Positions 1-64,000 of a DNA stretch of 64,000 nt are shown piece by piece. Within the stretch, counting starts at the first letter, position 1. Each line of letters opens with the position of its first letter. Source of the DNA: Crenothrix sp. D3 (GTDB lineage: Bacteria > Pseudomonadota > Gammaproteobacteria > Methylococcales > Methylomonadaceae); assembly GCA_002134785.1 (NCBI GenBank), contig MBQZ01000029.1:124001-188000 (forward strand). The letters are read 5' to 3'. The translations under genes and the position numbers were made by a program. The notes under the pieces were generated by a model, which was not told where the DNA came from, searched no databases, and saw only the letters and a list, made by a program, of their open reading frames with translations.

Positions 1-1
1 C

Positions 2-88
2 ACTACGCATGATAGAGATATTAATGCGGCTAAGAATATTCTCGCGCTTGGGCATAAGCGTCTAGCAGTAGGAATCCCCCTGCTTTAG
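2..88 (+). mobile_element. tnpB: 3' end of an IS200/IS605-family tnpB (OrfB), partial
   Basis: The window opens inside a reading frame too short for the ORF track. It encodes THDRDINAAKNILALGHKR and ends in GIPLL before a TAG stop. HDRDxNAAxNIL is the conserved C-terminal RuvC-III region of TnpB, the RNA-guided nuclease of IS200/IS605 transposons. The rest of the gene lies upstream of the window, so it cannot be told whether it is intact. The stop falls inside the right-end hairpin, as is usual for these elements. Family assignment rests on this short motif plus the hairpin. Confidence 0.8.
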
Positions 89-110
89 CGGGGGGAGGAT
101 GTCAAAAATT
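74..110 (+). mobile_element. IS200/IS605 right-end hairpin and probable omega RNA 3' region
   Basis: Overlapping the tnpB stop is CCCCC, T, GC-TTTA-GC, GGGGG: a short GC-rich stem with an unpaired T, followed by GAGGATGTCAAAA. This is the right-end hairpin layout of IS200/IS605 elements, where the 3' end of the tnpB transcript doubles as the guide (omega) RNA scaffold. The exact element boundary, near GTCAA, is inferred. If right, the sequence just after the boundary is the natural guide segment. Confidence 0.6.
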
Positions 111-193
111 AGAGGGTTGTCCGAAATAAGGCGCGTATTACTAGAAGATTGTCGGTCAATAGTCAAGTTGAGTAATCGCATATCAAAAAATCA

Positions 194-223
194 TTGACGA
201 ATTTGTAAAATCGCTTGTATAGT
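194..223 (+). promoter_or_regulatory. Sigma70-type promoter for the 299-872 gene pair
   Basis: TTGACG and TATAGT are separated by 18 bp, about 75 bp ahead of the ATG at 299. The -35 differs from consensus at one base and the -10 is close. The stretch between the IS end (about 110) and this promoter shows nothing recognisable. Confidence 0.55.
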
Positions 224-298
224 GTCGAATCGCTACTAAGAAAGTTGCAATTATAGCAGTGATATTTATTAACGACTCAATAGTATGAGGTGTAAAAA

Positions 299-487
299 AT
301 GAGCGAACTAGAACAAGAAAAAGATAGATTTTGGTGGTATGTAGGCGGTGCTATATTGGTCATCGTAACAGCCATTTTATTAATTAAACAAAGTGAAAAT
401 GAAAAATTCGCACCGATTAAGCAACAAGTAGAAGCCGAAAATGCACAAATGAATATTCGGGTTTTAAGCGATAGTACAGAAAAATAA
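299..487 (+). CDS. Small single-span membrane protein, hypothetical
   Basis: A 62-residue protein of no recognised family. A charged N-terminus (SELEQEKDR) is followed by one hydrophobic segment at about residues 12-30 (WWYVGGAILVIVTAILLI) and a polar C-terminal half that could be short coiled coil. The start has a GAGGTG Shine-Dalgarno-like sequence about 8 bases upstream. It lies 22 bp before a secreted-protein gene and shares its promoter, so the two may act together at the envelope. No function can be assigned. Confidence 0.6.
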   Translation: MSELEQEKDRFWWYVGGAILVIVTAILLIKQSENEKFAPIKQQVEAENAQMNIRVLSDSTEK

Positions 488-509
488 TAATAACAACGAG
501 GAGTAAGTC

Positions 510-872
510 ATGAAATTGAAACCCCTATATCTGTTGGCGGCATTGAGTTTTTTTTCGAGTAGTGCCTTTTCGACTGAATATATTTACCGAGACTTAATGG
601 CGAATACCTTGGCATCGCCTAGCTGTTTGGCAGAGTCTGAAGCCATTACTGAAGCGTCTAAACCGTTTAATTTGAGTAAATACAGTAAGCGGTTTTGTCA
701 GTCACAAGGTTATGGCTGGCACGTTGAACAAATCAAGGATAACGGTAAGCCTGTTTGCGTCGAATGCACAGGGGTTAAAAGTGCTAAAAAACAATGTCAC
801 TTAGAAGATGTGGTGGTGACGTGTAAACGGATTAAACCAGGGTCTGTTGGTATGTTACCTGGAAAAAGCTGA
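510..872 (+). CDS. Small secreted cysteine-containing protein, hypothetical
   Basis: The 120-residue product starts with a clear Sec signal peptide (MKLKPLYLLAALSFFSSSAFS), giving a mature protein of about 100 residues. The mature part has six cysteines, including a CVEC pair, which suggests periplasmic disulfides or a metal site. The start follows a GAGGAG ribosome binding site 8 bases upstream. It is co-directional with the small membrane protein before it. I do not recognise the family. Confidence 0.65.
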   Translation: MKLKPLYLLAALSFFSSSAFSTEYIYRDLMANTLASPSCLAESEAITEASKPFNLSKYSKRFCQSQGYGWHVEQIKDNGKPVCVECTGVKSAKKQCHLEDVVVTCKRIKPGSVGMLPGKS

Positions 873-1018
873 TAACACTGTTGAGGCTTGAAATTTTTCA
901 AAAGAATCGAACTCTTGGAGTTCAAAATATTTTTTGTACTCCAGTTGCCTTTATAAATATCAATAAGTTCATTGTTCGGGTTAGCATAATCTAACTCGAC
1001 ACAAACCCTATTTATATT

Positions 1019-1043
1019 TAGGTTACGGCTATTGCCTAATCTA
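1019..1043. repeat. Palindromic intergenic repeat, diverged copy of the 9858-9926 type
   Basis: TAGGTTACGGCTATTGCCTA closely resembles the right arm of the repeat after tsf (GGGTTACGGCTATCGCCTAA), with an arm-loop-arm layout. It lies between the secreted-protein gene and the broken response regulator. The small antisense ORF at 797-1066 runs through it and is probably not a gene. Confidence 0.5.
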
Positions 1044-1080
1044 AGCGACAAAATATCTTTTCTCACAGGTTAAATTCTTC

Positions 1081-1577
1081 ATACCCAAACAAACCATTCT
1101 CGTCGTAGATGACGAAGCCAAAATGCGTCGTCTGCTGGAAATTATGCTCACTCAAATGGATTATGCGGTACTGCAAGCAGGTAATGGTTTAGAAGCCCTT
1201 GCTGTATTAGAACAACAAGCGGCTTATTAAAACAGTTACGCGAGCTAGCCAATAACATTCCTGTCATTGTTGTCACTGCTTACGGCACGGTAGAAACGGC
1301 GGTCGATGCGATGAAATATGGTGCGAGTGATTACATCGTGCGCCCGTTTGAATTGGATGCAGTCGAAGCCGCTGTGCAACAGGCATTAACCTTAAGTAAG
1401 GCGCAACGAAAAAACCGTTATTTAGGGCAGGAAAATAAAAAAAGCTGGCAGGGTTTTATCGGTTCTAGCGTTGCCATGCAGCACATTTATACGCTGATTA
1501 AACAAGTCGCGGCTACTAAAACTGAAGAAATATTTTTAATTTCTATTTTCGTTAAATATCGTCTGTATCAGACATGA
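1081..1577 (+). pseudogene. Broken NtrC/AtoC-type response regulator remnant
   Basis: Frame 1 from 1081 encodes TILVVDDEAKMRRLLEIMLT through ALAVLEQQAA, the N-terminal half of a receiver domain with its acidic pair, then hits TAA at 1228. A second frame from 1221 continues as LLKQLRELANNIPVIVVTAYG and DYIVRPFELDAVEAAV, the second receiver half with the conserved Lys replaced by Arg. About 15 codons covering the phospho-acceptor Asp are missing at the frame change. The protein then enters a sigma54-activator linker (GFIGSSVAMQHIYTLIKQVA) and loses similarity just where the AAA+ Walker A should begin, next to the 3' end of the symporter gene. Internal deletion, frameshift and truncation make it non-functional. 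Confidence 0.8.
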
Positions 1578-2826
1578 TAACAGCTAGGGTGCAGTTAGCC
1601 TGAACATTAAGGGCGGTGATGATGGGGTCGATGACTGGGTCTATTGCCACCAGTAAAATAATTGCCACACCTGAGGGTAAGCCGAGGGGGTCAAGAATCA
1701 TGGCTATCATACTTAAACCAATGATGCTGGGGGTACTGGATGAAGCTAAACCCGCCAGCATGGAACCCACAAAAATAATAGTCAATTCATTAAAATCTAA
1801 TTCCATGCCGTAAATTTGTGCAATAAATAAACTAGAAATAGCAAATTGCAATACCGAGGCAGGAGGATTAATCGTCATACCTAAAGGAATCATTAAATCA
1901 CAGATGTTTTTATCAGCTTTTAAATTATTTTTTAGGGCATTTAATGCGGCTGGAATGGTGGCAAAACTACTAGCAGTTCCTAATGCAACCAGCAATGGTT
2001 GACGTAAACTGATTAAAATCTGCACATAAGAAAATCTGTGTTTGAGTTTCCACCACATTATTAAACTATAAATAAATAACGAGCTAATACAGGCAATATA
2101 AATAAGGGTGATTAATTTCGTGGTTGCCCAGACAATTTCTAAACCGACTTTAGCAATTTCTTCGGCAAATAAACATAATAAACCGAGCGGTAAAAAATAC
2201 ATCAACCAGCCAATAATGGCTAAAAAACCATCATAAAAACCGTTAATGACCATTAACGCAGCTTTATTAGCATCAGATGTTAATAACCCCATGCTAATGC
2301 CCGTTAAAATAGAGAAAAACAATACGGCTAGAATATCGCCCCCTGATAATGATTTGAATATATTCTCAGGAATAATAGCTTGTAAATAAGTAAATAGACT
2401 GGGTGGTTCGAGTTGTTCACTCAGGTTTTGTTCGGTTTTGCTAATGGTTTTACCTAAAATAACTTGTGCTTCATGAGGTAACTCTGTACCAGGATTTCCA
2501 AAAATGCCCACAATTAAGCCAATTAAACTGGCGATAATTAAGCCAAGAAAAAGGAAGCTAATTAATTTAATAACCTGACTTTTTTCCATGCCAGAAACGA
2601 ATAAATTACCTAATCCAGAAATCACCGCAGTGACTAACATAGGTAATACTAGCATTTGTAAGAGCCTGAGATATAAACTACCGAATGGCATAAGTTTATG
2701 TGCTAATTCAACATCAAAGATGCCAATCAGCGCACCTAAAAAAACACCAATAAAAATAAACCAAGGGCTTAATAACCAAGATAGTTTTGGTAAGTAGGAT
2801 TTTTCAGCTGACAGGGGTAGATTCAT
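1552..2826 (-). CDS. SLC1-family (DctA/GltP-type) cation symporter
   Basis: The 424-residue protein has about eight hydrophobic spans plus two re-entrant loops. The family signatures are present: a serine-rich ATIPAAL hairpin (ASSFATIPAALNAL), the TINPPAS stretch in place of the usual NxDG-type motif, and a C-terminal IDPVIDPIITALNVQAN resembling the DxxRTxxNVxGD site. The usual Arg that contacts a dicarboxylate side chain is not in its expected place, so the substrate may not be a C4-dicarboxylate. Its ATG overlaps the stop of the upstream binding protein (TAATG), which implies translational coupling. It is the last gene of the five-gene operon starting at 7589. Confidence 0.8.
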   Translation of the reverse strand: MNLPLSAEKSYLPKLSWLLSPWFIFIGVFLGALIGIFDVELAHKLMPFGSLYLRLLQMLVLPMLVTAVISGLGNLFVSGMEKSQVIKLISFLFLGLIIASLIGLIVGIFGNPGTELPHEAQVILGKTISKTEQNLSEQLEPPSLFTYLQAIIPENIFKSLSGGDILAVLFFSILTGISMGLLTSDANKAALMVINGFYDGFLAIIGWLMYFLPLGLLCLFAEEIAKVGLEIVWATTKLITLIYIACISSLFIYSLIMWWKLKHRFSYVQILISLRQPLLVALGTASSFATIPAALNALKNNLKADKNICDLMIPLGMTINPPASVLQFAISSLFIAQIYGMELDFNELTIIFVGSMLAGLASSSTPSIIGLSMIAMILDPLGLPSGVAIILLVAIDPVIDPIITALNVQANCTLAVIMSDTDDI

Positions 2827-3647
2827 TAGTTATTAGTTAAGGAGTTGCTATAAGTAGTGTGCAATTTTTTTAAAAAGTTATCTTTAGATTTTTCGATATA
2901 TAAATCTAACCATGATAATAAATGCGTGTCTTGCCAGCGCACCGCAATGGCTAAGGTGTCGATACTTTGAGTAATAAAATCTGTTTTTAAAAATAGGCTA
3001 TCTTCGGGGTGTAGATTATTCCAATTCATTATTTCTACTTCATCATAAAGAAACGCTAAGTTATTGGATTTTTTAGTGTCTGCGATACCCTCAGTTAAGC
3101 TGTCATAACTAATAATATCAGCCTGAGGAAATAATTTTTTGGCGAATTCTATATATGAACTACCTTTTATTACCCCGATACGAATGCCTTGTTGATTTAA
3201 CAGTAATTCGGTTTTTTTGAAATTAGGATTATTTTTATAGCTGGATAGTTTTAAACGATTAATTAACAGAGCTTGTCTCAATGACCAATACGGCGTGCTA
3301 AATCGTACTACTTTAGCGCGTTCTAGGGTATCGCTTAGAGCACTGATACCAATATCGGCTTGTTGATTGACGACCGTTTTAATAATATCGTCGTAGGTTT
3401 TTGAATTACGATTGAATTTTAAGGTTACGCCTAGTTTTTCAGCAATATCACGCGCTAGTTCAATATCAACACCAATCAGTTCATTATTAGCATTGTGCAT
3501 ATAAAAGGGGGGTACGTCTTCATAATACAGGGCAACAATTAATTCACCGCGTTGTTGAATACGCGCTATATCAAGTGGCGTAGCGGCGTGTGTCCACGCA
3601 TTCATAATAATGAGCAGGAAAAAGCACTTAAAACTTAAATGACGCAT
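2826..3647 (-). CDS. Periplasmic solute-binding protein (family 3)
   Basis: A 273-residue protein with a Sec signal peptide (RHLSFKCFFLLIIMNAWTHA). The mature part follows the amino-acid-type SBP family 3 pattern: RGELIVALYYEDVPPF, IGVDIELARDIAEKLGV, then QQADIGISALSDTLERAKVV and FSTPYW. These proteins normally feed ABC importers or sit in sensor proteins. Here the neighbour is an SLC1 symporter whose start overlaps this stop. The start lies 20 bp inside the upstream barrel gene. The ligand cannot be read from sequence; a polar amino acid or small carboxylate is a family-based guess. Confidence 0.85.
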   Translation of the reverse strand: MRHLSFKCFFLLIIMNAWTHAATPLDIARIQQRGELIVALYYEDVPPFYMHNANNELIGVDIELARDIAEKLGVTLKFNRNSKTYDDIIKTVVNQQADIGISALSDTLERAKVVRFSTPYWSLRQALLINRLKLSSYKNNPNFKKTELLLNQQGIRIGVIKGSSYIEFAKKLFPQADIISYDSLTEGIADTKKSNNLAFLYDEVEIMNWNNLHPEDSLFLKTDFITQSIDTLAIAVRWQDTHLLSWLDLYIEKSKDNFLKKLHTTYSNSLTNN

Positions 3648-5031
3648 ATAGCATTCCTTGCACCCATGTTTTATTACCGCCTAAATATTGTTGCCCCGCT
3701 TCACTGGGGACAAATGTTTCTAACCCTGCGGCTAAATCTACAGTAGCATTAACTGCCCAATCAGCCAGTAAATCGATTTCATTACCATAATGTGAGTCCG
3801 TTAAATTAAATGCACTGGGATTAACAAATTCATAATTTAAGTAAATTAAATTCAGGCTAATACGTTCAGTAGGTGTCAGTGTTAATCTACCTACTTGGGT
3901 AATTAAATTGGAGTTATCTAAAATAAATTCACCATTAATTTCCCCTTGAAACCATGTTCCCCATGTTTTAAATCCATACGCCATACTATCAAAACCTTTA
4001 CCTAATCGAGTATAACGATAACTTAAGGTCGGTTGCCACGAGAGTTCTGAGAATTTATATTCAATTTGTGCATAGCCACCTTGGGCAATATGACGGTCAA
4101 CAACAGCGGCATCAAAAATAGGTTGGGTAGTGATGTTATTGTGCTGATTAACATATTCGCCACTGATGGATAAATCAGGTAATGCAGTGGCTAGAGGGAT
4201 AAAGCTTAAGCGAATATTATAAATATCATTGTCCATGCTAGTGTAAGCGGTATTAAATAATGAGCCTTCTTCGTGGATGTTACGCTTATTCCCTTTGTTA
4301 TTGGCATTAATATAACTAACGCCAACAGTGGCAGTATCATGATAGTTATATTCTAAATTAACGCCGTCATAATTACGTCTAGTGGTTGGATTACGCGGAC
4401 GGGTTTCTAAATGAAAGCCTTCCAGTTTAATGCCATTGGTATTAATGCGAGCAATTAGGGTATTGGTAAAGGCAGTTCTTGAGCCTATCCAATATGAACC
4501 ACGATAACCGCCGTCGTCAGTGCCATTGGCTAATAATAATCCAGTGCCTAATTTGTAGTCTTGTGCGCCTGCGGATAAATCAAGCATATTTGCATCGAAT
4601 TTTTCTAATAATTTTCCAGACTTCCAGCCTATATATTTTTCTTCTGTTAAACCAGCATCTTTAAAATTTTTATAATAACCATATTCCGTAAAATCGGTTT
4701 TTTCTAATGGCATAAGCACGCCATGTTGGGTAATACCTGAGGGGTCGTTGCCTGATATGGCACTATAAATAAAACTAAAGCCTGCGTATAACTGGCTTTC
4801 TTTGGGTAAATTAATAGTGGCTTTGACATTAGGTTCTACGGTTAATTCACCGTACACATCACTGAGATGCTGTTTAGTTGGATCGCCTGAACGATTATTG
4901 CCTTCTAGTAGGGTTGCGGTTTGAATCTGTAAGCCCGCTGATAACGTGCCATAGTCACTTTCATAGAGTGTTTGTTGAGCGTAACTGAGCGAGGAGTAAC
5001 TTAATGCGATAATAGCGAGGAAGCGGCGCAT
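3628..5031 (-). CDS. Outer-membrane beta-barrel protein (porin-like), putative
   Basis: The 467-residue product has a signal peptide (MRRFLAIIALSYSSLSYAQQ) and a long series of alternating polar and hydrophobic strands ending in the aromatic C-terminus YASFKF, the BAM recognition signature. Length and strand density fit a 16-18-strand porin; loose similarity to alginate-export or OprD-like barrels is possible but not shown. It follows the cysteine-cluster gene by 4 bp and overlaps the binding-protein gene by 20 bp, so it probably provides the outer-membrane step for the same substrate. Confident as a barrel, not as to substrate. Confidence 0.75.
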   Translation of the reverse strand: MRRFLAIIALSYSSLSYAQQTLYESDYGTLSAGLQIQTATLLEGNNRSGDPTKQHLSDVYGELTVEPNVKATINLPKESQLYAGFSFIYSAISGNDPSGITQHGVLMPLEKTDFTEYGYYKNFKDAGLTEEKYIGWKSGKLLEKFDANMLDLSAGAQDYKLGTGLLLANGTDDGGYRGSYWIGSRTAFTNTLIARINTNGIKLEGFHLETRPRNPTTRRNYDGVNLEYNYHDTATVGVSYINANNKGNKRNIHEEGSLFNTAYTSMDNDIYNIRLSFIPLATALPDLSISGEYVNQHNNITTQPIFDAAVVDRHIAQGGYAQIEYKFSELSWQPTLSYRYTRLGKGFDSMAYGFKTWGTWFQGEINGEFILDNSNLITQVGRLTLTPTERISLNLIYLNYEFVNPSAFNLTDSHYGNEIDLLADWAVNATVDLAAGLETFVPSEAGQQYLGGNKTWVQGMLYASFKF

Positions 5032-5035
5032 GAGC

Positions 5036-5647
5036 TTAGCCTAGGTCATCAGGCGTGGTTAATGCCGTGTAGCCGAATTGATTAATCGTCCATTCACTAC
5101 AGACATAATCGGTGGGTAATTCTTTAGTTAAGGCAATGAGCTGCATCTCTTCTCTGCTCATATTAAGCACTTGACTGTGTTCAATTTTATACGGAAACGG
5201 CAAATAGCCGACAAACTCACGGCTTAATTTGACCATTTGTTCAAGACTGCCTGTGTGTTGTTGTTCCCATGCCAATGCTTGGGTATGTACAGATAGCATT
5301 TTGTCTATGAGTTCATGATTAGGAATTGGGCATTTACGGTGGTCAGCAACTAAAAATTGAGTCGCGCTCAGATTGGCAGGAAACAGCGGATACCATGAAC
5401 AATCTATCGGTTTTAAATCGCCTTGTTGACAAGGTTTATGGCACACGGCGTGGGAATGGTCAGCGTCAAACGATAAATGGGCTGATTTTAAACCCTGTTG
5501 TACGGCTTGTTCATGTTCACCTGACAGTAACATAATCCAGTTACCCGCTGTAAATTTACAACACGCGTAACCACAAAGGTTTTGCCTTTGTGTGCAAGAC
5601 GGCAGCATACCATCGTCTTTTAAAACCGTTTCGCCTGTATTAATCAT
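5036..5647 (-). CDS. Cysteine-cluster protein, YkgJ-like, hypothetical
   Basis: The 203-residue cytoplasmic protein carries a cluster LCGYACCKF near residues 24-32, with further cysteines at HAVCHKPCQQG, PIDCSWYP and HRKCPIP. This spacing resembles the YkgJ / zinc-or-iron-chelating (UPF0153) proteins, thought to bind Zn or an Fe-S cluster. No biochemical role is established for that group. It overlaps the upstream kinase gene by 8 bp and is 4 bp from the barrel gene, so it is embedded in the transport operon. It could be a metal-dependent modifier or redox factor for the system; that is inference. Confidence 0.6.
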   Translation of the reverse strand: MINTGETVLKDDGMLPSCTQRQNLCGYACCKFTAGNWIMLLSGEHEQAVQQGLKSAHLSFDADHSHAVCHKPCQQGDLKPIDCSWYPLFPANLSATQFLVADHRKCPIPNHELIDKMLSVHTQALAWEQQHTGSLEQMVKLSREFVGYLPFPYKIEHSQVLNMSREEMQLIALTKELPTDYVCSEWTINQFGYTALTTPDDLG

Positions 5648-7589
5648 CGCGCACCATGTAAATATAATTGACTACAATTTTCCAGCTTTTAGCCTCTGGA
5701 AAATTCACTGTTTGCCATGCGGCAATTTTAAATATAGTTTTGCCATTATCTGGAAAAGAATAATAACCCACTCCCTCAGGCTTTCCGACAATGAGCCGAC
5801 CAAACGCAACGACGGAAGGAGACTGGTTGTTAAGCGTATCAGTAAAAATATTGGTGCCGCGATATTTTTCTTCTACATCATAAAAAATTAAACCATCTTC
5901 CTTCATCAGCCAAATATCTTTGGGGTGACTACTATTGAGTTCGACAGGGAACAATTTAGGTAGCACTTTTTCAGGGAAAACTTTGGCAACTAGGTAGCCT
6001 AACAGTTGATCTTGTTTTTGTACAGGAGCTAAAAAGACCAGCACCACTTTACCCTGTTCACTAATCATTATCGGCGCGTCGAATTTATGAGTGATGGTTT
6101 TCCAGTCTAAGGTGGCTATGGTGTTGTCTGTTTCGAAAGTAAAGGAAGTAAAAGCTGGATATTGATTGTGCAGGGTCGTCAATAACGCATTTTGCGCGTC
6201 TGGCGATAAGGTGCTGAGCGTGGTAGCCGTCTTTTTCATATCAGCAAATAGTTGGGTTGCACTGCTATTAATATTGGCTGAAATAGTGTTTGCCTGCTGT
6301 TGCGCTTGTTCACCTAACGCAGTCACCGAAATTAATGCTTCTTCGGCTTTGGTTCTAGCTTGATCCATTTGCATGGCATAATTAACAGAAAAAATCGCCC
6401 CAGCGACTATCAACGTCAGCAACAACGCGAATATCACCACGACAAATTTATTTTTTGCTAAAAACCGCCGCAATAACTCTTTTTTAGAATAGCTGTAAAT
6501 ATTGACCATTCTACCGTCGCGATAGGCTTTCAGTTGATAGGACAATTCACCCGCATTGGCAAAACGGTCAAAAGGATTTTTCGCCATCGCTTTTTCACAA
6601 ATTGCCCCCAACTCAGGCGAAATAGTTCCTAGATAATGATTAGGCGATGGTGAAGGCTTATCATCCAATAACCGCGTTTGAATAGTTTGCTGATTATTGC
6701 TTTTATAAGGTAACTTGCCTGTAATCAGTTTAAATAAAATCACCCCCAAGCTGTAGACATCACTGGCTTTACTCGCTTTACCTTTCAATTGTTCGGGTGC
6801 CATATAATGCAGTGTTCCCATGCTTTGGGTATTATCATTATCACTGTAAGTCTGGGCTTGGTGGGCTTTTACGGTTCTAAAAAAATCACCGTCATCGTCG
6901 TCATCATCTAAGGCTTGTGCTAAGCCCCAATCCAAAATGATAGTTTCGCCAAATTTGCCACTGATGATATTACTGGGTTTTAAATCTCGATGAATCACAC
7001 CTTTAGAATGTGCATAAGCCAGTGTGTCACAGCTATCAATGAGCGTATCCAGTAGTTCCATGCGTTTGTGTAATGCTAATTCGGCTGTACTCTGCTGTTG
7101 GCATTTATCCAATTGTTGTTCTAAGGTCTTGCCTTTGACATAGCGCATTACATAATACGCTCTGCCATCCTCACGGTAGCCGAGTTGATAAACAGGGATA
7201 ATGCCAGGGTGTTCTAATTTACCTGTAATTTTTGCTTCATGAATAAATGACTTTTCTAGTTGTGCATTATTTTCTGCCCTGTCGAGCAGCTCTTTAATCG
7301 CAACTCTGCGCCCGATGGTCTCATCATAAGCAAGGTAAACGCGTCCGACACCGCCTTCGCCAATCACCCGTTGGATGGTTAAGTTTTCAGCAAATTTTGC
7401 CGTGTTTTTTGCTGAATTGGGTAAGGCTGATGCTAATGGTTTAGGCTGTGGCGGATAAGCGACAGTGGTTTCAAGCGTGCTAGTGGTTTCATTGTGCTTC
7501 GCCCACAGTACAGTCGCCTCATCGTCCGTGGTATTTAATATATCTGAAAGTGATTTATCGTTACTTGTCATGGTAGTGGCTTGAATCAT
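5640..7589 (-). CDS. Membrane Ser/Thr protein kinase with extracytoplasmic Cache-like domain
   Basis: A 649-residue PknB-type kinase. The glycine loop IGEGGVGRVY is at 76-85, the catalytic Lys in VAIKE at about 99, HRDLKPSN at 200-207 and APEQ near 264. The metal-binding DFG is DWG (LDWGLA, about 220), a common bacterial variant. An Asp-rich run (DDDDDDDG) follows in the activation segment. One transmembrane helix lies at about 382-402 (VVVIFALLLTLIVAGAIFSV), then about 230 outer residues with PDC/Cache traits (GLIFYDVEEKYRGTNIF, then KSWKIVV near the end). This is a receptor-kinase layout: ligand sensing outside, phosphorylation inside. It is the first gene of the transport operon. Start could also be Met7. 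Confidence 0.85.
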   Translation of the reverse strand: MIQATTMTSNDKSLSDILNTTDDEATVLWAKHNETTSTLETTVAYPPQPKPLASALPNSAKNTAKFAENLTIQRVIGEGGVGRVYLAYDETIGRRVAIKELLDRAENNAQLEKSFIHEAKITGKLEHPGIIPVYQLGYREDGRAYYVMRYVKGKTLEQQLDKCQQQSTAELALHKRMELLDTLIDSCDTLAYAHSKGVIHRDLKPSNIISGKFGETIILDWGLAQALDDDDDDGDFFRTVKAHQAQTYSDNDNTQSMGTLHYMAPEQLKGKASKASDVYSLGVILFKLITGKLPYKSNNQQTIQTRLLDDKPSPSPNHYLGTISPELGAICEKAMAKNPFDRFANAGELSYQLKAYRDGRMVNIYSYSKKELLRRFLAKNKFVVVIFALLLTLIVAGAIFSVNYAMQMDQARTKAEEALISVTALGEQAQQQANTISANINSSATQLFADMKKTATTLSTLSPDAQNALLTTLHNQYPAFTSFTFETDNTIATLDWKTITHKFDAPIMISEQGKVVLVFLAPVQKQDQLLGYLVAKVFPEKVLPKLFPVELNSSHPKDIWLMKEDGLIFYDVEEKYRGTNIFTDTLNNQSPSVVAFGRLIVGKPEGVGYYSFPDNGKTIFKIAAWQTVNFPEAKSWKIVVNYIYMVRDD

Positions 7590-7636
7590 CTCGGTAACTT
7601 AAATTGAGTTAGTGTGTATAAACGACTAAAGCTCCA

Positions 7637-7652
7637 ACTCTATTAATAGAGT
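7637..7652. promoter_or_regulatory. Perfect 16-bp palindrome at the predicted start site of the kinase operon
   Basis: ACTCTATTAATAGAGT is a perfect palindrome placed just downstream of the minus-strand -10 box, covering roughly +1 to +16. The position and symmetry fit a repressor operator. No cognate regulator gene is adjacent. Confidence 0.45.
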
Positions 7653-7658
7653 AGAGTG

Positions 7659-7686
7659 ATAATAGATACCTTTACTTATCCGTCAA
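7659..7686 (-). promoter_or_regulatory. Sigma70-type promoter of the kinase-transport operon
   Basis: On the minus strand TTGACG (7686-7681) is followed after 16 bp by TATTAT (7664-7659), about 70 bp ahead of the kinase start. It is the only good promoter seen for the five tightly packed genes down to 1552. Confidence 0.55.
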
Positions 7687-7934
7687 GTAAATTCGTAATA
7701 TTCATTTTCATCTTTAGAAATAATAAGCAATGGGCTGAGACACTTGACTCGGATACGCATTTTTCAGAGACTCACAAAACAATTTTATAATGACTAAAAA
7801 CAACGCTGGTTTTTGTTGAATCTGTGTAAGAAATTGTATGAATTCTAAGGTCTCACTTCGAGGTTAAGTTGGTTATTGGTACAAAAATTAAGCTCAAGTG
7901 ATTGATTTACCTTGCTCAGTTCAAAACAACAGCA

Positions 7935-7962
7935 TTGATAATACTAAGGTATCGTTTATAAT
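7935..7962 (+). promoter_or_regulatory. rpsB-tsf promoter
   Basis: TTGATA and a perfect TATAAT are 16 bp apart, about 170 bp upstream of the rpsB ATG. The distance equals the long leader known for rpsB in gammaproteobacteria. Between this promoter and the divergent kinase promoter (7690-7930) I see no gene or clear structure. Confidence 0.7.
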
Positions 7963-7967
7963 GCCCG

Positions 7968-8130
7968 TTGTTCTATTGTTTGAAATGAAGAGCAAAACAA
8001 TACTCACACTTATCGTCACGTTTGATAGGGTGCTTGATTACAGCAAGATTGTAGCAAGTTATCAGACGGGATAAGTGGCGGCGTAACCCACTCGGATAAT
8101 ATCCGAACTTTAAAATCTTAGGAGAAATAA
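7968..8130 (+). promoter_or_regulatory. Long 5' leader of rpsB, probable S2 autoregulatory element
   Basis: About 160 nt of untranslated leader separate the promoter from rpsB. In gammaproteobacteria, S2 represses rpsB-tsf through a structured leader of this length (established for E. coli). Internal complementarity such as ACTCGGATAATATCCGA next to the Shine-Dalgarno AGGAG is visible. The antisense ORF at 7973-8215 is a shadow of this leader. I infer the regulatory role from position and length, not from a covariance match. Confidence 0.5.
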
Positions 8131-8871
8131 ATGGCAGCAGTATCCATGCGTCAAATGCTTGAAGCGGGTGTTCACTTTGGACACCAAACTCGTTACTGGA
8201 ATCCCAAAATGGCACCGTACATTTTTGGTGCGCGTAACAAAATCCATATCATCGATTTGGAACAAACGCTTCCTATGTTCAATGACGCTATGAATTATCT
8301 GAGTCAGATGACTGCAAACAAAGGCACTATTTTGTTTGTCGGTACTAAAAAATCAGCGCGTAAAGTAGTCGCAGAAGAAGCAACAAAATGCGGAATGCCT
8401 TACGTCAACCACCGTTGGTTAGGTGGCATGATGACTAATTTCAAAACCATCAAAAAATCAATTACGCGTCTTAAAGAACTGGAAGCAATGAAAGCTGACG
8501 GTACGCTTTATCACCGTTTTGGTAAAAAAGAAGCCTTAGGCATGGAACGCGAACTAGAAAAATTAGAACGCAGCTTAGGCGGTATTAAAGATATGCGCGG
8601 TGTGCCAGACGTTATTTTTGTATTGGATGTCGGCTACGAAAAAAATGCCATCAGCGAAGCCTTAAAATTAGGCATTCCTGTCGTCGGTATTGTTGACTCT
8701 AACAATTCACCTGAAAAAATTGACTACATTATTCCAGGTAATGACGATTCAATTCGTGCTGTTAAACTGTACTGTGAAAGCGTTGCGGCAGTTGTATTAG
8801 ACGCAAAAACAGCAGGTCTAGGTTTATCAGCAAAAGCGGATGATTTTGTTGAAGAAGCCGTAGCAGAATAA
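8131..8871 (+). CDS. rpsB: 30S ribosomal protein S2
   Basis: The 246-residue protein matches S2 throughout: [20 protein letters not shown] at the start, [33 protein letters not shown], and a central [14 protein letters not shown]2 binds the 30S body-head junction with S1. The start ATG follows a TTAGGAG ribosome binding site. It is the first gene of the rpsB-tsf unit and is followed by two hairpins before tsf. Confidence 0.97.
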
Positions 8872-8877
8872 TTTTGT

Positions 8878-8898
8878 AAGGTACGCATTGCGTACCTT
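8878..8898 (+). terminator. Perfect hairpin after rpsB
   Basis: AAGGTACGC-ATT-GCGTACCTT is a perfect 9-bp stem with a 3-nt loop, 7 bp after the rpsB stop. It lacks a T-tract and may act with the next hairpin as a processing or attenuation site. Confidence 0.5.
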
Positions 8899-8912
8899 AC
8901 CTTTAAACATCC

Positions 8913-8942
8913 AAAAACGCCTCCTTTTAAGGGGGCGTTTTT
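8913..8942 (+). terminator. Rho-independent terminator or attenuator between rpsB and tsf
   Basis: AAAAACGCCTCC and GGGGGCGTTTTT form a GC-rich stem around a TTTTAA loop, followed by T residues. Partial termination between rpsB and tsf is known in E. coli; here it would lower tsf relative to rpsB. Confidence 0.75.
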
Positions 8943-8963
8943 ACAATAAACAGAGTGAGAAAA

Positions 8964-9854
8964 ATGAGCGTAACAATTAGTGCAGCAATGGTTAAAGAAC
9001 TGCGTGAAAGAACCAGTTCTGGCATGATGGAATGTAAAAAAGCCTTAGTAGAAGCCGATGGCGATATGGAACTAGCCATTGAAAACATGAGAAAATCAGG
9101 CGCAGCAAAAGCCGATAAAAAATCAGGTCGTATTGCCGCTGAAGGTATTATCGGCGTTAAAGTTAGCGAAGATGGCAAAGCAGTTGCTATTGTCGATATT
9201 AACTGTGAAACTGATTTCGTGGCGAAAGCCGAAGCGTTTGTGGCGTTTGTTAATGGCGTTACCGAAGGTTTATTAAATGCTGACATTGAAACTGAAGAGC
9301 AGTTAATGTCCATGCCTTTAGAGGGTGGCGTTACCGTTGATGAAATGCGTCGTGGTTTGATTTCAACCTTAGGTGAAAATATCACCGTTAGACGTTTTGA
9401 AAAATTCAAAACGGATGGCGGTACTGCGTGTTACTTACACGGTAACAAAATCGGCGTTATCGTTGAGTTAGCGGTTGCTGATAGTGAATTAGGTAAAGAC
9501 GTTGCTATGCACATTGCAGCTAGCAAACCTGTTTGTGTGTCTGAAGATCAAGTCGCACCAGAAGCCATCGAGAAAGAAAAAGCGATTTTCTCAGCACAAG
9601 CCGCTGAAAGTGGCAAACCTGCTGAAATTATTGCCAAAATGGTTGAAGGTCGTATCAGCAAATTCTTAGCAGAAGTCACTTTATTAGGACAGCCATTTAT
9701 TAAAGACGATAAAATCACTGTTGGTAAATTAGCCGCCTCAAAAGGTAACACTGTCGTGCGTTTTAGCCGTTTTGAAGTTGGCGAAGGCATCGAGAAAAAA
9801 GAAGAAAACTTTGCTGAAGAAGTTGCGGCGTATGCCGATAGCTTTAAGCAGTAA
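8964..9854 (+). CDS. tsf: Elongation factor Ts
   Basis: EF-Ts exchanges GDP for GTP on EF-Tu. The N-terminal UBA-like domain reads VKELRERTSSGMMECKKALVEADGDMELAIE, and the core shows INCETDFVAKAEAF. At 296 residues it has normal length. The ORF track begins at a GTG at 8955, but the ATG at 8964 (MSVTISAAMV) fits the family and is preceded by GAGTGAGA. It is directly followed by a palindromic repeat. Confidence 0.96.
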   Translation: MSVTISAAMVKELRERTSSGMMECKKALVEADGDMELAIENMRKSGAAKADKKSGRIAAEGIIGVKVSEDGKAVAIVDINCETDFVAKAEAFVAFVNGVTEGLLNADIETEEQLMSMPLEGGVTVDEMRRGLISTLGENITVRRFEKFKTDGGTACYLHGNKIGVIVELAVADSELGKDVAMHIAASKPVCVSEDQVAPEAIEKEKAIFSAQAAESGKPAEIIAKMVEGRISKFLAEVTLLGQPFIKDDKITVGKLAASKGNTVVRFSRFEVGEGIEKKEENFAEEVAAYADSFKQ

Positions 9855-9857
9855 GGT

Positions 9858-9926
9858 GTAGGTTGGGCGTAACCCAATATTGACCTACGTTGTGTTGGGT
9901 TACGGCTATCGCCTAACCCAACCTAC
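9858..9926. repeat. REP-like palindromic element after tsf
   Basis: The outer arms GTAGGTTGGGC and CCCAACCTAC are inverted, with inner GTAACCCAA and TTGGGTTACGGC arms, so the element can fold into a long hairpin. A diverged half-copy is at 1019-1043. It starts 3 bp after the tsf stop and covers the first codons of the ORF-track version of the next gene, one reason to reject that start. Confidence 0.75.
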
Positions 9927-9951
9927 CTTATTTAATCTGTTAGGGGGAATT

Positions 9952-10419
9952 ATGCAATGGCAAGATGTATTAGCAGATAAATCCTTACGCGATTTACCTT
10001 ACAAGATAGAATTAAACGAATATGGTCATATCGAAATGTCCCCCGCCTCTTTTACACACAGTTATTTACAAGGCACATTAGCTTTTTTATTGCGCACTCA
10101 ATTAGCTGGTAAAATTTTTACTGAATTAGCTATCGTAACGAATAAAGGCGTTAAAGTACCTGATGTGGCATGGGGTTCAGACGACTATTTTCAACGTCAT
10201 AAAAATGATATTACTGCCACTGCCGCCCCAGAAATTTGTATTGAAATCATTTCATCTTCTAATAGCAAACTGGAAATGAAAGAAAAAATTAATGTGTATT
10301 TAAAAGCAGGTGCGATTGAAGTTTGGCTGGTCAATGAACAAGGTGAGATTCAGTTTTTTGATGCGCATGGGCAACGCGAAAGCAGTAGTTTTAATGTAAC
10401 TATTGATAAGTTAATTTAA
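9952..10419 (+). CDS. Uma2-family (DUF820) putative restriction-endonuclease-like protein
   Basis: The start at 9952 (MQWQDVLADKSL) is preceded by TAGGGGGAA, giving 155 residues. The ORF-track start at 9880 lies inside the REP element and is rejected. Family motifs are visible: GVKVPDVAWGSDDY, then PEICIEIISSSNSKLEMKEK and YLKAGAIEVWLVN, which make the PD-(D/E)xK nuclease core (VPDV, EI.S). Uma2 proteins are multi-copy in cyanobacteria and some gammaproteobacteria; their role is unproven. It sits, with the next gene, inside the otherwise conserved tsf-pyrH interval. Confidence 0.85.
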   Translation: MQWQDVLADKSLRDLPYKIELNEYGHIEMSPASFTHSYLQGTLAFLLRTQLAGKIFTELAIVTNKGVKVPDVAWGSDDYFQRHKNDITATAAPEICIEIISSSNSKLEMKEKINVYLKAGAIEVWLVNEQGEIQFFDAHGQRESSSFNVTIDKLI

Positions 10420-10428
10420 TACTGCCAG

Positions 10429-11082
10429 ATGACAGAACAACAGCCGCGTGTATTATTAATTGATTTAGAAAATTGCCCAAGTCAAATTAATCAATTAATG
10501 GAAAACTTAGAGCAGTATTCACAGGTTGTGGTGTGTTATGCACAAAGCGGAGCAAAAATCCCCATTGATTGGATTATGGCTTTAACGGCTACTATCAATG
10601 ATAACCGCTTAAAGCTAGTCAAAATGCCAACAGTTGGTAAAAATGCTGCTGATTTTGGTATTACCTTTTGGGCTGGCATACTTATGACACAATTGCCGTC
10701 AAATACACATTTTGATATTGTCTCCAATGATGCAGACTTAGATTATGCGGTCAGCTTATTAATTGACCAAGGACGTAGTGCAGAGCGTGTTGGTATTACA
10801 AAAGAAAATCCGCCTGTATTGACGGAAATAAAGACGACCATATCTGGTTTGGAAACCCAAGATTATTTACACGAATATTGTTTATATTTGATTAGTCGAG
10901 ACAATCAAAGACCACAAAAAAAACAAACACTGTTGAATAGTATTGGTGCTACATTCAAATTTGATGATATGAATGCGCCTAAATTATTTGAAATATTGGT
11001 CGAAAGAAAGGTAATTACTTTAGATGCAAATAAAATTATCTACAATCAACAAAACCTAAATAAATTTTCTCGTATTATTTAG
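10429..11082 (+). CDS. PIN/NYN-like domain protein, putative ribonuclease
   Basis: The 217-residue protein has the acid-residue pattern of PIN-like nucleases: VLLIDLENCPSQ at the N-terminus (D, E/N), GKNAADFGITFWAGI (D) and FDIVSNDADLDYAV (SNDxD). The C-terminal third (about 150-217) is Lys-rich and could be a small winged-helix domain; that part is a guess. It starts 9 bp after the Uma2 gene and ends 33 bp before pyrH, so the pair probably arrived together. The RNA substrate is unknown. No antitoxin-like partner is evident unless the Uma2 gene plays that part. Confidence 0.65.
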   Translation: MTEQQPRVLLIDLENCPSQINQLMENLEQYSQVVVCYAQSGAKIPIDWIMALTATINDNRLKLVKMPTVGKNAADFGITFWAGILMTQLPSNTHFDIVSNDADLDYAVSLLIDQGRSAERVGITKENPPVLTEIKTTISGLETQDYLHEYCLYLISRDNQRPQKKQTLLNSIGATFKFDDMNAPKLFEILVERKVITLDANKIIYNQQNLNKFSRII

Positions 11083-11115
11083 AAAATTTTCCATACACTC
11101 ACATAAATAAACCCC

Positions 11116-11841
11116 ATGACTAAATTAATTTGCCAAAGAATTTTACTGAAGTTAAGTGGTGAAGCCTTGAGCAGCGACACTGGTGGCAATATCGATGCTG
11201 ATATTGTTAGTCGTCTTGCTACTGAAATTAAAGAACTCTGTGACGCGGGTATTCAAGTCGGCTTAGTCATTGGCGGCGGTAATATTTTACGCGGTGCAGA
11301 AAAAGCCTCAGAAGGTTTAGACCGTGTGACCAGCGATCAAATGGGAATGTTAGCCACCGTCATTAATGCCTTAGCGATGCAGGACGCGTTAGAACATCAA
11401 GGGCAACGAGTACGGGTGATGTCCGCGTTACAAATCAATCAAGTGTGTGAAAGTTACATACGCCGCCGCGCTGTTCGCCATTTAGAAAAAGGGAGGGTCG
11501 TTATTTTCGCGGCGGGTACAGGTAATCCATTTTTTACCACTGATTCTGCCGCCAGTCTTCGTGCTATTGAAATTAATGCCGAGTTGATGATTAAGGCAAC
11601 TAAAGTAAAAGGCGTTTATTCCGCTGACCCTGAAAAAGTCAAGGATGCGATTTTTTATCCACACTTAACGTATGACGAAGCACTCGACCAACGGCTTAAT
11701 GTCATGGATACTACCGCCTTGGTATTATGCCGTGATAATAATGTCCCGATGCGGGTCATGAATATTTTTGAACAAGGGGCTATCATGAGACTCATGATGG
11801 GTGAAGAGATAGGCTCTCTTATTGAACGAGGAACAGCATAA
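11116..11841 (+). CDS. pyrH: UMP kinase
   Basis: Phosphorylates UMP to UDP with ATP in pyrimidine nucleotide synthesis. The 241-residue protein is a bacterial amino-acid-kinase-fold [15 protein letters not shown] at the N-terminus, [32 protein letters not shown], and [18 protein letters not shown]. Its stop overlaps the frr start as TAATG. A normal pyrH-frr-uppS-cdsA order follows. Confidence 0.97.
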
Positions 11842-12398
11842 TGATTAATGATATTCAACAAAGTGCAGCAACCCGCATGGGCAAAAGCATTGAAGCCTTA
11901 AAACAGGAATTTTCCAAAATAAGAACAGGGAGAGCGCATCCTAGTTTGTTAGATCAAGTGGTTGTGTCTTACTACGGCACGGATTCAGCCATCTCAGCGG
12001 TGGCTAATGTTGCCGTTGAAGATGCCAGAACGCTCAGCGTTACGCCGTGGGAAAAATCAATGGTGCAAGCGATTGAAAAGGCGATTTTAAAATCTGATTT
12101 AGGTTTGAATCCCATGACCAATGGTATGACTATTCGTATTCCATTGCCCGCATTGACTGAAGAACGTAGACGTGGTCTGGTTAAAGTCGTTAAACACGAA
12201 GCCGAAAATGGACGGGTAGCGATTCGTAATATTCGCCGTGATTCTAATTCTGAAATTCAACGTTTATTAAAAGACAAGAAAATTTCTGAAGATGATGCAC
12301 ATGATTCGGAAGAAAAAATTCAAAAAGTAACGGATCAATACATTAAGGATGTGGAAAAATTATTGGAAGCCAAAGAGGCGGACTTGTTATCAATGTAA
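11841..12398 (+). CDS. frr: Ribosome recycling factor
   Basis: RRF splits post-termination ribosomes together with EF-G. The 185-residue protein is full length: [21 protein letters not shown], then [20 protein letters not shown] and the three-helix bundle end. Its ATG overlaps the pyrH stop by one base. uppS begins about 21 bp downstream. Confidence 0.97.
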
Positions 12399-12419
12399 TT
12401 CACTTGTGTGAGATTAGCC

Positions 12420-13187
12420 ATGTCTACTGATGAGCAAGCGCAGCACCTGAATCCTAACCCCCGTCATATTGCTATCATCATGGATGGTAATGGGCGTTGG
12501 GCGCAACAACGCTTTATGCCGCGTGCGCTAGGTCATCAAGCAGGCGTTAAAACCGTGCGCAAAATTGTTGAATATTGCGCCACGCAAAAAATTGAAGCAC
12601 TGACGCTGTTTGCGTTTAGTAGTGAAAATTGGCGACGACCCGATGCCGAAGTGTCTTTGTTAATGACGCTGTTTATGGCAACTTTGCAACGGGAAATTAA
12701 TAAACTGGATCGTAATAATATCCGCCTACGTTTTATTGGTGACAGAAGTGCGTTTTCCGACAAGTTACAACAAAAGATGGCAGAAGGCGAAACGCAAACC
12801 GAAAATAACACCGCGCTAACCTTGGTGATTGCTGCTAATTATGGCGGTCATTGGGATATGTGTCAGGCATTTCAAAAAATTGCTGCAAAAATAGCAACGG
12901 CTGAGTTAACGCCAGAAGACATCAATGAAACCTTGATTGGTCAATATTTATCAACGGCTGATTTGCCAGAGCCAGATTTATTTATTCGCACAGGCGGCGA
13001 GCAACGGGTAAGTAACTTTATGTTATGGCAATTAGCTTACACAGAAATGTATTTTACCCCGAAGCTCTGGCCTGATTTTACGCCGAGTGTGTTAGCAGAA
13101 GCGATTGCCAGTTTTAAAAGTCGCCAACGCCGCTTTGGGCATACGGGCGAGCAAGTGCTTAATCAAGCCGTCACTTTACAACCTTAA
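12420..13187 (+). CDS. uppS: Undecaprenyl diphosphate synthase (cis-prenyltransferase)
   Basis: Makes C55-PP, the lipid carrier for peptidoglycan and other polymers, from FPP and IPP. The signature HIAIIMDGNGRWAQQR carries the catalytic Asp, followed by GHQAGVKTVR and FSSENWRRP. The C-terminal PDLFIRTGGEQRVSNFMLWQ binds IPP and Mg. The ATG at 12420 is chosen over the GTG at 12408 because it is closer to the usual N-terminus; both are possible. Confidence 0.96.
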   Translation: MSTDEQAQHLNPNPRHIAIIMDGNGRWAQQRFMPRALGHQAGVKTVRKIVEYCATQKIEALTLFAFSSENWRRPDAEVSLLMTLFMATLQREINKLDRNNIRLRFIGDRSAFSDKLQQKMAEGETQTENNTALTLVIAANYGGHWDMCQAFQKIAAKIATAELTPEDINETLIGQYLSTADLPEPDLFIRTGGEQRVSNFMLWQLAYTEMYFTPKLWPDFTPSVLAEAIASFKSRQRRFGHTGEQVLNQAVTLQP

Positions 13188-13204
13188 CCTTAGAATTTAT
13201 CAAT

Positions 13205-14077
13205 ATGTTAAAACAGCGAATTATTACCGCAGCCATTCTAGTCCCTTTAGCAGTTTGGGCAGTGCTGGCGTTACCACAAGATTTTTTCTCTCTAATGATC
13301 GCTTTGATTACCTTATTAGCGGCTTGGGAGTGGCTTAATCTTATTAATGTTGCGTCTATACTCAAACGTAGCGTATTTCTGTTTGCTCTGATTGTACCGA
13401 TGTTGGTGTTACATTTTTGGACACAAATTCTCGAACTTATCGCCCTTACTTTTGATTGGACGGATGTCAGAGATCAGTCGGGTATTTTAGAATGGTTAGT
13501 CATACCGCCCATCGTATTCTGGATTATGGCGATGGTGTTAATTCGCAGTATGCCCACAACTTTATTAACCCTAGAACTAAAAAAGCGCACTAAAGCCTTG
13601 ATTGGTTGGGGTATATTATTAGCAACGTGGTTATTTTTGACTCGCTTACGCGTGTTTTATTCACCCGAAATGGCAATGTACTTTTTAGTATTAATTTGGG
13701 CAGCCGATATTGCCGCGTATTTTGTCGGTAAAAAATACGGTACAACTAAATTATCACCCGAAATTAGCCCTGGAAAAACGGTAGCAGGTGTCTACGGTGC
13801 GTTAATCGCAGGTGCTTTATGCAGTATTATCGCCAGCCTAATTTATGGTTTTGCTTTTATATTTGCCGCCGATTTAGTGTTGCTGTCAGTATTAACGGTG
13901 TTAATTTCTATCTATGGCGATTTATTTTTTAGTTTAGTTAAACGTCAAGGTGATTTTAAAGACAGCGGTACTTTATTACCTGGTCATGGTGGGATTCTCG
14001 ATAGAATTGATAGCTTGATTGCCGCTATTCCGCTGTTTTATGCTGGCATCTATTTAATGAGCAGGGCAGTGGCATGA
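13205..14077 (+). CDS. cdsA: Phosphatidate cytidylyltransferase (CDP-diglyceride synthase)
   Basis: Converts phosphatidic acid and CTP to CDP-diacylglycerol in the inner membrane. The 290-residue protein has about eight membrane spans and the C-terminal family signature [20 protein letters not shown] followed by GILDRIDS. Its stop overlaps the dxr start (ATGA), which places lipid and isoprenoid genes under translational coupling. Confidence 0.95.
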
Positions 14078-15261
14078 GAAAAGGTATTTGCATACTCGGC
14101 GCGACAGGTTCAATTGGAGTCAGTACCTTAGATGTGGTTGCTAGACACTCGCATCTTTATAAGGTGATAGCCTTAACCGCTAATACTAATATCACTGATT
14201 TATATGAGCAGTGTTTAGCTCATCATCCTGAAGTCGTCGTGGTGGTCAACGAAGCTAAAGCGGCAGAATTTAAAGAGCTGCTGAAAAATTCACCTGTGGC
14301 TGATATTCAAGTGTTATCTGGCGCGGCGGCATTAGAACACGTTGCAACGCTCTATAATGTTGATTCTGTGATGGCAGCAATTGTTGGTGCGGCAGGTTTA
14401 TTACCCAGCTTGGCGGCGGCAAAAGCGGGCAAAACCATTTTGCTTGCTAATAAAGAGGCACTGGTGATGTCAGGTGCAATTTTTATGGATGCTGTTGAAA
14501 AATCAGGCGCACAATTGTTGCCGATAGACAGCGAACATAACGCTATTTTTCAATGTATGCCCGCCGCTTATACCTCAGGTGCGAAAGCTAAAGGCGTGAG
14601 ACGCATATTATTAACCGCGTCAGGTGGCCCGTTTCGCCAACTGCCAATCGAAAAAATGGTTGATGTCACGCCCGCTCAAGCTGTCGCGCATCCTAACTGG
14701 GACATGGGCAGAAAAATATCAGTGGATTCTGCGACTATGATGAACAAAGGCTTAGAAATGATTGAAGCCTGTTTACTATTCGACATGAAACCTGAGCAAA
14801 TCCAAATCGTTATACATCCGCAAAGCGTGATTCATTCGATGGTAGATTATGTCGATGGCACGGTACTCGCGCAAATGGGTAATCCCGATATGCGTATTCC
14901 GATTGCTTATTCCTTAGCATGGCCAGAACGCTTTGATTCAGGTGTTGCCCCGTTGAATATTTTTGACGTTGCGCGGATGGATTTTGAAGAACCTGATTTG
15001 CAACGCTTTCCGTGTTTACGACTGGCTTACGAAGCGATTAATGCAGGTGGCATTATGCCAACAGTATTAAATGCGGCGAATGAAATCGCGGTTGAATCGT
15101 TTTTAAATGAACAACTACGTTTTACTGATATTGCCGTGATTATTGAACGCACAATGGCACAATTTACCGCCACCGCTGCTGATAGTTTGAGTTTTATCTT
15201 AGATGCAGATGCACAAGCGCGAGTGGTTGCTAATCAACAAATTAGCGATCTGAGCCATTAA
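14074..15261 (+). CDS. dxr: 1-deoxy-D-xylulose 5-phosphate reductoisomerase
   Basis: Catalyses the first committed step of the MEP isoprenoid pathway, using NADPH. The Rossmann motif [19 protein letters not shown] is at the N-terminus. [27 protein letters not shown] and [20 protein letters not shown] give the metal and substrate sites. Full length at 395 residues. Its stop overlaps the rseP start (TAATG). Confidence 0.97.
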
Positions 15262-16622
15262 TGGATTTTCTGCATACTGTTTTTTATTTCATCATTGCCA
15301 TCGGTATTCTGGTGGCATTTCATGAATTTGGACATTTTTGGGTCGCCCGCAAAGTTGGCGTAAAAGTGCTACGCTTTTCCATTGGCTTTGGCAAAGTGTT
15401 CTGGTCATATCAAAAAAATCCAGCCGATACTGAATATGTTTTATCCGCGATTCCTCTGGGCGGCTATGTCAAAATGGTCGATGAGCGTGAAGGCGAAGTT
15501 GCTCCCGAAGATCTGCCGTTTGCGTTTAATCGTCAACCTGTCTGGGCAAGAACCGCCATCGTTGCCGCAGGGCCGCTGTTTAATCTCATGCTGGCAGTGG
15601 TGCTGTTTTGGGCAGTAGCCGTTATTGGTGAAAATGGACTTAGACCGATACTGGGTGCGGTAGAACAAGGTACATTGGCAGCACAAGCAGGTTTTGTTGA
15701 AGGCGATGAAATTACGGCCGTTAATGACAAGCTCACCCCAACGTGGGTAGAAGCAATGGAAAGCATCGTCTCTTCTGCCCTAGAAGGTGAGCAAACCATT
15801 AACGTCACAGTCATACATGACAAAGAATCCACCCTTGTTAGAACCCTCACGCTTGACGAACAAGACAAACTGGATGCCGCCGCATTCTACAAACGTCTTG
15901 GTTTTAAGCCGTGGACACCTAGCTTAAAACCTATTATTGGTCGCGTATTACCTGACAGTTCAGCCTTAGCTGCTGACTTACAAAAAGGTGATGTCATTAT
16001 CAGTACTAATAACATTCCGATAACAGATTGGCAACAATGGGTCGATATAATTAAAACCCATCCTAATATTGCCATGCAGTTAATTATTGAACGCGATGGT
16101 GCAAGAATGCCACTCAGCATCACACCCAAGGCGACACCCGTTGGCGATAAAACCGAAGGTAAAATCGGCGCGGGCGTATTTGTCCCCGAAGACCTGATGA
16201 AAGCTATCACTGTTGACCGTGCTTTATCACCACTGGAGGCTATCCCTGCCGCCTTTAAAACCACTTATTTTTACTGCACTTCAACCCTAAAAATGATGGG
16301 CAGAATGTTAATTGGCAAAGCCTCAGTTGAAAACCTCAGTGGCCCGATTAGTATCGCGCAATACGCTGGGCAATCTGCCGAGATGGGTTTTGTTGCCTTC
16401 ATTAAATTTTTGGGCTTGGTCAGCGTTAGTTTAGGCGTGCTAAATTTATTGCCCATCCCCGTACTAGACGGTGGTCACTTATTATTTTTTGCCTTAGAAG
16501 CCATTAAAGGCGAACCTGTTTCAGAAAAAATACAAGCATTTTTTCAACAAATCGGTGTCGCCTTATTAATGTTATTAATGTCTGTTGCTATGTTTGTCGA
16601 TATACAGCGATTATTCCAGTAA
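15261..16622 (+). CDS. rseP: RIP site-2 metalloprotease RseP
   Basis: Intramembrane zinc protease that cleaves anti-sigma-E factor RseA after DegS. HEFGHFWVARKVGV carries the HExxH site, and NLLPIPVLDGGHL the second metal ligand Asp. Two PDZ regions lie between (about 115-205 and 210-300), for example GFVEGDEITAVND and LQKGDVIISTNN. At 453 residues it is normal. The next gene is dsbC, not bamA. Confidence 0.96.
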   Translation: MDFLHTVFYFIIAIGILVAFHEFGHFWVARKVGVKVLRFSIGFGKVFWSYQKNPADTEYVLSAIPLGGYVKMVDEREGEVAPEDLPFAFNRQPVWARTAIVAAGPLFNLMLAVVLFWAVAVIGENGLRPILGAVEQGTLAAQAGFVEGDEITAVNDKLTPTWVEAMESIVSSALEGEQTINVTVIHDKESTLVRTLTLDEQDKLDAAAFYKRLGFKPWTPSLKPIIGRVLPDSSALAADLQKGDVIISTNNIPITDWQQWVDIIKTHPNIAMQLIIERDGARMPLSITPKATPVGDKTEGKIGAGVFVPEDLMKAITVDRALSPLEAIPAAFKTTYFYCTSTLKMMGRMLIGKASVENLSGPISIAQYAGQSAEMGFVAFIKFLGLVSVSLGVLNLLPIPVLDGGHLLFFALEAIKGEPVSEKIQAFFQQIGVALLMLLMSVAMFVDIQRLFQ

Positions 16623-16648
16623 TCCACTTAAATCAATACGAGAAAATC

Positions 16649-17371
16649 ATGAAAAAAATTATTACACTGGCAGCCGTATCATTACTCAGCCTAACATTTT
16701 CAGCTGTTCAAGCGGATGAAAATACTATTAAAGCATCCATCGCCAAATCCATGCCTACCATGAAAGTTGATGCCATTAAGCCTTCTGAAGTTAAGGGGCT
16801 GTATGAAATTTCAGTGGGTTCAAATGTGTTTTATGTGTCTGATGATGGTAAATACTTGATAGAAGGGCATTTAATCGACATTGCCGCTAAAAAAGATTTA
16901 ACCGAAGGCAAATTAAGCGAATCACACGTCAAAGCCATAAAAAATCTAGGCGTAGACAAAATGATTGTCTTCAAAGCGAAAGACAGTAAATACACTGTGA
17001 CTATTTTTACCGACATCGACTGTGGCTATTGCCGTAAACTACATTCCGAAATTGATTCATACCTCGCCGAAGGCATCACCGTCCAATACATCTTCTTCCC
17101 AAGATCAGGCAAAGACACCGAGTCTTACAAAAAAGCCATCTCCGTCTGGTGTGCAGATGATCGTAAAGTCGCTTTAACTGCTGCCAAAAAAGGTGAAACC
17201 ATCAAAGAAAAAACCTGTGCTAATCCTATTGATGAACATATGAAACTCGCTGGCGAATTTGAGGTCAACGGCACACCTACTATCGTGTCAGAAAAAGGCG
17301 TAGTCTATCCTGGTTATTTACCCGCTAAACAATTAGTAGAAATGCTGAAAGGCGAGAACGCACCTAAATAA
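16649..17371 (+). CDS. dsbC: Periplasmic disulfide isomerase DsbC
   Basis: Signal peptide MKKIITLAAVSLLSLTFSAVQA, an N-terminal dimerisation domain (about 25-80) and a thioredoxin fold with active site DIDCGYCRKLHSE at about 131. CGYC is the DsbC form. The cis-Pro loop is NGTPTIV. A second Cys pair (WCADD, KTCANP) matches the structural disulfide. It lies 26 bp after rseP and is closed by a terminator at 17384, so it ends the operon. Pairing with rseP suggests coordinated envelope folding. Confidence 0.93.
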   Translation: MKKIITLAAVSLLSLTFSAVQADENTIKASIAKSMPTMKVDAIKPSEVKGLYEISVGSNVFYVSDDGKYLIEGHLIDIAAKKDLTEGKLSESHVKAIKNLGVDKMIVFKAKDSKYTVTIFTDIDCGYCRKLHSEIDSYLAEGITVQYIFFPRSGKDTESYKKAISVWCADDRKVALTAAKKGETIKEKTCANPIDEHMKLAGEFEVNGTPTIVSEKGVVYPGYLPAKQLVEMLKGENAPK

Positions 17372-17383
17372 TTGCATAACTAT

Positions 17384-17414
17384 AAGAGCAGGCAACGCTT
17401 TTTTGCCCGCTCTT
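17384..17414 (+). terminator. Terminator after dsbC
   Basis: AAGAGCAGGC and GCCCGCTCTT form a stem with one A-C mismatch around a loop that includes TTTTTT; CTTTCTCCT follows. It ends the rpsB-to-dsbC transcription block. Confidence 0.65.
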
Positions 17415-17502
17415 TCTCCTCGACTGTACACCGCGTTTTATGTGTACATCATTGCTAGTTCCAAAGCTCTTCCCATTACGCAAAGCTATTCAAGGAATTA
17501 TC

Positions 17503-18753
17503 ATGAGCCACTCGCATCAAGCTCCAGCACCTAATCGCCAAACCCTTTATGTCGCTATCGCATTGGTGTTAGGTGTCATAGTGGGTGAATTACTCAATTT
17601 GAACTTAGCAAAGGGTAGCCCTGTCTTAGTGCAAATTTTAGAAATCCTTACCGTGTTAACCGATATTTTCTTGCGCTTAGTGAAGATGATTATCGCGCCG
17701 TTGGTGTTTGCTACTTTGGTGGTGGGTATGGCCAAAACAGGTGACGTTAAAACCGTCGGACGAATCGGCATTAAAGCGATGCTGTGGTTTTTCTCTGCGT
17801 CCCTGTTCAGTTTATTACTGGGTATGTTGCTGGTTAATATCTTTCATCCTGGTTCTTCGTTACATATCGCACTACCGCCTGTTGATGCCAGTACGGGCTT
17901 AGTCAATGTGAAGCCGACCTTGACTAATTTTGTCGCGCATATTTTTCCGAAAAGTATTATTGAAGCAATGGCGAACAATGAGATTCTGCAAATCGTGGTG
18001 TTCTCGATGTTTTTTGGCATTGCCTGTGCGTCGTTAGGCGAATTGGCGCACCCGACAGTGAAATTACTCGATTCACTGTCTCATGTCATGCTAAAAGTCA
18101 CCAGCTATGTGATGCACTACGCGCCTGTCGCGGTATTTGCGGCAATGGCGGCAGTGATTGCACAAAATGGCATCGGCGTGTTGTTGAACTATGGGCAGTT
18201 TATCGGTGAATTTTATTTCGCGCTGTTGCTACTGTGTACGTTGTTGGGCTGTTTTGCAACGCTGTTTATCGGGCAGCGTATCTGGTCTTTATTACGCCAT
18301 ATTCGTGAACCGATGTTATTAGCATTCGGTACGGCAAGCAGTGAAAGCGCGTATCCCAAACTATTACAACAATTAGAACGCTTTGGTTGTGATGAAAAAG
18401 TCTGTGGTTTGGTATTACCGCTGGGTTATTCGTTTAATCTGGACGGAAGCATGATGTACATGACCTTTGCAACACTGTTTATCGCTCAGGCTTATGGTAT
18501 TGATATGCCACTCGGCGAACAACTCATGATGTTGCTGATGTTATTGTTTACCAGTAAAGGTGTCGCGGGTGTACCGAGGGCTTCATTGATTGTGATTGCA
18601 GCAACGCTATCAATGTTTGATATTCCCGAAGCGGGCTTATTGTTATTGCTAGGTATAGATCAAGTTTTGGATATGGGACGCAGTGCGACTAATGTTTTTG
18701 GTAACAGTATTGCCGCCGCGTTGGTCAGTCGTTGGCAAGGTGCATTGAAATAG
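17503..18753 (+). CDS. SLC1-family dicarboxylate/amino-acid:cation symporter
   Basis: The ATG at 17503 (MSHSHQAPAPN) has an AAGGA ribosome binding site; the ORF-track start at 17440 adds an unlikely leader. The 416-residue protein has the DctA/GltP motifs: FGTASSESAYPKLL (serine-rich hairpin), GYSFNLDGSMMYMTFA (NxDG), and IDQVLDMGRSATNVFGN with the Asp-x3-Asp-Met-x-Arg pattern. Unlike the 1552-2826 paralogue it keeps the canonical NLDG and Arg residues, so a C4-dicarboxylate or acidic amino acid is likely. It appears monocistronic. Confidence 0.88.
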   Translation: MSHSHQAPAPNRQTLYVAIALVLGVIVGELLNLNLAKGSPVLVQILEILTVLTDIFLRLVKMIIAPLVFATLVVGMAKTGDVKTVGRIGIKAMLWFFSASLFSLLLGMLLVNIFHPGSSLHIALPPVDASTGLVNVKPTLTNFVAHIFPKSIIEAMANNEILQIVVFSMFFGIACASLGELAHPTVKLLDSLSHVMLKVTSYVMHYAPVAVFAAMAAVIAQNGIGVLLNYGQFIGEFYFALLLLCTLLGCFATLFIGQRIWSLLRHIREPMLLAFGTASSESAYPKLLQQLERFGCDEKVCGLVLPLGYSFNLDGSMMYMTFATLFIAQAYGIDMPLGEQLMMLLMLLFTSKGVAGVPRASLIVIAATLSMFDIPEAGLLLLLGIDQVLDMGRSATNVFGNSIAAALVSRWQGALK

Positions 18754-18839
18754 AAAAACTTAAAGCTAATAATGCTGTAGTTGTCCTCAGTGTGTGCGTA
18801 GAATAATCGCTTCATTAGTAAATTTTAATATAGGAAACG

Positions 18840-19229
18840 ATGATGAAACGAATAAATCTAGCTGCTGTGTTATTGGGTTTGTCGATATTTGGCAGTGCTG
18901 TTTATGCTGATGTTACATTACAATCCACCGCAGAAATGGAAGGTACTTGGAAGCTACAAACCAGCAAAAATACCTTAACCGATAAAGATCCTGTGACTCG
19001 AGAAGATACTTGGGTATTTAAAGATGGCAAAGTAACGATTTTACATATTCCGCGTGAAGGAAAATATTACGACCAACCCCCCGTCAGTTACGAAGTAGAA
19101 GACGGTAAATTAAAAGTCTCGCTGGTCGGCAATAACCGCTTTGACCTGTTTACCGTTGTGGAAAAAGACGAAAAAAACATGACGCTGAAAGGAAGATATG
19201 GCGGCTATTATTTTTTTGAAAAAAAGTAA
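18840..19229 (+). CDS. Small secreted protein, lipocalin-like, hypothetical
   Basis: A 129-residue protein with a signal peptide (MKRINLAAVLLGLSIFGSAVYA). The mature part is nearly all beta (MEGTWKLQTSK, EDTWVFKDGKVTILHI, YEVEDGKLKVSLV, MTLKGRYGGYYFFEKK), resembling small lipocalin-like barrels that start with a GTWxL motif. Either of two adjacent ATGs could be the start; AGGA lies upstream. No function assigned. It stands alone between the symporter and a hairpin. Confidence 0.6.
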   Translation: MMKRINLAAVLLGLSIFGSAVYADVTLQSTAEMEGTWKLQTSKNTLTDKDPVTREDTWVFKDGKVTILHIPREGKYYDQPPVSYEVEDGKLKVSLVGNNRFDLFTVVEKDEKNMTLKGRYGGYYFFEKK

Positions 19230-19249
19230 TATTAAGTCTCTAGCCAAAA

Positions 19250-19277
19250 GTTCGTAAGCTCAGGTGAGTTTACGAAC
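19250..19277 (-). terminator. Hairpin between convergent genes
   Basis: GTTCGTAA-CTCA and TGAG-TTACGAAC pair into a long, slightly interrupted stem. On the minus strand it is followed by TTTT, so it more likely ends the parA transcript. It is also close enough to serve the plus-strand gene. Confidence 0.45.
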
Positions 19278-19370
19278 CACAACAAAAACAAGCAATTAAA
19301 CTTAAATATCGCGGTTCGTATCCACTCAAACTTACACAATCATACCAGTATCGCAGGACGATACAACGCA

Positions 19371-20150
19371 TTAACCACCATGAATCTCCGCGTGTAACGC
19401 CAGATACTCAATAGTCAATTTATGATTAGGCACATAATGAATTAACGGTTTGGATTCGCTATGGGATTCTCTGATTTTGATAGACGGTGAAATCATTGCG
19501 TTTAATACGGGCAGACCTTCAGCAATCAATTGATCGACTAATAAACGCGGCAGATTCGCTTGGCGTTGAAATTGATTAACGATAATGCCTTCAATTTCCA
19601 GATGTTGATTGTGATCGGCTTTTACTTCGGTTAATGCGTTCATTAACGTATACAACGCTTCTCTGGAAAACGTATCACAATCAAACGGAATCAAACATTT
19701 ATCTGCCGCAATCAATGCCGATTGGCTATAGAAATTTAAAATCGGCGGCGTGTCGATATAGATAGAATCAAAACCTTCTAATTTTTCCAGAGCTTCTTTT
19801 AATTTGAAAATTTTAAACCGTGATTCTAAACGACCTTGTAGCGGCTCTAAGTCTGGATGTGAAGGAATGACATATAAGTTAGGAAACGGTGTTTCGTGAA
19901 TTACACTGTCTAAGCCAGTGCTGTTATTACCACCGAACAGAGAAATACTTAAACAATCTTTAAAGAAGTGAGCGATGGTTTTATCGCTGTCACTGACTTT
20001 TTGTCCTAGCAAGTATTGCGTTGAATTGCCTTGTATATCTAAATCAATCACGAGCGTGCGCTTGCCTTCAACTGCACTGATAGCCGCTAAATTACAGGTA
20101 ATGGTGGATTTTCCGACCCCGCCTTTTTGGTTGAATATGACTCTGCGCAT
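19371..20150 (-). CDS. ParA-family ATPase, orphan
   Basis: Start placed at the ATG giving MRRVIFNQKGGVGKSTITCN, where the deviant Walker A (KGGVGKS) follows directly. The ORF-track start is a TTG seven codons upstream. About 259 residues: DLDIQGNSTQYLLG, a Walker B-like SIYIDTPPILNFYS, and a CLIPFDCDTFSREAL core. ParA/MinD proteins use ATP-driven dimers on DNA or membrane to position plasmids, chromosomes or protein clusters. No parB or parS-like repeat lies beside it, so its cargo is unknown. The only co-directional neighbour is the YbeL-like gene about 60 bp upstream. Confidence 0.88.
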   Translation of the reverse strand: MRRVIFNQKGGVGKSTITCNLAAISAVEGKRTLVIDLDIQGNSTQYLLGQKVSDSDKTIAHFFKDCLSISLFGGNNSTGLDSVIHETPFPNLYVIPSHPDLEPLQGRLESRFKIFKLKEALEKLEGFDSIYIDTPPILNFYSQSALIAADKCLIPFDCDTFSREALYTLMNALTEVKADHNQHLEIEGIIVNQFQRQANLPRLLVDQLIAEGLPVLNAMISPSIKIRESHSESKPLIHYVPNHKLTIEYLALHAEIHGG

Positions 20151-20209
20151 GTTGTTGTCCCGTGAAATCAAATAGATAAAATTAAGTTATAAAGCGTGTT
20201 AGTTGTTTA

Positions 20210-20695
20210 CTAAATGCGAATAAACGTTTTCGCATGACAGGCAGGGCATTGGGGAATTTCACTGGGAATTTTAAATGCAATTTCTTTGCCGCATTCATCA
20301 CAAATAAACGTCCCTGCAAAAGTAATATCGCCGCTGTGATAAGTGTGTTTTGTTGCTAATTGTTTAATTTTTTCCAGCTCTATACGGGTTTTATCTGCCA
20401 CACTTAAAAACGCATCGAGGGCGAATTTTTCAATCAATTCGACATCAAATTTAAACCATTCGGATAATGACTCATTATCGGCTTCATCGGATAAGCCCTC
20501 CGCCGCGTGTTCAATATCGCGTTGAATATAACTAGACAGCTTATCCAATTCAGTATCAGTCAAATCGCTGGTTTTACGGGTTTTTTCCTTAGAAATTTCC
20601 AGAGCTTCCGAAAAAGTATGCAGGGTATCTTCCATTGTTTCATGCAGATGTTGCATGAATTCGCTATAGGCTTTAATAAGTTTGTCTTTATTCAT
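20210..20695 (-). CDS. Zinc-ribbon protein of the YbeL / DUF1451 type
   Basis: The 161-residue protein has a helical N-terminal two-thirds (about 1-110, charged and coiled-coil like) and a C-terminal zinc ribbon FICDECGKEIAF...QCPACHAKTF. The order and length match E. coli YbeL (DUF1451), of unknown function. The next gene downstream on the same strand is the ParA ATPase, so a shared role is possible but unsupported. Confidence 0.75.
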   Translation of the reverse strand: MNKDKLIKAYSEFMQHLHETMEDTLHTFSEALEISKEKTRKTSDLTDTELDKLSSYIQRDIEHAAEGLSDEADNESLSEWFKFDVELIEKFALDAFLSVADKTRIELEKIKQLATKHTYHSGDITFAGTFICDECGKEIAFKIPSEIPQCPACHAKTFIRI

Positions 20696-20828
20696 GGTGT
20701 GTCACTCCTAAAATTTATAATGATTGTTCTGTATTCTAACGCTTTTAAACAATAAAAACCGATAGTGATAGCAGAAAACACTTAAATCAAGTGTGGCAAC
20801 AGGTTGGATAGAGTTGTAGATACAAGGT

Positions 20829-20851
20829 CTGGTTAGCGACAATGTAACCAG
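20829..20851 (-). terminator. Weak hairpin downstream of the PepSY gene
   Basis: CTGGTTA and TAACCAG are inverted around a 9-nt loop, 24 bp beyond the stop of the minus-strand PepSY gene. There is no T-tract, so a Rho-dependent or processing role is as likely. Confidence 0.3.
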
Positions 20852-20874
20852 CCCCCTGTTTTAGGCGTTATCGT

Positions 20875-22356
20875 TTAAGCCAGTTTTCGTTTTAAGCGTC
20901 GCCAGCCGATGATAATGCCCGACGCGCTTACCATTAATCCACCTGCGCTGAATATAATCATCAGGCTATCCCACAGTGGTCGGCTATTCAGTAACGGCAC
21001 CCAATCCCAACTGTGCAGAAAGGCAAACAACCAGCGGCTGATTCTTTTATAGGCATCCAGTTTAGTGACATTGCCTGTGTAGGGGTCTATGTGCAGCCAT
21101 GTCGAATAGGCATCATCAAATTCCAGCCGTAATATCGGCAGTCTTTTTTCAATATGCCCCGTCATGGTGTGTGCGGCGCGTTGATAATAATAAATATCGT
21201 AGTCCGTCAGAATGCTGGACGCACTGGGTTTAGATGCTCCCATTAAACGGGTTGCCGCGTTTTCCAGTTGTTGCCATGCAAATTGTTTGAACGGTGTCGC
21301 ATTGGTTTCGGCAGCCAGAATGCGGCTTTGCCCGTTGTTATCAAAGCCGATGTAATAGCCTTTGCCGTCCAGCAGTTGCCATTCCAGTTCACGCGGATAA
21401 AATCCCGTGGCTTGAAAAGCGATAAGTGCTTTTTGAATGGACAAGGGGAAATGCAGCGCGTCCAGTTCACCTGCCTGATAGGCGTTGATGTTTAACTTGG
21501 GCGCACCTGAGTCAAAAATTTTCCACGGGTTCATCGACATAAGTCCGCTGAATATCCATGTGAAAGTAATAATGCCAAACACCAAGCCGAACAGGTGATG
21601 CCAGCGCATCATGCCTGTTCGATAAGGCGTTTTGCCGCCATGCTTGTATTGCCCGACCACTCGCCAGCGCAACACGCCGACTATCATGCCTGTCAGCACT
21701 GCAAAACAGCCGATGAGTGAGCTGTAAATAATGATGTTTGCCGACATCTGATGACTCATGGAGTCGCCACGAAACGGATACAACCAGTGTATCCACGCGC
21801 CCAGCCAATTCCAGCCGCGTTCCATCCCAGTGGCATCACGCACCACCTCGCCTGTGGTACTTGATACATACAATAAGGTGTCGTCGGCATCGTGCATCAG
21901 CACGCGGTGTAACGGTCTTTGCGCATCTAAAGCGCGTGAATGTGTCCACGCATCTTCATTCACGCTATCTGTATAACGTCCTGTTGTGTGCATAAAGGCT
22001 TGTGCATTTGCCAGAGCTTCCGATTCTGAGACCGCAGTAACGCGCTGTCCTGTGATGCCATCAACAGCAAACTGATTATGTTTGCCGTAGCTGAGTATCA
22101 ATCTCGGCGTGTTGTTGACGCTGGTGAGACGAATATTTTCGGGGCTGGTTTTTTGACCAGCCACCGATAATACCGTCGTCAGCTCTGCACAACATTGCCC
22201 GCCGTCTAATGCGGGCAATGCGCTGAGGCGTTCCGCCATGCTCAGTTTGGGATAACCGACATACATCATCACCACGCCTGAAATAAACCACATCGCCATG
22301 AATAAGCTCAGTATTATGCCCAGCCAGCGGTGTGTGAAATAGAGATAGCGTTTCAC
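20875..22356 (-). CDS. PepSY-associated transmembrane protein (iron-uptake type)
   Basis: The 493-residue protein begins with RYLYFTHRWLGIILSLFMAMWFISG, a PepSY-TM helix with its conserved H-x-W-x-G. A large extracytoplasmic region follows (Cys pair in GGQCCAEL), then helices near 205-230 and 250-275 with another RWHHLFGLVFGI motif, and a final span (LMIIFSAGGLMVSASGIIIG). These proteins are thought to reduce ferric siderophores or move electrons with heme-like His ligands. The gene starts 8 bp after the second TonB receptor, so a role in reducing or releasing that receptor's iron ligand is likely. Confidence 0.82.
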   Translation of the reverse strand: MKRYLYFTHRWLGIILSLFMAMWFISGVVMMYVGYPKLSMAERLSALPALDGGQCCAELTTVLSVAGQKTSPENIRLTSVNNTPRLILSYGKHNQFAVDGITGQRVTAVSESEALANAQAFMHTTGRYTDSVNEDAWTHSRALDAQRPLHRVLMHDADDTLLYVSSTTGEVVRDATGMERGWNWLGAWIHWLYPFRGDSMSHQMSANIIIYSSLIGCFAVLTGMIVGVLRWRVVGQYKHGGKTPYRTGMMRWHHLFGLVFGIITFTWIFSGLMSMNPWKIFDSGAPKLNINAYQAGELDALHFPLSIQKALIAFQATGFYPRELEWQLLDGKGYYIGFDNNGQSRILAAETNATPFKQFAWQQLENAATRLMGASKPSASSILTDYDIYYYQRAAHTMTGHIEKRLPILRLEFDDAYSTWLHIDPYTGNVTKLDAYKRISRWLFAFLHSWDWVPLLNSRPLWDSLMIIFSAGGLMVSASGIIIGWRRLKRKLA

Positions 22357-22364
22357 GGTGACTC

Positions 22365-24665
22365 CTAGAAATCCAGCTTGAGTTCCATTTGGAAAGTACG
22401 CGGTTCACGCATTAACAGCATAGGCGTATTACCACCGCGTCCCCATTCAGAATACACTTCGTCGGTCAGGTTTTTTACGCGGGCGGTTACCATTGCATGG
22501 GGATTGAATTGCCAATCCATTTTCATATCAAACACAGCATAAGCGGGCATTTTCATCAAATTAGCGTTATCACCATAACGATCACCAACATAACGTGCGC
22601 CAAAATTCCACCGCCAGTCTGGATGAAATTGCCACGTCAACCAGCTGTTCGAGATCCATGTGGCAACGTTAGTGGGGCGATTGCCCACACGCGAAATACT
22701 TTTTCCTGCAACCACTTCGGTAAAGTCATCAAACTGGGCATCGGTGTAAGCCATATTGCCTTGGACACTCCATTCAGGGGTGATTTGCAAGCCCAAGTTG
22801 GCTTCAACACCAATAGATGATTGTGCGCCGACGGGTATAACACTGTTGACATTATTCGGGTCAGGCATAGAAAGATTTTTTCGTTCTATATAATAAGCGG
22901 CAACTGTTCCCGAACCGCGTTTATTCCAAAAATCAAACTTAGTGCCGATTTCCGCTTGTCTGCCTGTGGTTAAATCAAAGTTTCTAAAGTTGTTTAATGA
23001 ACCAGTCATTAAAATGCCTGAGGGCGGATCAGCGGCGGTACTGTATTGCGCGTACACATTGAAACTTTCGGTCACGTCATACATTAATGCCGCACGCCAT
23101 GTGACTGCGTCCCAATGACGATGAAAGCTGGCAGGTGAACCAAACGGATTGGCTGCCGTCGGTGCAGTCGGCGCAAGAAAGTTTTTGTTGTCTAAATCAA
23201 TACTATCAACACGCAAACCCGTGACTAAATTTAATTTCGGAATCAACGTTAAACGGTTTTCCATAAACCCTGACACCGTCAATAATTCATTTTTAGCACT
23301 GAGTTTCGCGCTGTTGCTTTCGTAAGTCAGCGGCGTGTAATTGTAAGGGTCTGTTGTCCATGTGGTCGCGGCAATTACACCCGGTGAGCGGTATTGTTTG
23401 TTATAGACCACATCAATACCCGCAGAGGTTTTAAGCGGCATTCCAAATACTTTACCGTCATGCGCCAATTCCATTTTATCGCCTAACATACTTTGTTCAT
23501 GTTTAGTGGCAAACGGTGATGAGCGGATAACAGCGGTATTGGTATTATTCCAGTCATACACTTCCACGTTTTTATACTGGCGGTTGGCATCGTAAAAATA
23601 CAGGGTATTTTTAAATTGCAGACTGGATGAGAAGTTGTAATCAATAATGTCGCGTACCCACGTTACTTGCTGGTCAAACACCGAGTCTCTGACGTTATAG
23701 TTTTTAAAACGGGTATTCGGATCAATTTGCCCCTCAACAGGCGAGGTAATACGCGCATCACCCCACGGTATGATTCTGCCGCCAATCGTTGGATTTAAGA
23801 CAGGCGTTCCCCAGTAGGAATCCCTGTCTTCCAGTTGATGCTCAACGGCAATTGTGTGTGACAATTTATCCGTTATATCGCTGAGCAAAGAAAAGGACAT
23901 CACACCAGAATCGGCTTTAGTTCTGTCAATATAACCTTCACTGCCCAGATAACTGACATCGGCACGAAACCAGTTTTTAGTGTTGCCGATTTGCCCGTTA
24001 TAGCCATAAGACGCACGGCGATTCAGGTATTCACCCAAGCCTAACAGCGCGGTGTGATGACTGGTTTCACGTTGCGCGATTTTAGTGACATAGTTGACCG
24101 AGCCGCCGACCGCACCTTGTCCGTAAAGAAAACTGGAAGGGCCGCCTAACACCTCCACTCTATCCATTAACCAGCTGTCAATCGGACGCGCGGCAATCAC
24201 ATCGTACTGCACAGACAGTCCGTTAAACAATTGCGTCACCGAACCACCCGTAAAACCACGCATGGACACCGAACCTGCTGAACCGGGTTGCGACGAAGTA
24301 ATAATACCTGGTGCGCGTTCTAGGGCTTCTTGGGTGGTTTGTGCGCCGCGTTGTTCAATAGTGGCTTTATCAATCACGGTGACAGAAGCAGGCGTTTCGC
24401 GGGAAGTTAATCCTAAACGGCTACCTGTTTGTGTTTTTACATCCAATTGCGGCTTGCCATTTGGCGGATTGAGGTCTGTTGTCGCTGTCACAGTCATCGG
24501 AGCCAAGGTCGTCGGTGTTGATTTTTCGGATTTTTTGCTGTCATTCACAGGTTCAGCTGCATGGGAATTTACTGTAGCAAGTAAAAATAATGCTGTGTAG
24601 CAACTACGTCGGGAATTTGTGAGTGTTTGTGATTTAGCTAATAATATTAATGAGTTACAAGACAT
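22365..24665 (-). CDS. TonB-dependent siderophore receptor
   Basis: A 766-residue outer-membrane receptor. Signal sequence ends near NSHAAEP; a TonB-box-like APMTVTAT follows. The plug (about 85-190) has GLTSRETPASVTVIDKATIE, SMRGFTGG, DRVEVLGGPSSFLYGQGAVG, and a 22-strand barrel ends in MELKLDF. No N-terminal STN signalling domain is present, so it does not itself drive an ECF sigma/anti-sigma cascade. RETPASV resembles FhuE/FoxA-type hydroxamate receptors; the ligand is not certain. It lies 65 bp after a related receptor gene and 8 bp before PepSY. Confidence 0.9.
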   Translation of the reverse strand: MSCNSLILLAKSQTLTNSRRSCYTALFLLATVNSHAAEPVNDSKKSEKSTPTTLAPMTVTATTDLNPPNGKPQLDVKTQTGSRLGLTSRETPASVTVIDKATIEQRGAQTTQEALERAPGIITSSQPGSAGSVSMRGFTGGSVTQLFNGLSVQYDVIAARPIDSWLMDRVEVLGGPSSFLYGQGAVGGSVNYVTKIAQRETSHHTALLGLGEYLNRRASYGYNGQIGNTKNWFRADVSYLGSEGYIDRTKADSGVMSFSLLSDITDKLSHTIAVEHQLEDRDSYWGTPVLNPTIGGRIIPWGDARITSPVEGQIDPNTRFKNYNVRDSVFDQQVTWVRDIIDYNFSSSLQFKNTLYFYDANRQYKNVEVYDWNNTNTAVIRSSPFATKHEQSMLGDKMELAHDGKVFGMPLKTSAGIDVVYNKQYRSPGVIAATTWTTDPYNYTPLTYESNSAKLSAKNELLTVSGFMENRLTLIPKLNLVTGLRVDSIDLDNKNFLAPTAPTAANPFGSPASFHRHWDAVTWRAALMYDVTESFNVYAQYSTAADPPSGILMTGSLNNFRNFDLTTGRQAEIGTKFDFWNKRGSGTVAAYYIERKNLSMPDPNNVNSVIPVGAQSSIGVEANLGLQITPEWSVQGNMAYTDAQFDDFTEVVAGKSISRVGNRPTNVATWISNSWLTWQFHPDWRWNFGARYVGDRYGDNANLMKMPAYAVFDMKMDWQFNPHAMVTARVKNLTDEVYSEWGRGGNTPMLLMREPRTFQMELKLDF

Positions 24666-24730
24666 ATTGTTTCCGTATTAAAAATAATCTACCGTTATTA
24701 TGTGTATTGGAATGCGATAATTTGTTGCAA

Positions 24731-27043
24731 TTAGAATGCTGTCGTCCACGTCACATCGACACTACGCGGTGCGCCGATGTAAACCTGAGTAGCACTGTAA
24801 CCAGACCAGTTGGCATAAAACTCATTCGTCATGTTGCGTCCTTGTACTTTGAGCGTACCGATATTTTTAAACTGATAGCTCAGCGACAAATCAAGTAAGG
24901 TGTATCCAGCCACTTTGATAGTATTGGCATTGTCGGTATAAAAATTACCGCTATTGTGAACAATGGCACCGAAAGTCAACGGGATAGAAGGCAAGGTATA
25001 GAAAGTAGATATATTAAAGGTGCGTAAGGGAACATTGGGCGGGGTTTTTCCTGAGCGATCAGCTCCGCCCGCCTCAAGTAATTGGGTAAATTCTGCATCA
25101 AGAAAAGCCGCGTTAGCATTAACGCGCCATTGTGGAGTCAGTGCCACTGATAAATCCGTCTCTATGCCACGAGAACGCTGGCTACCACCTTGAACGGTCA
25201 GTTGGGGATTGGTCGGGTCGCGGGTCAAAATATCGTCTTGCGTAATATGGTAAAAGGCGGTGGTCAAGGTCGCGCGATTATCCCAGAACGAAGATTTGAA
25301 ACCTGCTTCAAAAGAATCGCCTGTTGTCAGCTTAAATGCGGCGCGTTGTGAACTACTTACTAGTAAAGACGACACTGGAGACACGGCATGATTGTACTGC
25401 CCATAAATCTGGATGTTCTTGGTCACATCGTAAACTGAACCAAAACGCCACGATAAGGGATCAAAACTGCGACCAAAATTGGATGTTGCTTGCGTATTAA
25501 GATCGTAAATATTGCGATCCAGTTTACTGTGTTCAAAACGTACACCAACGACAGCAAGCCAAGCGGGTGTCAGGTTGAGCGAGTCTTCCATAAATCCCGA
25601 CACAGTGTCTACAGAGCCGCCAAAATCCTGACGGGTAGAAAAATTCGCTTTGGTATCAGTAGGGAAATTACTACGAACGGGTGTAAATGGATTAACTGAG
25701 CTTGCTGCACCAAAGCGGCGATTTGAATCCAGTTGCGTATTGATATATTCAAAACCAGATACAAACCGATTGCGATGCTGAAATAGATTGCCATCAAAAC
25801 TGGTGTAAATACGTTCCGACCAAATGTCCTGATTATGAGTAATCAGTGTGGTCGTGCGATCTAGCAGGTTGGTTTTGGCATTGAACGTATAATCTTCAGA
25901 ATTAGCCCAATACCTGTCGGCGTGAAAGAACCCTGCTTCGTTGATTAAATGCCAGTTATCAGTCAATTTATAGTCGGCTTTGGTACGCACCCAGAAATTA
26001 TCGGATGTCATGAGGCCATCGTTCACATTGTAGTTGGTTTTGCCAATCGACTTGTCGAGGACGTATCCATTAGTAGTAGACACCACGCCGCTGGGGCTTT
26101 TGGCGATACTGCCTGGAAGTAACGGTGCGCCTTGATAAGGGGTATCGAAATGATCATGGAAATATTCAAAGTCAGCGGACAGCGATAAACGATCTATTGG
26201 TTTGACAGTCACTCCTGTGGTTATTGCCAGTGTATTCGAGCCAGTATCGTTAATATAGCCGCCAGATTTACTGTAAATGATATTGCCGCGCACCGCCCCT
26301 GTGTCGCCAAACGGTGTATTACCGCCTACGCCTACGCGCAAGCTATCAAAACTGCCGTAGCTCAATATGCCCTCAAATGAGGTTTTTTCATGGCTGGGTT
26401 TTCTGGGCACCAGATTAATTGCACCCGCCAACGCACCTGTACCATGCAGCACAGAAGAGGGTCCTTTCAGAATTTCGATGCGATCAAAACTCCATGAATC
26501 AAAATTACGCGATACCAGTAATGAATCGACGACCCGCATTCCATCCACCATGTATCCAGTCGCTGCACGGGAAAAACCGCGCATTGATGTAACTCCTGGC
26601 TCACCTGGAAGATTACCCGCACTCACGCCAGGCGCAGAAATATAGGCTTCAATCAGGTTGCGTATGCCTTGCTGTTGCATTTGTTCCTGAGTAATGACAT
26701 TCACTGTTGCAGGTGTTTCACGAATGGTCAGACCCAATCGTGAGGCGACGGCGGGAGAAGCATCAAGATGTAACCCTAAGCCGTTATCGCTATCGAAGCC
26801 CTGATTAATGCTTTTAGTGGTCACCGTCATTTCAGACAGTGTGGGCGTTTTATTGTTGACTGTCGGTGTTGCGGTCTTGGCTTTGGCTTTGGCTTCCTCT
26901 GTATTCTCGGCATTCACGGCAAAAGGTAGCGTGAGCAATGTACAGACAGTCAATGATTGAAAAACGAAGTTCTTATTATTTAAGTATTTCAGACGTGATG
27001 AAGTCTTTTGTGTGCGTGATGTAGTAACTGAATCAGTGGGCAT
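24731..27043 (-). CDS. TonB-dependent siderophore receptor (second)
   Basis: A 770-residue relative of the next receptor. Its signal peptide includes FQSLTVCTLLTLPFAVNAEN, a TonB-box-like SEMTVTTKS, and a plug with GLTIRETPATVNVITQEQM, SMRGFSRAATGYMVDGMRV, DRIEILKGPSSVLHGTGALA. The barrel ends in VDVTWTTAF. No STN domain. The start has an AAGGAG ribosome binding site. First gene of the three-gene iron cluster, so the 5' region holds its control sites. Confidence 0.9.
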   Translation of the reverse strand: MPTDSVTTSRTQKTSSRLKYLNNKNFVFQSLTVCTLLTLPFAVNAENTEEAKAKAKTATPTVNNKTPTLSEMTVTTKSINQGFDSDNGLGLHLDASPAVASRLGLTIRETPATVNVITQEQMQQQGIRNLIEAYISAPGVSAGNLPGEPGVTSMRGFSRAATGYMVDGMRVVDSLLVSRNFDSWSFDRIEILKGPSSVLHGTGALAGAINLVPRKPSHEKTSFEGILSYGSFDSLRVGVGGNTPFGDTGAVRGNIIYSKSGGYINDTGSNTLAITTGVTVKPIDRLSLSADFEYFHDHFDTPYQGAPLLPGSIAKSPSGVVSTTNGYVLDKSIGKTNYNVNDGLMTSDNFWVRTKADYKLTDNWHLINEAGFFHADRYWANSEDYTFNAKTNLLDRTTTLITHNQDIWSERIYTSFDGNLFQHRNRFVSGFEYINTQLDSNRRFGAASSVNPFTPVRSNFPTDTKANFSTRQDFGGSVDTVSGFMEDSLNLTPAWLAVVGVRFEHSKLDRNIYDLNTQATSNFGRSFDPLSWRFGSVYDVTKNIQIYGQYNHAVSPVSSLLVSSSQRAAFKLTTGDSFEAGFKSSFWDNRATLTTAFYHITQDDILTRDPTNPQLTVQGGSQRSRGIETDLSVALTPQWRVNANAAFLDAEFTQLLEAGGADRSGKTPPNVPLRTFNISTFYTLPSIPLTFGAIVHNSGNFYTDNANTIKVAGYTLLDLSLSYQFKNIGTLKVQGRNMTNEFYANWSGYSATQVYIGAPRSVDVTWTTAF

Positions 27044-27163
27044 TCTGCGCTCCTTATTATTGTTATATTAAAAAAAGGGTATAGCACTCTGATTTGCCGC
27101 GTAACACAGCGGTGATTTATGAGAGGTGCGGCAGTTTAATGGAAAAATCAGGCGTAGAAATGT

Positions 27164-27189
27164 GGCATATTGCCGCGCGACAATATGCC
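27164..27189. promoter_or_regulatory. Perfect inverted repeat upstream of the TonB receptor operon
   Basis: GGCATATTG and CAATATGCC are perfect 9-bp arms around CCGCGCGA, about 120 bp upstream of the receptor start. A regulator-binding site is plausible. I see no good match to the Fur box here. The remaining intergenic stretch 27044-27554 holds the map promoter and otherwise nothing I recognise. Confidence 0.4.
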
Positions 27190-27476
27190 GCTAAAAATGG
27201 CATAGTCTGTGCTAATTAACATTAATTTGCGCTATGAAAACTCAGCAGGGGCAAAGAAAGATTGGGGCGTTAAAAATGTTTAATGGAAATAATAAGGCAT
27301 TTCACATGGCAATATAGGGTATATGACGGAAAAATACCCTCAACTTGATTTTTGTAGTCGCTAAAAATAAATGAAAACATTATTAAAACTTTTTTCAACG
27401 CCAATTACGAGACAATCGCGGTATAAAACTCCCATACAGACTAATCGACACCCCCTGTTTACGATAATTGTCGCTT

Positions 27477-27504
27477 TTTACAACACCCTGAACTCTGTTA
27501 GAAT
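27477..27504 (+). promoter_or_regulatory. Promoter for map-glnD
   Basis: TTTACA and TAGAAT are 16 bp apart, 50 bp ahead of the map ATG. Both hexamers are near consensus. A GATAATTGTC near-palindrome lies just upstream at about 27463. Confidence 0.5.
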
Positions 27505-27554
27505 CGTTCCATTGTGCTTTACACTCTGAATTCTGCCCCCTTGCCCTCTATATT

Positions 27555-28319
27555 ATGATTATTATTAAAACCGAAAGTGAAATTGAAAAAATGCGTGTTG
27601 CTGGCAGATTAGCCGCTGAAGTTCTCGAAATGATTGAGTCTCATGTTGTGGCAGGTATTACCACGAATGAATTAGATTTAATTTGTCACAACTATATGGT
27701 GGATGTGCAGAACGTAATTCCCGCGCCGCTTAATTACAAAGGTTTTCCTAAATCTATTTGTACGTCAGTTAATCAGCAAGTCTGTCACGGCATACCCAAT
27801 GAGAAAAAATTGAAAAATGGTGACATTATCAATATTGATATTACCGTCATTAAAGATGGCTATCACGGTGATACCAGTAAAATGTTCTGTGTTGGTGAAG
27901 TCAGCGCACACGCCAAGCGGTTAATTAAAGTGACTGAAGAATCTATGTATTTGGGCATTCAACAAGTCAAAGCAGGAGCAAGATTAGGCGACATCGGTCA
28001 TGCGATTCAAAAACACGCTGAAGCTAATCGCTATTCGGTGGTGCGTGAGTTTTGCGGTCATGGTGTCGGCAAAAAATTTCATGAAGAGCCGCAAGTACTG
28101 CATTATGGCAAAGCAGGGACAGGCGAAGTATTGGACGCAGGCATGATATTAACCATTGAACCGATGATTAATTTGGGCAAAAAAGAAATTAAAGTATTAC
28201 CCGATGGTTGGGTAGCCGTTACTAAAGATCGTAGTTTGTCTGCTCAATTCGAGCATACTATTTTGGTCACTGCAACGGGTTATGAAATCCTAACTTTACG
28301 TCAAGAAGAAATGGAATGA
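27555..28319 (+). CDS. map: Type I methionine aminopeptidase
   Basis: Removes the N-terminal Met from new proteins. The 254-residue enzyme shows all five metal ligands in context: NIDITVIKDGYHGDTSKMF (Asp, Asp), CGHGVGKKFHEEP (His), LTIEPMINLG (Glu) and AQFEHTILVT (Glu). HGIPN gives the substrate His. The start has little Shine-Dalgarno. Its stop overlaps the glnD start (ATGA). In E. coli map and glnD are also neighbours. Confidence 0.97.
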   Translation: MIIIKTESEIEKMRVAGRLAAEVLEMIESHVVAGITTNELDLICHNYMVDVQNVIPAPLNYKGFPKSICTSVNQQVCHGIPNEKKLKNGDIINIDITVIKDGYHGDTSKMFCVGEVSAHAKRLIKVTEESMYLGIQQVKAGARLGDIGHAIQKHAEANRYSVVREFCGHGVGKKFHEEPQVLHYGKAGTGEVLDAGMILTIEPMINLGKKEIKVLPDGWVAVTKDRSLSAQFEHTILVTATGYEILTLRQEEME

Positions 28320-30964
28320 GCTTAATCACAACCATTGATGCCGCACTCTTTGCTCAAAGCGATAGTTTGCTACAATTTAAGCAATTATTAAAACAACACG
28401 ATACTGAGTTACGGCAAAAATTTAACCCGCAACACTCGGTTTCAACACTATTAAAAGAAAAATCAGCGTTCATCGATATAGTCCTTAGTTGTTGTTGGCA
28501 ACATTTTTTGAGTGATCATGCGTCACAGCTCTCATTATGTGCGGTCGGTGGTTACGGTAGAGCAGAACTGTTTCCTTATTCTGATATTGATATTATTGTG
28601 CTATTGGATAGCAATGATGCGGCTCACTATCAAGAACCACTCGCTAACTTTTTCACTTTTCTGTGGGATATTGGCTTAAAGCCAGGGCAGAGTGTTCGCA
28701 CCATTCCACAATGTGTCACCGAGGCGTTAAACGATCAAACCGTTATGACCTGTTTAATGGAAATTCGTTTAATTAACGGCAATACAGCACTTTTACAAGA
28801 ACTTAAACAAGTCACTGCACCCGATAAAATCTGGTCGTCCGATGAGTTTTTTGCTGCCAAAATGGAAGAGCAACGGCTACGTTATGCGCATTTTCACGAT
28901 ACAGCTTATAATCTTGAGCCGAATATCAAAGAAGGGCCAGGTGGATTACGCGATAGACAAGTCATTGCGTGGGTATTTAAACGCCATTACAACGCACCTA
29001 CATTGAAAGAACTGATTCAACACGGTTTTTTACCGCAATCAGAATATGCCGAATTAGTGGCTGCTTTAGATGTGCTGTGGCGGATTCGTTATGCGTTGCA
29101 TCTATTAACTAATCGTGCGGAAGATCGCTTACTGTTTGATTATCAAAGAGATTTGGCACAACAATTTGGTTTTAGTTCAGAAAATAGTCAATACAATCAA
29201 GATGTCGAACAATTCATGCAGTTTTATTTTCAAACCGTACAAGGTTTGGAGCGATTGAATGAAATGTTATTGCAATTATTTAATGAACGGTTTGTCGGTG
29301 ATGATGCTCATTGTGAGCCAATAGTTGTTAACAATAGTTTTGTTGCCATCAACGGCTATCTGGAAGCAAGAAATGAGCAGGTATTTGAGCAATACCCGTG
29401 TTTATTATTAAAGATTTTTTTAATTCTACAGAAAAATCCAACACTTAAAGGCATTCGTGCCACAACTTTGCGATTGATTCGTAAAAATTTACCGCTAATT
29501 GATGATGCGTTTCGTGAGAATAAAACAGCCAATCAAGTTTTTATAGACATTTTAAGTCAACCTAGCGGTTTGACTCACGCATTAAGACGTATGAACCGTT
29601 ATGGTGTGTTAGCAGCTTATATTCCTTGCTTTGCTAACATTGTGGCAAGAATGCAGTATGACTTATTTCATATTTATACCGTTGATGAACATACGCTGTT
29701 TGTCATTGCCAATTTGCGCCGTTTTTCTCTAGCAAAACATGACACGGAGCTACCTTTTTGCAATAAAGTATTTTTACTGATTGCCAAGCCTGAAATACTG
29801 TATCTCGCCGCCTTATTTCACGATATAGCTAAAGGCAAAAACGGTGATCATTCAGTTATTGGTGAAGAACTCTCTAAAAATTTCTGTATCCAGCATGATA
29901 TTTCCTCACAGGATACTAAGTTGGTTGCGTGGCTGGTGCGTAATCACTTGGTGATGTCGATGACCGCACAGCGAAAAGACATTAGTGATCCCGATGTGAT
30001 TCATGAATTCGCGCAAAAAATGGGTAGCGTCGAATATCTTAATTATCTTTACTTGCTGACTGTTGCTGATATACGCGCCACGAATCCTGAGTTATGGAAC
30101 TCGTGGAAAGATACCTTATTAAGAAACCTCTACATAAGCACACATACCGCCTTACGTCGTGGATTGCAAAATCCTATCGCGATGGCGGATCGCATCGCTG
30201 AAAATAAACAAGAAGCGAAAAGTAGGTTAATCAAACAAGGTTTACCAGAAGCGGTGATTGAGCAAGCATGGCACGAGATTACCGATGATTATTTTTTGCG
30301 TTACTCAGCGGATGAAATTGCATGGCATACCGTTATTATCACTGCCCACACTGAAACAGATTTCCCTCTTGTCATAGTCCGCACACAAAATCAACGTGGC
30401 AGTGCCGAAGTGTTTATTTATACTAAAGACAAAGAAGGTATTTTTTCCATCAGTACAGCCACACTGGATCAACTAGGACTCACTATCCTCGATGCGCGTA
30501 TTATGACAACGCTGAATAATTATGTACTGAACAGTTTTCAAGTGTTGGAACAATCAGGTGCGCCCATTACTGAGCCGTTTAGAGATGCGCATATTTGTAA
30601 TGTGTTACGGTTGAATTTACTGCACGGTGAAGTGAAAGAACACAAAAATATTCATCGCCAAGCCAAACTCAGGCAGGCACAGCATTTTCCTATCCCCACT
30701 AGTATTGAATTCCATGATGACTCACTGAATAGACACACCATCATGGAGCTAATCACCACCGATCATGCTGGTTTGTTATCAAAAATAGGTCGCGCCTTTA
30801 TACAGCAACACATTCATCTACACAGTGCGAAAATTACTACCATTGGTAGCCGCGTTGAAGATATGTTTTACATCACTGATCAACAGTTACAACCTATTAC
30901 TGATAAACATAAACAGCAACAAATTCGTGCGGAGATTTTAAAAGCGTTGGGTGTTAGTGAGTAG
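28316..30964 (+). CDS. glnD: Bifunctional [protein-PII] uridylyltransferase / uridylyl-removing enzyme
   Basis: Nitrogen sensor that uridylylates PII proteins when glutamine is low and removes UMP when it is high. Domains in order: nucleotidyltransferase with GGYGRAELFPYSDIDIIVLL (about 75-95), a helical linker, HD hydrolase LAALFHDIAKGKNGDHS (about 495-510) and two C-terminal ACT domains (RGSAEVFIYTKDKEGIF; IMELITTDHAGLLSKIGRAF) that bind glutamine. At 882 residues it is full length. A repeat of the GTAGGGG family lies just downstream. Confidence 0.97.
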   Translation: MSLITTIDAALFAQSDSLLQFKQLLKQHDTELRQKFNPQHSVSTLLKEKSAFIDIVLSCCWQHFLSDHASQLSLCAVGGYGRAELFPYSDIDIIVLLDSNDAAHYQEPLANFFTFLWDIGLKPGQSVRTIPQCVTEALNDQTVMTCLMEIRLINGNTALLQELKQVTAPDKIWSSDEFFAAKMEEQRLRYAHFHDTAYNLEPNIKEGPGGLRDRQVIAWVFKRHYNAPTLKELIQHGFLPQSEYAELVAALDVLWRIRYALHLLTNRAEDRLLFDYQRDLAQQFGFSSENSQYNQDVEQFMQFYFQTVQGLERLNEMLLQLFNERFVGDDAHCEPIVVNNSFVAINGYLEARNEQVFEQYPCLLLKIFLILQKNPTLKGIRATTLRLIRKNLPLIDDAFRENKTANQVFIDILSQPSGLTHALRRMNRYGVLAAYIPCFANIVARMQYDLFHIYTVDEHTLFVIANLRRFSLAKHDTELPFCNKVFLLIAKPEILYLAALFHDIAKGKNGDHSVIGEELSKNFCIQHDISSQDTKLVAWLVRNHLVMSMTAQRKDISDPDVIHEFAQKMGSVEYLNYLYLLTVADIRATNPELWNSWKDTLLRNLYISTHTALRRGLQNPIAMADRIAENKQEAKSRLIKQGLPEAVIEQAWHEITDDYFLRYSADEIAWHTVIITAHTETDFPLVIVRTQNQRGSAEVFIYTKDKEGIFSISTATLDQLGLTILDARIMTTLNNYVLNSFQVLEQSGAPITEPFRDAHICNVLRLNLLHGEVKEHKNIHRQAKLRQAQHFPIPTSIEFHDDSLNRHTIMELITTDHAGLLSKIGRAFIQQHIHLHSAKITTIGSRVEDMFYITDQQLQPITDKHKQQQIRAEILKALGVSE

Positions 30965-31017
30965 GCTTAATGGGTCAGTGTTGTGCGGAGGCAAATGTTG
31001 GGGTCGATTTGAATTTT

Positions 31018-31098
31018 GTAGGGGCAATCCCTTGTGGTTGCACATTTCCCTAATAACATACCGTTTTATTCAAGGGCAGGTACAAGACCTGCCCCTAC
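31018..31098. repeat. Dispersed GTAGGGGC repeat, copy 1
   Basis: Starts GTAGGGGCAATCCCTTGTGG and ends CAAGACCTGCCCCTAC. The ends are inverted and the right half makes a GGGCAGGT/ACCTGCCC hairpin. Three related copies are at 34268, 42294 and 51770. It lies downstream of glnD with no open reading frame; MITE-like, origin unknown. Confidence 0.85.
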
Positions 31099-31141
31099 TT
31101 TAGACAGTGGTTGATTTACACCCCCAACTGTCGCATAGGTG

Positions 31142-31747
31142 TTATTCTTCGCTATCGTCGTCTAGTTCGTCTTCAAATTCCAACTCATCATCAAATTCCA
31201 ATTCGTCTTCTTCGCCGTCAACTTGAAGCAAATTTTTAAGATAACGGTACAGCAAGCGCGATGATTTTGGGGGCTTAGCCGCTTCAGCTTCTTTTTGTGC
31301 ATTACGCATGAGTTGTCTAAGCTGTTGCCTATCAGCATGATGATATTCATCAAGGAATTCAGTCAACGCCTCATTGCCTTCCGCAATCAGCTTATCGCGC
31401 CACTGTTCAGCCATGTGATGTTCTCTGACTGCATGCGCACTCTTGTTAGTGATACGCGCCATTCTTTCCAGAATGGGGCTAACATCAATTTTATGCAAAT
31501 GCCCTGCAATGTATTTTAACAAGCGTTTTTTCGCGCCTGAAGGGGACATTTTTGACGCTTCAATCACTGCTTTATCAATAATTTCAGGTAATTCAAGGCT
31601 TTTTATGTGAGTTGCCGATAAAGCTGCCATTTCCTCACCTAAGCTAAAAAGCACTGCCATTTCTTGCTTAATAACCGTTTTATTGGGACGGATAGCATAA
31701 TATTCCGTCTCATCTACTTCTTCGTGTCCGAATTCTTCGTGTATCAT
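31142..31747 (-). CDS. darP: DarP (YjgA/DUF615) ribosome-associated protein with acidic tail
   Basis: The 201-residue protein follows E. coli YjgA/DarP: RPNKTVIKQEMAVLFSLGEE near the start, then KKRLLKYIAGHLHKIDVSPI, and ADRQQLRQLMRNAQKEAEAA followed by KPPKSSRLLYRYL. DarP aids 50S subunit assembly (domain V and the PTC helix). The odd feature is an extra C-terminal run rich in Asp/Glu (about 25 residues, ELEFDDELEFEDELDDD) where E. coli ends soon after the helical core. The E. coli acidic stretch is instead at the N-terminus, so the acid block may have moved end for end. Monocistronic. Confidence 0.9.
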   Translation of the reverse strand: MIHEEFGHEEVDETEYYAIRPNKTVIKQEMAVLFSLGEEMAALSATHIKSLELPEIIDKAVIEASKMSPSGAKKRLLKYIAGHLHKIDVSPILERMARITNKSAHAVREHHMAEQWRDKLIAEGNEALTEFLDEYHHADRQQLRQLMRNAQKEAEAAKPPKSSRLLYRYLKNLLQVDGEEDELEFDDELEFEDELDDDSEE

Positions 31748-31778
31748 TCATTCTTACTCTATAAAAAACTGCTTAAAC

Positions 31779-31803
31779 GGTGGGCAAAAAAATCTTGCCC
31801 ACC
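31779..31803 (-). terminator. Hairpin downstream of the NAD-type isocitrate dehydrogenase
   Basis: GGTGGGCAA and TTGCCCACC pair perfectly around AAAAATC. It lies 8 bp beyond the stop of the minus-strand dehydrogenase gene. Confidence 0.5.
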
Positions 31804-31810
31804 TTACTTT

Positions 31811-32821
31811 TTAAGCCATTGCTCTCACAATAGCATCACCCATTTCAATCGTTCCCGCTTTGGAATCCGCATTCAAATCAGGAGTCACATAAATACCTTC
31901 ATTGACTACTTTTTCTACGGCGTTAATGACTCGATTAGCCGCTTCATGTTCGCCGATATGATTTAACATCATTGCGCCTGCCATAATAACAGCAGTTGGA
32001 TTAGCCAAATTTTTACCCGTAATATCAGGCGCACTGCCGTGTACGGCTTCAAACAACGCCGCATCTGCACCAATATTTGCGCCGGGAATTAAGCCCAAAC
32101 CACCGACTAAACCTGCGGTTAAATCGGATAAAATATCGCCAAACATATTGGTAGTCACAACGACATCAAATTGATGTGGATTCATTACCATGTGCATACA
32201 CGCGGCATCAACGATTTTTTCATCAAATTCAATATCGGGATACAACGCGGCAACTTCTCTAGCAACATTCAAAAATAAACCTTGGGTATATTTCAAAATA
32301 TTAGCTTTATGACACACGGTGACTTTTTTACGCTGATTATCACGCGCATATTGAAACGCATAATGAACAATACGTTCTGAAGCCACGCGGGTAACGACTG
32401 CCAAACTTTCGGCAATATCTTTTTTCGGGGTTAGATAATGCTCCAGACCTGCATACAGCCCTTCGGTATTTTCACGGACTATGACAATATCAACATCTTC
32501 ATAACGAGTTTTAATACCTGCCCAGCTTTTCGCAGGACGCACATTGGCATATAAATCATATTGTTGACGTAATGCCACATTAATACTTCTAAAGCCTGAT
32601 CCCACCACGGTTGTTAAAGGCCCTTTAAACGCCAAACGCGTTTTATCAAACGAAGCCAGTGTTTCATCGGGTAATGGATTACCAAATTTCTCAAACGCCG
32701 ACAAACCCGCGTAGGCTTCTTCCCATTGAATTTTCGCACCCGATGCGTCAATCACTTTTACTGCCGCCTCCATAATAGAAGGGCCAATACCATCGCCTTT
32801 AATCAACGTTACAACGCGCAT
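31811..32821 (-). CDS. NAD-dependent isocitrate dehydrogenase (IDH/IMDH family)
   Basis: The start at 32821 (MRVVTLIKGDGIGPSIMEAA) has a GGTGGAG site; the longer ORF-track start adds 11 residues. The product is 336 residues. ENTEGLYAGLEHY and KANILKYTQGLF form the active site, and NMFGDILSDL binds the metal. In HGSAPDITGKNLANP the Asp-Ile pair replaces Lys-Tyr of NADP enzymes and marks NAD use. Decarboxylates isocitrate to 2-oxoglutarate; related homoisocitrate or tartrate dehydrogenases cannot be fully excluded. It is divergent from the NADP-type gene at 32977. Confidence 0.85.
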   Translation of the reverse strand: MRVVTLIKGDGIGPSIMEAAVKVIDASGAKIQWEEAYAGLSAFEKFGNPLPDETLASFDKTRLAFKGPLTTVVGSGFRSINVALRQQYDLYANVRPAKSWAGIKTRYEDVDIVIVRENTEGLYAGLEHYLTPKKDIAESLAVVTRVASERIVHYAFQYARDNQRKKVTVCHKANILKYTQGLFLNVAREVAALYPDIEFDEKIVDAACMHMVMNPHQFDVVVTTNMFGDILSDLTAGLVGGLGLIPGANIGADAALFEAVHGSAPDITGKNLANPTAVIMAGAMMLNHIGEHEAANRVINAVEKVVNEGIYVTPDLNADSKAGTIEMGDAIVRAMA

Positions 32822-32976
32822 AGTTTTCTCCACCATAAAAAAAAATCTAATCATACACAGAAATTAGGCGTTGTTCACAGAAAACTAGCCGCTCTTTAAA
32901 GCGTGAGCGTGTAGAATTATCCTTGTTTTAATTCACCAACGCGTCAGCAACCCAGAAACACACTCAGGAATTATTT

Positions 32977-34260
32977 ATGACTAATCCAATTAATGGCAGT
33001 CCTATTACTTTACAAGATGGCAAATTAATTGTGCCATTCAACCCTATTATTCCATTCATCGAAGGCGATGGTACGGGAGCTGATATATGGCGAGCGACAG
33101 TGCGCGTGTTGGATGCCGCTGTCGCGAAAGCCTATTTAGGACAGCGACAAATTCACTGGTTAGAAGTGTATGCGGGTGGCAAAGCCTTTGAATTATTGAA
33201 TACTTGGTTGCCTGATGCCACCGTTGACGCGTGTAAAGATTATTTAGTGTCGATTAAAGGACCATTAACCACGCCCATTGGAGGCGGTATTAGTTCATTA
33301 AATGTGGCATTGCGGCAAAAACTGGATATGTATGTGTGTTTGCGTCCTGTGCGTTGGTTTAATGGTGTGCCTTCACCTGTGAAAAAACCAGAATCGGTTG
33401 ATATGGTGATTTTTAGAGAAAACACTGAAGACATTTATGCAGGTGTGGAGTTTGAGCAAGGCAGTGATGAAGCGTTGTTATTCCTGCGCTTGTTACAAGA
33501 AAATTTCCCCAAGCAATACGCAAAAATTCGCTTTCCTGAAACGTCGGGTATTGGCGTTAAACCTGTGTCACAACAAGGCACAGAACGTTTAATTCGCTCC
33601 GCGATTGATTACGCAATAACGAACAAACGTAAAAGCGTCACGATTGTCCATAAAGGCAATATCATGAAATTCACCGAAGGTGCGTTTCGTAACTGGGCTT
33701 ACGCCTTAGCAGAGCGAGAATATGCGGAGCAGACTTACACTTGGGCGCAATGGGAAAGAACCCGCGCCGCGCAAGGTGAAGCCGTCGCTAATCAAGAACA
33801 ACAAGACGCACTCGCCAGCGGGCGAATTTTAATTAAAGATGCGATTGCCGATATTGCCTTACAACAAGTATTAACCCGTCCCGATGAGTTTGATGTCATT
33901 GCCACGCTCAATTTAAACGGTGATTATTTATCGGACGCGCTCGCCGCACAAGTCGGTGGTATCGGTATTGCACCGGGGGGCAATATTAATTATGCAACAG
34001 GCGTGGCAGTATTTGAAGCCACGCATGGCACTGCGCCTAAATACGCAGACTTGGATAAAGTGAATCCTGGTTCATTGATTTTATCGGGGGAAATGATGTT
34101 GCGTTATATGGGTTGGACAGAAGCCGCCGATGCCATTATTGATGCAATGGATGCGGCGATTGCCAGCAAACACGTCACTTATGATTTTGCGCGGTTGATG
34201 GATGGGGCGACAGAAGTGAAATGCAGTGAATTTGCCGATGTGATTATTGCCAATTTGTAA
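32977..34260 (+). CDS. icd: NADP-dependent isocitrate dehydrogenase
   Basis: A 427-residue E. coli-type Icd. [20 protein letters not shown] begins the core, [13 protein letters not shown] holds the substrate/phosphorylation Ser, and [16 protein letters not shown] and [12 protein letters not shown] are catalytic. In [17 protein letters not shown] the Lys-Tyr pair sets NADP specificity. Both isocitrate dehydrogenases start from one 155-bp gap, so expression may be reciprocal. No aceK kinase gene is nearby. A GTAGGGGC repeat follows the stop. Confidence 0.96.
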
Positions 34261-34267
34261 ATGATTA

Positions 34268-34338
34268 GTAGGGGCAATCCCTTGTGGTTGCCCTAACACA
34301 CCGTTTTATTCAAGGGCAGGTACAAAACCTGCCTCTAC
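34268..34338. repeat. Dispersed GTAGGGGC repeat, copy 2
   Basis: Begins GTAGGGGCAATCCCTTGTGG and ends ACCTGCCTCTAC, 71 bp, slightly shorter inside than copy 1. It fills the 79-bp gap between icd and the convergent GGDEF gene, so it may also serve as a bidirectional terminator hairpin. Confidence 0.85.
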
Positions 34339-34339
34339 T

Positions 34340-35857
34340 TTAATAATCAGGCAACGTAGCTCTGGGTGCAACTACTTCTGTTTGTAGATTAGAATCAAAG
34401 AAACACAGTGTATTTCTCCCCGCTGTTTTTGCTTGATACATCGCCACGTCCGCCTGTTTCAATAACTCATCTACTGTACTTTGGTGATTATAAAACAGCA
34501 CCACGCCAATGCTTGCAGAACAACCATGTTCACAGGCATCCAATGAATAAGGCTGATTGAGTGCCACGAGAATTTTCGCACCAACAGTTCTGGCTTCGGT
34601 AATGGCTTCTTCAATATTAATACTCAAATTTTCTAGCATCACCACGAATTCATCGCCCCCCAATCGTGCCACGGTATCATCTTCTCGTGTGCAGGTAAGA
34701 AGACGTTTTCCGACTTGTTGTAGTAGTAAATCGCCTTGATGATGACCGTGGGTGTCATTTAGGATTTTGAAGTTATCCAAATCAATAAACAAAATAGCCC
34801 CGATGTTGTCATGGCGACCACTGGCTGCCAGTGCTTGATTCAGTTGGGTGAGTAGCTGGCGGCGATTCGGTAAATCGGTTAGTGGATCATAGAAAGCCAA
34901 ACGTTCGATTTCATCAGATGCCAGCCTGTTTAAAGTAATGTCGTCAAACGTAGCGACATAATGACTCACTAAGTCGTTTTGATCCCGCACAGCGGTGATG
35001 GTGAGGCGTATGGGATAGATTTCACCATTTTTACGCCGATTCCAAATTTCACCTTTCCATAATCCTTCTCGATTAATGCTATCCCACATTGTTTGGTAAA
35101 AATAAGCATCGTGGCGACCTGATTGGAACAAACGGGGGGTTTTGCCAATGACTTCTTCAGCAGCATAATCCGTAATTTTGGTAAAGGTTTGATTCACGCG
35201 AAGAATCACACACTTGTTATCGGTGACAAATATACCCTCTTGCGATTCAAACACAGCGGCGGCAATGCGCAATTGCTGTTCGGCTACTTTAATTTGAGTT
35301 ATGTCTGTCATCGTGATGCGCAGCGTAATAATAGGCATCGATTCATTTTTCGTTTTCATAGGCAGACAATCGAGGTAGGCGTAAAAAACCGTGCCGTCAA
35401 ACCGCCGCATATTTAATTCAATGCTTTGTTTACTGTTTTTTTGCTTGCTGTGCAGAAAGTGACAATCCCAGCGATTTCTGTCTTCAGGGGCGATGAAACT
35501 GGAAAGCCGCCGTCTAATGAGTTTTCGGCGATCTAATCCGAGTAAGCTAGCCCCCGTTAAATTAATTGCATCAATGAGACCTTCTTCAGTGATCGTCAAA
35601 TAGCCGATAGGCGCGAATTCGTATAAATTAATATATTGATCGCGTGCTTCTTCTAACTCAAGCTGTAGTCGGCGCAATTCTTCATTCTGCATTTCCAATT
35701 CAATTTGATGGACTTGCAATTCGTGCAGGCGTTTATCGGTGTATTGCATCAGATGATAGCGATCACCATTAGTTAGCTCAATACTTGCCAGCTTCGCTTC
35801 TGCCCGCTCCCGAAGTCGGCGGTCAATTTCCCAACTGTCGGGTTTTTTCTTTTTCAT
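34340..35857 (-). CDS. Diguanylate cyclase with two PAS domains (cytoplasmic)
   Basis: Start placed at the ATG at 35857 (MKKKKPDSWEIDRR), which has an AAAGGAGG site, 26 codons inside the ORF-track start. About 505 residues: N-terminal coiled coil (HELQVHQIELEMQNEELRR), PAS1 at about 75-195, PAS2 at about 205-315, GGDEF at about 325-490. The catalytic motif RLGGDEF is intact and TREDD places an RxxD product-inhibition site five residues before it, so it should make c-di-GMP. No EAL domain or membrane span. The N-terminal 200 residues are clearly paralogous to those of the PAS-LuxR protein at 37884. Confidence 0.9.
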   Translation of the reverse strand: MKKKKPDSWEIDRRLRERAEAKLASIELTNGDRYHLMQYTDKRLHELQVHQIELEMQNEELRRLQLELEEARDQYINLYEFAPIGYLTITEEGLIDAINLTGASLLGLDRRKLIRRRLSSFIAPEDRNRWDCHFLHSKQKNSKQSIELNMRRFDGTVFYAYLDCLPMKTKNESMPIITLRITMTDITQIKVAEQQLRIAAAVFESQEGIFVTDNKCVILRVNQTFTKITDYAAEEVIGKTPRLFQSGRHDAYFYQTMWDSINREGLWKGEIWNRRKNGEIYPIRLTITAVRDQNDLVSHYVATFDDITLNRLASDEIERLAFYDPLTDLPNRRQLLTQLNQALAASGRHDNIGAILFIDLDNFKILNDTHGHHQGDLLLQQVGKRLLTCTREDDTVARLGGDEFVVMLENLSINIEEAITEARTVGAKILVALNQPYSLDACEHGCSASIGVVLFYNHQSTVDELLKQADVAMYQAKTAGRNTLCFFDSNLQTEVVAPRATLPDY

Positions 35858-35915
35858 GATGCCTCCTTTTATCGAGATTAACGGAATGAAATTTCTGTTC
35901 GATTCAAGAACAGAT

Positions 35916-36581
35916 TTACGCGAGTAATACTGCAATAATACCTGTTAAGAAAATACCATCGAAAGTACCCGCTCCGCCAATTGAAGCGATAGGGGCATTT
36001 AAGCGGCTTATGTCACCTAGTCGAAGTATATCCGCGCCAATCAACACACCCAATACGCCACTGACGTAGGCTAAATGAGCCGCATGAGCTGGATTCAGCA
36101 ATAGCGCGAGCAGTGCGGAGACGATGGGTGCAATAAATAAAGGCATACCAATGCCTACATGAGGGATGACACGGCTACATTGATAACTTAATGCGGTTAT
36201 CGTGACCAAAGCAATTAATAAACTGATGGGGTCAATTAATTGTAATGAGATAAAATAAACACTCAAGCCAACGGGAATGAGACAGCCACCGACGTTGACA
36301 GCGACCACGATTTTTCCTTTCTTAGCAGGCTGAAATAATTCCCAGATTAGATGTGTTCGCTTGGGTAATAAAATCAAATGCTCAGATTGTTTAGTTTTTA
36401 ATTCAAAAAGTCGTAGATTTATTCCGCTACCCAATAGGGTAGTTATCAATAACAATAGCGACGTTTCAGGCGTTAAACCGAGTTTTGCAAAGGCGATTTC
36501 AAAGAGATGAATCTGTACCATTGCTATCAGGATTAGCGAGGTCAGCAAAAATATAACCAACGAAATAACTGGCATAGACAT
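35916..36581 (-). CDS. DUF1614 membrane protein
   Basis: The 221-residue protein is almost all hydrophobic with about six spans. LGSGINLRLFEL, GGCLIPVGLSVYF and the C-terminal IGGAGTFDGIFLTGIIA are characteristic of DUF1614 proteins of bacteria and archaea, whose function is unknown. The start follows AAGGGGA. It lies 58 bp upstream of the diguanylate cyclase and about 87 bp after hsp20 on the same strand. Confidence 0.75.
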   Translation of the reverse strand: MSMPVISLVIFLLTSLILIAMVQIHLFEIAFAKLGLTPETSLLLLITTLLGSGINLRLFELKTKQSEHLILLPKRTHLIWELFQPAKKGKIVVAVNVGGCLIPVGLSVYFISLQLIDPISLLIALVTITALSYQCSRVIPHVGIGMPLFIAPIVSALLALLLNPAHAAHLAYVSGVLGVLIGADILRLGDISRLNAPIASIGGAGTFDGIFLTGIIAVLLA

Positions 36582-36668
36582 TCCCCTTAGTGGGATTACA
36601 TTTATCGTTGGATACTGAGCCGAGACCTAAAAACTTAGATTCATACGTCTGACAAGCTCTGTTGGCGA

Positions 36669-37121
36669 TTAAATAATTTTAATATTTTTGCGTTTGTTTT
36701 TTTTAGTTTTTGGCATCGCAATGGTCAATATCCCGTCTTTGAACACCGCAGTTGCATTTTCACCATCGACATGGTCGGGCAAAGACAGAGTACGCTGAAA
36801 TTCACCGTGCATAATTTCTTTGCGGAAATAACGTCCTTCTTCCTCTTTTTTTTCTTCCGTGGTGGCGCGGATAGTAATCTCTTGGTTGTTAATCGATACA
36901 TCCAGCGTGTTTTTATTGATACCGGGTAATGCAGCTTGCACTTCTATTCGGTCGGCGTAATTGATAATATCAACTTTTGGAACCTCTTTTTCTGTACCGA
37001 ATTGACGAGCCAGAAAATCATCAAAAAAATGATCAAATTCGTCAAATGAAATCATACTGGTTGCCGCACGATTTGTAGTCAATTCAGTGCTTGCCTTGGT
37101 ATCTTTGTTTTCAATGCTCAT
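36669..37121 (-). CDS. Small heat shock protein, Hsp20/alpha-crystallin family
   Basis: A 150-residue holdase. A short N-terminal arm ends in FDEFDHFFDDFL, then the alpha-crystallin domain (about 45-140): VDIINYADRIEVQAALPGIN, FRKEIMHGEFQRTLSLP and FKDGILTIAMPK. The C-terminal IxI-type tail is NIKII. No ROSE-like thermosensor was traced in the leader. Confidence 0.92.
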   Translation of the reverse strand: MSIENKDTKASTELTTNRAATSMISFDEFDHFFDDFLARQFGTEKEVPKVDIINYADRIEVQAALPGINKNTLDVSINNQEITIRATTEEKKEEEGRYFRKEIMHGEFQRTLSLPDHVDGENATAVFKDGILTIAMPKTKKNKRKNIKII

Positions 37122-37173
37122 AACATTCTCCAGTGATTATTGGCTGTTGTTAAACAGCTCTTTGGTTAATTCA

Positions 37174-37374
37174 TTATGTTTCTCTAGCGGCATCAAAACA
37201 ATCTTCACGCCAACAACAAGCCATTTGGTCACATTCACCCGCATAAGCGGTGGCGATACAAGGGAAATTGCGCTGACTGATTTGAATGCTTTTTATTAAT
37301 TGGATTTTTGAAATGTCACCATTGGCGCGAATACCATAGGTTCTAGCAATCGCATCTATTTCTTTTAGATTCAC
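37174..37374 (-). CDS. Small SAP/Rho-N-like protein with Cys-rich tail
   Basis: The likely start is the GTG at 37374 (VNLKEIDAIARTYGIRANGD) with AGGA 8-10 bases upstream; the ORF-track start adds 15 codons. About 66 residues: a SAP-like helix-extended-helix (LKEIDAIARTYGI...KIQLIKSIQ), then a conserved-looking NFPCIATAYAGECDQMACCWREDC tail part with five cysteines. Small SAP proteins with a CxxxxCxWRxDC end are found beside chaperone and metabolic genes in several proteobacteria; function unknown. It precedes hsp20 by about 50 bp. Confidence 0.6.
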   Translation of the reverse strand: MNLKEIDAIARTYGIRANGDISKIQLIKSIQISQRNFPCIATAYAGECDQMACCWREDCFDAARET

Positions 37375-37643
37375 AAGAGCATCCTGTTTAAGTATTTTAA
37401 AAAAAACTGCACTCACCACTACCCCACTCGGTATGGACTTTGAGTGCAGCTGTAAAATAGCGATTTAAAAAATCACTCGCGGCTAATAGAGAGCATCCCA
37501 ACCGCACAGTTATTTTCGCTTAGAAAAATAGCTAATGCAATCACTTCGAATGGTCTATTAAAGGGTATAAAATAGGTATTAGAAATACCTACTAAAGGGG
37601 GAAATAAGTAGTCGATCAAAATTTTTTTAACAAAATGGCAAAT

Positions 37644-37770
37644 CAGGCTTAACCGTTCGTCCTGAGCCTGTCGAAGGAAGCCTGTCGAAGGAAGTTTGTC
37701 AAAGGATGGTCGATGGTTGTTAAGCCGCTCATGGTTCGACAGGCTCACCACGAACGGCTTAATAAGCCTG
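37644..37770. repeat. Composite REP-like palindrome, CGTTCGT...ACGAACG type
   Basis: CAGGCTTAACCGTTCGTCCT on the left and ACGAACGGCTTAATAAGCCT on the right form inverted arms. CCTGTCGAAGGA is repeated twice in the left arm, and GGTTCGACAGGCTCACCACG in the right is its partner. The GTTCG...CCTGTCGAA palindrome is widespread in proteobacterial intergenic DNA. The antisense ORF 37473-37778 is just translated repeat. The rest of 37375-37883 shows no gene. Confidence 0.8.
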
Positions 37771-37840
37771 CTAACCAAAATGTTAAAAAATAGATGACGA
37801 GCTACTTAGATGGCGGGAATAGATGGATTGTGCGGTGTTT

Positions 37841-37870
37841 TGTGGGCGTGAATAGTTCTTCACGCCCACA
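37841..37870 (-). terminator. Strong hairpin downstream of the PAS-LuxR gene
   Basis: TGTGGGCGTGAA and TTCACGCCCACA form a perfect 12-bp stem, 14 bp after the minus-strand stop. No T-tract follows on the minus strand. Confidence 0.5.
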
Positions 37871-37883
37871 GTGACTCATGAGC

Positions 37884-39311
37884 TTATTCGTCCAAGGAGA
37901 GTAAATAACCATAAAGACTATCATTGCTCCCGTTCAAGCCCAGTTTTTTACGAATATGTTTACGGTGAATGCCAATCGTACCTGGTGAAAGTTGTAACGT
38001 GGCGGCAATTGTCTTGGTGGATAGCCCCTGTCTAATCATTGAGGAGACTTGTATTTCAGCAGGGGTTAACTTTTGATAAATAGAGGCGAGTCTGCTATCA
38101 CGTCCATAACTGAGTACCAGTTGATGTAAATTGCTTTGAATAACATCAAGCAAATACACATGATCCTTATGGAAAATTTGTTTCCTTAGCTTGGCTAAAA
38201 AAGGAAAAACCGTTTTTTCTACGTTGTATGACAGTGTACTTTGAGCATCGCATTTGTCAGTTTCGCGGTATTTGAGCAACACATCCAGCGCGGTATTGGT
38301 TCTTATCGAGTCGTCTTTGACTTTTTCTAATTCCTCTTGAGTGTCTGCTACCAGATGTTCCAACTTCTGGTGATCGTCCAACAATAATTTTTCCGCCTCT
38401 TTTTGTACCGTGATGTCAGTAAAAGATCCTACATAATGTGTGGTAAAGCCATTGTTATCAGTGACATTGGCAATAGTCAGCCAAACTGGGAATATTTCGC
38501 CATTCTTGTGTGTATCCCAGATTTCGCCTTGCCAATAACCATCGGATGCTATAGAAGCCCAAATGTTTTTATAAAAGTTCTCATTATATAGCCCAGAATT
38601 CAGAAAGGACAGGCTATGCCCTATGATTTCTTCGGTAGAGTAGCCAGTAATCTGCGTGAATGCCCGATTCGTTTTGATGACTAACTTCTTTTCATCAGTG
38701 ATTAAAATACCCGCCTGTGTTTTAAAGGCAACGGCAGCCACGCGCAGCTGTTTTTCTGCTTGTTTGCGTGGAGTAATGTCAGTCAGGGTGATGCGTAGCG
38801 TTGACTGATCATAGTCTTTTTTTATCAACAGAGAATCGATCTGGACGACCAAACGCGTCCCATGAGTGCTGCTCAGTGTCAGTTCAATGCTCTGTTTACC
38901 CGTTTGTTGTTTGCTACGCACAAAATAATGATGCCAGCGTTCTTTATCTTCGGGAACAATGTAAGTCGCAAAATGGTGCTTGAGTAGTTTCGCCCGCTCT
39001 ACGCCGAGTAGAGTCACGGCAGCGAGATTGGCTTCGATAACCATACAGCTGGTATTAAGCGTGAGATAGCCCACGGGGGCGAATTCGTACAAATCAATAT
39101 AGCGGTCGTGGGATTCTTCTAATGCCACTTGCGCCTGTCGTAATTCTTCATTCTGCATCTCCAACTCAATTTGATGCACATACAGTTCGTGCAGTAGTTC
39201 ATTGGCTGGAATAATACTGGGGAGGGACTCAAGCGATTCCAGTTTTTTTTCAGCTTTTGCTCGCAATTTTTCGGTTAGCTGTTGATAAATATCGGCAGTT
39301 TTATCAGTCAT
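37884..39311 (-). CDS. PAS-PAS-LuxR-type HTH regulator
   Basis: A 475-residue cytoplasmic protein. Coiled coil (HELYVHQIELEMQNEELRQ, about 45-65), PAS1 (about 70-185), PAS2 with PAC (about 190-305), a coiled-coil linker, and a LuxR/NarL HTH at about 405-470 (LTPAEIQVSSMIRQGLSTKT, TIGIHRKHIRKKLGL). It has no receiver or kinase domain, so small-molecule or redox input through the PAS domains likely controls DNA binding. Its ATG overlaps the stop of the CheB-CheR-PAS gene by 8 bp. PAS1 and coil are paralogous to the PAS-GGDEF protein 2 kb away. Confidence 0.85.
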   Translation of the reverse strand: MTDKTADIYQQLTEKLRAKAEKKLESLESLPSIIPANELLHELYVHQIELEMQNEELRQAQVALEESHDRYIDLYEFAPVGYLTLNTSCMVIEANLAAVTLLGVERAKLLKHHFATYIVPEDKERWHHYFVRSKQQTGKQSIELTLSSTHGTRLVVQIDSLLIKKDYDQSTLRITLTDITPRKQAEKQLRVAAVAFKTQAGILITDEKKLVIKTNRAFTQITGYSTEEIIGHSLSFLNSGLYNENFYKNIWASIASDGYWQGEIWDTHKNGEIFPVWLTIANVTDNNGFTTHYVGSFTDITVQKEAEKLLLDDHQKLEHLVADTQEELEKVKDDSIRTNTALDVLLKYRETDKCDAQSTLSYNVEKTVFPFLAKLRKQIFHKDHVYLLDVIQSNLHQLVLSYGRDSRLASIYQKLTPAEIQVSSMIRQGLSTKTIAATLQLSPGTIGIHRKHIRKKLGLNGSNDSLYGYLLSLDE

Positions 39312-42201
39312 GAATAGCGTCCATTGATAATAGAATCAACTGTAGTAGCCCCGTATCACTGACGATACGACGGGCATTGAGTTGTAATTTAAGTTGTCCG
39401 ATAACGGGGAAGTCATGTTTCAGTTCATAGTTTTCAACCACTTGACTGTGTGGCAATATATTTTCCAATAGTTCATGCAAGGCAGGAATATTCCACTGCT
39501 TATTGCCAAGATGATAAATTTTTCGCCCCACAGTGTCTTCTTGTTTGGCGTGAAATAGTGTGTAAAACGATGGGCTGGCAGATACGATGACCAGATTGCT
39601 ATCAAGTACCAGAACGGGTTCACGAATAGTATTGACGATACCGTCAGCCAATAACAGTGCATCTTGGTTTACTATGGTTTTGACGCGGGTGCTAATATCA
39701 GTAAAGGTCAACACCACGCCATCAATCATATTGTCCAGTGTGCGGTAAGGTTGAATACGGGCTAACAGCCAAGTATTTCCGTCAAAGTGTATTTCACGTT
39801 CGTAAGGAATCAGTGAATCCAATACTTGTTGAGCTGCATCTAGCAAATCATCTATCTCCACCACACTTTTAATGTCAATTAGCGGTCGCCCCACATCGGT
39901 ATTAACCAGTCGATACACTCGCCCTGCTTCACGCGTGAAACGGCGAATTTTCAAGTATGTATCCAGAAAAATAATACCGATATTGACATTATCTAGCAAG
40001 TTTTTCATGTCGTTCTGCATTTCCGCCAGTTGCTCAATTTTGGTTTGCAGTTCTGAGTTGACGGTAATCAGTTCTTCATTCACCGATTGTAATTCTTCTT
40101 TGGAGGTTTCTAATTCTTCGTTAGTGGATTGCAATTCCTCATTAGTCGATTGCAGCTCTTCATTGGTGGATTTGAGTTCTTCGTTAAATGCCTGCTGTTC
40201 TTCAATACTGACTTGATAGTTTTCTTTCAACAATTGTAAATCACGCTCCAATTCGCCAATGCGCATTGATTCAGGGGCTTGAGTGGCTTTTTTGCGCAAC
40301 GGTTTTGGGGTGGCGATGTCTTGAAAACTCACCAGCAACTGGTTCTGTATACCTTCGGAGTCTAAAAGTGGACGAACACTCAGGGCAACTGTACTGAATC
40401 CACCATTGGTTTTAACCTGTATTTCTCGGCTCAGCGTGAATGTACCATTAGTAGCAGCCGCGTGAATAGCCGCGTGCAATTCCAGAGTCAGTCCCTCGCG
40501 TGCCATCTCAACGATATTCAGTGATGCTAACCCCAGCGCGGGACGCAGGTATTTACCCGTATCGCCATGCACATACAAAATATCACCCCTAGCATCGGTA
40601 ATCACCGATGCGGGCGCGAAAAATTGTGCTAATAGTCTGGGGGCGGTATCAGAAAAGTTGATGTTTTTATTAGGTTGCGTAACTTTTTCGACGGTCTTAA
40701 CCTTGCGTTGTTCTGCAAATGTTGCTTGCTGGCTTGTCAGTAGATGTGTGGATAGTAAAGAGGGTATGGCTTGGTAAAACTTCCATTTGCGGTCAAGTGC
40801 TGAAAACAGTTCGGTATAATTGCCGATACCTTCTGACGGTGATAAAAACAGCACGCCATTGGGATTGAGGGCGTAGTGAAAGGTTGGAATCAAACGATTT
40901 TGTAATTCAGCTTCCAGATAAATCATCAGATTGCGGCAACTTAATAAATCCAGTTTGGTAAACGGTGGGTCTTTAATAACGTTTTGAGTGGCGAATACCA
41001 CCATCTCGCGGATGTCTTTTTTAATGCGATACCCTGACTCTTCTTTGATAAAGAAACGCTGCAATCGGTCTGGCGTAACATCCGACACAATATTGGGTGC
41101 ATAAAAACCTGCGCGGGCGACAGTAATGACATCCTCATCTAAATCAGTGCTGTATATCTGCACTTTAAATTCTTGACGGGTTTTAGTCATGAATTCGCGT
41201 AACAATATGGCAATCGAGTAGGCTTCTTCGCCCGTAGAGCAGCCTGCTACCCACGCACGAAAGACAAAATCATCAGTTTTATCGGCACACAGAGTGGGCA
41301 AAATAGACTTTTCAAGCACCGCAAACGCCTCGGTATCGCGGAAAAAACTGGTGACATTAATCAGCAATTCTTTGAATAATATCCGCGCCTCCGCTGGATT
41401 CTCTTTCAGATAACGCGCATAAATGTCAATGTTGTCGATATTATGTTGCAACATTCGCCGCTCAATGCGCCGACCGATAGTGCTTTGTTTGTATAAGGCA
41501 AAGTCATGACCTGTAATAGCGCGTAATTGAATCAGTATGTGTTTTATGCCCATGACCGTTTTGGAAGGGGCTGCGCGTTCAATATGCAGGCTAACGTTAC
41601 GCATATCAGCTTGCAGTGTTGACCACATTTTCTCAATAGGCAGACTATGGGTGGCATAACCTGCATGAACCACGCTAGTTGGCATTCCGTCATATTTGGC
41701 TGTGCTAGGTTCTTGCGCTAAGACGATACCGCCCGCACCATGAATAGCACGCGCTCCTTGTGTGCCGTCAGTTCCTGTGCCAGACAGGATAATGCCGATG
41801 GCGTTTTCTTGCTGATCCTCTGCCAATGAGCGCAAAAAGTTATCAATCGGCAAGCGTTGCCCGCGTGGCGCAATGGGTATAGACAGTTGCAATTCACCAT
41901 GAAAAATTTCCATATCCCGATTAGGTGGAATGATATAGACATGATTGATTTCAATAGGAAGCTCATTCAGTGCCTCAATCACTGGCATGGTGGTGGCACG
42001 TTGCAAAATTTCCGTGAGCAAGCTGCCATGACTGGGGTCAAGGTGCGGCACTAATACAAAAGCCAGTCCACAATCCACGGGCATAGCATGAAAAAATTGC
42101 TCAAAGGCTTCTAAGCCAACCGCTGACGCGCCGATACCAACGATAGGGAAATTTGTATTTTCAGTGCGTAGCGTTGCGGCAGTGGTTTTTTTAGTAGTCA
42201 T
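39304..42201 (-). CDS. CheB-CheR fusion protein with C-terminal PAS domains
   Basis: A 965-residue chimera. CheB methylesterase (about 15-195): IVGIGASAVGLEAF, VLVPHLDPSHGSLL and GTGTDGTQG give the Ser-His-Asp triad. CheR N-terminal helices (about 215-270) and SAM-binding core (about 280-465) with AGCSTGEEAYSIAILL follow. A long coiled coil of repeated STNEELQ units (about 655-735) leads to PAS (about 740-850) and a second PAS-like region (about 860-960). No receiver domain regulates CheB. These proteins accompany hybrid kinases or chemosensory systems; none is here. Translationally coupled to the PAS-LuxR gene, which suggests protein methylation and PAS sensing feed that regulator. Confidence 0.88.
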   Translation of the reverse strand: MTTKKTTAATLRTENTNFPIVGIGASAVGLEAFEQFFHAMPVDCGLAFVLVPHLDPSHGSLLTEILQRATTMPVIEALNELPIEINHVYIIPPNRDMEIFHGELQLSIPIAPRGQRLPIDNFLRSLAEDQQENAIGIILSGTGTDGTQGARAIHGAGGIVLAQEPSTAKYDGMPTSVVHAGYATHSLPIEKMWSTLQADMRNVSLHIERAAPSKTVMGIKHILIQLRAITGHDFALYKQSTIGRRIERRMLQHNIDNIDIYARYLKENPAEARILFKELLINVTSFFRDTEAFAVLEKSILPTLCADKTDDFVFRAWVAGCSTGEEAYSIAILLREFMTKTRQEFKVQIYSTDLDEDVITVARAGFYAPNIVSDVTPDRLQRFFIKEESGYRIKKDIREMVVFATQNVIKDPPFTKLDLLSCRNLMIYLEAELQNRLIPTFHYALNPNGVLFLSPSEGIGNYTELFSALDRKWKFYQAIPSLLSTHLLTSQQATFAEQRKVKTVEKVTQPNKNINFSDTAPRLLAQFFAPASVITDARGDILYVHGDTGKYLRPALGLASLNIVEMAREGLTLELHAAIHAAATNGTFTLSREIQVKTNGGFSTVALSVRPLLDSEGIQNQLLVSFQDIATPKPLRKKATQAPESMRIGELERDLQLLKENYQVSIEEQQAFNEELKSTNEELQSTNEELQSTNEELETSKEELQSVNEELITVNSELQTKIEQLAEMQNDMKNLLDNVNIGIIFLDTYLKIRRFTREAGRVYRLVNTDVGRPLIDIKSVVEIDDLLDAAQQVLDSLIPYEREIHFDGNTWLLARIQPYRTLDNMIDGVVLTFTDISTRVKTIVNQDALLLADGIVNTIREPVLVLDSNLVIVSASPSFYTLFHAKQEDTVGRKIYHLGNKQWNIPALHELLENILPHSQVVENYELKHDFPVIGQLKLQLNARRIVSDTGLLQLILLSMDAIHD

Positions 42202-42293
42202 AAACAGGGAAAATTGAGGTTTCGATGAAATTTAGGTAATCCTACACCATAAAACAATAGTTTTCATTGCATTCTCTCGTGGCGTGGTTAAAT

Positions 42294-42372
42294 GTAGGGG
42301 CAATCCCTTGTGGTTGCCCATTGCCCATAACATTCCATTTTACTAGGGGGCAGGTACAAGACCTGCCCCTAC
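42294..42372. repeat. Dispersed GTAGGGGC repeat, copy 3
   Basis: GTAGGGGCAATCCCTTGTGG to CAAGACCTGCCCCTAC, 79 bp, with GGGGGCAGGT/ACCTGCCCC hairpin. It lies in the 320-bp gap between the CheB-CheR gene and the small acidic gene, with an AT-rich stretch on its right. The ORF 42267-42530 through it is not a gene. Confidence 0.85.
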
Positions 42373-42522
42373 GTTGCTTATGTTGTTACCAACATTATAG
42401 GGACTGGGAAAACTCACTATTCATCCCTATTTCTATCAAATGCTCAGTTATGGCAATAATATTTTTTTCTTTATATCCGATTATGTTAGCATTTAAAAAA
42501 CACACAAATGGAGCATTTAACC

Positions 42523-42753
42523 ATGACTAAAACTACCACTAAATCCGCGCCTAACGCAGATGCGCAGACAACCGTTGAACCCGATGCCGACGATGATGAA
42601 CTTTTTGATGGCGGTGAGTATGTGCCGCCATTACCTGTTCTCGACGAAGAAACGGTAAAAAGAGATGCACGCCGAAAAATTGAAATTTATTGGGAAAAGA
42701 AACGCTTAAAAGAACAGTTTGACGATTTTGATGAATCTGAATTTGGCTTTTAG
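42523..42753 (+). CDS. Small acidic protein of the PA3496 type
   Basis: The ATG at 42523 has GGAG 9 bases upstream; the ORF-track start at 42508 overlaps that site. The 76-residue product has a disordered acidic N-terminus (EPDADDDELFDGG) and a charged C-terminal helix (DARRKIEIYWEKKRLKEQF, then DDFDESEF). This layout resembles the PA3496-family putative envelope-integrity proteins of gammaproteobacteria; the match is by pattern only. It converges on pncC with an 8-bp gap. Confidence 0.5.
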   Translation: MTKTTTKSAPNADAQTTVEPDADDDELFDGGEYVPPLPVLDEETVKRDARRKIEIYWEKKRLKEQFDDFDESEFGF

Positions 42754-42761
42754 AAAGCTGT

Positions 42762-43244
42762 TTAACGTTGCAATAACAATCCTTCCAATGCCGTTTTTAT
42801 AGTTTGCGTTCTTATTTGATGCCGATTGCCGATAAATTGTTTTCTAATAACTGTCGCGGCTGCATTTTTATAACACCATGCAATGAATACCGTACCAATG
42901 GGTTTTTCTACACTACCGCCATCAGGCCCTGCAATGCCTGTCACGGCAACCGCGCAATCGGCAGTGCTGTGTACTAACGCGCCCCGCACCATTTCCAGTG
43001 CGACTTCTGCACTGACTGCACCCTGCTTTTCTAAGGTGTCAGGTTTGACCGCCAGCATTTGTACTTTTGAAAGATTGCTATAAGTGACGAAACCTCGGTC
43101 AAACCACCTAGAACTGCCCGCAATTTCAGTCAATGTGTGTGCAATGCCACCGCCCGTGCAGGATTCAGCGGTGGCTATCATGCTGCCATTCGCCGTTAAA
43201 TGCTGCCCCAGTTGTGTTGCCAATGCGATTAATTCAGCATCCAT
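42762..43244 (-). CDS. pncC: Nicotinamide-nucleotide amidohydrolase (CinA C-terminal domain)
   Basis: Hydrolyses NMN to nicotinate mononucleotide in the pyridine nucleotide cycle. The 160-residue stand-alone form shows ATAESCTGGGIAHTLTEIAG, then YSNLSKVQMLAV and AVTGIAGPDGGSVEKPIGTV. The catalytic Ser is in AESCTGG. It is divergent from mutS with 22 bp between starts; in many gammaproteobacteria it neighbours mutS or recA. Confidence 0.93.
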   Translation of the reverse strand: MDAELIALATQLGQHLTANGSMIATAESCTGGGIAHTLTEIAGSSRWFDRGFVTYSNLSKVQMLAVKPDTLEKQGAVSAEVALEMVRGALVHSTADCAVAVTGIAGPDGGSVEKPIGTVFIAWCYKNAAATVIRKQFIGNRHQIRTQTIKTALEGLLLQR

Positions 43245-43266
43245 TATTTTCCCCGACTAAAAAACC

Positions 43267-45822
43267 ATGAGTATAGAACAAAACCCGCATACCCCGATGA
43301 TGCAACAGTATCATCGCATCAAAGCGCAATATCCCAATACGCTGGTTTTTTATCGCATGGGGGATTTTTATGAATTGTTTTTTGATGATGCAAAAAAAGC
43401 CTCACAGTTACTCGATATAACGCTCACCAGTCGCGGCTCATCGGCAGGCGCACCGATTCCAATGGCAGGCATTCCCTATCATGCCGCTGAAAATTATCTG
43501 GCGAAATTATTACGCCACGGCGAATCGGTGGCGATGTGTGAACAAATTGGCGACCCTGCGACCAGTAAAGGCCCAGTGGAACGTAAAGTGGTGCGCGTGG
43601 TGACACCTGCCACTGTCACCGATGAAGCCTTATTGGAAGATCGAAAAGATAATTTATTAGTGGCTGTTTGTCAGCTTGATAAACACTACGCACTTGCCAG
43701 TTTAGATTTAACCAGCGGACGTTTTATTCTGCAACAAGTCGATGCTGAACATTTATTACTCAGTGAAATTGAACGCTTAAACCCAGCCGAATTGCTTTAC
43801 AGTGAAGACTGGATTCTGCCTGCCAGTGTCAAACAACGCACAGGTTTATGTCGCCGTCCTGCATGGCATTTTGACGGTGAAAGTGCGCGACAACAATTGC
43901 TAAAACAATTTAATACGCTGGATTTAAAAGGCTACGGTTGTGAAAATTTACCTGTTGCCATTGCCGCTGCGGGTGCATTATTGCATTATGTCAAAGACAC
44001 GCAACAAAGCGCGTTGCCGCATATTCAAGGCATTACCACCGAAAGCAGTAACGATACTATTCTGCTAGACGCTGCCAGTCGGCGTAATTTAGAACTGGAT
44101 TTTCACCCGTCTGGGCAGTTACAACACACGTTATTTGGCGTACTCGATAACACCGTCACTGCAATGGGCAGTCGCTGTTTACGCCGTTGGTTACACCGTC
44201 CACTGCGCGATCAAACCGTACTCAAACACCGTTACGCCTGCATTGATAGTCTGCTTAACAACCGCTTACATCAAAACGTACAAGCGCATTTACGTCATGT
44301 TGGCGATATTGAACGCATTAGCTCGCGTATCGCCTTAAAATCGGCGCGACCGCGTGATTTGCTGGTGTTGCGTAACACCTTGGCTGTGCTGCCTGATTTA
44401 CAAGCCACGCTTGCCATCAGCGATAATCCACAGCTCCAGCGTTTAAGCCAACAAATCGGTGAACAACCAACGTTAGTCGCGTTATTACAAGCGGCGATTA
44501 TCGACAATCCCCCCGTGTTAATTCGTGATGGCGGCGTGATTGCTGACGGTTATAACGCTGAATTAGATGAATTAAGAAACCTAAGCCAAAACGCTGACCA
44601 ATTTTTAATTGAATTAGAAAACCGTGAAAAAGCTGCCACAGGGTTGAATTTAAAAGTGAATTACAACCGCGTGCATGGTTATTACATCGAAATTTCCCGC
44701 TTACATTCTGAAAAAGTCCCCGCGCATTATCTGCGTAAACAAACCTTAAAAGGCGCGGAGCGGTACATCACCGAAGAACTCAAAACCTTTGAAGATAAAG
44801 TATTGAGTGCGCGGGGCAAGTCATTAGTATTTGAAAAGTTTTTGTACGACGCATTACTGACCACCATTGCCGCTGATACCGTCGCCTTGCAACATTGCGC
44901 CACTGCCTTGGCTGAACTTGATGTGCTGGTTAATTTTGCCGAACGCGCCGACACGTTAGATTTAGCACAACCCACATTAGTGACTAAATCGGGAATTCAT
45001 ATCGAAGGCGGACGGCATTTAGTCGTCGAACAAGTGTCAGAGATTCCCTTTGTCCCCAATGATTTAAACCTGTCAAACAGCCGCCAAATGCTGGTGATTA
45101 CTGGCCCTAATATGGGTGGAAAATCTACCTACATGAGACAAGCCGCGCTAATCGTACTCATGGCGCATATCGGCAGTTACGTTCCCGCTAAATCTGCCAC
45201 CATCGGCGCGATTGATAAAATCTTCACGCGTATCGGTGCATCCGATGATGTCTCTAGTGGTCGCTCTACCTTCATGGTGGAAATGTCTGAAACGGCTAAC
45301 ATTCTGCACAATGCTACAGCGAAAAGTCTGATTCTAATGGATGAAATCGGACGTGGCACGAGTACCTTTGATGGTTTATCGCTGGCGTATGCCTGTGCGG
45401 ATTATCTCGCCAAAACCACCAAAGCCTTCACGCTATTTGCCACGCATTATTTTGAACTCACGACACTTGCCGATGAACAACGCAGTATCGAAAATGTACA
45501 TTTAGACGCAATGGAACACGGCGACAAAATCATTTTTTTACACGCTGTAAAGGATGGTGCGGCAAGTCAAAGTTATGGCTTGCAAGTCGCTGCTTTAGCA
45601 GGCGTGCCGCGTTCAGTGATTGAAAAAGCCAAATTGAAATTACGCCAACTCGAAGATAATGCCTATTTGGAACAACAGGCCGAGGCAGGCACACAGCAAC
45701 TGGATTTATTTTCAGTAAAAGACGTGCATCCTGCGGTGGATAAACTCAAAGATTTGAATCCCGATGAGCTAAGCCCTAGGCAAGCGTTAGAGTTGCTTTA
45801 TCAGCTTAAAAATATGGTTTGA
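43267..45822 (+). CDS. mutS: DNA mismatch repair protein MutS
   Basis: Recognises mismatches. The 851-residue protein has the Phe-x-Glu mismatch-reading motif ([15 protein letters not shown]), connector, lever and clamp domains, and the ABC-type ATPase: Walker [17 protein letters not shown], signature [16 protein letters not shown], Walker [18 protein letters not shown] and the ATHYFEL His. Full length. Ended by a strong hairpin at 45846. Confidence 0.98.
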
Positions 45823-45845
45823 TTGATTGCGTTATACTCAAGGCG

Positions 45846-45878
45846 AGACCTTTCGGGTTTTAAAAACCCGAAAGGTCT
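45846..45878. terminator. Bidirectional terminator between mutS and carbonic anhydrase genes
   Basis: AGACCTTTCGGGTTTT and AAAACCCGAAAGGTCT are perfect inverted arms around one A. T-rich tracts occur in both directions within the stem, so it can terminate both convergent genes. Confidence 0.8.
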
Positions 45879-45894
45879 ATATTTAGTAACTAAC

Positions 45895-46473
45895 TTAGCT
45901 TACTTTTCCTGCCGCTGTTGCTTCAGGCACTTCAATCAAGCGACCTGATTTAACATCATAAATATACCCATAAACAGGAATATCTGACGGTACTAATGAG
46001 TGGGCTTTGATACGTTGTACGTCTTCCAACACACTTTGCGCCTGATCTTTAATGGTCAACCAATTAATATATTTGCCATCCGTTGAACCACCACCTTCAC
46101 AGCAATCATGCCAACCAGTAGCATCAACAGAAGCGGTTTTTAAGCTGCCTGCTAGTAAGTCACTCATGATTTCATTGTTAAAGGTTTCCATGCCGCAGTC
46201 AGTATGATGAATCACAAACCACTCGCGTGTGCCTAACAATTTATAAGAAATGACCAAAGAGCGAATCGCGTCATCACTCGCCCGTCCGCCTGCGTTACGA
46301 ATAACGTGTGCGTCACCTTCTGATAAACCTGCATATTTCGCGGGGTCTAAACGCGCATCCATACAGGTTAAAATCGCAAACTGCCGTGCAGGTGGCATAG
46401 CTAAATCACCTTTTTCAAAACCTGCGACATAGTCACGATTAGCACTTAACACTTCATTTAATACTTTTGTCAT
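45895..46473 (-). CDS. Beta-class carbonic anhydrase
   Basis: Interconverts CO2 and bicarbonate. The 192-residue protein has the Zn-binding CMDARLD (Cys, Asp-Arg dyad), [20 protein letters not shown] and HHTDCGME (His, Cys). It is of the short clade found in mycobacteria and many environmental bacteria. An insert [15 protein letters not shown] around residue 120 adds two more cysteines not usual for the family. Monocistronic. Confidence 0.9.
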
Positions 46474-46611
46474 TGTTATTCCTCTAGTGTGTTAATAATT
46501 GACCACGATTGACCTCATTACCAATCAAGACGGTCGGTTTATAATATCATGGAGGCTAAGTGAAGTATAAGCGTTTGCTTGAATACGACGATTGACAGTA
46601 GCGCGGAAGGA

Positions 46612-47010
46612 TTAAATTAGAGTTAGCAGGTGTTTTTCTAGGTAGTGATTAAACATCATTAAATCAAACCAATAGAGTAGATGGCTACACACAATCAGCC
46701 AGAATACTATTTGAAAGGATAGTTTCTTATTTTTATGGCGTAATCCGTGTTGAGCAAGTAACGCACCTGCCCAACCACCAAAAAATTCGCAACAATGTAA
46801 CGTAAATTCAGAAATTCGCCATTGCTCTCGTATAGCGCGATTTTTATCAAGGCGATAGAGTAAAAAAGTAACTCCGCCCATCAGTGTGTAAACCAATAAA
46901 GGGATAAAATTTTGAGTTTGGTAAAAGAGGGTGAGTGAGAAAATAAACGGCAGTAGGATGATGGTAGTGGTGAATCCATTTAAGCGGCGGCGATTAAATT
47001 GAGTGGACAT
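46612..47010 (-). CDS. DUF1294 membrane protein
   Basis: The start at 47010 (MSTQFNRRRLNGF) overlaps the stop of the upstream MEKHLA gene (TAATG), which decides it against the ORF-track start 24 codons earlier. 132 residues, three or four spans. YRLDKNRAIREQWRISEFTL followed by FGGWAGALLAQHGLRHK is the DUF1294 signature; some members carry an N-terminal cold-shock domain, absent here. Function unknown. Confidence 0.75.
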   Translation of the reverse strand: MSTQFNRRRLNGFTTTIILLPFIFSLTLFYQTQNFIPLLVYTLMGGVTFLLYRLDKNRAIREQWRISEFTLHCCEFFGGWAGALLAQHGLRHKNKKLSFQIVFWLIVCSHLLYWFDLMMFNHYLEKHLLTLI

Positions 47011-47480
47011 TATAAAACTGTCCAGTTGGAAAAACAGGCGGCTTGACCTTGATAAATACCGTTGGTATCGGTGAGATTCCAAACGATAGCGTTGGTTATT
47101 GCAAAACGTTTACCTGTTTTAGAAATACGCACCCCTTGATAATCAGTGATAAAGCCTTGGGTAGTGACTTGGTGCATTAATTGTGCGCGTGCCGCCTGAT
47201 TAATCGGTTCTGCGGAAGCGCGAGAGGGGAGGGTGATGAGTTGTTGCCAGTTTAATTCAAACAGTTGTAGACCTTGCGCATTGGCATAGTTAAAAATGGG
47301 GTCTACTTCGGTATTATGCGATAGCAGGACAAACGGCGCGTGATACAAGCGTTCGGCTAAGTTGTCCGTATCAGGAAGGAGTGAATAACCCAGTAAGTGT
47401 TGGAAACTGCGGGTGATTAGTTCAATGTGGTCGGCTAGATAGTGATTATTCGCACAGGGTGGGTCGGGAAAATAGTTCAT
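47010..47480 (-). CDS. MEKHLA-domain (PAS-related) protein
   Basis: A 156-residue soluble protein. HYLADHIELITRSFQHLLGY, LYHAPFVLLSHNTEVDPIFNY and FELNWQQLITLPSRASAEP match MEKHLA proteins, a PAS-like family named after plant HD-ZIP III domains. ISKTGKRFAITNAIVWNL continues it. Role unknown. It shares a TAATG junction with the DUF1294 gene, implying coupled expression. Confidence 0.8.
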   Translation of the reverse strand: MNYFPDPPCANNHYLADHIELITRSFQHLLGYSLLPDTDNLAERLYHAPFVLLSHNTEVDPIFNYANAQGLQLFELNWQQLITLPSRASAEPINQAARAQLMHQVTTQGFITDYQGVRISKTGKRFAITNAIVWNLTDTNGIYQGQAACFSNWTVL

Positions 47481-47511
47481 GGTTCAAAGAGGGATGTAAA
47501 TCGTAGGAGTC

Positions 47512-47531
47512 CCAATAACTTAAGCTATTGG
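47512..47531 (-). repeat. Palindrome CCAATA...TATTGG
   Basis: CCAATA-ACTTAAGC-TATTGG is an inverted repeat in the short gap between the amidase and MEKHLA genes. It may assist the adjacent terminator hairpin. Confidence 0.35.
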
Positions 47532-47535
47532 ACAC

Positions 47536-47555
47536 AAAACCGCTAAAGCGGTTTT
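47536..47555 (-). terminator. Terminator downstream of the amidase gene
   Basis: AAAACCGCT and AGCGGTTTT form a 9-bp stem with a 2-nt loop, 8 bp beyond the minus-strand amidase stop. Confidence 0.65.
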
Positions 47556-47562
47556 ATGTCTG

Positions 47563-48840
47563 TTATAGAGCAGCGACTTTGGTATCAGCAGTGGGTGATG
47601 ATGAAGGAGTGAAGTAGTTACGCACACCACCAAAAATAGCCCCTGCCATTTTGGTTTGGTAGTCGGCATTCAACAGATTCTCTTCTTCGCTAGGATTGGA
47701 GATGAACGCTGTCTCTACCAAGATAGAGGGGATGTCGGGTGATTTTAGTACCATAAAACCCGCGTGTTGTACGGCATCTTTGTGCGTTTCACCGACGGCA
47801 CTACAGTTTTTTAAGACACTTTTAGCTATATCGGCACTGGCTTGTTCGGTTGCACTTTGTGATAAATCCAGTAACACGGAGGCTAATACATCTTCTTTGT
47901 CTTCAAGACTTACGCCGCCAATCAAATCAGAGGCATTTTCACTTTTTGCTAACCATAACGCGGCTTCACTAGACGCGCCACTGCGAGACAACACATAAAC
48001 GGATGAGCCTTTAACGGTGGTATCTTGAAAGGCATCGGCATGAATAGAGATGAATAAATTGGCGTGTGCGGCTCTGGCAAGCTGCATTCTTTTTCTGAGA
48101 CCAACATAGTAATCACCTTTACGCACCATGACCGCTTTCATGTCAGGTTGTGAGTTGATGAGTTTTGCCAGTTTTTTGGCAATAGCAAATACTACTTGTT
48201 TTTCTTCAGTGCCGTGTGTGCCGTGTGCGCCAGAATCATTGCCGCCATGTCCAGCATCAATAGCAATGACGATTTTTTCTTGTTTACTGGTCAGTTGCTG
48301 GGCAACTTTTTGTAGTCCAGAAAATGCTCTTTCGGCTTTATTTGCCAAGGTTTTTGGTGGCTCTACTGGTAAGACGGGCATTTCTTTTTTGGCAGTTTGA
48401 ACACTGTCTTTGTTGGCAATTATTTTGTTTGCTACTGGCGCGTTTTTGCTCGTTAAATCAATAATTAATTTGTGTTCATTCTTGTTATTGGAACTTAAAG
48501 AGAAATTTTTTGCAGTAATCGGTTCTTTTAAGTCAACAGCGAGGCGCAAATTGTCTTTGGTTTTTTCTAAAACGTGGATGTTAGCAAACAGTGGGTGTGA
48601 TGCACTGGGTTGGATTAAGGTCTGCCCTAATTTAGCATTTTTAATCTCAATGACTAATTGAGCAGGATTGTTCTGTACGAAAACCCGATGCTTGGGTGAG
48701 GCACTGACATCAAACACCATCCGTGTTTGCTTTGCTACTTGCGAATAATGCAATGAATTAACATCAACTTGTTGCGCGTAACTAGACGCAGACAGCGACA
48801 GCAATCCAAAAATCAATAAATCTTTCCAGTGACTTCTCAT
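47563..48840 (-). CDS. N-acetylmuramoyl-L-alanine amidase (AmiB/AmiC type)
   Basis: Start at 48840 (MRSHWKDLLIFGLLSLS); the ORF-track start is a TTG five codons upstream. The 425-residue protein has a signal peptide ending SSYAQQ, an AMIN domain (about 30-125) that targets septal peptidoglycan, a Lys-rich linker and an amidase_3 domain (about 190-410). Zinc ligands: IAIDAGHGG (His), HGTEEKQVV (Glu), SIHADA (His), and catalytic VETAFISNP (Glu). Cleaves septal peptidoglycan for daughter-cell separation. It follows tsaE by 80 bp, as in the E. coli tsaE-amiB order. Confidence 0.93.
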   Translation of the reverse strand: MRSHWKDLLIFGLLSLSASSYAQQVDVNSLHYSQVAKQTRMVFDVSASPKHRVFVQNNPAQLVIEIKNAKLGQTLIQPSASHPLFANIHVLEKTKDNLRLAVDLKEPITAKNFSLSSNNKNEHKLIIDLTSKNAPVANKIIANKDSVQTAKKEMPVLPVEPPKTLANKAERAFSGLQKVAQQLTSKQEKIVIAIDAGHGGNDSGAHGTHGTEEKQVVFAIAKKLAKLINSQPDMKAVMVRKGDYYVGLRKRMQLARAAHANLFISIHADAFQDTTVKGSSVYVLSRSGASSEAALWLAKSENASDLIGGVSLEDKEDVLASVLLDLSQSATEQASADIAKSVLKNCSAVGETHKDAVQHAGFMVLKSPDIPSILVETAFISNPSEEENLLNADYQTKMAGAIFGGVRNYFTPSSSPTADTKVAAL

Positions 48841-48920
48841 GGCTACAATCCACAACAGTAATAATTTAGATTAGATTATAGCAGTATGTTGTTGTTTTTC
48901 CAGAATAGGTGATTATTTTT

Positions 48921-49343
48921 TTAATCGTGTGACACCGTATTAAAGCGAATATTTCGACCTAAGCCTTCGGCTGTTAAGGAAATAATCAACTCTGGCTGAG
49001 GTAAAAAACCTGTGCCGCGTTCTGCCCATTCGATAAAACACAGGCAATTTTGCTCAAAATAATCACGAATTCCTATCCATTCCAGTTCTTCAGGATCATT
49101 TAAACGGTACAAGTCAAAATGAAAAATTTTGCGCTCACCGAGGGTGTATTCTTCAACGAGGGTAAATGTTGGACTTTTTACCGCGCCTTTAAAACCTGAG
49201 GCTCTTAAAAAACCGCGTACTAGGGTGGTTTTACCCATACCTAAATCACCTTGTAAAAAAATCACCCCTTTTTCAGGTAATAGCGTCCATAATGCGGCAC
49301 CGAATTGTTCAGTCGCTTCGGTTGAAGGTAAGTATTTTTTCAT
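48921..49343 (-). CDS. tsaE: tRNA t6A37 biosynthesis ATPase TsaE
   Basis: P-loop ATPase needed with TsaB, TsaC and TsaD for N6-threonylcarbamoyladenosine at tRNA position 37. Walker A is LQGDLGMGKTTLVRGFL, followed by VKSPTFTLVEEY and HFDLYRLNDPEELEWIG. Full length at 140 residues. Its ATG overlaps the nnr stop (ATGA). Confidence 0.96.
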   Translation of the reverse strand: MKKYLPSTEATEQFGAALWTLLPEKGVIFLQGDLGMGKTTLVRGFLRASGFKGAVKSPTFTLVEEYTLGERKIFHFDLYRLNDPEELEWIGIRDYFEQNCLCFIEWAERGTGFLPQPELIISLTAEGLGRNIRFNTVSHD

Positions 49344-50806
49344 TCATTGACTCCTAATCTGAGATAGTGCATTAAATCACTGGCTAATAAGCCGCGTTCA
49401 CCGTTGGCTTGTGCGGCACAATCTGCGGCTTTGCCATGCTGATAAACGCCTTGTTGTGCAGCTTCTTGTAAAGTAAGACCTTGCGCGATTAAGCCCGCTA
49501 TTACACCTGTCAATACATCACCCATGCCACCTGAAGCCATGCCTGCATTGCCTGTATGTGAGACTGCCAAGGTGTCGCTACTGGCAATTAACGATCCTGC
49601 ACCTTTTAAAACAACTGTGCCTTGGTATTTTTCTTGCAGTGCGGAGACGGCGGCAAATCGGTCTTGTTGGATGTTTGCCGTTGAGCAGTTTAACAGTCGC
49701 GCGGCTTCGGCAGGATGTGGCGTTAAAATCCAGTTTGGATTGGCTACGGGCTTACGCGCCAGTAAATTCAAGGCATCAGCATCAATAATTAATGGTTTTT
49801 TCTGAGTTAATACGGCGGCTAATAATTCGATTGCCCAGTCACTTTGCCCCAAGCCTGTGCCGATAGCGATAACACTAGCTTTGGCTAATAAAGGCATTAG
49901 TTGTTCAGCCGTGTCTACGCCATGACACATGAGTTCTGGGCGGTTTAAATTCATCAAACTTGCGTGACTGCTGCGCGTTGCAATGCTCACTAAACCTGCA
50001 CCCACGCGCAATGCCGCTTCACCTGCTAAGCGTGCTGCACCTGAATAGCCTTGTTCGCCGCCGATAATTAACACATGACCATAATCGCCTTTATGCGTAC
50101 AACGTAAACGGCGTGGCAATAGTTGGTTGATAACACGCACCGACGAAACGCGTTGCGTTGCTAAAATTGGCTCAGGAATGGCTAATGTCGCATAGCAAAT
50201 AATTCCACAATAATCTGCTGCTTGCCCTGTAAATAAACCTTGGTGTAAAGCAATAAACGTCACGGTCACGTCAGCTTTAACGGCAACCCCCATGACATTG
50301 CCCGTATTACTGTCTAAACCTGAAGGCATATCCACTGCCAGCACAAAAGCGGGGCTTTGATTAATTGCGTCAATCGCGGCTGCATAATGACCTGTGACGG
50401 GTTTATTCAATCCAGAACCTAACAACGCATCAATAATTACGTCTGAATTTAAATCTAAATCCGCTTGGAAAGGCGTAATCATGCCTTGTGCAGCGACATA
50501 ATGCCAGTAAGCTGTCTGTGCATCACCTTTGAGTTTTTTGGGGTCGCCGACACTTACCACACATACCGATAATCCCGCTCTTAGCAATAAAGTGGCAACA
50601 ATATAACCATCACCTGCGTTATTACCCGACCCACAAAAGACTTCAAACGTCTGTGCGTTGGGATAATAGCGGATAATTTCTTGAAAAACCGCATACCCTG
50701 CGCGACTCATTAATTCAAAACTTTCGATACCGTGTTCTCGTATAGCGAGTTGCTCTAACTCTCTAATTTGCGCGTTACGGTAAAGATTAATCGGTAATGT
50801 TTGCAT
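49340..50806 (-). CDS. nnr: Bifunctional NAD(P)H-hydrate epimerase / ADP-dependent dehydratase
   Basis: Repairs hydrated NAD(P)H. The start at 50806 (MQTLPINLYRNAQIRELE) overlaps the miaA stop (TAATG); the ORF-track start 34 codons earlier lies inside miaA. About 488 residues: YjeF N-terminal epimerase (about 1-215) with FCGSGNNAGDGYIVA and VDMPSGLDSNTG, and C-terminal kinase-fold dehydratase with LIIGGEQGYSGAARLAG, LTPHPAEAARL and GNAGMASGGMGDVLTGVIAG. Confidence 0.95.
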   Translation of the reverse strand: MQTLPINLYRNAQIRELEQLAIREHGIESFELMSRAGYAVFQEIIRYYPNAQTFEVFCGSGNNAGDGYIVATLLLRAGLSVCVVSVGDPKKLKGDAQTAYWHYVAAQGMITPFQADLDLNSDVIIDALLGSGLNKPVTGHYAAAIDAINQSPAFVLAVDMPSGLDSNTGNVMGVAVKADVTVTFIALHQGLFTGQAADYCGIICYATLAIPEPILATQRVSSVRVINQLLPRRLRCTHKGDYGHVLIIGGEQGYSGAARLAGEAALRVGAGLVSIATRSSHASLMNLNRPELMCHGVDTAEQLMPLLAKASVIAIGTGLGQSDWAIELLAAVLTQKKPLIIDADALNLLARKPVANPNWILTPHPAEAARLLNCSTANIQQDRFAAVSALQEKYQGTVVLKGAGSLIASSDTLAVSHTGNAGMASGGMGDVLTGVIAGLIAQGLTLQEAAQQGVYQHGKAADCAAQANGERGLLASDLMHYLRLGVNE

Positions 50807-51759
50807 TATGTCACCTGCGTTAGTTTTGCTAGAGTGGCTAGTACCTCTGCTAATAAATCTGCTTGCCCTGTTTGAAAACACAGCGCGTCGGTTTCTTTGC
50901 GTAACCAAGTAAATTGTCGTTTTGCCAATTGCCGTGTGGCAATAATGGCGGTTTCAATGAGGGTGTCTTTATCAATGTCGCCTTGTAAATAAGACCACGC
51001 TTGCCGATAACCCACTGCGCGTATAGCAGGCATAGTTTCATTTAAATCCCCGCGTTGATAAAGTGCTTCGACTTCTGCCATAAAACCTTGCTCCATCATT
51101 GCCATAAATCGTTGAGCAATCACGCCGTGCAGAATTTTTCTATCTGACGGTGCGATAATCAGCTTAATCACTCGATAGGGCAGGGATTGTGCAGGTTCAG
51201 CGGTAAAAAATGAGCTTAATGATTTGCCGCTAATGGCATACACTTCTAAGGCACGCTGTACACGCTGTGGATCATTGGGGTGAATACGCGCAGCAGCTTC
51301 GGGATCAACCAATGCCAAACGTTGATGCAGTGCATTTTTCCCCAATTCTATTAAGTCTAGGTCAAGTTGCGCACGAATCGCGGAATCAGCGACAGGCAAC
51401 ACCGCTAAGCCATTGCTTAAGGCATTAAAATACAGCATTGTCCCACCGACTAAAATCGGCAGCTTACCGCGTTGGCTAATATCTGCCATCAGCGCGAGGG
51501 CTTTATTTCTAAACTGTCCTGTCGAAAAGCTGTCGCTAGGATCAATAATATCAATTAAATGATGAGGAATGCCTTGTCGTTCTGCGAGTGTTGGTTTTGC
51601 TGTGCCTATATCCATGTCTTTAAACACCAACGCAGAATCGACACTGATAATTTCACCATTCAGCGCGTGTGCCAGTTGTACCGCTAACGCGCTTTTACCT
51701 GACGCGGTAGGTCCCATTAGAAACAGGGCAGGGGGGAGATTTTGCATTGTCATCATCAT
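50806..51759 (-). CDS. miaA: tRNA dimethylallyltransferase
   Basis: Adds the isopentenyl group to A37 of UNN-reading tRNAs. P-loop LMGPTASGKSALAVQLA, then ISVDSALVFKDMDIGTAKP, HHLIDIIDP and LVGGTMLYFNAL. C-terminal RQLAKRQFTWLRK is conserved. Four early Met codons (MMMTM) leave the exact start open. hfq, usual downstream of miaA in many gammaproteobacteria, is not here; nnr follows instead. Confidence 0.96.
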   Translation of the reverse strand: MMMTMQNLPPALFLMGPTASGKSALAVQLAHALNGEIISVDSALVFKDMDIGTAKPTLAERQGIPHHLIDIIDPSDSFSTGQFRNKALALMADISQRGKLPILVGGTMLYFNALSNGLAVLPVADSAIRAQLDLDLIELGKNALHQRLALVDPEAAARIHPNDPQRVQRALEVYAISGKSLSSFFTAEPAQSLPYRVIKLIIAPSDRKILHGVIAQRFMAMMEQGFMAEVEALYQRGDLNETMPAIRAVGYRQAWSYLQGDIDKDTLIETAIIATRQLAKRQFTWLRKETDALCFQTGQADLLAEVLATLAKLTQVT

Positions 51760-51769
51760 TTAACTTAAT

Positions 51770-51842
51770 GTAGGGGCTTCCCTTGTGGATGCCCTATTAA
51801 AATATCGTTGATTAAAGAGTAACCACAAGGGATTACCCCTAC
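51770..51842. repeat. Dispersed GTAGGGGC repeat, copy 4 (inverted-half form), touching mutL
   Basis: The left arm GTAGGGGCTTCCCTTGTGG and the right arm CCACAAGGGATTACCCCTAC are both versions of the left half of copies 1-3, in inverted orientation. The last bases CTAC, read on the minus strand as GTAG, contain the TAG stop codon of mutL (51839-51841). Confidence 0.8.
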
Positions 51843-53635
51843 TGACCACGCAAGAAAAATTTATCCAATTCTTGCTTGGATAATTCGACCCAAGTGGGTC
51901 TACCGTGATTGCATTGACCACTGCGTTCGGTTTGTTCCATGTCACGGAGTAAGGCATTCATTTCGGTGATGGTCAAATGGCGACGCGCACGCACTGCGCC
52001 ATGACAGGCTATCGTTGCCAGTAGTTCATTGGCTTGCGTTTCTATGCGGGTACTCATGCCTTGGACATTAATATCTGTTAATACATCGGTAATCAAGCCA
52101 ACAACATCTGTTCCTGCGAACAGCGCGGGGCTAGCGCGTAACACGATGGTTTCCAGCCCTGAACGTGTTAGCTCAAAACCCAGCGATAGAAAAAAATCAG
52201 ACTGTTGTTCGACTAAGTCAGCTTCTGCGGAACTCACGGTAATTTTAATAGGCAGTAACAAGGGTTGACTCGGAATTTCACCGTGTTGATGTTGTTGCTT
52301 TAATCGCTCATAAATAACACGTTCATGAGCGGCGTGCGCATCAACTAATACCAAGCCATTAGCCGTTTCTGACAGAATATAAATATCATGCAAATGGGCA
52401 ATTGCAAAACCCAGCGGCGGGATAACTGACGGGGTTGCTGGCGGCACGACTAATTCGTCTTTCGTGTGTAAGGATGAATAAGCCTGTAAGGTTTCCGCGA
52501 CTGTAAACGGCAGTGACGATTGTTCGGTTGGACAATAAGCGGCGGCGGGTGTTGTTGCAGTTGGCATAGTGCTTTCTGCTGGGAACGGGGGTGCTACACG
52601 CTCATTGAGTGTGACGCTGTTGTTGCCAGAAGCAGGTCTTATTTGTGCCAAGGAACGATGCAAGGCACTGAATAGAAAATCATGTACTAAACGACCTTCT
52701 CGAAAGCGAATTTCTTGTTTAGTGGGATGCGCATTTACATCAACCAAGTTAGGGTCTAGGGTGAGGTATAAAACAAATAGCGAGTGTCGCCCAGAAAATA
52801 ATACATCTTGATAGGCTTGTTTAATGGCATGAGAGATTAGTTTGTCGCGTATTAAGCGACCATTCACATAAAAAAATTGCTTATCGGGTTGACTGCGCGA
52901 CAACGTTGGTAAACTCACCCAGCCTGTGAGTTGTAAATCTGAGGCGGCAACATCAATTTTTACGGCGTTATTGATAAACTCAACACCGCAAATTTCTGCC
53001 ACACGGTATTCTTGCTCAATTTCGCTAATCGCAGGTTTGAGCTTCAATATTTCTTTTTGATTATGTGTGAGCGTGAAGCCAATATGAAAACGACTCAACG
53101 CTAGTTTTTGTAATAACGATTCAATATGGGTAAATTCAGTTTTTTCAGTTTTTAAAAATTTACGGCGGGCAGGGGTGTTATAAAACAAATCACGTACTTC
53201 TACCGTTGTGCCTTGTGGATGTGGGTCAGGTTGTAAATCAAAAGCCTGTTCTGAGCCATCACCCCTGATGTGCCACGCACACTCAGTATCCGCAATGCGT
53301 GAAATCAGCGTTAATCTGGCCACTGAACTAATACTAGGCAACGCCTCGCCACGAAACCCCATGCTGGTAACGCAATCCAAGTCGGCTAAGCTGCTGATTT
53401 TACTGGTAGCATGACGTGATAACGCCAATGGTAAGTCTTCTTTAACAATGCCACAACCATCATCCCTGATTTTTATCAGCCGACTACCGCCTTGTTCTAT
53501 GTCAACTGTAATCTGTGTCGCACCCGCATCAAAACTATTTTCTAGCAATTCTTTGACCACGGCACACGGTCTTTCAACAACTTCACCTGCTGCAATTTGG
53601 TTAATTAGTTGGGAGGGCAGTAAGTGAATGCGCAT
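51839..53635 (-). CDS. mutL: DNA mismatch repair protein MutL, with endonuclease-type C-terminus
   Basis: A 598-residue MutL. The GHKL ATPase shows IAAGEVVERPCAVVKELLEN, RDDGCGI and MGFRGEALPSI. The C-terminal dimerisation domain carries DAHAAHERVIYE, close to the DQHA(x)2E(x)4E metal motif of nicking MutL proteins, plus ACHGAVRAR and QCNHGRPTW, matching two other endonuclease-motif blocks. E. coli MutL lacks this site and relies on MutH. This suggests MutH-independent repair here; the Q-to-A change leaves some doubt. The stop codon lies in a repeat element. Confidence 0.96.
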   Translation of the reverse strand: MRIHLLPSQLINQIAAGEVVERPCAVVKELLENSFDAGATQITVDIEQGGSRLIKIRDDGCGIVKEDLPLALSRHATSKISSLADLDCVTSMGFRGEALPSISSVARLTLISRIADTECAWHIRGDGSEQAFDLQPDPHPQGTTVEVRDLFYNTPARRKFLKTEKTEFTHIESLLQKLALSRFHIGFTLTHNQKEILKLKPAISEIEQEYRVAEICGVEFINNAVKIDVAASDLQLTGWVSLPTLSRSQPDKQFFYVNGRLIRDKLISHAIKQAYQDVLFSGRHSLFVLYLTLDPNLVDVNAHPTKQEIRFREGRLVHDFLFSALHRSLAQIRPASGNNSVTLNERVAPPFPAESTMPTATTPAAAYCPTEQSSLPFTVAETLQAYSSLHTKDELVVPPATPSVIPPLGFAIAHLHDIYILSETANGLVLVDAHAAHERVIYERLKQQHQHGEIPSQPLLLPIKITVSSAEADLVEQQSDFFLSLGFELTRSGLETIVLRASPALFAGTDVVGLITDVLTDINVQGMSTRIETQANELLATIACHGAVRARRHLTITEMNALLRDMEQTERSGQCNHGRPTWVELSKQELDKFFLRGQ

Positions 53636-53784
53636 AAACTAGCCTGAAGAAAAACTGAGTATTTTAACTGAGAAGTGCAAAGCGTAGCGTGACAAATTTA
53701 ACTTTCAGGGGACAATTACATTTAAAAACACTGGAAAATCGACTTTAGTCTTTAATGCGGTAGTTTCTTTATATCGAACTGAGG

Positions 53785-54360
53785 TTAGTTAGGCAATGGT
53801 GGGCAATTTGCTTCTGTGTCATAACCTAAGTAATAGTAATCAGACCAAATCAAGCTACTCTTGTAGGCTATTTTGCTCCATATACTGAATTGGATGCCCT
53901 CAGCGGTAGAGCAAGAGTAAAAAGTATCTTTTTGCCCATCTCTATTCAAGTCCAATAGTTTTTTTTCAGAGCGAGTATTGGCTTTGTCGCTATTGATTAC
54001 GCCAATACCTAATTCAATTGGTTTTTTAGACGATACCGTATAAAAATGGATTCCCTCTTTAAAATTTATTGGGCTACGCTCTTCACGCAAGGCATTACAT
54101 TCATCCCCATTACTGGCTTCTTTCATAATTTTTGCATGAGTAATTTGTTGTTTGTTATCCAGTTCAACAACGGTTAGCAGAGTACCGCTGGGTATGTGAG
54201 CGTCTTTAACTGCAAAACAATTGCCATGCAGCCAGCCAACAAAATTTTCAGGGTTTACCTTATTATCCAGTCCCTTGGATTGAACAGTCGAAGAGCAGCA
54301 AATAATGTAAATTGCTGATAATATATTGATTAGTAACACACATTTATGAGTAATCTTCAT
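53785..54360 (-). CDS. Putative periplasmic immunity protein for the adjacent effector
   Basis: Start taken at 54360 (MKITHKCVLLINILSAIYII), giving a 191-residue protein with an N-terminal secretion signal; the ORF-track start adds 13 codons overlapping the effector gene. The mature part has NFVGWLHGNCFAVKD, RSEKKLLDLNRDGQKDTFYS, a Ca-binding-like DxNxDG loop, and ends SDYYYLGYDTEANCPPLPN. I know no characterised homologue. Gene order (directly after a predicted peptidoglycan-cleaving effector, separated by 7 bp) and periplasmic location are the standard layout of a T6SS immunity gene. That function is inference. Confidence 0.55.
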   Translation of the reverse strand: MKITHKCVLLINILSAIYIICCSSTVQSKGLDNKVNPENFVGWLHGNCFAVKDAHIPSGTLLTVVELDNKQQITHAKIMKEASNGDECNALREERSPINFKEGIHFYTVSSKKPIELGIGVINSDKANTRSEKKLLDLNRDGQKDTFYSCSTAEGIQFSIWSKIAYKSSLIWSDYYYLGYDTEANCPPLPN

Positions 54361-54367
54361 GATTATT

Positions 54368-55147
54368 TTATCCCCCATTAACCGACCAATGTGGCGCATC
54401 AGTTGTGCGTTTTATCACATTGTAAGACGCACCTATCGTATGTAAAACCGTATTAGCGTTTACGTTCGCCATATAGATTACCGATACTTCAGTATTGTCT
54501 TTTTTCTTAACTTTAATCGTCCCAGTCCATGTGATGTCCATATCAATAGCTTTACCTGCTATATGATTACTGGTTAAAGAGGGGGCATCGGTACTTTGCG
54601 GAGGAACAGCTAATCCGAATCCAGTGACCATTTCGAGTGCCGCAGACTTACTCTTTTCGTCATCACCGTGATCCCATTCTATATCGACACCTGCCATTTT
54701 TTCGGCATCAGAAGCCTTACATTTACCTAGAGCTATTTTCCATGACCAATGAAACAGATAAGCACTTTTAGCACTTCTTTTGGTATTTCTAATTTTAACC
54801 GTTGCTCCAGCATCTTCTAATGCTTTAATAAAGGCTTCAGCATTGGCCTTAAATGCAGTGTTTAACTCACTCATTTTGCGGCTATTTTTGGCATTGTTTT
54901 CTACCCAAGTAACCCAATACGCACCACTTTTTATGGGTATAATGGGTGCCAAACCTTCTTGAAGTGCATTTTTTACATCTGCTACCAGTTTTTTTTCAGT
55001 GTCTGTCAGTTGTCTTTTACTTTTAACGGGTGTCAACGTATGTGTTCCAGATGTTTCTGGCGTGGGCATTCGTGTTCGGCTCAATGTGCCTTCATCAATG
55101 CCCTCGTCTGTCATAAAGCAAATAGGACCAGGTATTCTGCCTACCAT
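54368..55147 (-). CDS. Predicted T6SS peptidoglycan peptidase effector (M15-like)
   Basis: A 259-residue protein without a signal peptide. The N-terminal 40 residues are Gly/Pro/Thr-rich (GRIPGPICF...GTLSRTRMPTP) and may be a loading segment. The body ends with a putative zinc site of the peptidase M15/VanY type: SNHIAGKAIDMDITW gives His195 and Asp202 of HxxxxxxD, and TDAPHWSVNGG gives His253 of xxHW. Upstream LFHWSWKIALGK and GVDIEWDHGDDEKS are helical and loop parts of the same fold. M15 enzymes cut peptide cross-links of peptidoglycan. Absence of a signal, the vgrG-PAAR context and the secreted neighbour point to an antibacterial effector. Confidence 0.65.
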   Translation of the reverse strand: MVGRIPGPICFMTDEGIDEGTLSRTRMPTPETSGTHTLTPVKSKRQLTDTEKKLVADVKNALQEGLAPIIPIKSGAYWVTWVENNAKNSRKMSELNTAFKANAEAFIKALEDAGATVKIRNTKRSAKSAYLFHWSWKIALGKCKASDAEKMAGVDIEWDHGDDEKSKSAALEMVTGFGLAVPPQSTDAPSLTSNHIAGKAIDMDITWTGTIKVKKKDNTEVSVIYMANVNANTVLHTIGASYNVIKRTTDAPHWSVNGG

Positions 55148-55220
55148 AATTATTACTCCATCAATTGAGCGGTGATTAGCAAATATATCTTAGCTTTGAA
55201 CGTAAACGATATAGCTAAAG

Positions 55221-55383
55221 GGCGTTGGTGCATGAATAAAACACTTATCAATCAATATGTTACTTTGATTTTTTTGATGGAAAACGCTCGTTTTTTTACT
55301 ACATCAGAAATTCATGATAAACAATCTCTTTATTTTTCATGATTTTACATGATATTACATGACTTTATTTATGCACCAACGCC
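55221..55383. mobile_element. MITE with 20-bp terminal inverted repeats and 9-bp target duplication
   Basis: The 163-bp element begins GGCGTTGGTGCATGAATAAA and ends TTTATTTATGCACCAACGCC; the termini match at 19 of 20 positions. TAGCTAAAG occurs directly on both sides (55212-55220 and 55384-55392), a 9-bp target-site duplication. No ORF lies inside. The GGC...TTG...ATAAA ends and 9-bp duplication resemble IS903-type IS5-family elements, so it is probably mobilised by such a transposase in trans; none is in the window. Confidence 0.85.
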
Positions 55384-55401
55384 TAGCTAAAGCACAATAA
55401 A

Positions 55402-55437
55402 ATGATGTAGGTGCGAATGAATTCGCACCTACATCAT
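55402..55437 (-). terminator. Perfect 17-bp palindrome after the PAAR gene
   Basis: ATGATGTAGGTGCGAAT and ATTCGCACCTACATCAT pair without mismatch around GA. On the minus strand TTTTATT follows, so it can serve as a Rho-independent terminator 35 bp after the PAAR stop. GTAGGTGCGAAT palindromes are also a common dispersed repeat. Confidence 0.65.
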
Positions 55438-55471
55438 GCTTTAATCAATTTATAGTACGTTTACTATAGCG

Positions 55472-55765
55472 TTAACCACCAATCAACACCGTCGGCATTC
55501 CAATAACAATTGTACCGCCATGCGCCATCATATCGCCCATTCTGGCGGCGGGTAGTTTGCTAATTAACACCGTCATTGATCCTTTGGCAATGACATCAGG
55601 TGGTCCTACACACACTGCCATGTCGGTGACACGGGCAGCGGGTAAGCAGCCAATCAATACCGTAATTGCACACGGGGGCAGTATCGGACCACCAACGTGA
55701 GGTACAGGCCCAGTAAACATTGGGCAGACGTGCATATCTAATAGTCTTGCGGCGGGTTGTCCCAT
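55472..55765 (-). CDS. PAAR-domain protein, T6SS spike tip
   Basis: Zn-binding cone that caps VgrG. The 97-residue protein consists only of the PAAR fold: GQPAARLLDMHVCPM, LPAARVTDMAVCVGPPDVI, SMTVLISKLPAARMGDMM and AHGGTIVIG, with His and Cys ligands. No effector extension, so cargo must be a separate protein. It follows the adaptor gene by 25 bp. Confidence 0.92.
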   Translation of the reverse strand: MGQPAARLLDMHVCPMFTGPVPHVGGPILPPCAITVLIGCLPAARVTDMAVCVGPPDVIAKGSMTVLISKLPAARMGDMMAHGGTIVIGMPTVLIGG

Positions 55766-55790
55766 GATGTTTCCTCCTTACTGTGAAGGG

Positions 55791-56387
55791 TTAAGGCGTG
55801 CTTTGTTGAACAGTACGACCATCGCCACCACTGGCGATATTGATACCTTGTTGCAAAAAAAGCTGGTATTTGTCACTTACTTTGTTCGCTTCGCCCTGAG
55901 TGGCAGCCAGCATAACTGCGCCTGTTACCGCTTTAGCATAGAGCTTTTTATCGGGTGGAATAACAGCTTCGGGTACGGGTGATATATCGTCACCACTCCA
56001 AAATGCGGCAATCGCAGCCCAACTGGCAGAGTTTTTATAGGCGGTGGCATCCGCTGCGGGCAGGGTTAATTTTCGATTGTCTTCCGTTGGCTTATAGACC
56101 CACGCTTCGGCAAGTTCGATGGCTTTGATTTCATTAGCAGGGGTTTTATCAGTCAATCCATTGCGAGCGCATAAACACGCCCACCATGTTGCTTCACGGT
56201 TAGGTAAGGCATAAGCTAAAAAACGCACGGCATCGGGGTACAATTTAAGTGCTATCAGTTGATGCAGATAATCCGCCGTTGTGGGGTTGTCTTGCAATAA
56301 TGTGATAGCTTGTTCGTCAAGCTCTAAGTCCTGACAAATGGCTAGTGCGTGGGTTGGTTTTATTTTGGTAAACGTTATTTCAGTCAT
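55791..56387 (-). CDS. DUF6931-type T6SS-associated protein, possible adaptor
   Basis: The 198-residue protein reads as DUF6931: PDAVRFLAYALPNREATWWA with CLCAR following, KAIELAEAWVYKPTEDNRKL, SASWAAIAAFWSGDDISPVP, and YAKAVTGAVMLAATQ. Members of this group occur between vgrG and PAAR genes; no mechanism is established. Position suggests a loading factor linking VgrG/PAAR to the downstream effector. It is 13 bp from vgrG. Confidence 0.65.
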   Translation of the reverse strand: MTEITFTKIKPTHALAICQDLELDEQAITLLQDNPTTADYLHQLIALKLYPDAVRFLAYALPNREATWWACLCARNGLTDKTPANEIKAIELAEAWVYKPTEDNRKLTLPAADATAYKNSASWAAIAAFWSGDDISPVPEAVIPPDKKLYAKAVTGAVMLAATQGEANKVSDKYQLFLQQGINIASGGDGRTVQQSTP

Positions 56388-56400
56388 TATAAAGTCTCCA

Positions 56401-58440
56401 TTAGTTAATCATGGTAACGCCGCCTTTCAGCGTCAATACACCATCGCCTTTCACCGTCGTCAGTGGGCTTTTGGCCTCTAACATTGCCGATCCTTCTACA
56501 TTTACCATAATGCCTTTGATGGTAATGCCTGATTGCTCGATTTTGATACTGTTGGCACCGACTTTTAATTCGATAGAAACCATCGCTGTGACCGTGGCTT
56601 TGCCCGCATTAACGTCGAGCGTGTAATTACCCAAACTGACCTTAGTTGCACAATTACCTGTTTTAACATTTAACGTATCATTACCCGTATTGACATTGTT
56701 CACCCGATTACCTGTTTTAACATTCAAAGTGTTATTACCCGTATCGACATTGGTTTCACGATTACCTTTTTCGACCGTTAGCGTGTCATGCCCCATTTTT
56801 AAAGTCGTGGTACGGTTGTTGTAAATTTCTGTGGTTTGATTGCCTGCATCTTTTTTGACTAGCCCAATTTTTCGGGTCTCATTGTTTTCAATCACGCAAT
56901 TAAAATCTTTTTCGGCATGAACATAAACTTCTTCTGAACCCTTTTTATCTTCAAAACGCAGTTCATTAAAATTATCCGCAGTGCCTTCTTTAGAGCTGCG
57001 ACTTTTTAAACCGCTTTGGGTTTGATTGGCAGGTAAGGCGTAGGGCGGCATTTGATTGGCGTTGTAAACACTGCCTGTTATCAGTGGTCTATCGGGATTG
57101 CCTTCTAAAAAACTCACCACCACTTCTTGACCCATACGCGGCAACGAGACCCAACCCCATTGTTTACCTGCGATAGGCGTGGCAACGCGTATCCAACACG
57201 AGCTGGTTTCATTCTTTTTGCCATTTCTTTCCCAGTGAAACTGCACTTTGATACGCCCGTATTTATCTGTCCAAATTTCTTCGCCGCTTTTACCCACAAC
57301 GGTGGCGGTTTGCGGCCCTTGAACAAACGGCACGGGGCTTAAGCGTTGGGGACGAAATTGCTGGGTGGAGCGAATGGCCTTAAAACTGCATTCATATTGC
57401 GTTTCTCCCGTTGTGTTTGATCGATATTGGTTAGATACGATAAGAAAATTGGCAGCAATGACAATATGTTTGGTGTTTTCAGGGGCAATGTAATGATCTT
57501 TTAACGTAAATAACATTCCCGTAGTCAAGCCCATTGCATTACCTCTGCCCTGCATCACTTCATAATGGGTTTGTAATTCATTGAGTCGGATATTAGAGTA
57601 GGTCTCGCCAACGGCGGATTCAAAGTAATTACCAGGATAATCATATTGCTCACCTTCAGCATGACTATGCTGTTTTTTCTCGGTGAATTTAGTGACTAGA
57701 TTACTATTAGGTTTTTCAAAATCGTAATCGTTTAATACATAAGTGCCAGATTGGACTTGGTGAGCAGTCTGCCACTCAAAAATATGATCTTGTTTTCGCC
57801 GTGCTATATTTTCAGGTGGAAAATAAGGGATGGTTGCATAGTCTGCTATGGTTTGATAGGCATTGACAGAATCCGCAATGACCAGTGTATGCTTGGTTTT
57901 TTCGTGTTCAAAAAAATAGAAAATACCCTCTTCTTCCATTAAACGACTGACAAAATTAAAATCCGTTTCGCGGTATTGAACACAGTAGGTTCGGGGCTTA
58001 TAGCTGCTGGTTAGTTCTAGTTTAAAGTCACTAAAGCCATTGTCGCTGAAGACTTTTTTGATGATGTCAGGAACAGATTTTTCCTGAAAAATGCGGCAGT
58101 TACTGGTGCGCGTTAAAAACCATAACCACGGACGCAACACGGCACGGAACAAAAAACCATCGTCTGTCACACCGTGATGTCTAAATTGAGTCACTAGCCC
58201 ATGAAAATAGCGTATGCCGCCAGAGGGTAAGTCAAAGGCAATCGACATTGCTTGTCCAAGCACTTTATTGGTCGGAAAACCTGCGGTTACCATTGCCCTG
58301 TTGCTGTTGTCTATCAGTAGGTCTAGCTCATATTCAAACAGCCTACTCATTTCCTCACCGCCACTCATGCGGCTAAATAGCAGTATGTCTTTACCTAAAG
58401 GGGTCGTAACTTGAGCGAAACGATTATCTTGTGATGGCAT
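56401..58440 (-). CDS. vgrG: Type VI secretion spike protein VgrG
   Basis: A 679-residue VgrG (TssI). The gp27-like base (about 1-370) has LFSRMSGGEEMSRLFEYELD, YCVQYRETDFNFVSRLMEEE and GIFYFFEHE. The gp5 OB-fold (about 390-470) has DKYGRIKVQFHWERNG, SCWIRVATPIAGKQWGWVSL and PRMGQEVVVSFLEGNPDRP. The C-terminal beta-helix is a run of roughly 11-residue units (GNRETNVDTGN, GNDTLNVKTGN), visible as tandem repeats in the DNA at 56640-56760, and ends in LTLKGGVTMIN without an effector domain. No tss structural genes are in the window, so this is an orphan cluster. Confidence 0.95.
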   Translation of the reverse strand: MPSQDNRFAQVTTPLGKDILLFSRMSGGEEMSRLFEYELDLLIDNSNRAMVTAGFPTNKVLGQAMSIAFDLPSGGIRYFHGLVTQFRHHGVTDDGFLFRAVLRPWLWFLTRTSNCRIFQEKSVPDIIKKVFSDNGFSDFKLELTSSYKPRTYCVQYRETDFNFVSRLMEEEGIFYFFEHEKTKHTLVIADSVNAYQTIADYATIPYFPPENIARRKQDHIFEWQTAHQVQSGTYVLNDYDFEKPNSNLVTKFTEKKQHSHAEGEQYDYPGNYFESAVGETYSNIRLNELQTHYEVMQGRGNAMGLTTGMLFTLKDHYIAPENTKHIVIAANFLIVSNQYRSNTTGETQYECSFKAIRSTQQFRPQRLSPVPFVQGPQTATVVGKSGEEIWTDKYGRIKVQFHWERNGKKNETSSCWIRVATPIAGKQWGWVSLPRMGQEVVVSFLEGNPDRPLITGSVYNANQMPPYALPANQTQSGLKSRSSKEGTADNFNELRFEDKKGSEEVYVHAEKDFNCVIENNETRKIGLVKKDAGNQTTEIYNNRTTTLKMGHDTLTVEKGNRETNVDTGNNTLNVKTGNRVNNVNTGNDTLNVKTGNCATKVSLGNYTLDVNAGKATVTAMVSIELKVGANSIKIEQSGITIKGIMVNVEGSAMLEAKSPLTTVKGDGVLTLKGGVTMIN

Positions 58441-58617
58441 GACTTAAGGACTCCTGATAAAAAATGAATAAGCTGGGCGTATAAATTGAACTATCAACGC
58501 GGTCATGATACTACTTTTTTTCATATCATAACTACCCCATTCATCATCAATTAACTCCACTTGCGGGTTGAATTAAATCTACATTCCGAGTAACTTGAAA
58601 TTGAGACGCTATTTCAT

Positions 58618-58645
58618 TTGAGGGTAGGGGGGAATTATGTATAAT
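58618..58645 (+). promoter_or_regulatory. Promoter for the OmpA-like gene and kinase locus
   Basis: TTGAGG and a perfect TATAAT are 16 bp apart, 145 bp upstream of the OmpA-like ATG. The 350-bp gap between divergent vgrG and this gene shows no ORF. Confidence 0.5.
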
Positions 58646-58790
58646 CCGTTCTTGAGTACGCGTTTATCATGCTATTCGCCTGACAGATTTGTGGCGTGTT
58701 AATTTTGAATTGATAACGCAGTTCACGGTCTGGTAGCTCATTTAGTCAACTGGCTAAGCGTTCTTTATTTTAATATCTTTGGGGAATCTT

Positions 58791-59414
58791 ATGAAAATAC
58801 AACACTTGTTATTTTGTCTATTTGGCGTGATGGTACTGAGTGAAGTCGCTTATGCTGACGTTGATGTGGGCAAACAAATTCCATCAGTCAATCAAGTGAT
58901 TGATGCACTGAGTCCTGCGGCTAATCCAGATACGCCACAACCAGACGGGGATGAGGTGAAAACTGGCAAAACGCGCTCTATTGATATGAGTAAACTCAAG
59001 GCAACGCCTGCGACAACTAAAAAACCCAAGTCTAAAAAACAGCCATTATCAACGCCGAACTCTACAGAAACGACCGCTGCCTTATCTATGGAAATTATTT
59101 TTGGTTATAATTCAGCAGATCTAACTGATGCAGCAAAGGCGCAACTCAAACCTGTTGGTGAAGCACTGGCTTCTGGAAAATTAGCCAATTTAAGTTTTGT
59201 TGTTGAAGGTCATACCGATGCGGTGGGTGGTCAAGCCTATAACAAGACATTATCAGAAGAACGTGCGGCCTCAGTAAAACAGTTTTTAGTAAATGGCTTT
59301 AATCTTGACCCTACGCATATTCAGATTATTGGTAAAGGCAAAAGTGATTTACTTGATCCTAACAATCCAGCCAGCGAAAAAAATCGCCGAGTACGCATTA
59401 TTGCTAGAAAATAA
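58791..59414 (+). CDS. OmpA-like peptidoglycan-binding protein
   Basis: Start at 58791 (MKIQHLLFCLFG) with GGGGA upstream; the ORF-track version begins at a TTG. The 207-residue product has a signal peptide ending VAYADVD, a Lys/Pro/Thr-rich linker (about 55-95) and an OmpA C-terminal domain (about 100-205): IIFGYNSADLTDAAKAQLKP, VVEGHTDAVGGQAYNKTLSE, ERAASVKQFL and NRRVRIIARK. It anchors to peptidoglycan. T6SS loci often carry such a domain (TagL/TssL type), but a soluble periplasmic form is also common elsewhere. Confidence 0.88.
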   Translation: MKIQHLLFCLFGVMVLSEVAYADVDVGKQIPSVNQVIDALSPAANPDTPQPDGDEVKTGKTRSIDMSKLKATPATTKKPKSKKQPLSTPNSTETTAALSMEIIFGYNSADLTDAAKAQLKPVGEALASGKLANLSFVVEGHTDAVGGQAYNKTLSEERAASVKQFLVNGFNLDPTHIQIIGKGKSDLLDPNNPASEKNRRVRIIARK

Positions 59415-59516
59415 AGATGTTATCTTGGTAATATAAATCGTTCGTTGTACTAGATGGATAATAATGTTTTACAACGTTAATTTTTATACTTCACCTTAAA
59501 GTGGTTTGGATCTTTC

Positions 59517-61370
59517 ATGCTAGAAAAATCGTACACTAATTCAAATGATACCGATGATGTCACGCGTGTTAAATCGGCAGATACCCACGGTGAATTTTCG
59601 CTCAATGCCCAGCCGTCTGCCGTGCAAACGACGAATGAAGAGGCGACTCGTATCATGAGTCATATAGACACGGGTATAACTAATTCAAATAGCACTGATG
59701 TCACGCTTGTTAAATCGGTAGATACTCTCGGTGAATTTTCGCCCAATTCCCAGCCGTCTGCCCCGCAAACGACGAATGAAGAGGCGACTCGTATCATAAG
59801 CGATACAGATACCAGAGCTACAGGTACAAGTACAGCTACAGCTACAGCTACAGATAGCCAATTGTACATAGGCAGCGTGGTAAAAAACACCTATGAACTG
59901 GTGCAGGTACTAGGTGAAGGCGGCATGGGTACGGTTTTTAAAGCACTGAATAAAGATTGGGCAGAAGTCGGAGCTAGAGACCCTTATGTAGCTCTTAAGG
60001 TGCTAAAATCAGAATTGTCAGATAATAAAGACTTGGTTATGGGCTTATTCAGAGAATTTGACCGTACTAAAATGCTTTCCAACTGCCCGAATAATATTAA
60101 GGTTCACGACTTTGGGCGAGATGGTATTAATGTTTTCATGACTATGGAGTACCTTACTGGGCAAACGTTAAGTGAATATCTTAACCGTCAACCAATGACG
60201 TTGACTCAAGCGTGGTTCATTATTGAAGGCGTTGGCAACGCCCTCGCTTTTGCGCATGAACACAATATTGTTCACCGTGACATTAAACCTGGAAATATTT
60301 TCATTACCAAGGAAGGTCTCGTGAAAGTGTTAGATTTTGGTATCGCTTCTAAGATAAATGAAAACGAAGACGATAGAACCAAATTTAATGGTGATGATCT
60401 GGGTGCATTTACACTAGCCTATGCGTCTCCCGATACTCGACTGGGAGACCCTCCCGATTGTCGTGATGATATTTATTCATTCGCCTGTGTTATCTACGAA
60501 ATACTAGCGGGCAAAAAGTTTTTTGATCCAAAAAGAAGAAGCAAAAAAGCTGAACCCATTCACGGAGTAAACAGTAAACAAATGGAGGCGTTAAACAAAG
60601 CCTTAGCGTTTGAACGAGACCTGCGTACCCCTAGTATTCGTGAGTTACTGGATAAATTACGCCCTGTTAAAATACCTTGGGTAAAATACGGTAGCATTGG
60701 TAGTGGCGTAGTGACTGTTGCAGGAATAGTATTATGGTGGTCATTATCTTCAACTGATGTTAAACAGCCGCTAATACAAACACCTGTTATACCAACACCC
60801 GAAGTTAAACAAGTGCCTGTTGTATCCGTACCCGTACCCGAAATCAAACAAGTACCTGAGCAAACACCTGTTGTACCCATACCCGAAATCAAACAAGTAC
60901 CCGTGCAAACGCCTGTTGTGCCAACACCTGAAGTCAAACAAGTACCCGAACAACTACCTGTTGTAATTGAGCCTAGCAACAGTGCGACCAGTAGCAATGG
61001 CATCGTCCACCTAGAAACATCAAAGCCTGAGTATAAAAATGGTGAATATTTTCACTTAAGTTTTACGCTGGCAGAGCCTAGCTATGTTAGAGTCATTGAC
61101 CGTGATGCAATAGGTGAAGTCACAACGTTACGCCCTAATCCTAGTCAGGTAGATAAATTACTCCCTGCCGATAAAGAACATATTTTTCCGCCAAAAGACA
61201 TTAACGTTCCCGTGCAAGGTAGTTCGGGTAACAGCACGGTAACTATCGTAGCAAGTACACGACCTTTCCCAAAAGAGATTAAATTACTTAACGCCGATGG
61301 CAGTGTGTCTGAACAAGTGAAAAGTGGCGTGTATTCATGGACACAAGTCCACTATACGTTGCAGGATTAA
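59517..61370 (+). CDS. Membrane Ser/Thr kinase with DUF4384-like periplasmic domain
   Basis: A 617-residue kinase. Residues 6-100 are a duplicated segment of about 50 residues (SADTHGEF...QTTNEEATRI and SVDTLGEF...QTTNEEATRI), rich in Thr, then a short ATATAT run. Kinase core: LGEGGMGTV (about 132-140), Lys161 in VALKVL, HRDIKPGN (253-260), DFG (273-275); the APE motif reads ASPD. One helix at about 391-410 (YGSIGSGVVTVAGIVLWWSL), a Pro-rich repeat of EVKQVPV/EIKQVPE units, and a DUF4384-like beta domain (about 500-612, LETSKPEYKNGEYFHLSF). Could regulate a T6SS (PpkA-like) or the following envelope genes. Confidence 0.85.
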   Translation: MLEKSYTNSNDTDDVTRVKSADTHGEFSLNAQPSAVQTTNEEATRIMSHIDTGITNSNSTDVTLVKSVDTLGEFSPNSQPSAPQTTNEEATRIISDTDTRATGTSTATATATDSQLYIGSVVKNTYELVQVLGEGGMGTVFKALNKDWAEVGARDPYVALKVLKSELSDNKDLVMGLFREFDRTKMLSNCPNNIKVHDFGRDGINVFMTMEYLTGQTLSEYLNRQPMTLTQAWFIIEGVGNALAFAHEHNIVHRDIKPGNIFITKEGLVKVLDFGIASKINENEDDRTKFNGDDLGAFTLAYASPDTRLGDPPDCRDDIYSFACVIYEILAGKKFFDPKRRSKKAEPIHGVNSKQMEALNKALAFERDLRTPSIRELLDKLRPVKIPWVKYGSIGSGVVTVAGIVLWWSLSSTDVKQPLIQTPVIPTPEVKQVPVVSVPVPEIKQVPEQTPVVPIPEIKQVPVQTPVVPTPEVKQVPEQLPVVIEPSNSATSSNGIVHLETSKPEYKNGEYFHLSFTLAEPSYVRVIDRDAIGEVTTLRPNPSQVDKLLPADKEHIFPPKDINVPVQGSSGNSTVTIVASTRPFPKEIKLLNADGSVSEQVKSGVYSWTQVHYTLQD

Positions 61371-61403
61371 TTCACCCTAACTCCCTAAAGAAAAGGAAGA
61401 TAT

Positions 61404-61442
<39 letters not shown>

Positions 61443-61453
61443 TAGGAATTATT

Positions 61454-62620
61454 ATGAATAAGTTATTAAAATCAGTATTAATCTCAAGCTCTATTTTTGC
61501 TAGTTATTCTGCTCAAGCAGCAACATGTACCCAAGATATAATTGCAGCGGATATAGCAGCATCAACTGGTTCAACAAATGCGACCATTTGCGGTCAACAA
61601 GTGTCTTGGGCAGCGGCACTCAATAATCAAGAACTTGTCGATATTTTTTCGGCAATCGGTTCTCCTGGCGATACCGTTCTACCTGGAGTGCCTGGCGATT
61701 ATCAAATAATAGTGAATGGTCAAGTCTTTTTTGCGGGAACTACGCTTACGCAAGCCGATAAAACCGCCTTTTTATTAGCCATAGGTTACATTGAGCAAAG
61801 TGCCGCTTTAGCAAGCACATCCTTAGCGAGTACATCGGCTAGTTCAAAAGTGAGCGATACCATTTTCAATACTATCATCAATCCTGCAATACAAACACGA
61901 ACGCAGCAACAACAAAGCAAAACATTGCAAAAACTCATTGTCTCAGTTGCCGATTTGAAATATGAACGCGCTCAATTTACTGATACGAATGACAAAGGTA
62001 ATATTGGCGGATTTACTGCAAGTGCCAGTTACGATATAAATGAAAAATTTTCATTTGGTGCAGTGATTCCTTATGATTACCTAAGCTTTAATACCTTTCA
62101 AGCGCATCGTACGGGTGTAATCATCTATGCTAAAAATACCTTGAAATTGCCTAGTAGCTTTGAACTGAGTACAGCTATCAATGGTAACGCGATGTACACA
62201 GCAAGCCAAGATAGAGTGACTAACAGAGTCACTCAGTTAGGTACATTTGGTGGGGGTTTTAGTACCCGTTTAAAGTTCGACAACAATAACAGTAATTTTG
62301 TCCCCTCAGTCGCATTTTCGTACCAATACAATCAAGATAGCACAAACATTCAAGATAATTATCAACACTTAATTAAATTAGGTCCTTCTTTAGGTTACAG
62401 GGTTCTCGACAATGCAACGATTCAAGTTGCTGGAAGTTGGACTAAAGATATAAGCCAATATAAACAACTACAGAATGGTAATGATTTCTATGATGTAGGT
62501 GTCGAAGGCACTTGGCTTATTTCTGATGAATGGCAACTCAGAAGTGGATACAAGAAAGTCTTAGGACTCACGAATTTTGAATCTGATAGTTTTTATCTGG
62601 GATCTTCTCTTAAATTCTAG
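61454..62620 (+). CDS. Outer-membrane beta-barrel protein, autotransporter-like
   Basis: The 388-residue protein has a signal peptide (MNKLLKSVLISSSIFASYSAQA), a surface or passenger part (about 23-155, with Ala/Ser/Thr-rich LASTSLASTSASS), then about 230 residues of beta strands (FTASASYDINEKFSFGAVIP, FDNNNSNFVPSVAFSY, GSSLKF) ending in Phe. Strand count fits a 12-strand barrel. The family is not identified. AAAT repeats lie directly ahead of the ribosome binding site, suggesting phase variation; a terminator follows. Confidence 0.75.
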   Translation: MNKLLKSVLISSSIFASYSAQAATCTQDIIAADIAASTGSTNATICGQQVSWAAALNNQELVDIFSAIGSPGDTVLPGVPGDYQIIVNGQVFFAGTTLTQADKTAFLLAIGYIEQSAALASTSLASTSASSKVSDTIFNTIINPAIQTRTQQQQSKTLQKLIVSVADLKYERAQFTDTNDKGNIGGFTASASYDINEKFSFGAVIPYDYLSFNTFQAHRTGVIIYAKNTLKLPSSFELSTAINGNAMYTASQDRVTNRVTQLGTFGGGFSTRLKFDNNNSNFVPSVAFSYQYNQDSTNIQDNYQHLIKLGPSLGYRVLDNATIQVAGSWTKDISQYKQLQNGNDFYDVGVEGTWLISDEWQLRSGYKKVLGLTNFESDSFYLGSSLKF

Positions 62621-62638
62621 TTAAGTGGTAAATTAATA

Positions 62639-62667
62639 AATCACCACCTTAAATTAAGGTGGTGATT
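62639..62667 (+). terminator. Terminator after the barrel gene
   Basis: AATCACCACCTTAA and TTAAGGTGGTGATT form a perfect stem. No long T-tract follows, so read-through into the next gene is possible. Confidence 0.6.
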
Positions 62668-62707
62668 CAATAACGATGATTTAAACGCCAAAGTAGAGGA
62701 TAAAAAA

Positions 62708-63322
62708 GTGAGCAAAAAAATTTTAAAATCTCTTTTTATCATACAGTTATTATGTGCAAATATCTGTTATGCCAATGATATGGTGGCGGTACTAGGTTAT
62801 CAAAACGCCACTAATGATGAATTATGGCAACAACAAAAAATCGGTTTTGGTATTAAAAGTTTATTACAACAAGCATTATTAGATAAAAATTTCTCATTAT
62901 TAGATGAAAAAATAGTGTTAGGTATGGATAACCAAAAACTGACAGAGGAGCAGTTAAAGAATAATTGGACGTATAACGAAAATCAAACTACTCCAGAAAG
63001 CTTAAATGCGTTAGCTAAAAAACACAATTTAAACCATATTTTTTGGGTGAAAATTACTGAGTTTGATGAAGGAAAAAATAGCCTTTCTTTAGGTCCTTTT
63101 CATAGAAAAGAATTTAATAAAACTTTAACCCTAGAAGTTTGTCGTTATTCGTTATTATCTAATAATACTGAATGTCGAGAAGGAGAAGCCACAGAGTCAC
63201 GAATACTAACAAGTACAGGTTATGAAGCCAGTGATAAAGTCAGTTTTAAAGACACGGGGGCAGGACAAATGAGTCAGGATGCGATTAATCAAGCTTTAAC
63301 GGAGTTATTACATCATGAATAA
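62708..63322 (+). CDS. Periplasmic CsgG-like protein, hypothetical
   Basis: A 204-residue protein with a GTG start in the ORF track context and a signal peptide (KSLFIIQLLCANICYAND). MVAVLGYQNATNDELWQQQK, IKSLLQQALLDKNFSLLDEK and a following helix-strand pattern (NLNHIFWVKITEFDEG) recall the N-terminal fold of CsgG/LpoB-type envelope proteins, where an N-terminal strand-helix reports a gene product that assembles at the outer membrane. The match is by pattern only. Its stop overlaps the next start by 8 bp. Confidence 0.5.
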   Translation: MSKKILKSLFIIQLLCANICYANDMVAVLGYQNATNDELWQQQKIGFGIKSLLQQALLDKNFSLLDEKIVLGMDNQKLTEEQLKNNWTYNENQTTPESLNALAKKHNLNHIFWVKITEFDEGKNSLSLGPFHRKEFNKTLTLEVCRYSLLSNNTECREGEATESRILTSTGYEASDKVSFKDTGAGQMSQDAINQALTELLHHE

Positions 63323-64000
63323 TAAATTTTTTAGTGTATTGGTCGCCACTATTTTATTGGTAAGTTGCGCTCATGTAGAATCGCCGTCATCAAGAAAAAT
63401 CACTACTCAAGAAACAACGGATTCTTTAGAAAAGTTTAATTTAGCAAATTATCACGGTCTAAAACTATCAGTTAAGGTGTATCCGTGGCGAATTACTGAT
63501 GTTGATTTAGCCAAATTCCCTATATTAAATAATTACCATATTGGTTGGGGTGTCAGTAATCGTTTAACAGATATTTTATTTGATGTTGATCGGTTTAAAT
63601 TTTATGAAGAAAAGCAAGAAATCGCCTCTTCACAGCTTTGTAACACTTGTAAAAATAACCAGCAGGAAAATGTTGACTATATTATTTATCCAGAGGTTTA
63701 TCATCTGGGTATTGAAAAAAATACCGATATTACGGGTATCGACACCGCTAATCGCCAATCCATTGAAATAGGTATTCAAATAAAATTAGTGAATGCAAAA
63801 ACGGGAGAAATAAAAGCCGCTGGCAGTTATATAGGACAAAAGGTATTAACCAACGAAGGTGATATTATTAATAATCCCACTATTGATTTTAGTGAATCAG
63901 CATTGGGCAAAGCAACGGATGCGGCTATTAAAGGGGCTGTTGCCAAAATGCTAAAACGTTTTGACAAAGTAGGTGGCACTGACACAATCGCAATCAAGAC
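63315..64000 (+). CDS. Lipoprotein, CsgG-like, 3' end beyond window
   Basis: An ORF missing from the track because it has no stop before the window end (at least 228 codons). The lipoprotein signal is MNNKFFSVLVATILLVSCAH, with lipobox LVSC. Later VDYIIYPEVYHLGIEKNTD, IQIKLVNAKTGEIKAAGSYI and ESALGKATDAAIKGAVAKML resemble CsgG-family lipoproteins (Curli secretion pore type), which carry an AxTGE..., then a SxLGxATxxAIxxAV helix. The start overlaps the preceding gene by 8 bp, so the two are coupled. No csgA-like gene seen. Confidence 0.65.
   Translation, partial: MNNKFFSVLVATILLVSCAHVESPSSRKITTQETTDSLEKFNLANYHGLKLSVKVYPWRITDVDLAKFPILNNYHIGWGVSNRLTDILFDVDRFKFYEEKQEIASSQLCNTCKNNQQENVDYIIYPEVYHLGIEKNTDITGIDTANRQSIEIGIQIKLVNAKTGEIKAAGSYIGQKVLTNEGDIINNPTIDFSESALGKATDAAIKGAVAKMLKRFDKVGGTDTIAIK

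Follow-up and report, generated by a model that had tools for sequence, protein, structure and literature searches.

The window, the whole 64,000-nucleotide stretch of DNA analysed here, carries five abutting minus-strand genes at 1552-7589, and a check of its open reading frames (ORFs) confirmed the operon as outlined in the preliminary description, coordinates and junctions included (Table 1). Read 5' to 3', these genes encode a receptor Ser/Thr kinase, a Cys-cluster protein, an outer-membrane barrel, a family-3 solute-binding protein (SBP) and an SLC1 carrier, and the junctions are, in the same order, an 8-bp overlap, a 4-bp gap, a 20-bp overlap and a 1-bp overlap. On the strength of these gene overlaps, the five genes probably share one transcript. 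The single good promoter that had been proposed for them fared less well: a promoter-like site does lie upstream of the kinase gene, but the scan provides no evidence, as such sites are rarer in the region (10) than in shuffled sequence (22.8). The host of the operon is a methane-eating bacterium.

Table 1. Features of the five-gene operon and its upstream region in the window
Feature	Coordinates	Strand	Basis
SLC1/DAACS-fold carrier (PF00375), 424 aa, SBP-linked clade	1552..2826	-	Pfam SDF and alignment
Family-3 periplasmic solute-binding protein (PF00497), 273 aa	2826..3647	-	SBP_bac_3; signal peptide by eye
20-bp overlap of barrel 3' end (YASFKF*) and SBP start (MRHLSF)	3628..3647	-	
Outer-membrane beta-barrel protein, 467 aa, divergent AlgE/Alginate_exp relative	3628..5031	-	
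Cytoplasmic Cys-cluster protein, 203 aa	5036..5647	-	Invariant Cys set
Receptor Ser/Thr kinase, 649 aa	5640..7589	-	Pkinase, one TM helix, Cache-like domain
Promoter-like sequence TTGACG-N16-TATTAT	7659..7686	-	Weak evidence

Upon searching the window against Pfam, we obtained matches to SDF (E = 2.6e-76), SBP_bac_3 (6.7e-23) and Pkinase (1.1e-42), and none for the barrel and the Cys protein. A barrel homologue in a different genus (G898) does pass the Alginate_exp cut-off (PF13372; 29.5 bits versus 25.2). AlphaFold2 with five sequences gave no usable model of the barrel (mean pLDDT 30.2). The Cys protein, which matches no known family and was found only with this SBP-SLC1 module, has nine invariant residues (C18, C25, C29, C30, C69, C73, C83, C106 and C183). 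A relationship to YkgJ/CxxCxxCC proteins was considered and rejected, as Pfam gave no match at E up to 10 and hhalign a probability of 0.2% against one CxxCxxCC protein chosen by eye.

An SLC1 carrier with altered sites and its binding protein

The SLC1 family includes the human glutamate transporters and is the textbook case of elevator transport coupled to three Na+ ions and working without a binding protein. The window carrier matches PF00375 over its full length (257.6 bits, cut-off 27.9), its fold follows by homology with GltPh, GltTk, GltP, DctA and SstT, and its closest PDB match is an aspartate transporter (9bgz). In the alignments, neither the scaffold of the transport domain nor the hairpins are disrupted. 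We confirmed that the NxDG motif is replaced by TINPPAS and that the canonical Arg is missing: TM7 has GMTINPPASVLQ in place of the canonical GATINMDGTALY, and TM8 has DPVIDPIITALNVQAN instead of D...D..RT..N...D, which makes Arg397 an Ile. In GltPh numbering, the changes are D312 to P, R397 to I and D405 to N, while N310, D394, T398 and N401 are kept, with D394 and N401 common to canonical members and the subclade of the window. The altered substrate and ion site extends beyond this protein, since the Na+-site residues D312 and D405 are each absent from all 38 clade carriers and present in 30 of 33 controls; R397 is kept in 19 of the 38, the others having L, V, I or M. On the tree, the SBP-linked carriers form one side of a 100/100 branch, apart from canonical SLC1 proteins.

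The SBP carries the clamp residues R110 and D202, equivalent to R77 and D161 of HisJ, and this alpha-amino-acid clamp is near-constant among the linked SBPs (R77 in 32/32, D161 in 31/32). In fold family and clamp residues, these proteins resemble the SBPs of polar amino acid ABC importers such as HisJQMP and ArtPIQMJ, from which they differ in forming a clade of their own, with a 100/100 branch between it and the ABC SBPs of E. coli, and in the missing cognate permease. No HEQRo-type permease of a polar-amino-acid ABC importer was found above the TIGR01726 cut-off in the host genome (99.99% complete), a search for which 11 of 14 control genomes were positive, and a second SBP of the linked type was likewise not found there.

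Recurrence of the SBP-SLC1 pair

The partnership of SBP and SLC1 carrier is real and general in Pseudomonadota, and the two proteins form a co-evolving unit. In a search that covered Pseudomonadota and yielded loci from Methylococcales, other Gammaproteobacteria and other Pseudomonadota, an SBP gene adjoined the carrier gene in 31 of the 33 evaluable loci of the clade, compared to none of 32 canonical SLC1 loci; at the two clade loci without an adjoining SBP (L034 and L100), a Cache protein is encoded nearby. Distances among the SBPs parallel those among the carriers (r = 0.96, reached in 0 of 2000 permutations), a correlation that partly reflects the shared ancestry of the host genomes. An Asp/Glu-type racemase gene adjoins eight clade loci and no control locus. 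Apparent SBP-SLC1 fusions at the GC-rich loci L063 and L064 were discarded, their long ORFs being frame artefacts.

The order Cys protein, barrel, SBP and carrier is kept in seven genomes, the 20-bp overlap of barrel and SBP is conserved in Methylobacter and Methylomonas, and a barrel gene precedes other SBP-SLC1 pairs too. As order and overlap are conserved, homologues of four of the five genes did not prove to be scattered, which had been named as the outcome that would speak against the system; the kinase is the exception. Recurrence, co-evolution and the absent ABC partner strongly support the proposed binding-protein-assisted SLC1 system at the level of sequence, and the SBP-SLC1 pair appears to be its conserved core.

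The kinase and the sensor arm

The kinase combines a cytoplasmic kinase domain, one transmembrane helix and a Cache-like periplasmic domain. For this outer domain, a feature of the preliminary description, we found a dCache_1 match of 3e-4 for the window kinase and of 1e-7 for its orthologue in a congener (G006), both below the 45-bit gathering score. The orthologue of this congener starts at the equivalent of a possible alternative start in the window (7571, MTSNDKS) and keeps the overlapping junction with the Cys gene. Most relatives, Methylobacter and Methylomonas among them, have no such kinase next to the module, and in another congener (G005) it is encoded apart, adjoining a gene for a DUF6931 protein, and the Cys-barrel-SBP genes follow vgrG. 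By contrast, the same kinase (48% identity over the full length) comes last in an SBP-SLC1-barrel operon of a different genus (G898), on one strand throughout and with a gene order unlike that of the window. The notion of kinase-controlled transport gains from this operon and loses from the kinase's absence beside most related modules. Elsewhere, a Cache-SpoIIE phosphatase lies beside the pair in two genomes (G040 and G969) and other Cache proteins occur at other loci. The cyclase encoded next to the G494 pair was rejected as a Cache sensor, because inspection by eye suggests that this 1113-aa protein is soluble and has ATPase and TPR regions. We regard the kinase as an apparently lineage-specific member of the system, and barrel, Cys protein and sensor as its likely accessory modules.

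It is possible, at somewhat below even odds, that the kinase (and the kinase only) is a PpkA-like kinase of type VI secretion (T6SS), unrelated to the transport module and placed beside it by rearrangement. Its orthologues adjoin vgrG in three genomes (G012, G038 and G060), the DUF6931 and vgrG neighbourhoods in G005 point in the same direction, and a T6SS sheath gene occurs in the host genome on the contig that contains the window, although the window kinase does not itself adjoin T6SS genes. Set against this are the operon of G898, which unites kinase, SBP, carrier and barrel, the 8-bp overlap of kinase and Cys gene kept in G006, and two SBP-SLC1 pairs in G917 that also adjoin T6SS sheath genes, so that a T6SS link need not exclude a link to transport. 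The RtkS/PpkA and TagQRST/PpkA systems offer a parallel, in that a receptor Ser/Thr kinase is there the target, through its periplasmic domain, of a periplasmic protein, and the vgrG neighbours of the kinase homologues fit this likeness; however, the PpkA periplasmic domains differ, no transporter takes part and RtkS is not an SBP. We had considered RtkS as an SBP-like precedent and dropped it, as its paper states that it is unrelated to small-molecule-binding proteins.

A proposed capture-and-transport unit and its alternatives

We propose, with a probability of roughly 0.6, that the five genes specify a unit that captures and transports amino acids: its family-3 SBP would serve an SLC1 elevator carrier rather than an ABC importer, with a signalling arm attached. 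A solute, presumably an alpha-amino acid, would pass the outer membrane via the AlgE-like barrel and be clamped by the conserved Arg/Asp pair of the SBP; the loaded SBP would then dock on the SLC1 protein, with the ligand carried in by the elevator movement. As two Na+ sites have lost their acidic residues, transport is presumably not coupled to three Na+ ions in the canonical way and may instead be driven by H+, work by exchange or be facilitated. The loss of Arg397 with retention of Asp394 points to a neutral rather than an acidic amino acid as the substrate of the window subclade. In this lineage, the Cache-domain kinase might sense either this ligand or whether the carrier is occupied, and pass the signal to the cytoplasm, similar to DctA/DcuS, where the E. 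coli SLC1 carrier DctA is a co-regulator of the sensor kinase DcuS (PMC8307970). That pair likewise joins an SLC1 carrier to a kinase with a periplasmic PAS/Cache sensor, but DcuS is a histidine kinase, the complex contains no SBP, and the systems are not homologous as such. In Corynebacterium, GlnH-GlnX-PknG (PMC9769921) places a Ser/Thr kinase under the control of an amino-acid binding protein of the SBP_bac_3 family, with the difference that GlnX is a four-helix membrane receptor and not an SLC1 protein, and that PknG is soluble.

A precedent for SBP-dependent elevator transport exists in TRAP transporters (PMC9352664), which, like TTT systems, combine a periplasmic binding protein with an ATP-independent carrier. 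These employ DctP or TctC SBPs with QM or TctAB membrane subunits, whereas the window pairs SBP_bac_3 with a single-polypeptide SLC1 protein, and no QM-like gene was found in the ORF list of the operon. We rate as evenly balanced the wider claim that this is an undescribed class of SBP-dependent secondary transporter distinct from TRAP/TTT, in which a family-3 SBP feeds an SLC1 carrier lacking canonical Na+ sites and the complex in some lineages doubles as a ligand sensor for a Cache kinase or phosphatase.

The clade-wide loss of Na+-site residues could also mean that the SLC1 protein no longer transports and is a membrane receptor, on which the loaded SBP docks to drive a Cache-domain output. 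Such outputs would be the Ser/Thr kinase here and, elsewhere, the SpoIIE phosphatase, seen with anti-sigma-like ATPase and STAS proteins. Cache-type sensors do recur beside the pairs, even at the SBP-less loci, and the SLC1 member DctA acts as a co-sensor (PMC8307970); yet we consider a pure receptor unlikely, given the intact scaffold and hairpins, the porin-like barrels and racemases that fit uptake and metabolism, and the many pairs (L111-L120) with no sensor gene nearby. Less probable still is mere co-location, with an H+-coupled SLC1 carrier beside an SBP that acts alone or in chemotaxis: adjoining transport genes with a common substrate are frequent, but the recurrence against none in controls, the matching trees and the separate SBP clade argue for cooperation. 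We give similarly little credence to the idea that the substrate is not a nutrient amino acid but a product or precursor from a neighbouring PKS/NRPS pathway, which the module would take back up, export or use for self-sensing. PKS, NRPS, asparagine-synthase or type II thioesterase genes border the four-gene module in Methylobacter (L021), Methylomonas (L094/L095), L026 and L097, but no such cluster lies beside the window module or most SBP-SLC1 pairs, and the SBP retains a plain alpha-amino-acid clamp. The tundrenone cluster was considered as such a neighbour, and we claim no link to it, as the main text of its paper contains no symporter or porin.

The SBP-carrier unit thus preferred would amount to the uptake or sensing of amino acids in partnership with an SBP and with an altered ion coupling. 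We found no description of an SBP-plus-SLC1 system in the open-access literature (PMC), and the recurrent pair suggests that a well-studied transporter family has an undescribed branch partnered by a binding protein; the canonical members of the family lack the near-constant SBP partner of this clade. If a branch with an SBP partner and no acidic Na+-site residues is borne out, ion coupling and ligand capture would be interchangeable within one fold, in parallel to TRAP transporters of another fold, and a tractable bacterial test system would be at hand. Transporter-as-sensor control via Ser/Thr phosphorylation could be tested directly on the Cache-domain kinase and phosphatase that recur beside the pair. 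Carriers of this clade, for instance in Gemmobacter aquarius, are now annotated merely as cation:dicarboxylase symporters, a label that probably misstates both ion and substrate.

Recurrence and co-inheritance of the SBP-SLC1 pair

We found all five minus-strand open reading frames of the proposed operon to be present, with junctions of an 8-bp overlap, a 4-bp gap, a 20-bp overlap and a 1-bp overlap, as the preliminary description had them. Pfam assigned SDF/SLC1, SBP_bac_3 and Pkinase domains among the products, while the outer-membrane beta-barrel and the Cys-cluster protein (CYS) gave no Pfam match. The host is a methanotroph of the Methylococcales; the nearest named matches were Methylobacter and Methylomonas. 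Using profiles of relatives of the window's SLC1 protein, such that linkage to a periplasmic solute-binding protein (SBP) played no part in selection, we detected carriers of its clade as 4 further matches in 369 gammaproteobacterial genomes (E<=1e-80), in 7 further genomes among 399 from Pseudomonadota (E<=1e-70), and in 21 of 301 Methylococcales genomes, the window's own included (E<=1e-60). An SBP gene directly adjoined the clade SLC1 gene in 31 of 33 evaluable loci, where tandem carriers lacking an SBP of their own counted once and three loci cut by contig ends were excluded; loci without a neighbouring SBP were L034 and L100. For comparison, 32 loci of canonical SLC1 carriers were taken from the own genome and its class, and 0 of 32 had an SBP within ~1.5 kb. 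Named hosts of the pair were Paraburkholderia phymatum, Cupriavidus sp. P-10 and Gemmobacter aquarius, in which the public annotation also shows SBP and SLC1 genes as direct neighbours. Two distinct clade SLC1 genes often stood beside one SBP (L027, L115, L117, L118, L153, L154, L155), a hint that the carriers may be hetero-oligomeric.

In a maximum-likelihood tree of 71 carriers, which had some long branches, the SBP-linked carriers formed one side of a 100/100 branch, and the linked SBPs were likewise set apart (100/100) from HisJ, ArgT, ArtI, ArtJ, GlnH, GltI and TcyJ. SBP and carrier distances correlated at r=0.96 over 31 pairs, a value reached in 0 of 2000 permutations; as host relatedness adds to this value, it shows co-inheritance and not contact. 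The own genome, 99.99% complete, held zero polar-amino-acid ABC permeases above the curated cut-off and a single SBP matching the linked-SBP profile (E<=1e-10).

Site residues and proposed function

In GltPh, D312 and D405 coordinate Na+, the amino group is held by D394, and R397 binds the side-chain carboxylate. Upon assigning these positions via aligned motifs, we found the Asp of D312 kept in 30 of 33 canonical controls (N in the other 3) and in 0 of 38 clade members; the Asp of D405 was kept in 30 of the 33 controls and likewise in 0 of 38 clade members (one clade sequence ends before the site). The reading that the window's SLC1 protein carries TINPPAS instead of NxDG and lacks the canonical Arg was correct: its subclade retains N310, D394, T398 and N401 and has lost R397. 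A second subclade, with CRTG in TM7, has lost D394 and N401 and kept R397. Judging from these alignments, ion coupling is probably altered across the whole clade, and the substrate in the window's subclade would be a neutral amino acid. In HisJ/LAO, R77 and D161 hold the alpha-carboxylate and alpha-amino groups; in the linked SBPs, R77 was retained in 32/32 and D161 in 31/32, while D11 was not retained. An Asp/Glu/hydantoin racemase gene (PF01177) adjoined the pair or lay one gene away in eight loci (L153, L154, L155, L117, L119, L120, L035, L111) and in none of the control loci, pointing to amino-acid substrates, perhaps in D-form.

We suggest, with a probability of roughly 0.6 and from sequence comparison, that the genes encode SBP-partnered amino-acid transport plus a lineage-specific sensor. 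Gene order, recurrence, trees, the residues lost from the carrier, the clamp residues of the SBP and the lack of an ABC permease are observed; SBP docking, transport direction, coupling ion, a neutral amino acid as substrate and signalling are the parts that we infer. That the SLC1 protein instead acts as a non-transporting receptor seems unlikely to us. For SBP-partnered transport with a sensor, published parallels to parts of the system exist in DctA/DcuS (PMC8307970), RtkS-PpkA (PMC6082577) and TRAP (PMC9352664). In GlnH-GlnX-PknG, Asp and Glu are ligands of GlnH, and deleting glnH alters PknG output (PMC9769921), indicating that an SBP_bac_3 protein is able to act upstream of a Ser/Thr kinase. 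Neither component family is new, nor is the principle of SBP-dependent secondary transport; the combination of an SBP with an SLC1 carrier appears new, as none of the open-access papers searched describes it.

A four-gene core with differing sensors

The order CYS-barrel-SBP-SLC1 was shared by the window and six relatives, namely Methylobacter FW305 (L021/L093), G020 (L026), two near-identical Methylomonas koyamae-type genomes (L094, L095), Methylomonas STC_4 (L096) and G981 (L097). The 20-bp barrel/SBP overlap was conserved in 5/5 loci examined, because the barrel C-terminal YASFKF-stop and the SBP start MR(H/L)LxF use the same bases; in G040, the same overlap links a barrel straight to an SLC1 gene. 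Of the expected conservation of order and overlaps, the four-gene part held, but the kinase link was not general. Kinase homologues occurred in 13 of 101 genomes searched, with vgrG adjoining in three, and the window's motifs GEGGVG, VAIK, HRDLKPSN, DWG and APE appear intact by eye. In the congener G006 (88% identical), the genes for kinase, Cys protein and barrel are connected the way they are in the window and adjoin rpsB. In G898, which belongs to a different genus, the SBP, SLC1, barrel and kinase genes make up a single run on one strand, and the kinase shares 48% identity over its length, ectodomain too. The kinase is thus linked to the module in two arrangements, yet neither generally nor exclusively; in the congener G005, it lies on a separate contig, and a vgrG gene precedes the CYS-barrel-SBP genes (L031).

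The sensor differs by genome. The window, G006 and G898 have the Ser/Thr kinase, G040 and G969 a dCache-HAMP-SpoIIE phosphatase accompanied by STAS proteins and an RsbW-like ATPase, and G032, G924, G915 and G977 an uncharacterised dCache membrane protein. Barrels of the Alginate_exp, Porin_5 or window's family lie 5' or 3' of the pair in many Methylococcales. In G002, G003 and G046, the barrel stands without SBP-SLC1, and a related membrane protein comes after it; in G002, this protein was confirmed to have HAMP and adenylate cyclase domains.

Neighbouring genes and other features in the window

Coordinates of the operon genes and of accompanying features
Site	Coordinates	Strand	Feature
Window	1-88	+	TnpB-like transposase C-terminal end (HDRDINAAKNIL...), by eye; 1.5 kb off operon end
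Window	1066-1577	+	NtrC-type response regulator remnant, by eye
Window	1552-2826	-	SLC1 carrier
Window	2826-3647	-	SBP
Window	3628-5031	-	Barrel
Window	5036-5647	-	Cys-cluster protein
Window	5640-7589	-	Kinase
Window	17440-18753	+	Second SLC1 carrier, canonical (FNLDGS, Arg kept)
L034	10187-12388		~735-aa dCache membrane protein
L035 (G032)	10190-12421		SulP transporter with STAS and cyclic-nucleotide-binding domains, after SBP-SLC1
L023	3795-5806		Band_7/SPFH-type and Peripla_BP_6-type proteins
L024	873-2863		Band_7/SPFH-type and Peripla_BP_6-type proteins
L097	11348-13371		Band_7/SPFH-type and Peripla_BP_6-type proteins
L107 (G917)	57-10710		Two tandem SBP-SLC1 pairs adjoining T6SS genes VipA, VipB, VasE

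The uncharacterised ~735-aa protein has additional TM helices and lacks a recognised output domain; it also lies by clade SLC1 genes in L101, L102 and L103. For the SulP neighbour, the E. coli SLC1 carrier DctA is known to interact with the SulP protein DauA (PMC5703999). In Methylomonas and G981, the Band_7/SPFH-type and binding proteins lie 5' of the Cys gene in conserved order. The T6SS link recurs, at L107, through vgrG by CYS-barrel-SBP in G005 and through vgrG by the kinase elsewhere. PKS/NRPS, asparagine synthase or type II thioesterase genes flank the four-gene module in several methanotrophs (L021, L026, L094, L095, L097).

In the window, the TnpB-like end marks a mobile element close to the operon. 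The NtrC-type remnant, a receiver domain with an in-frame stop and then a truncated AAA+ start ending where the SLC1 gene ends, is likely an insertion or rearrangement scar. The canonical carrier lies directly downstream of a DsbC-like gene, and its close homologue in G002 (L028) is followed by a similar ParA-like gene.
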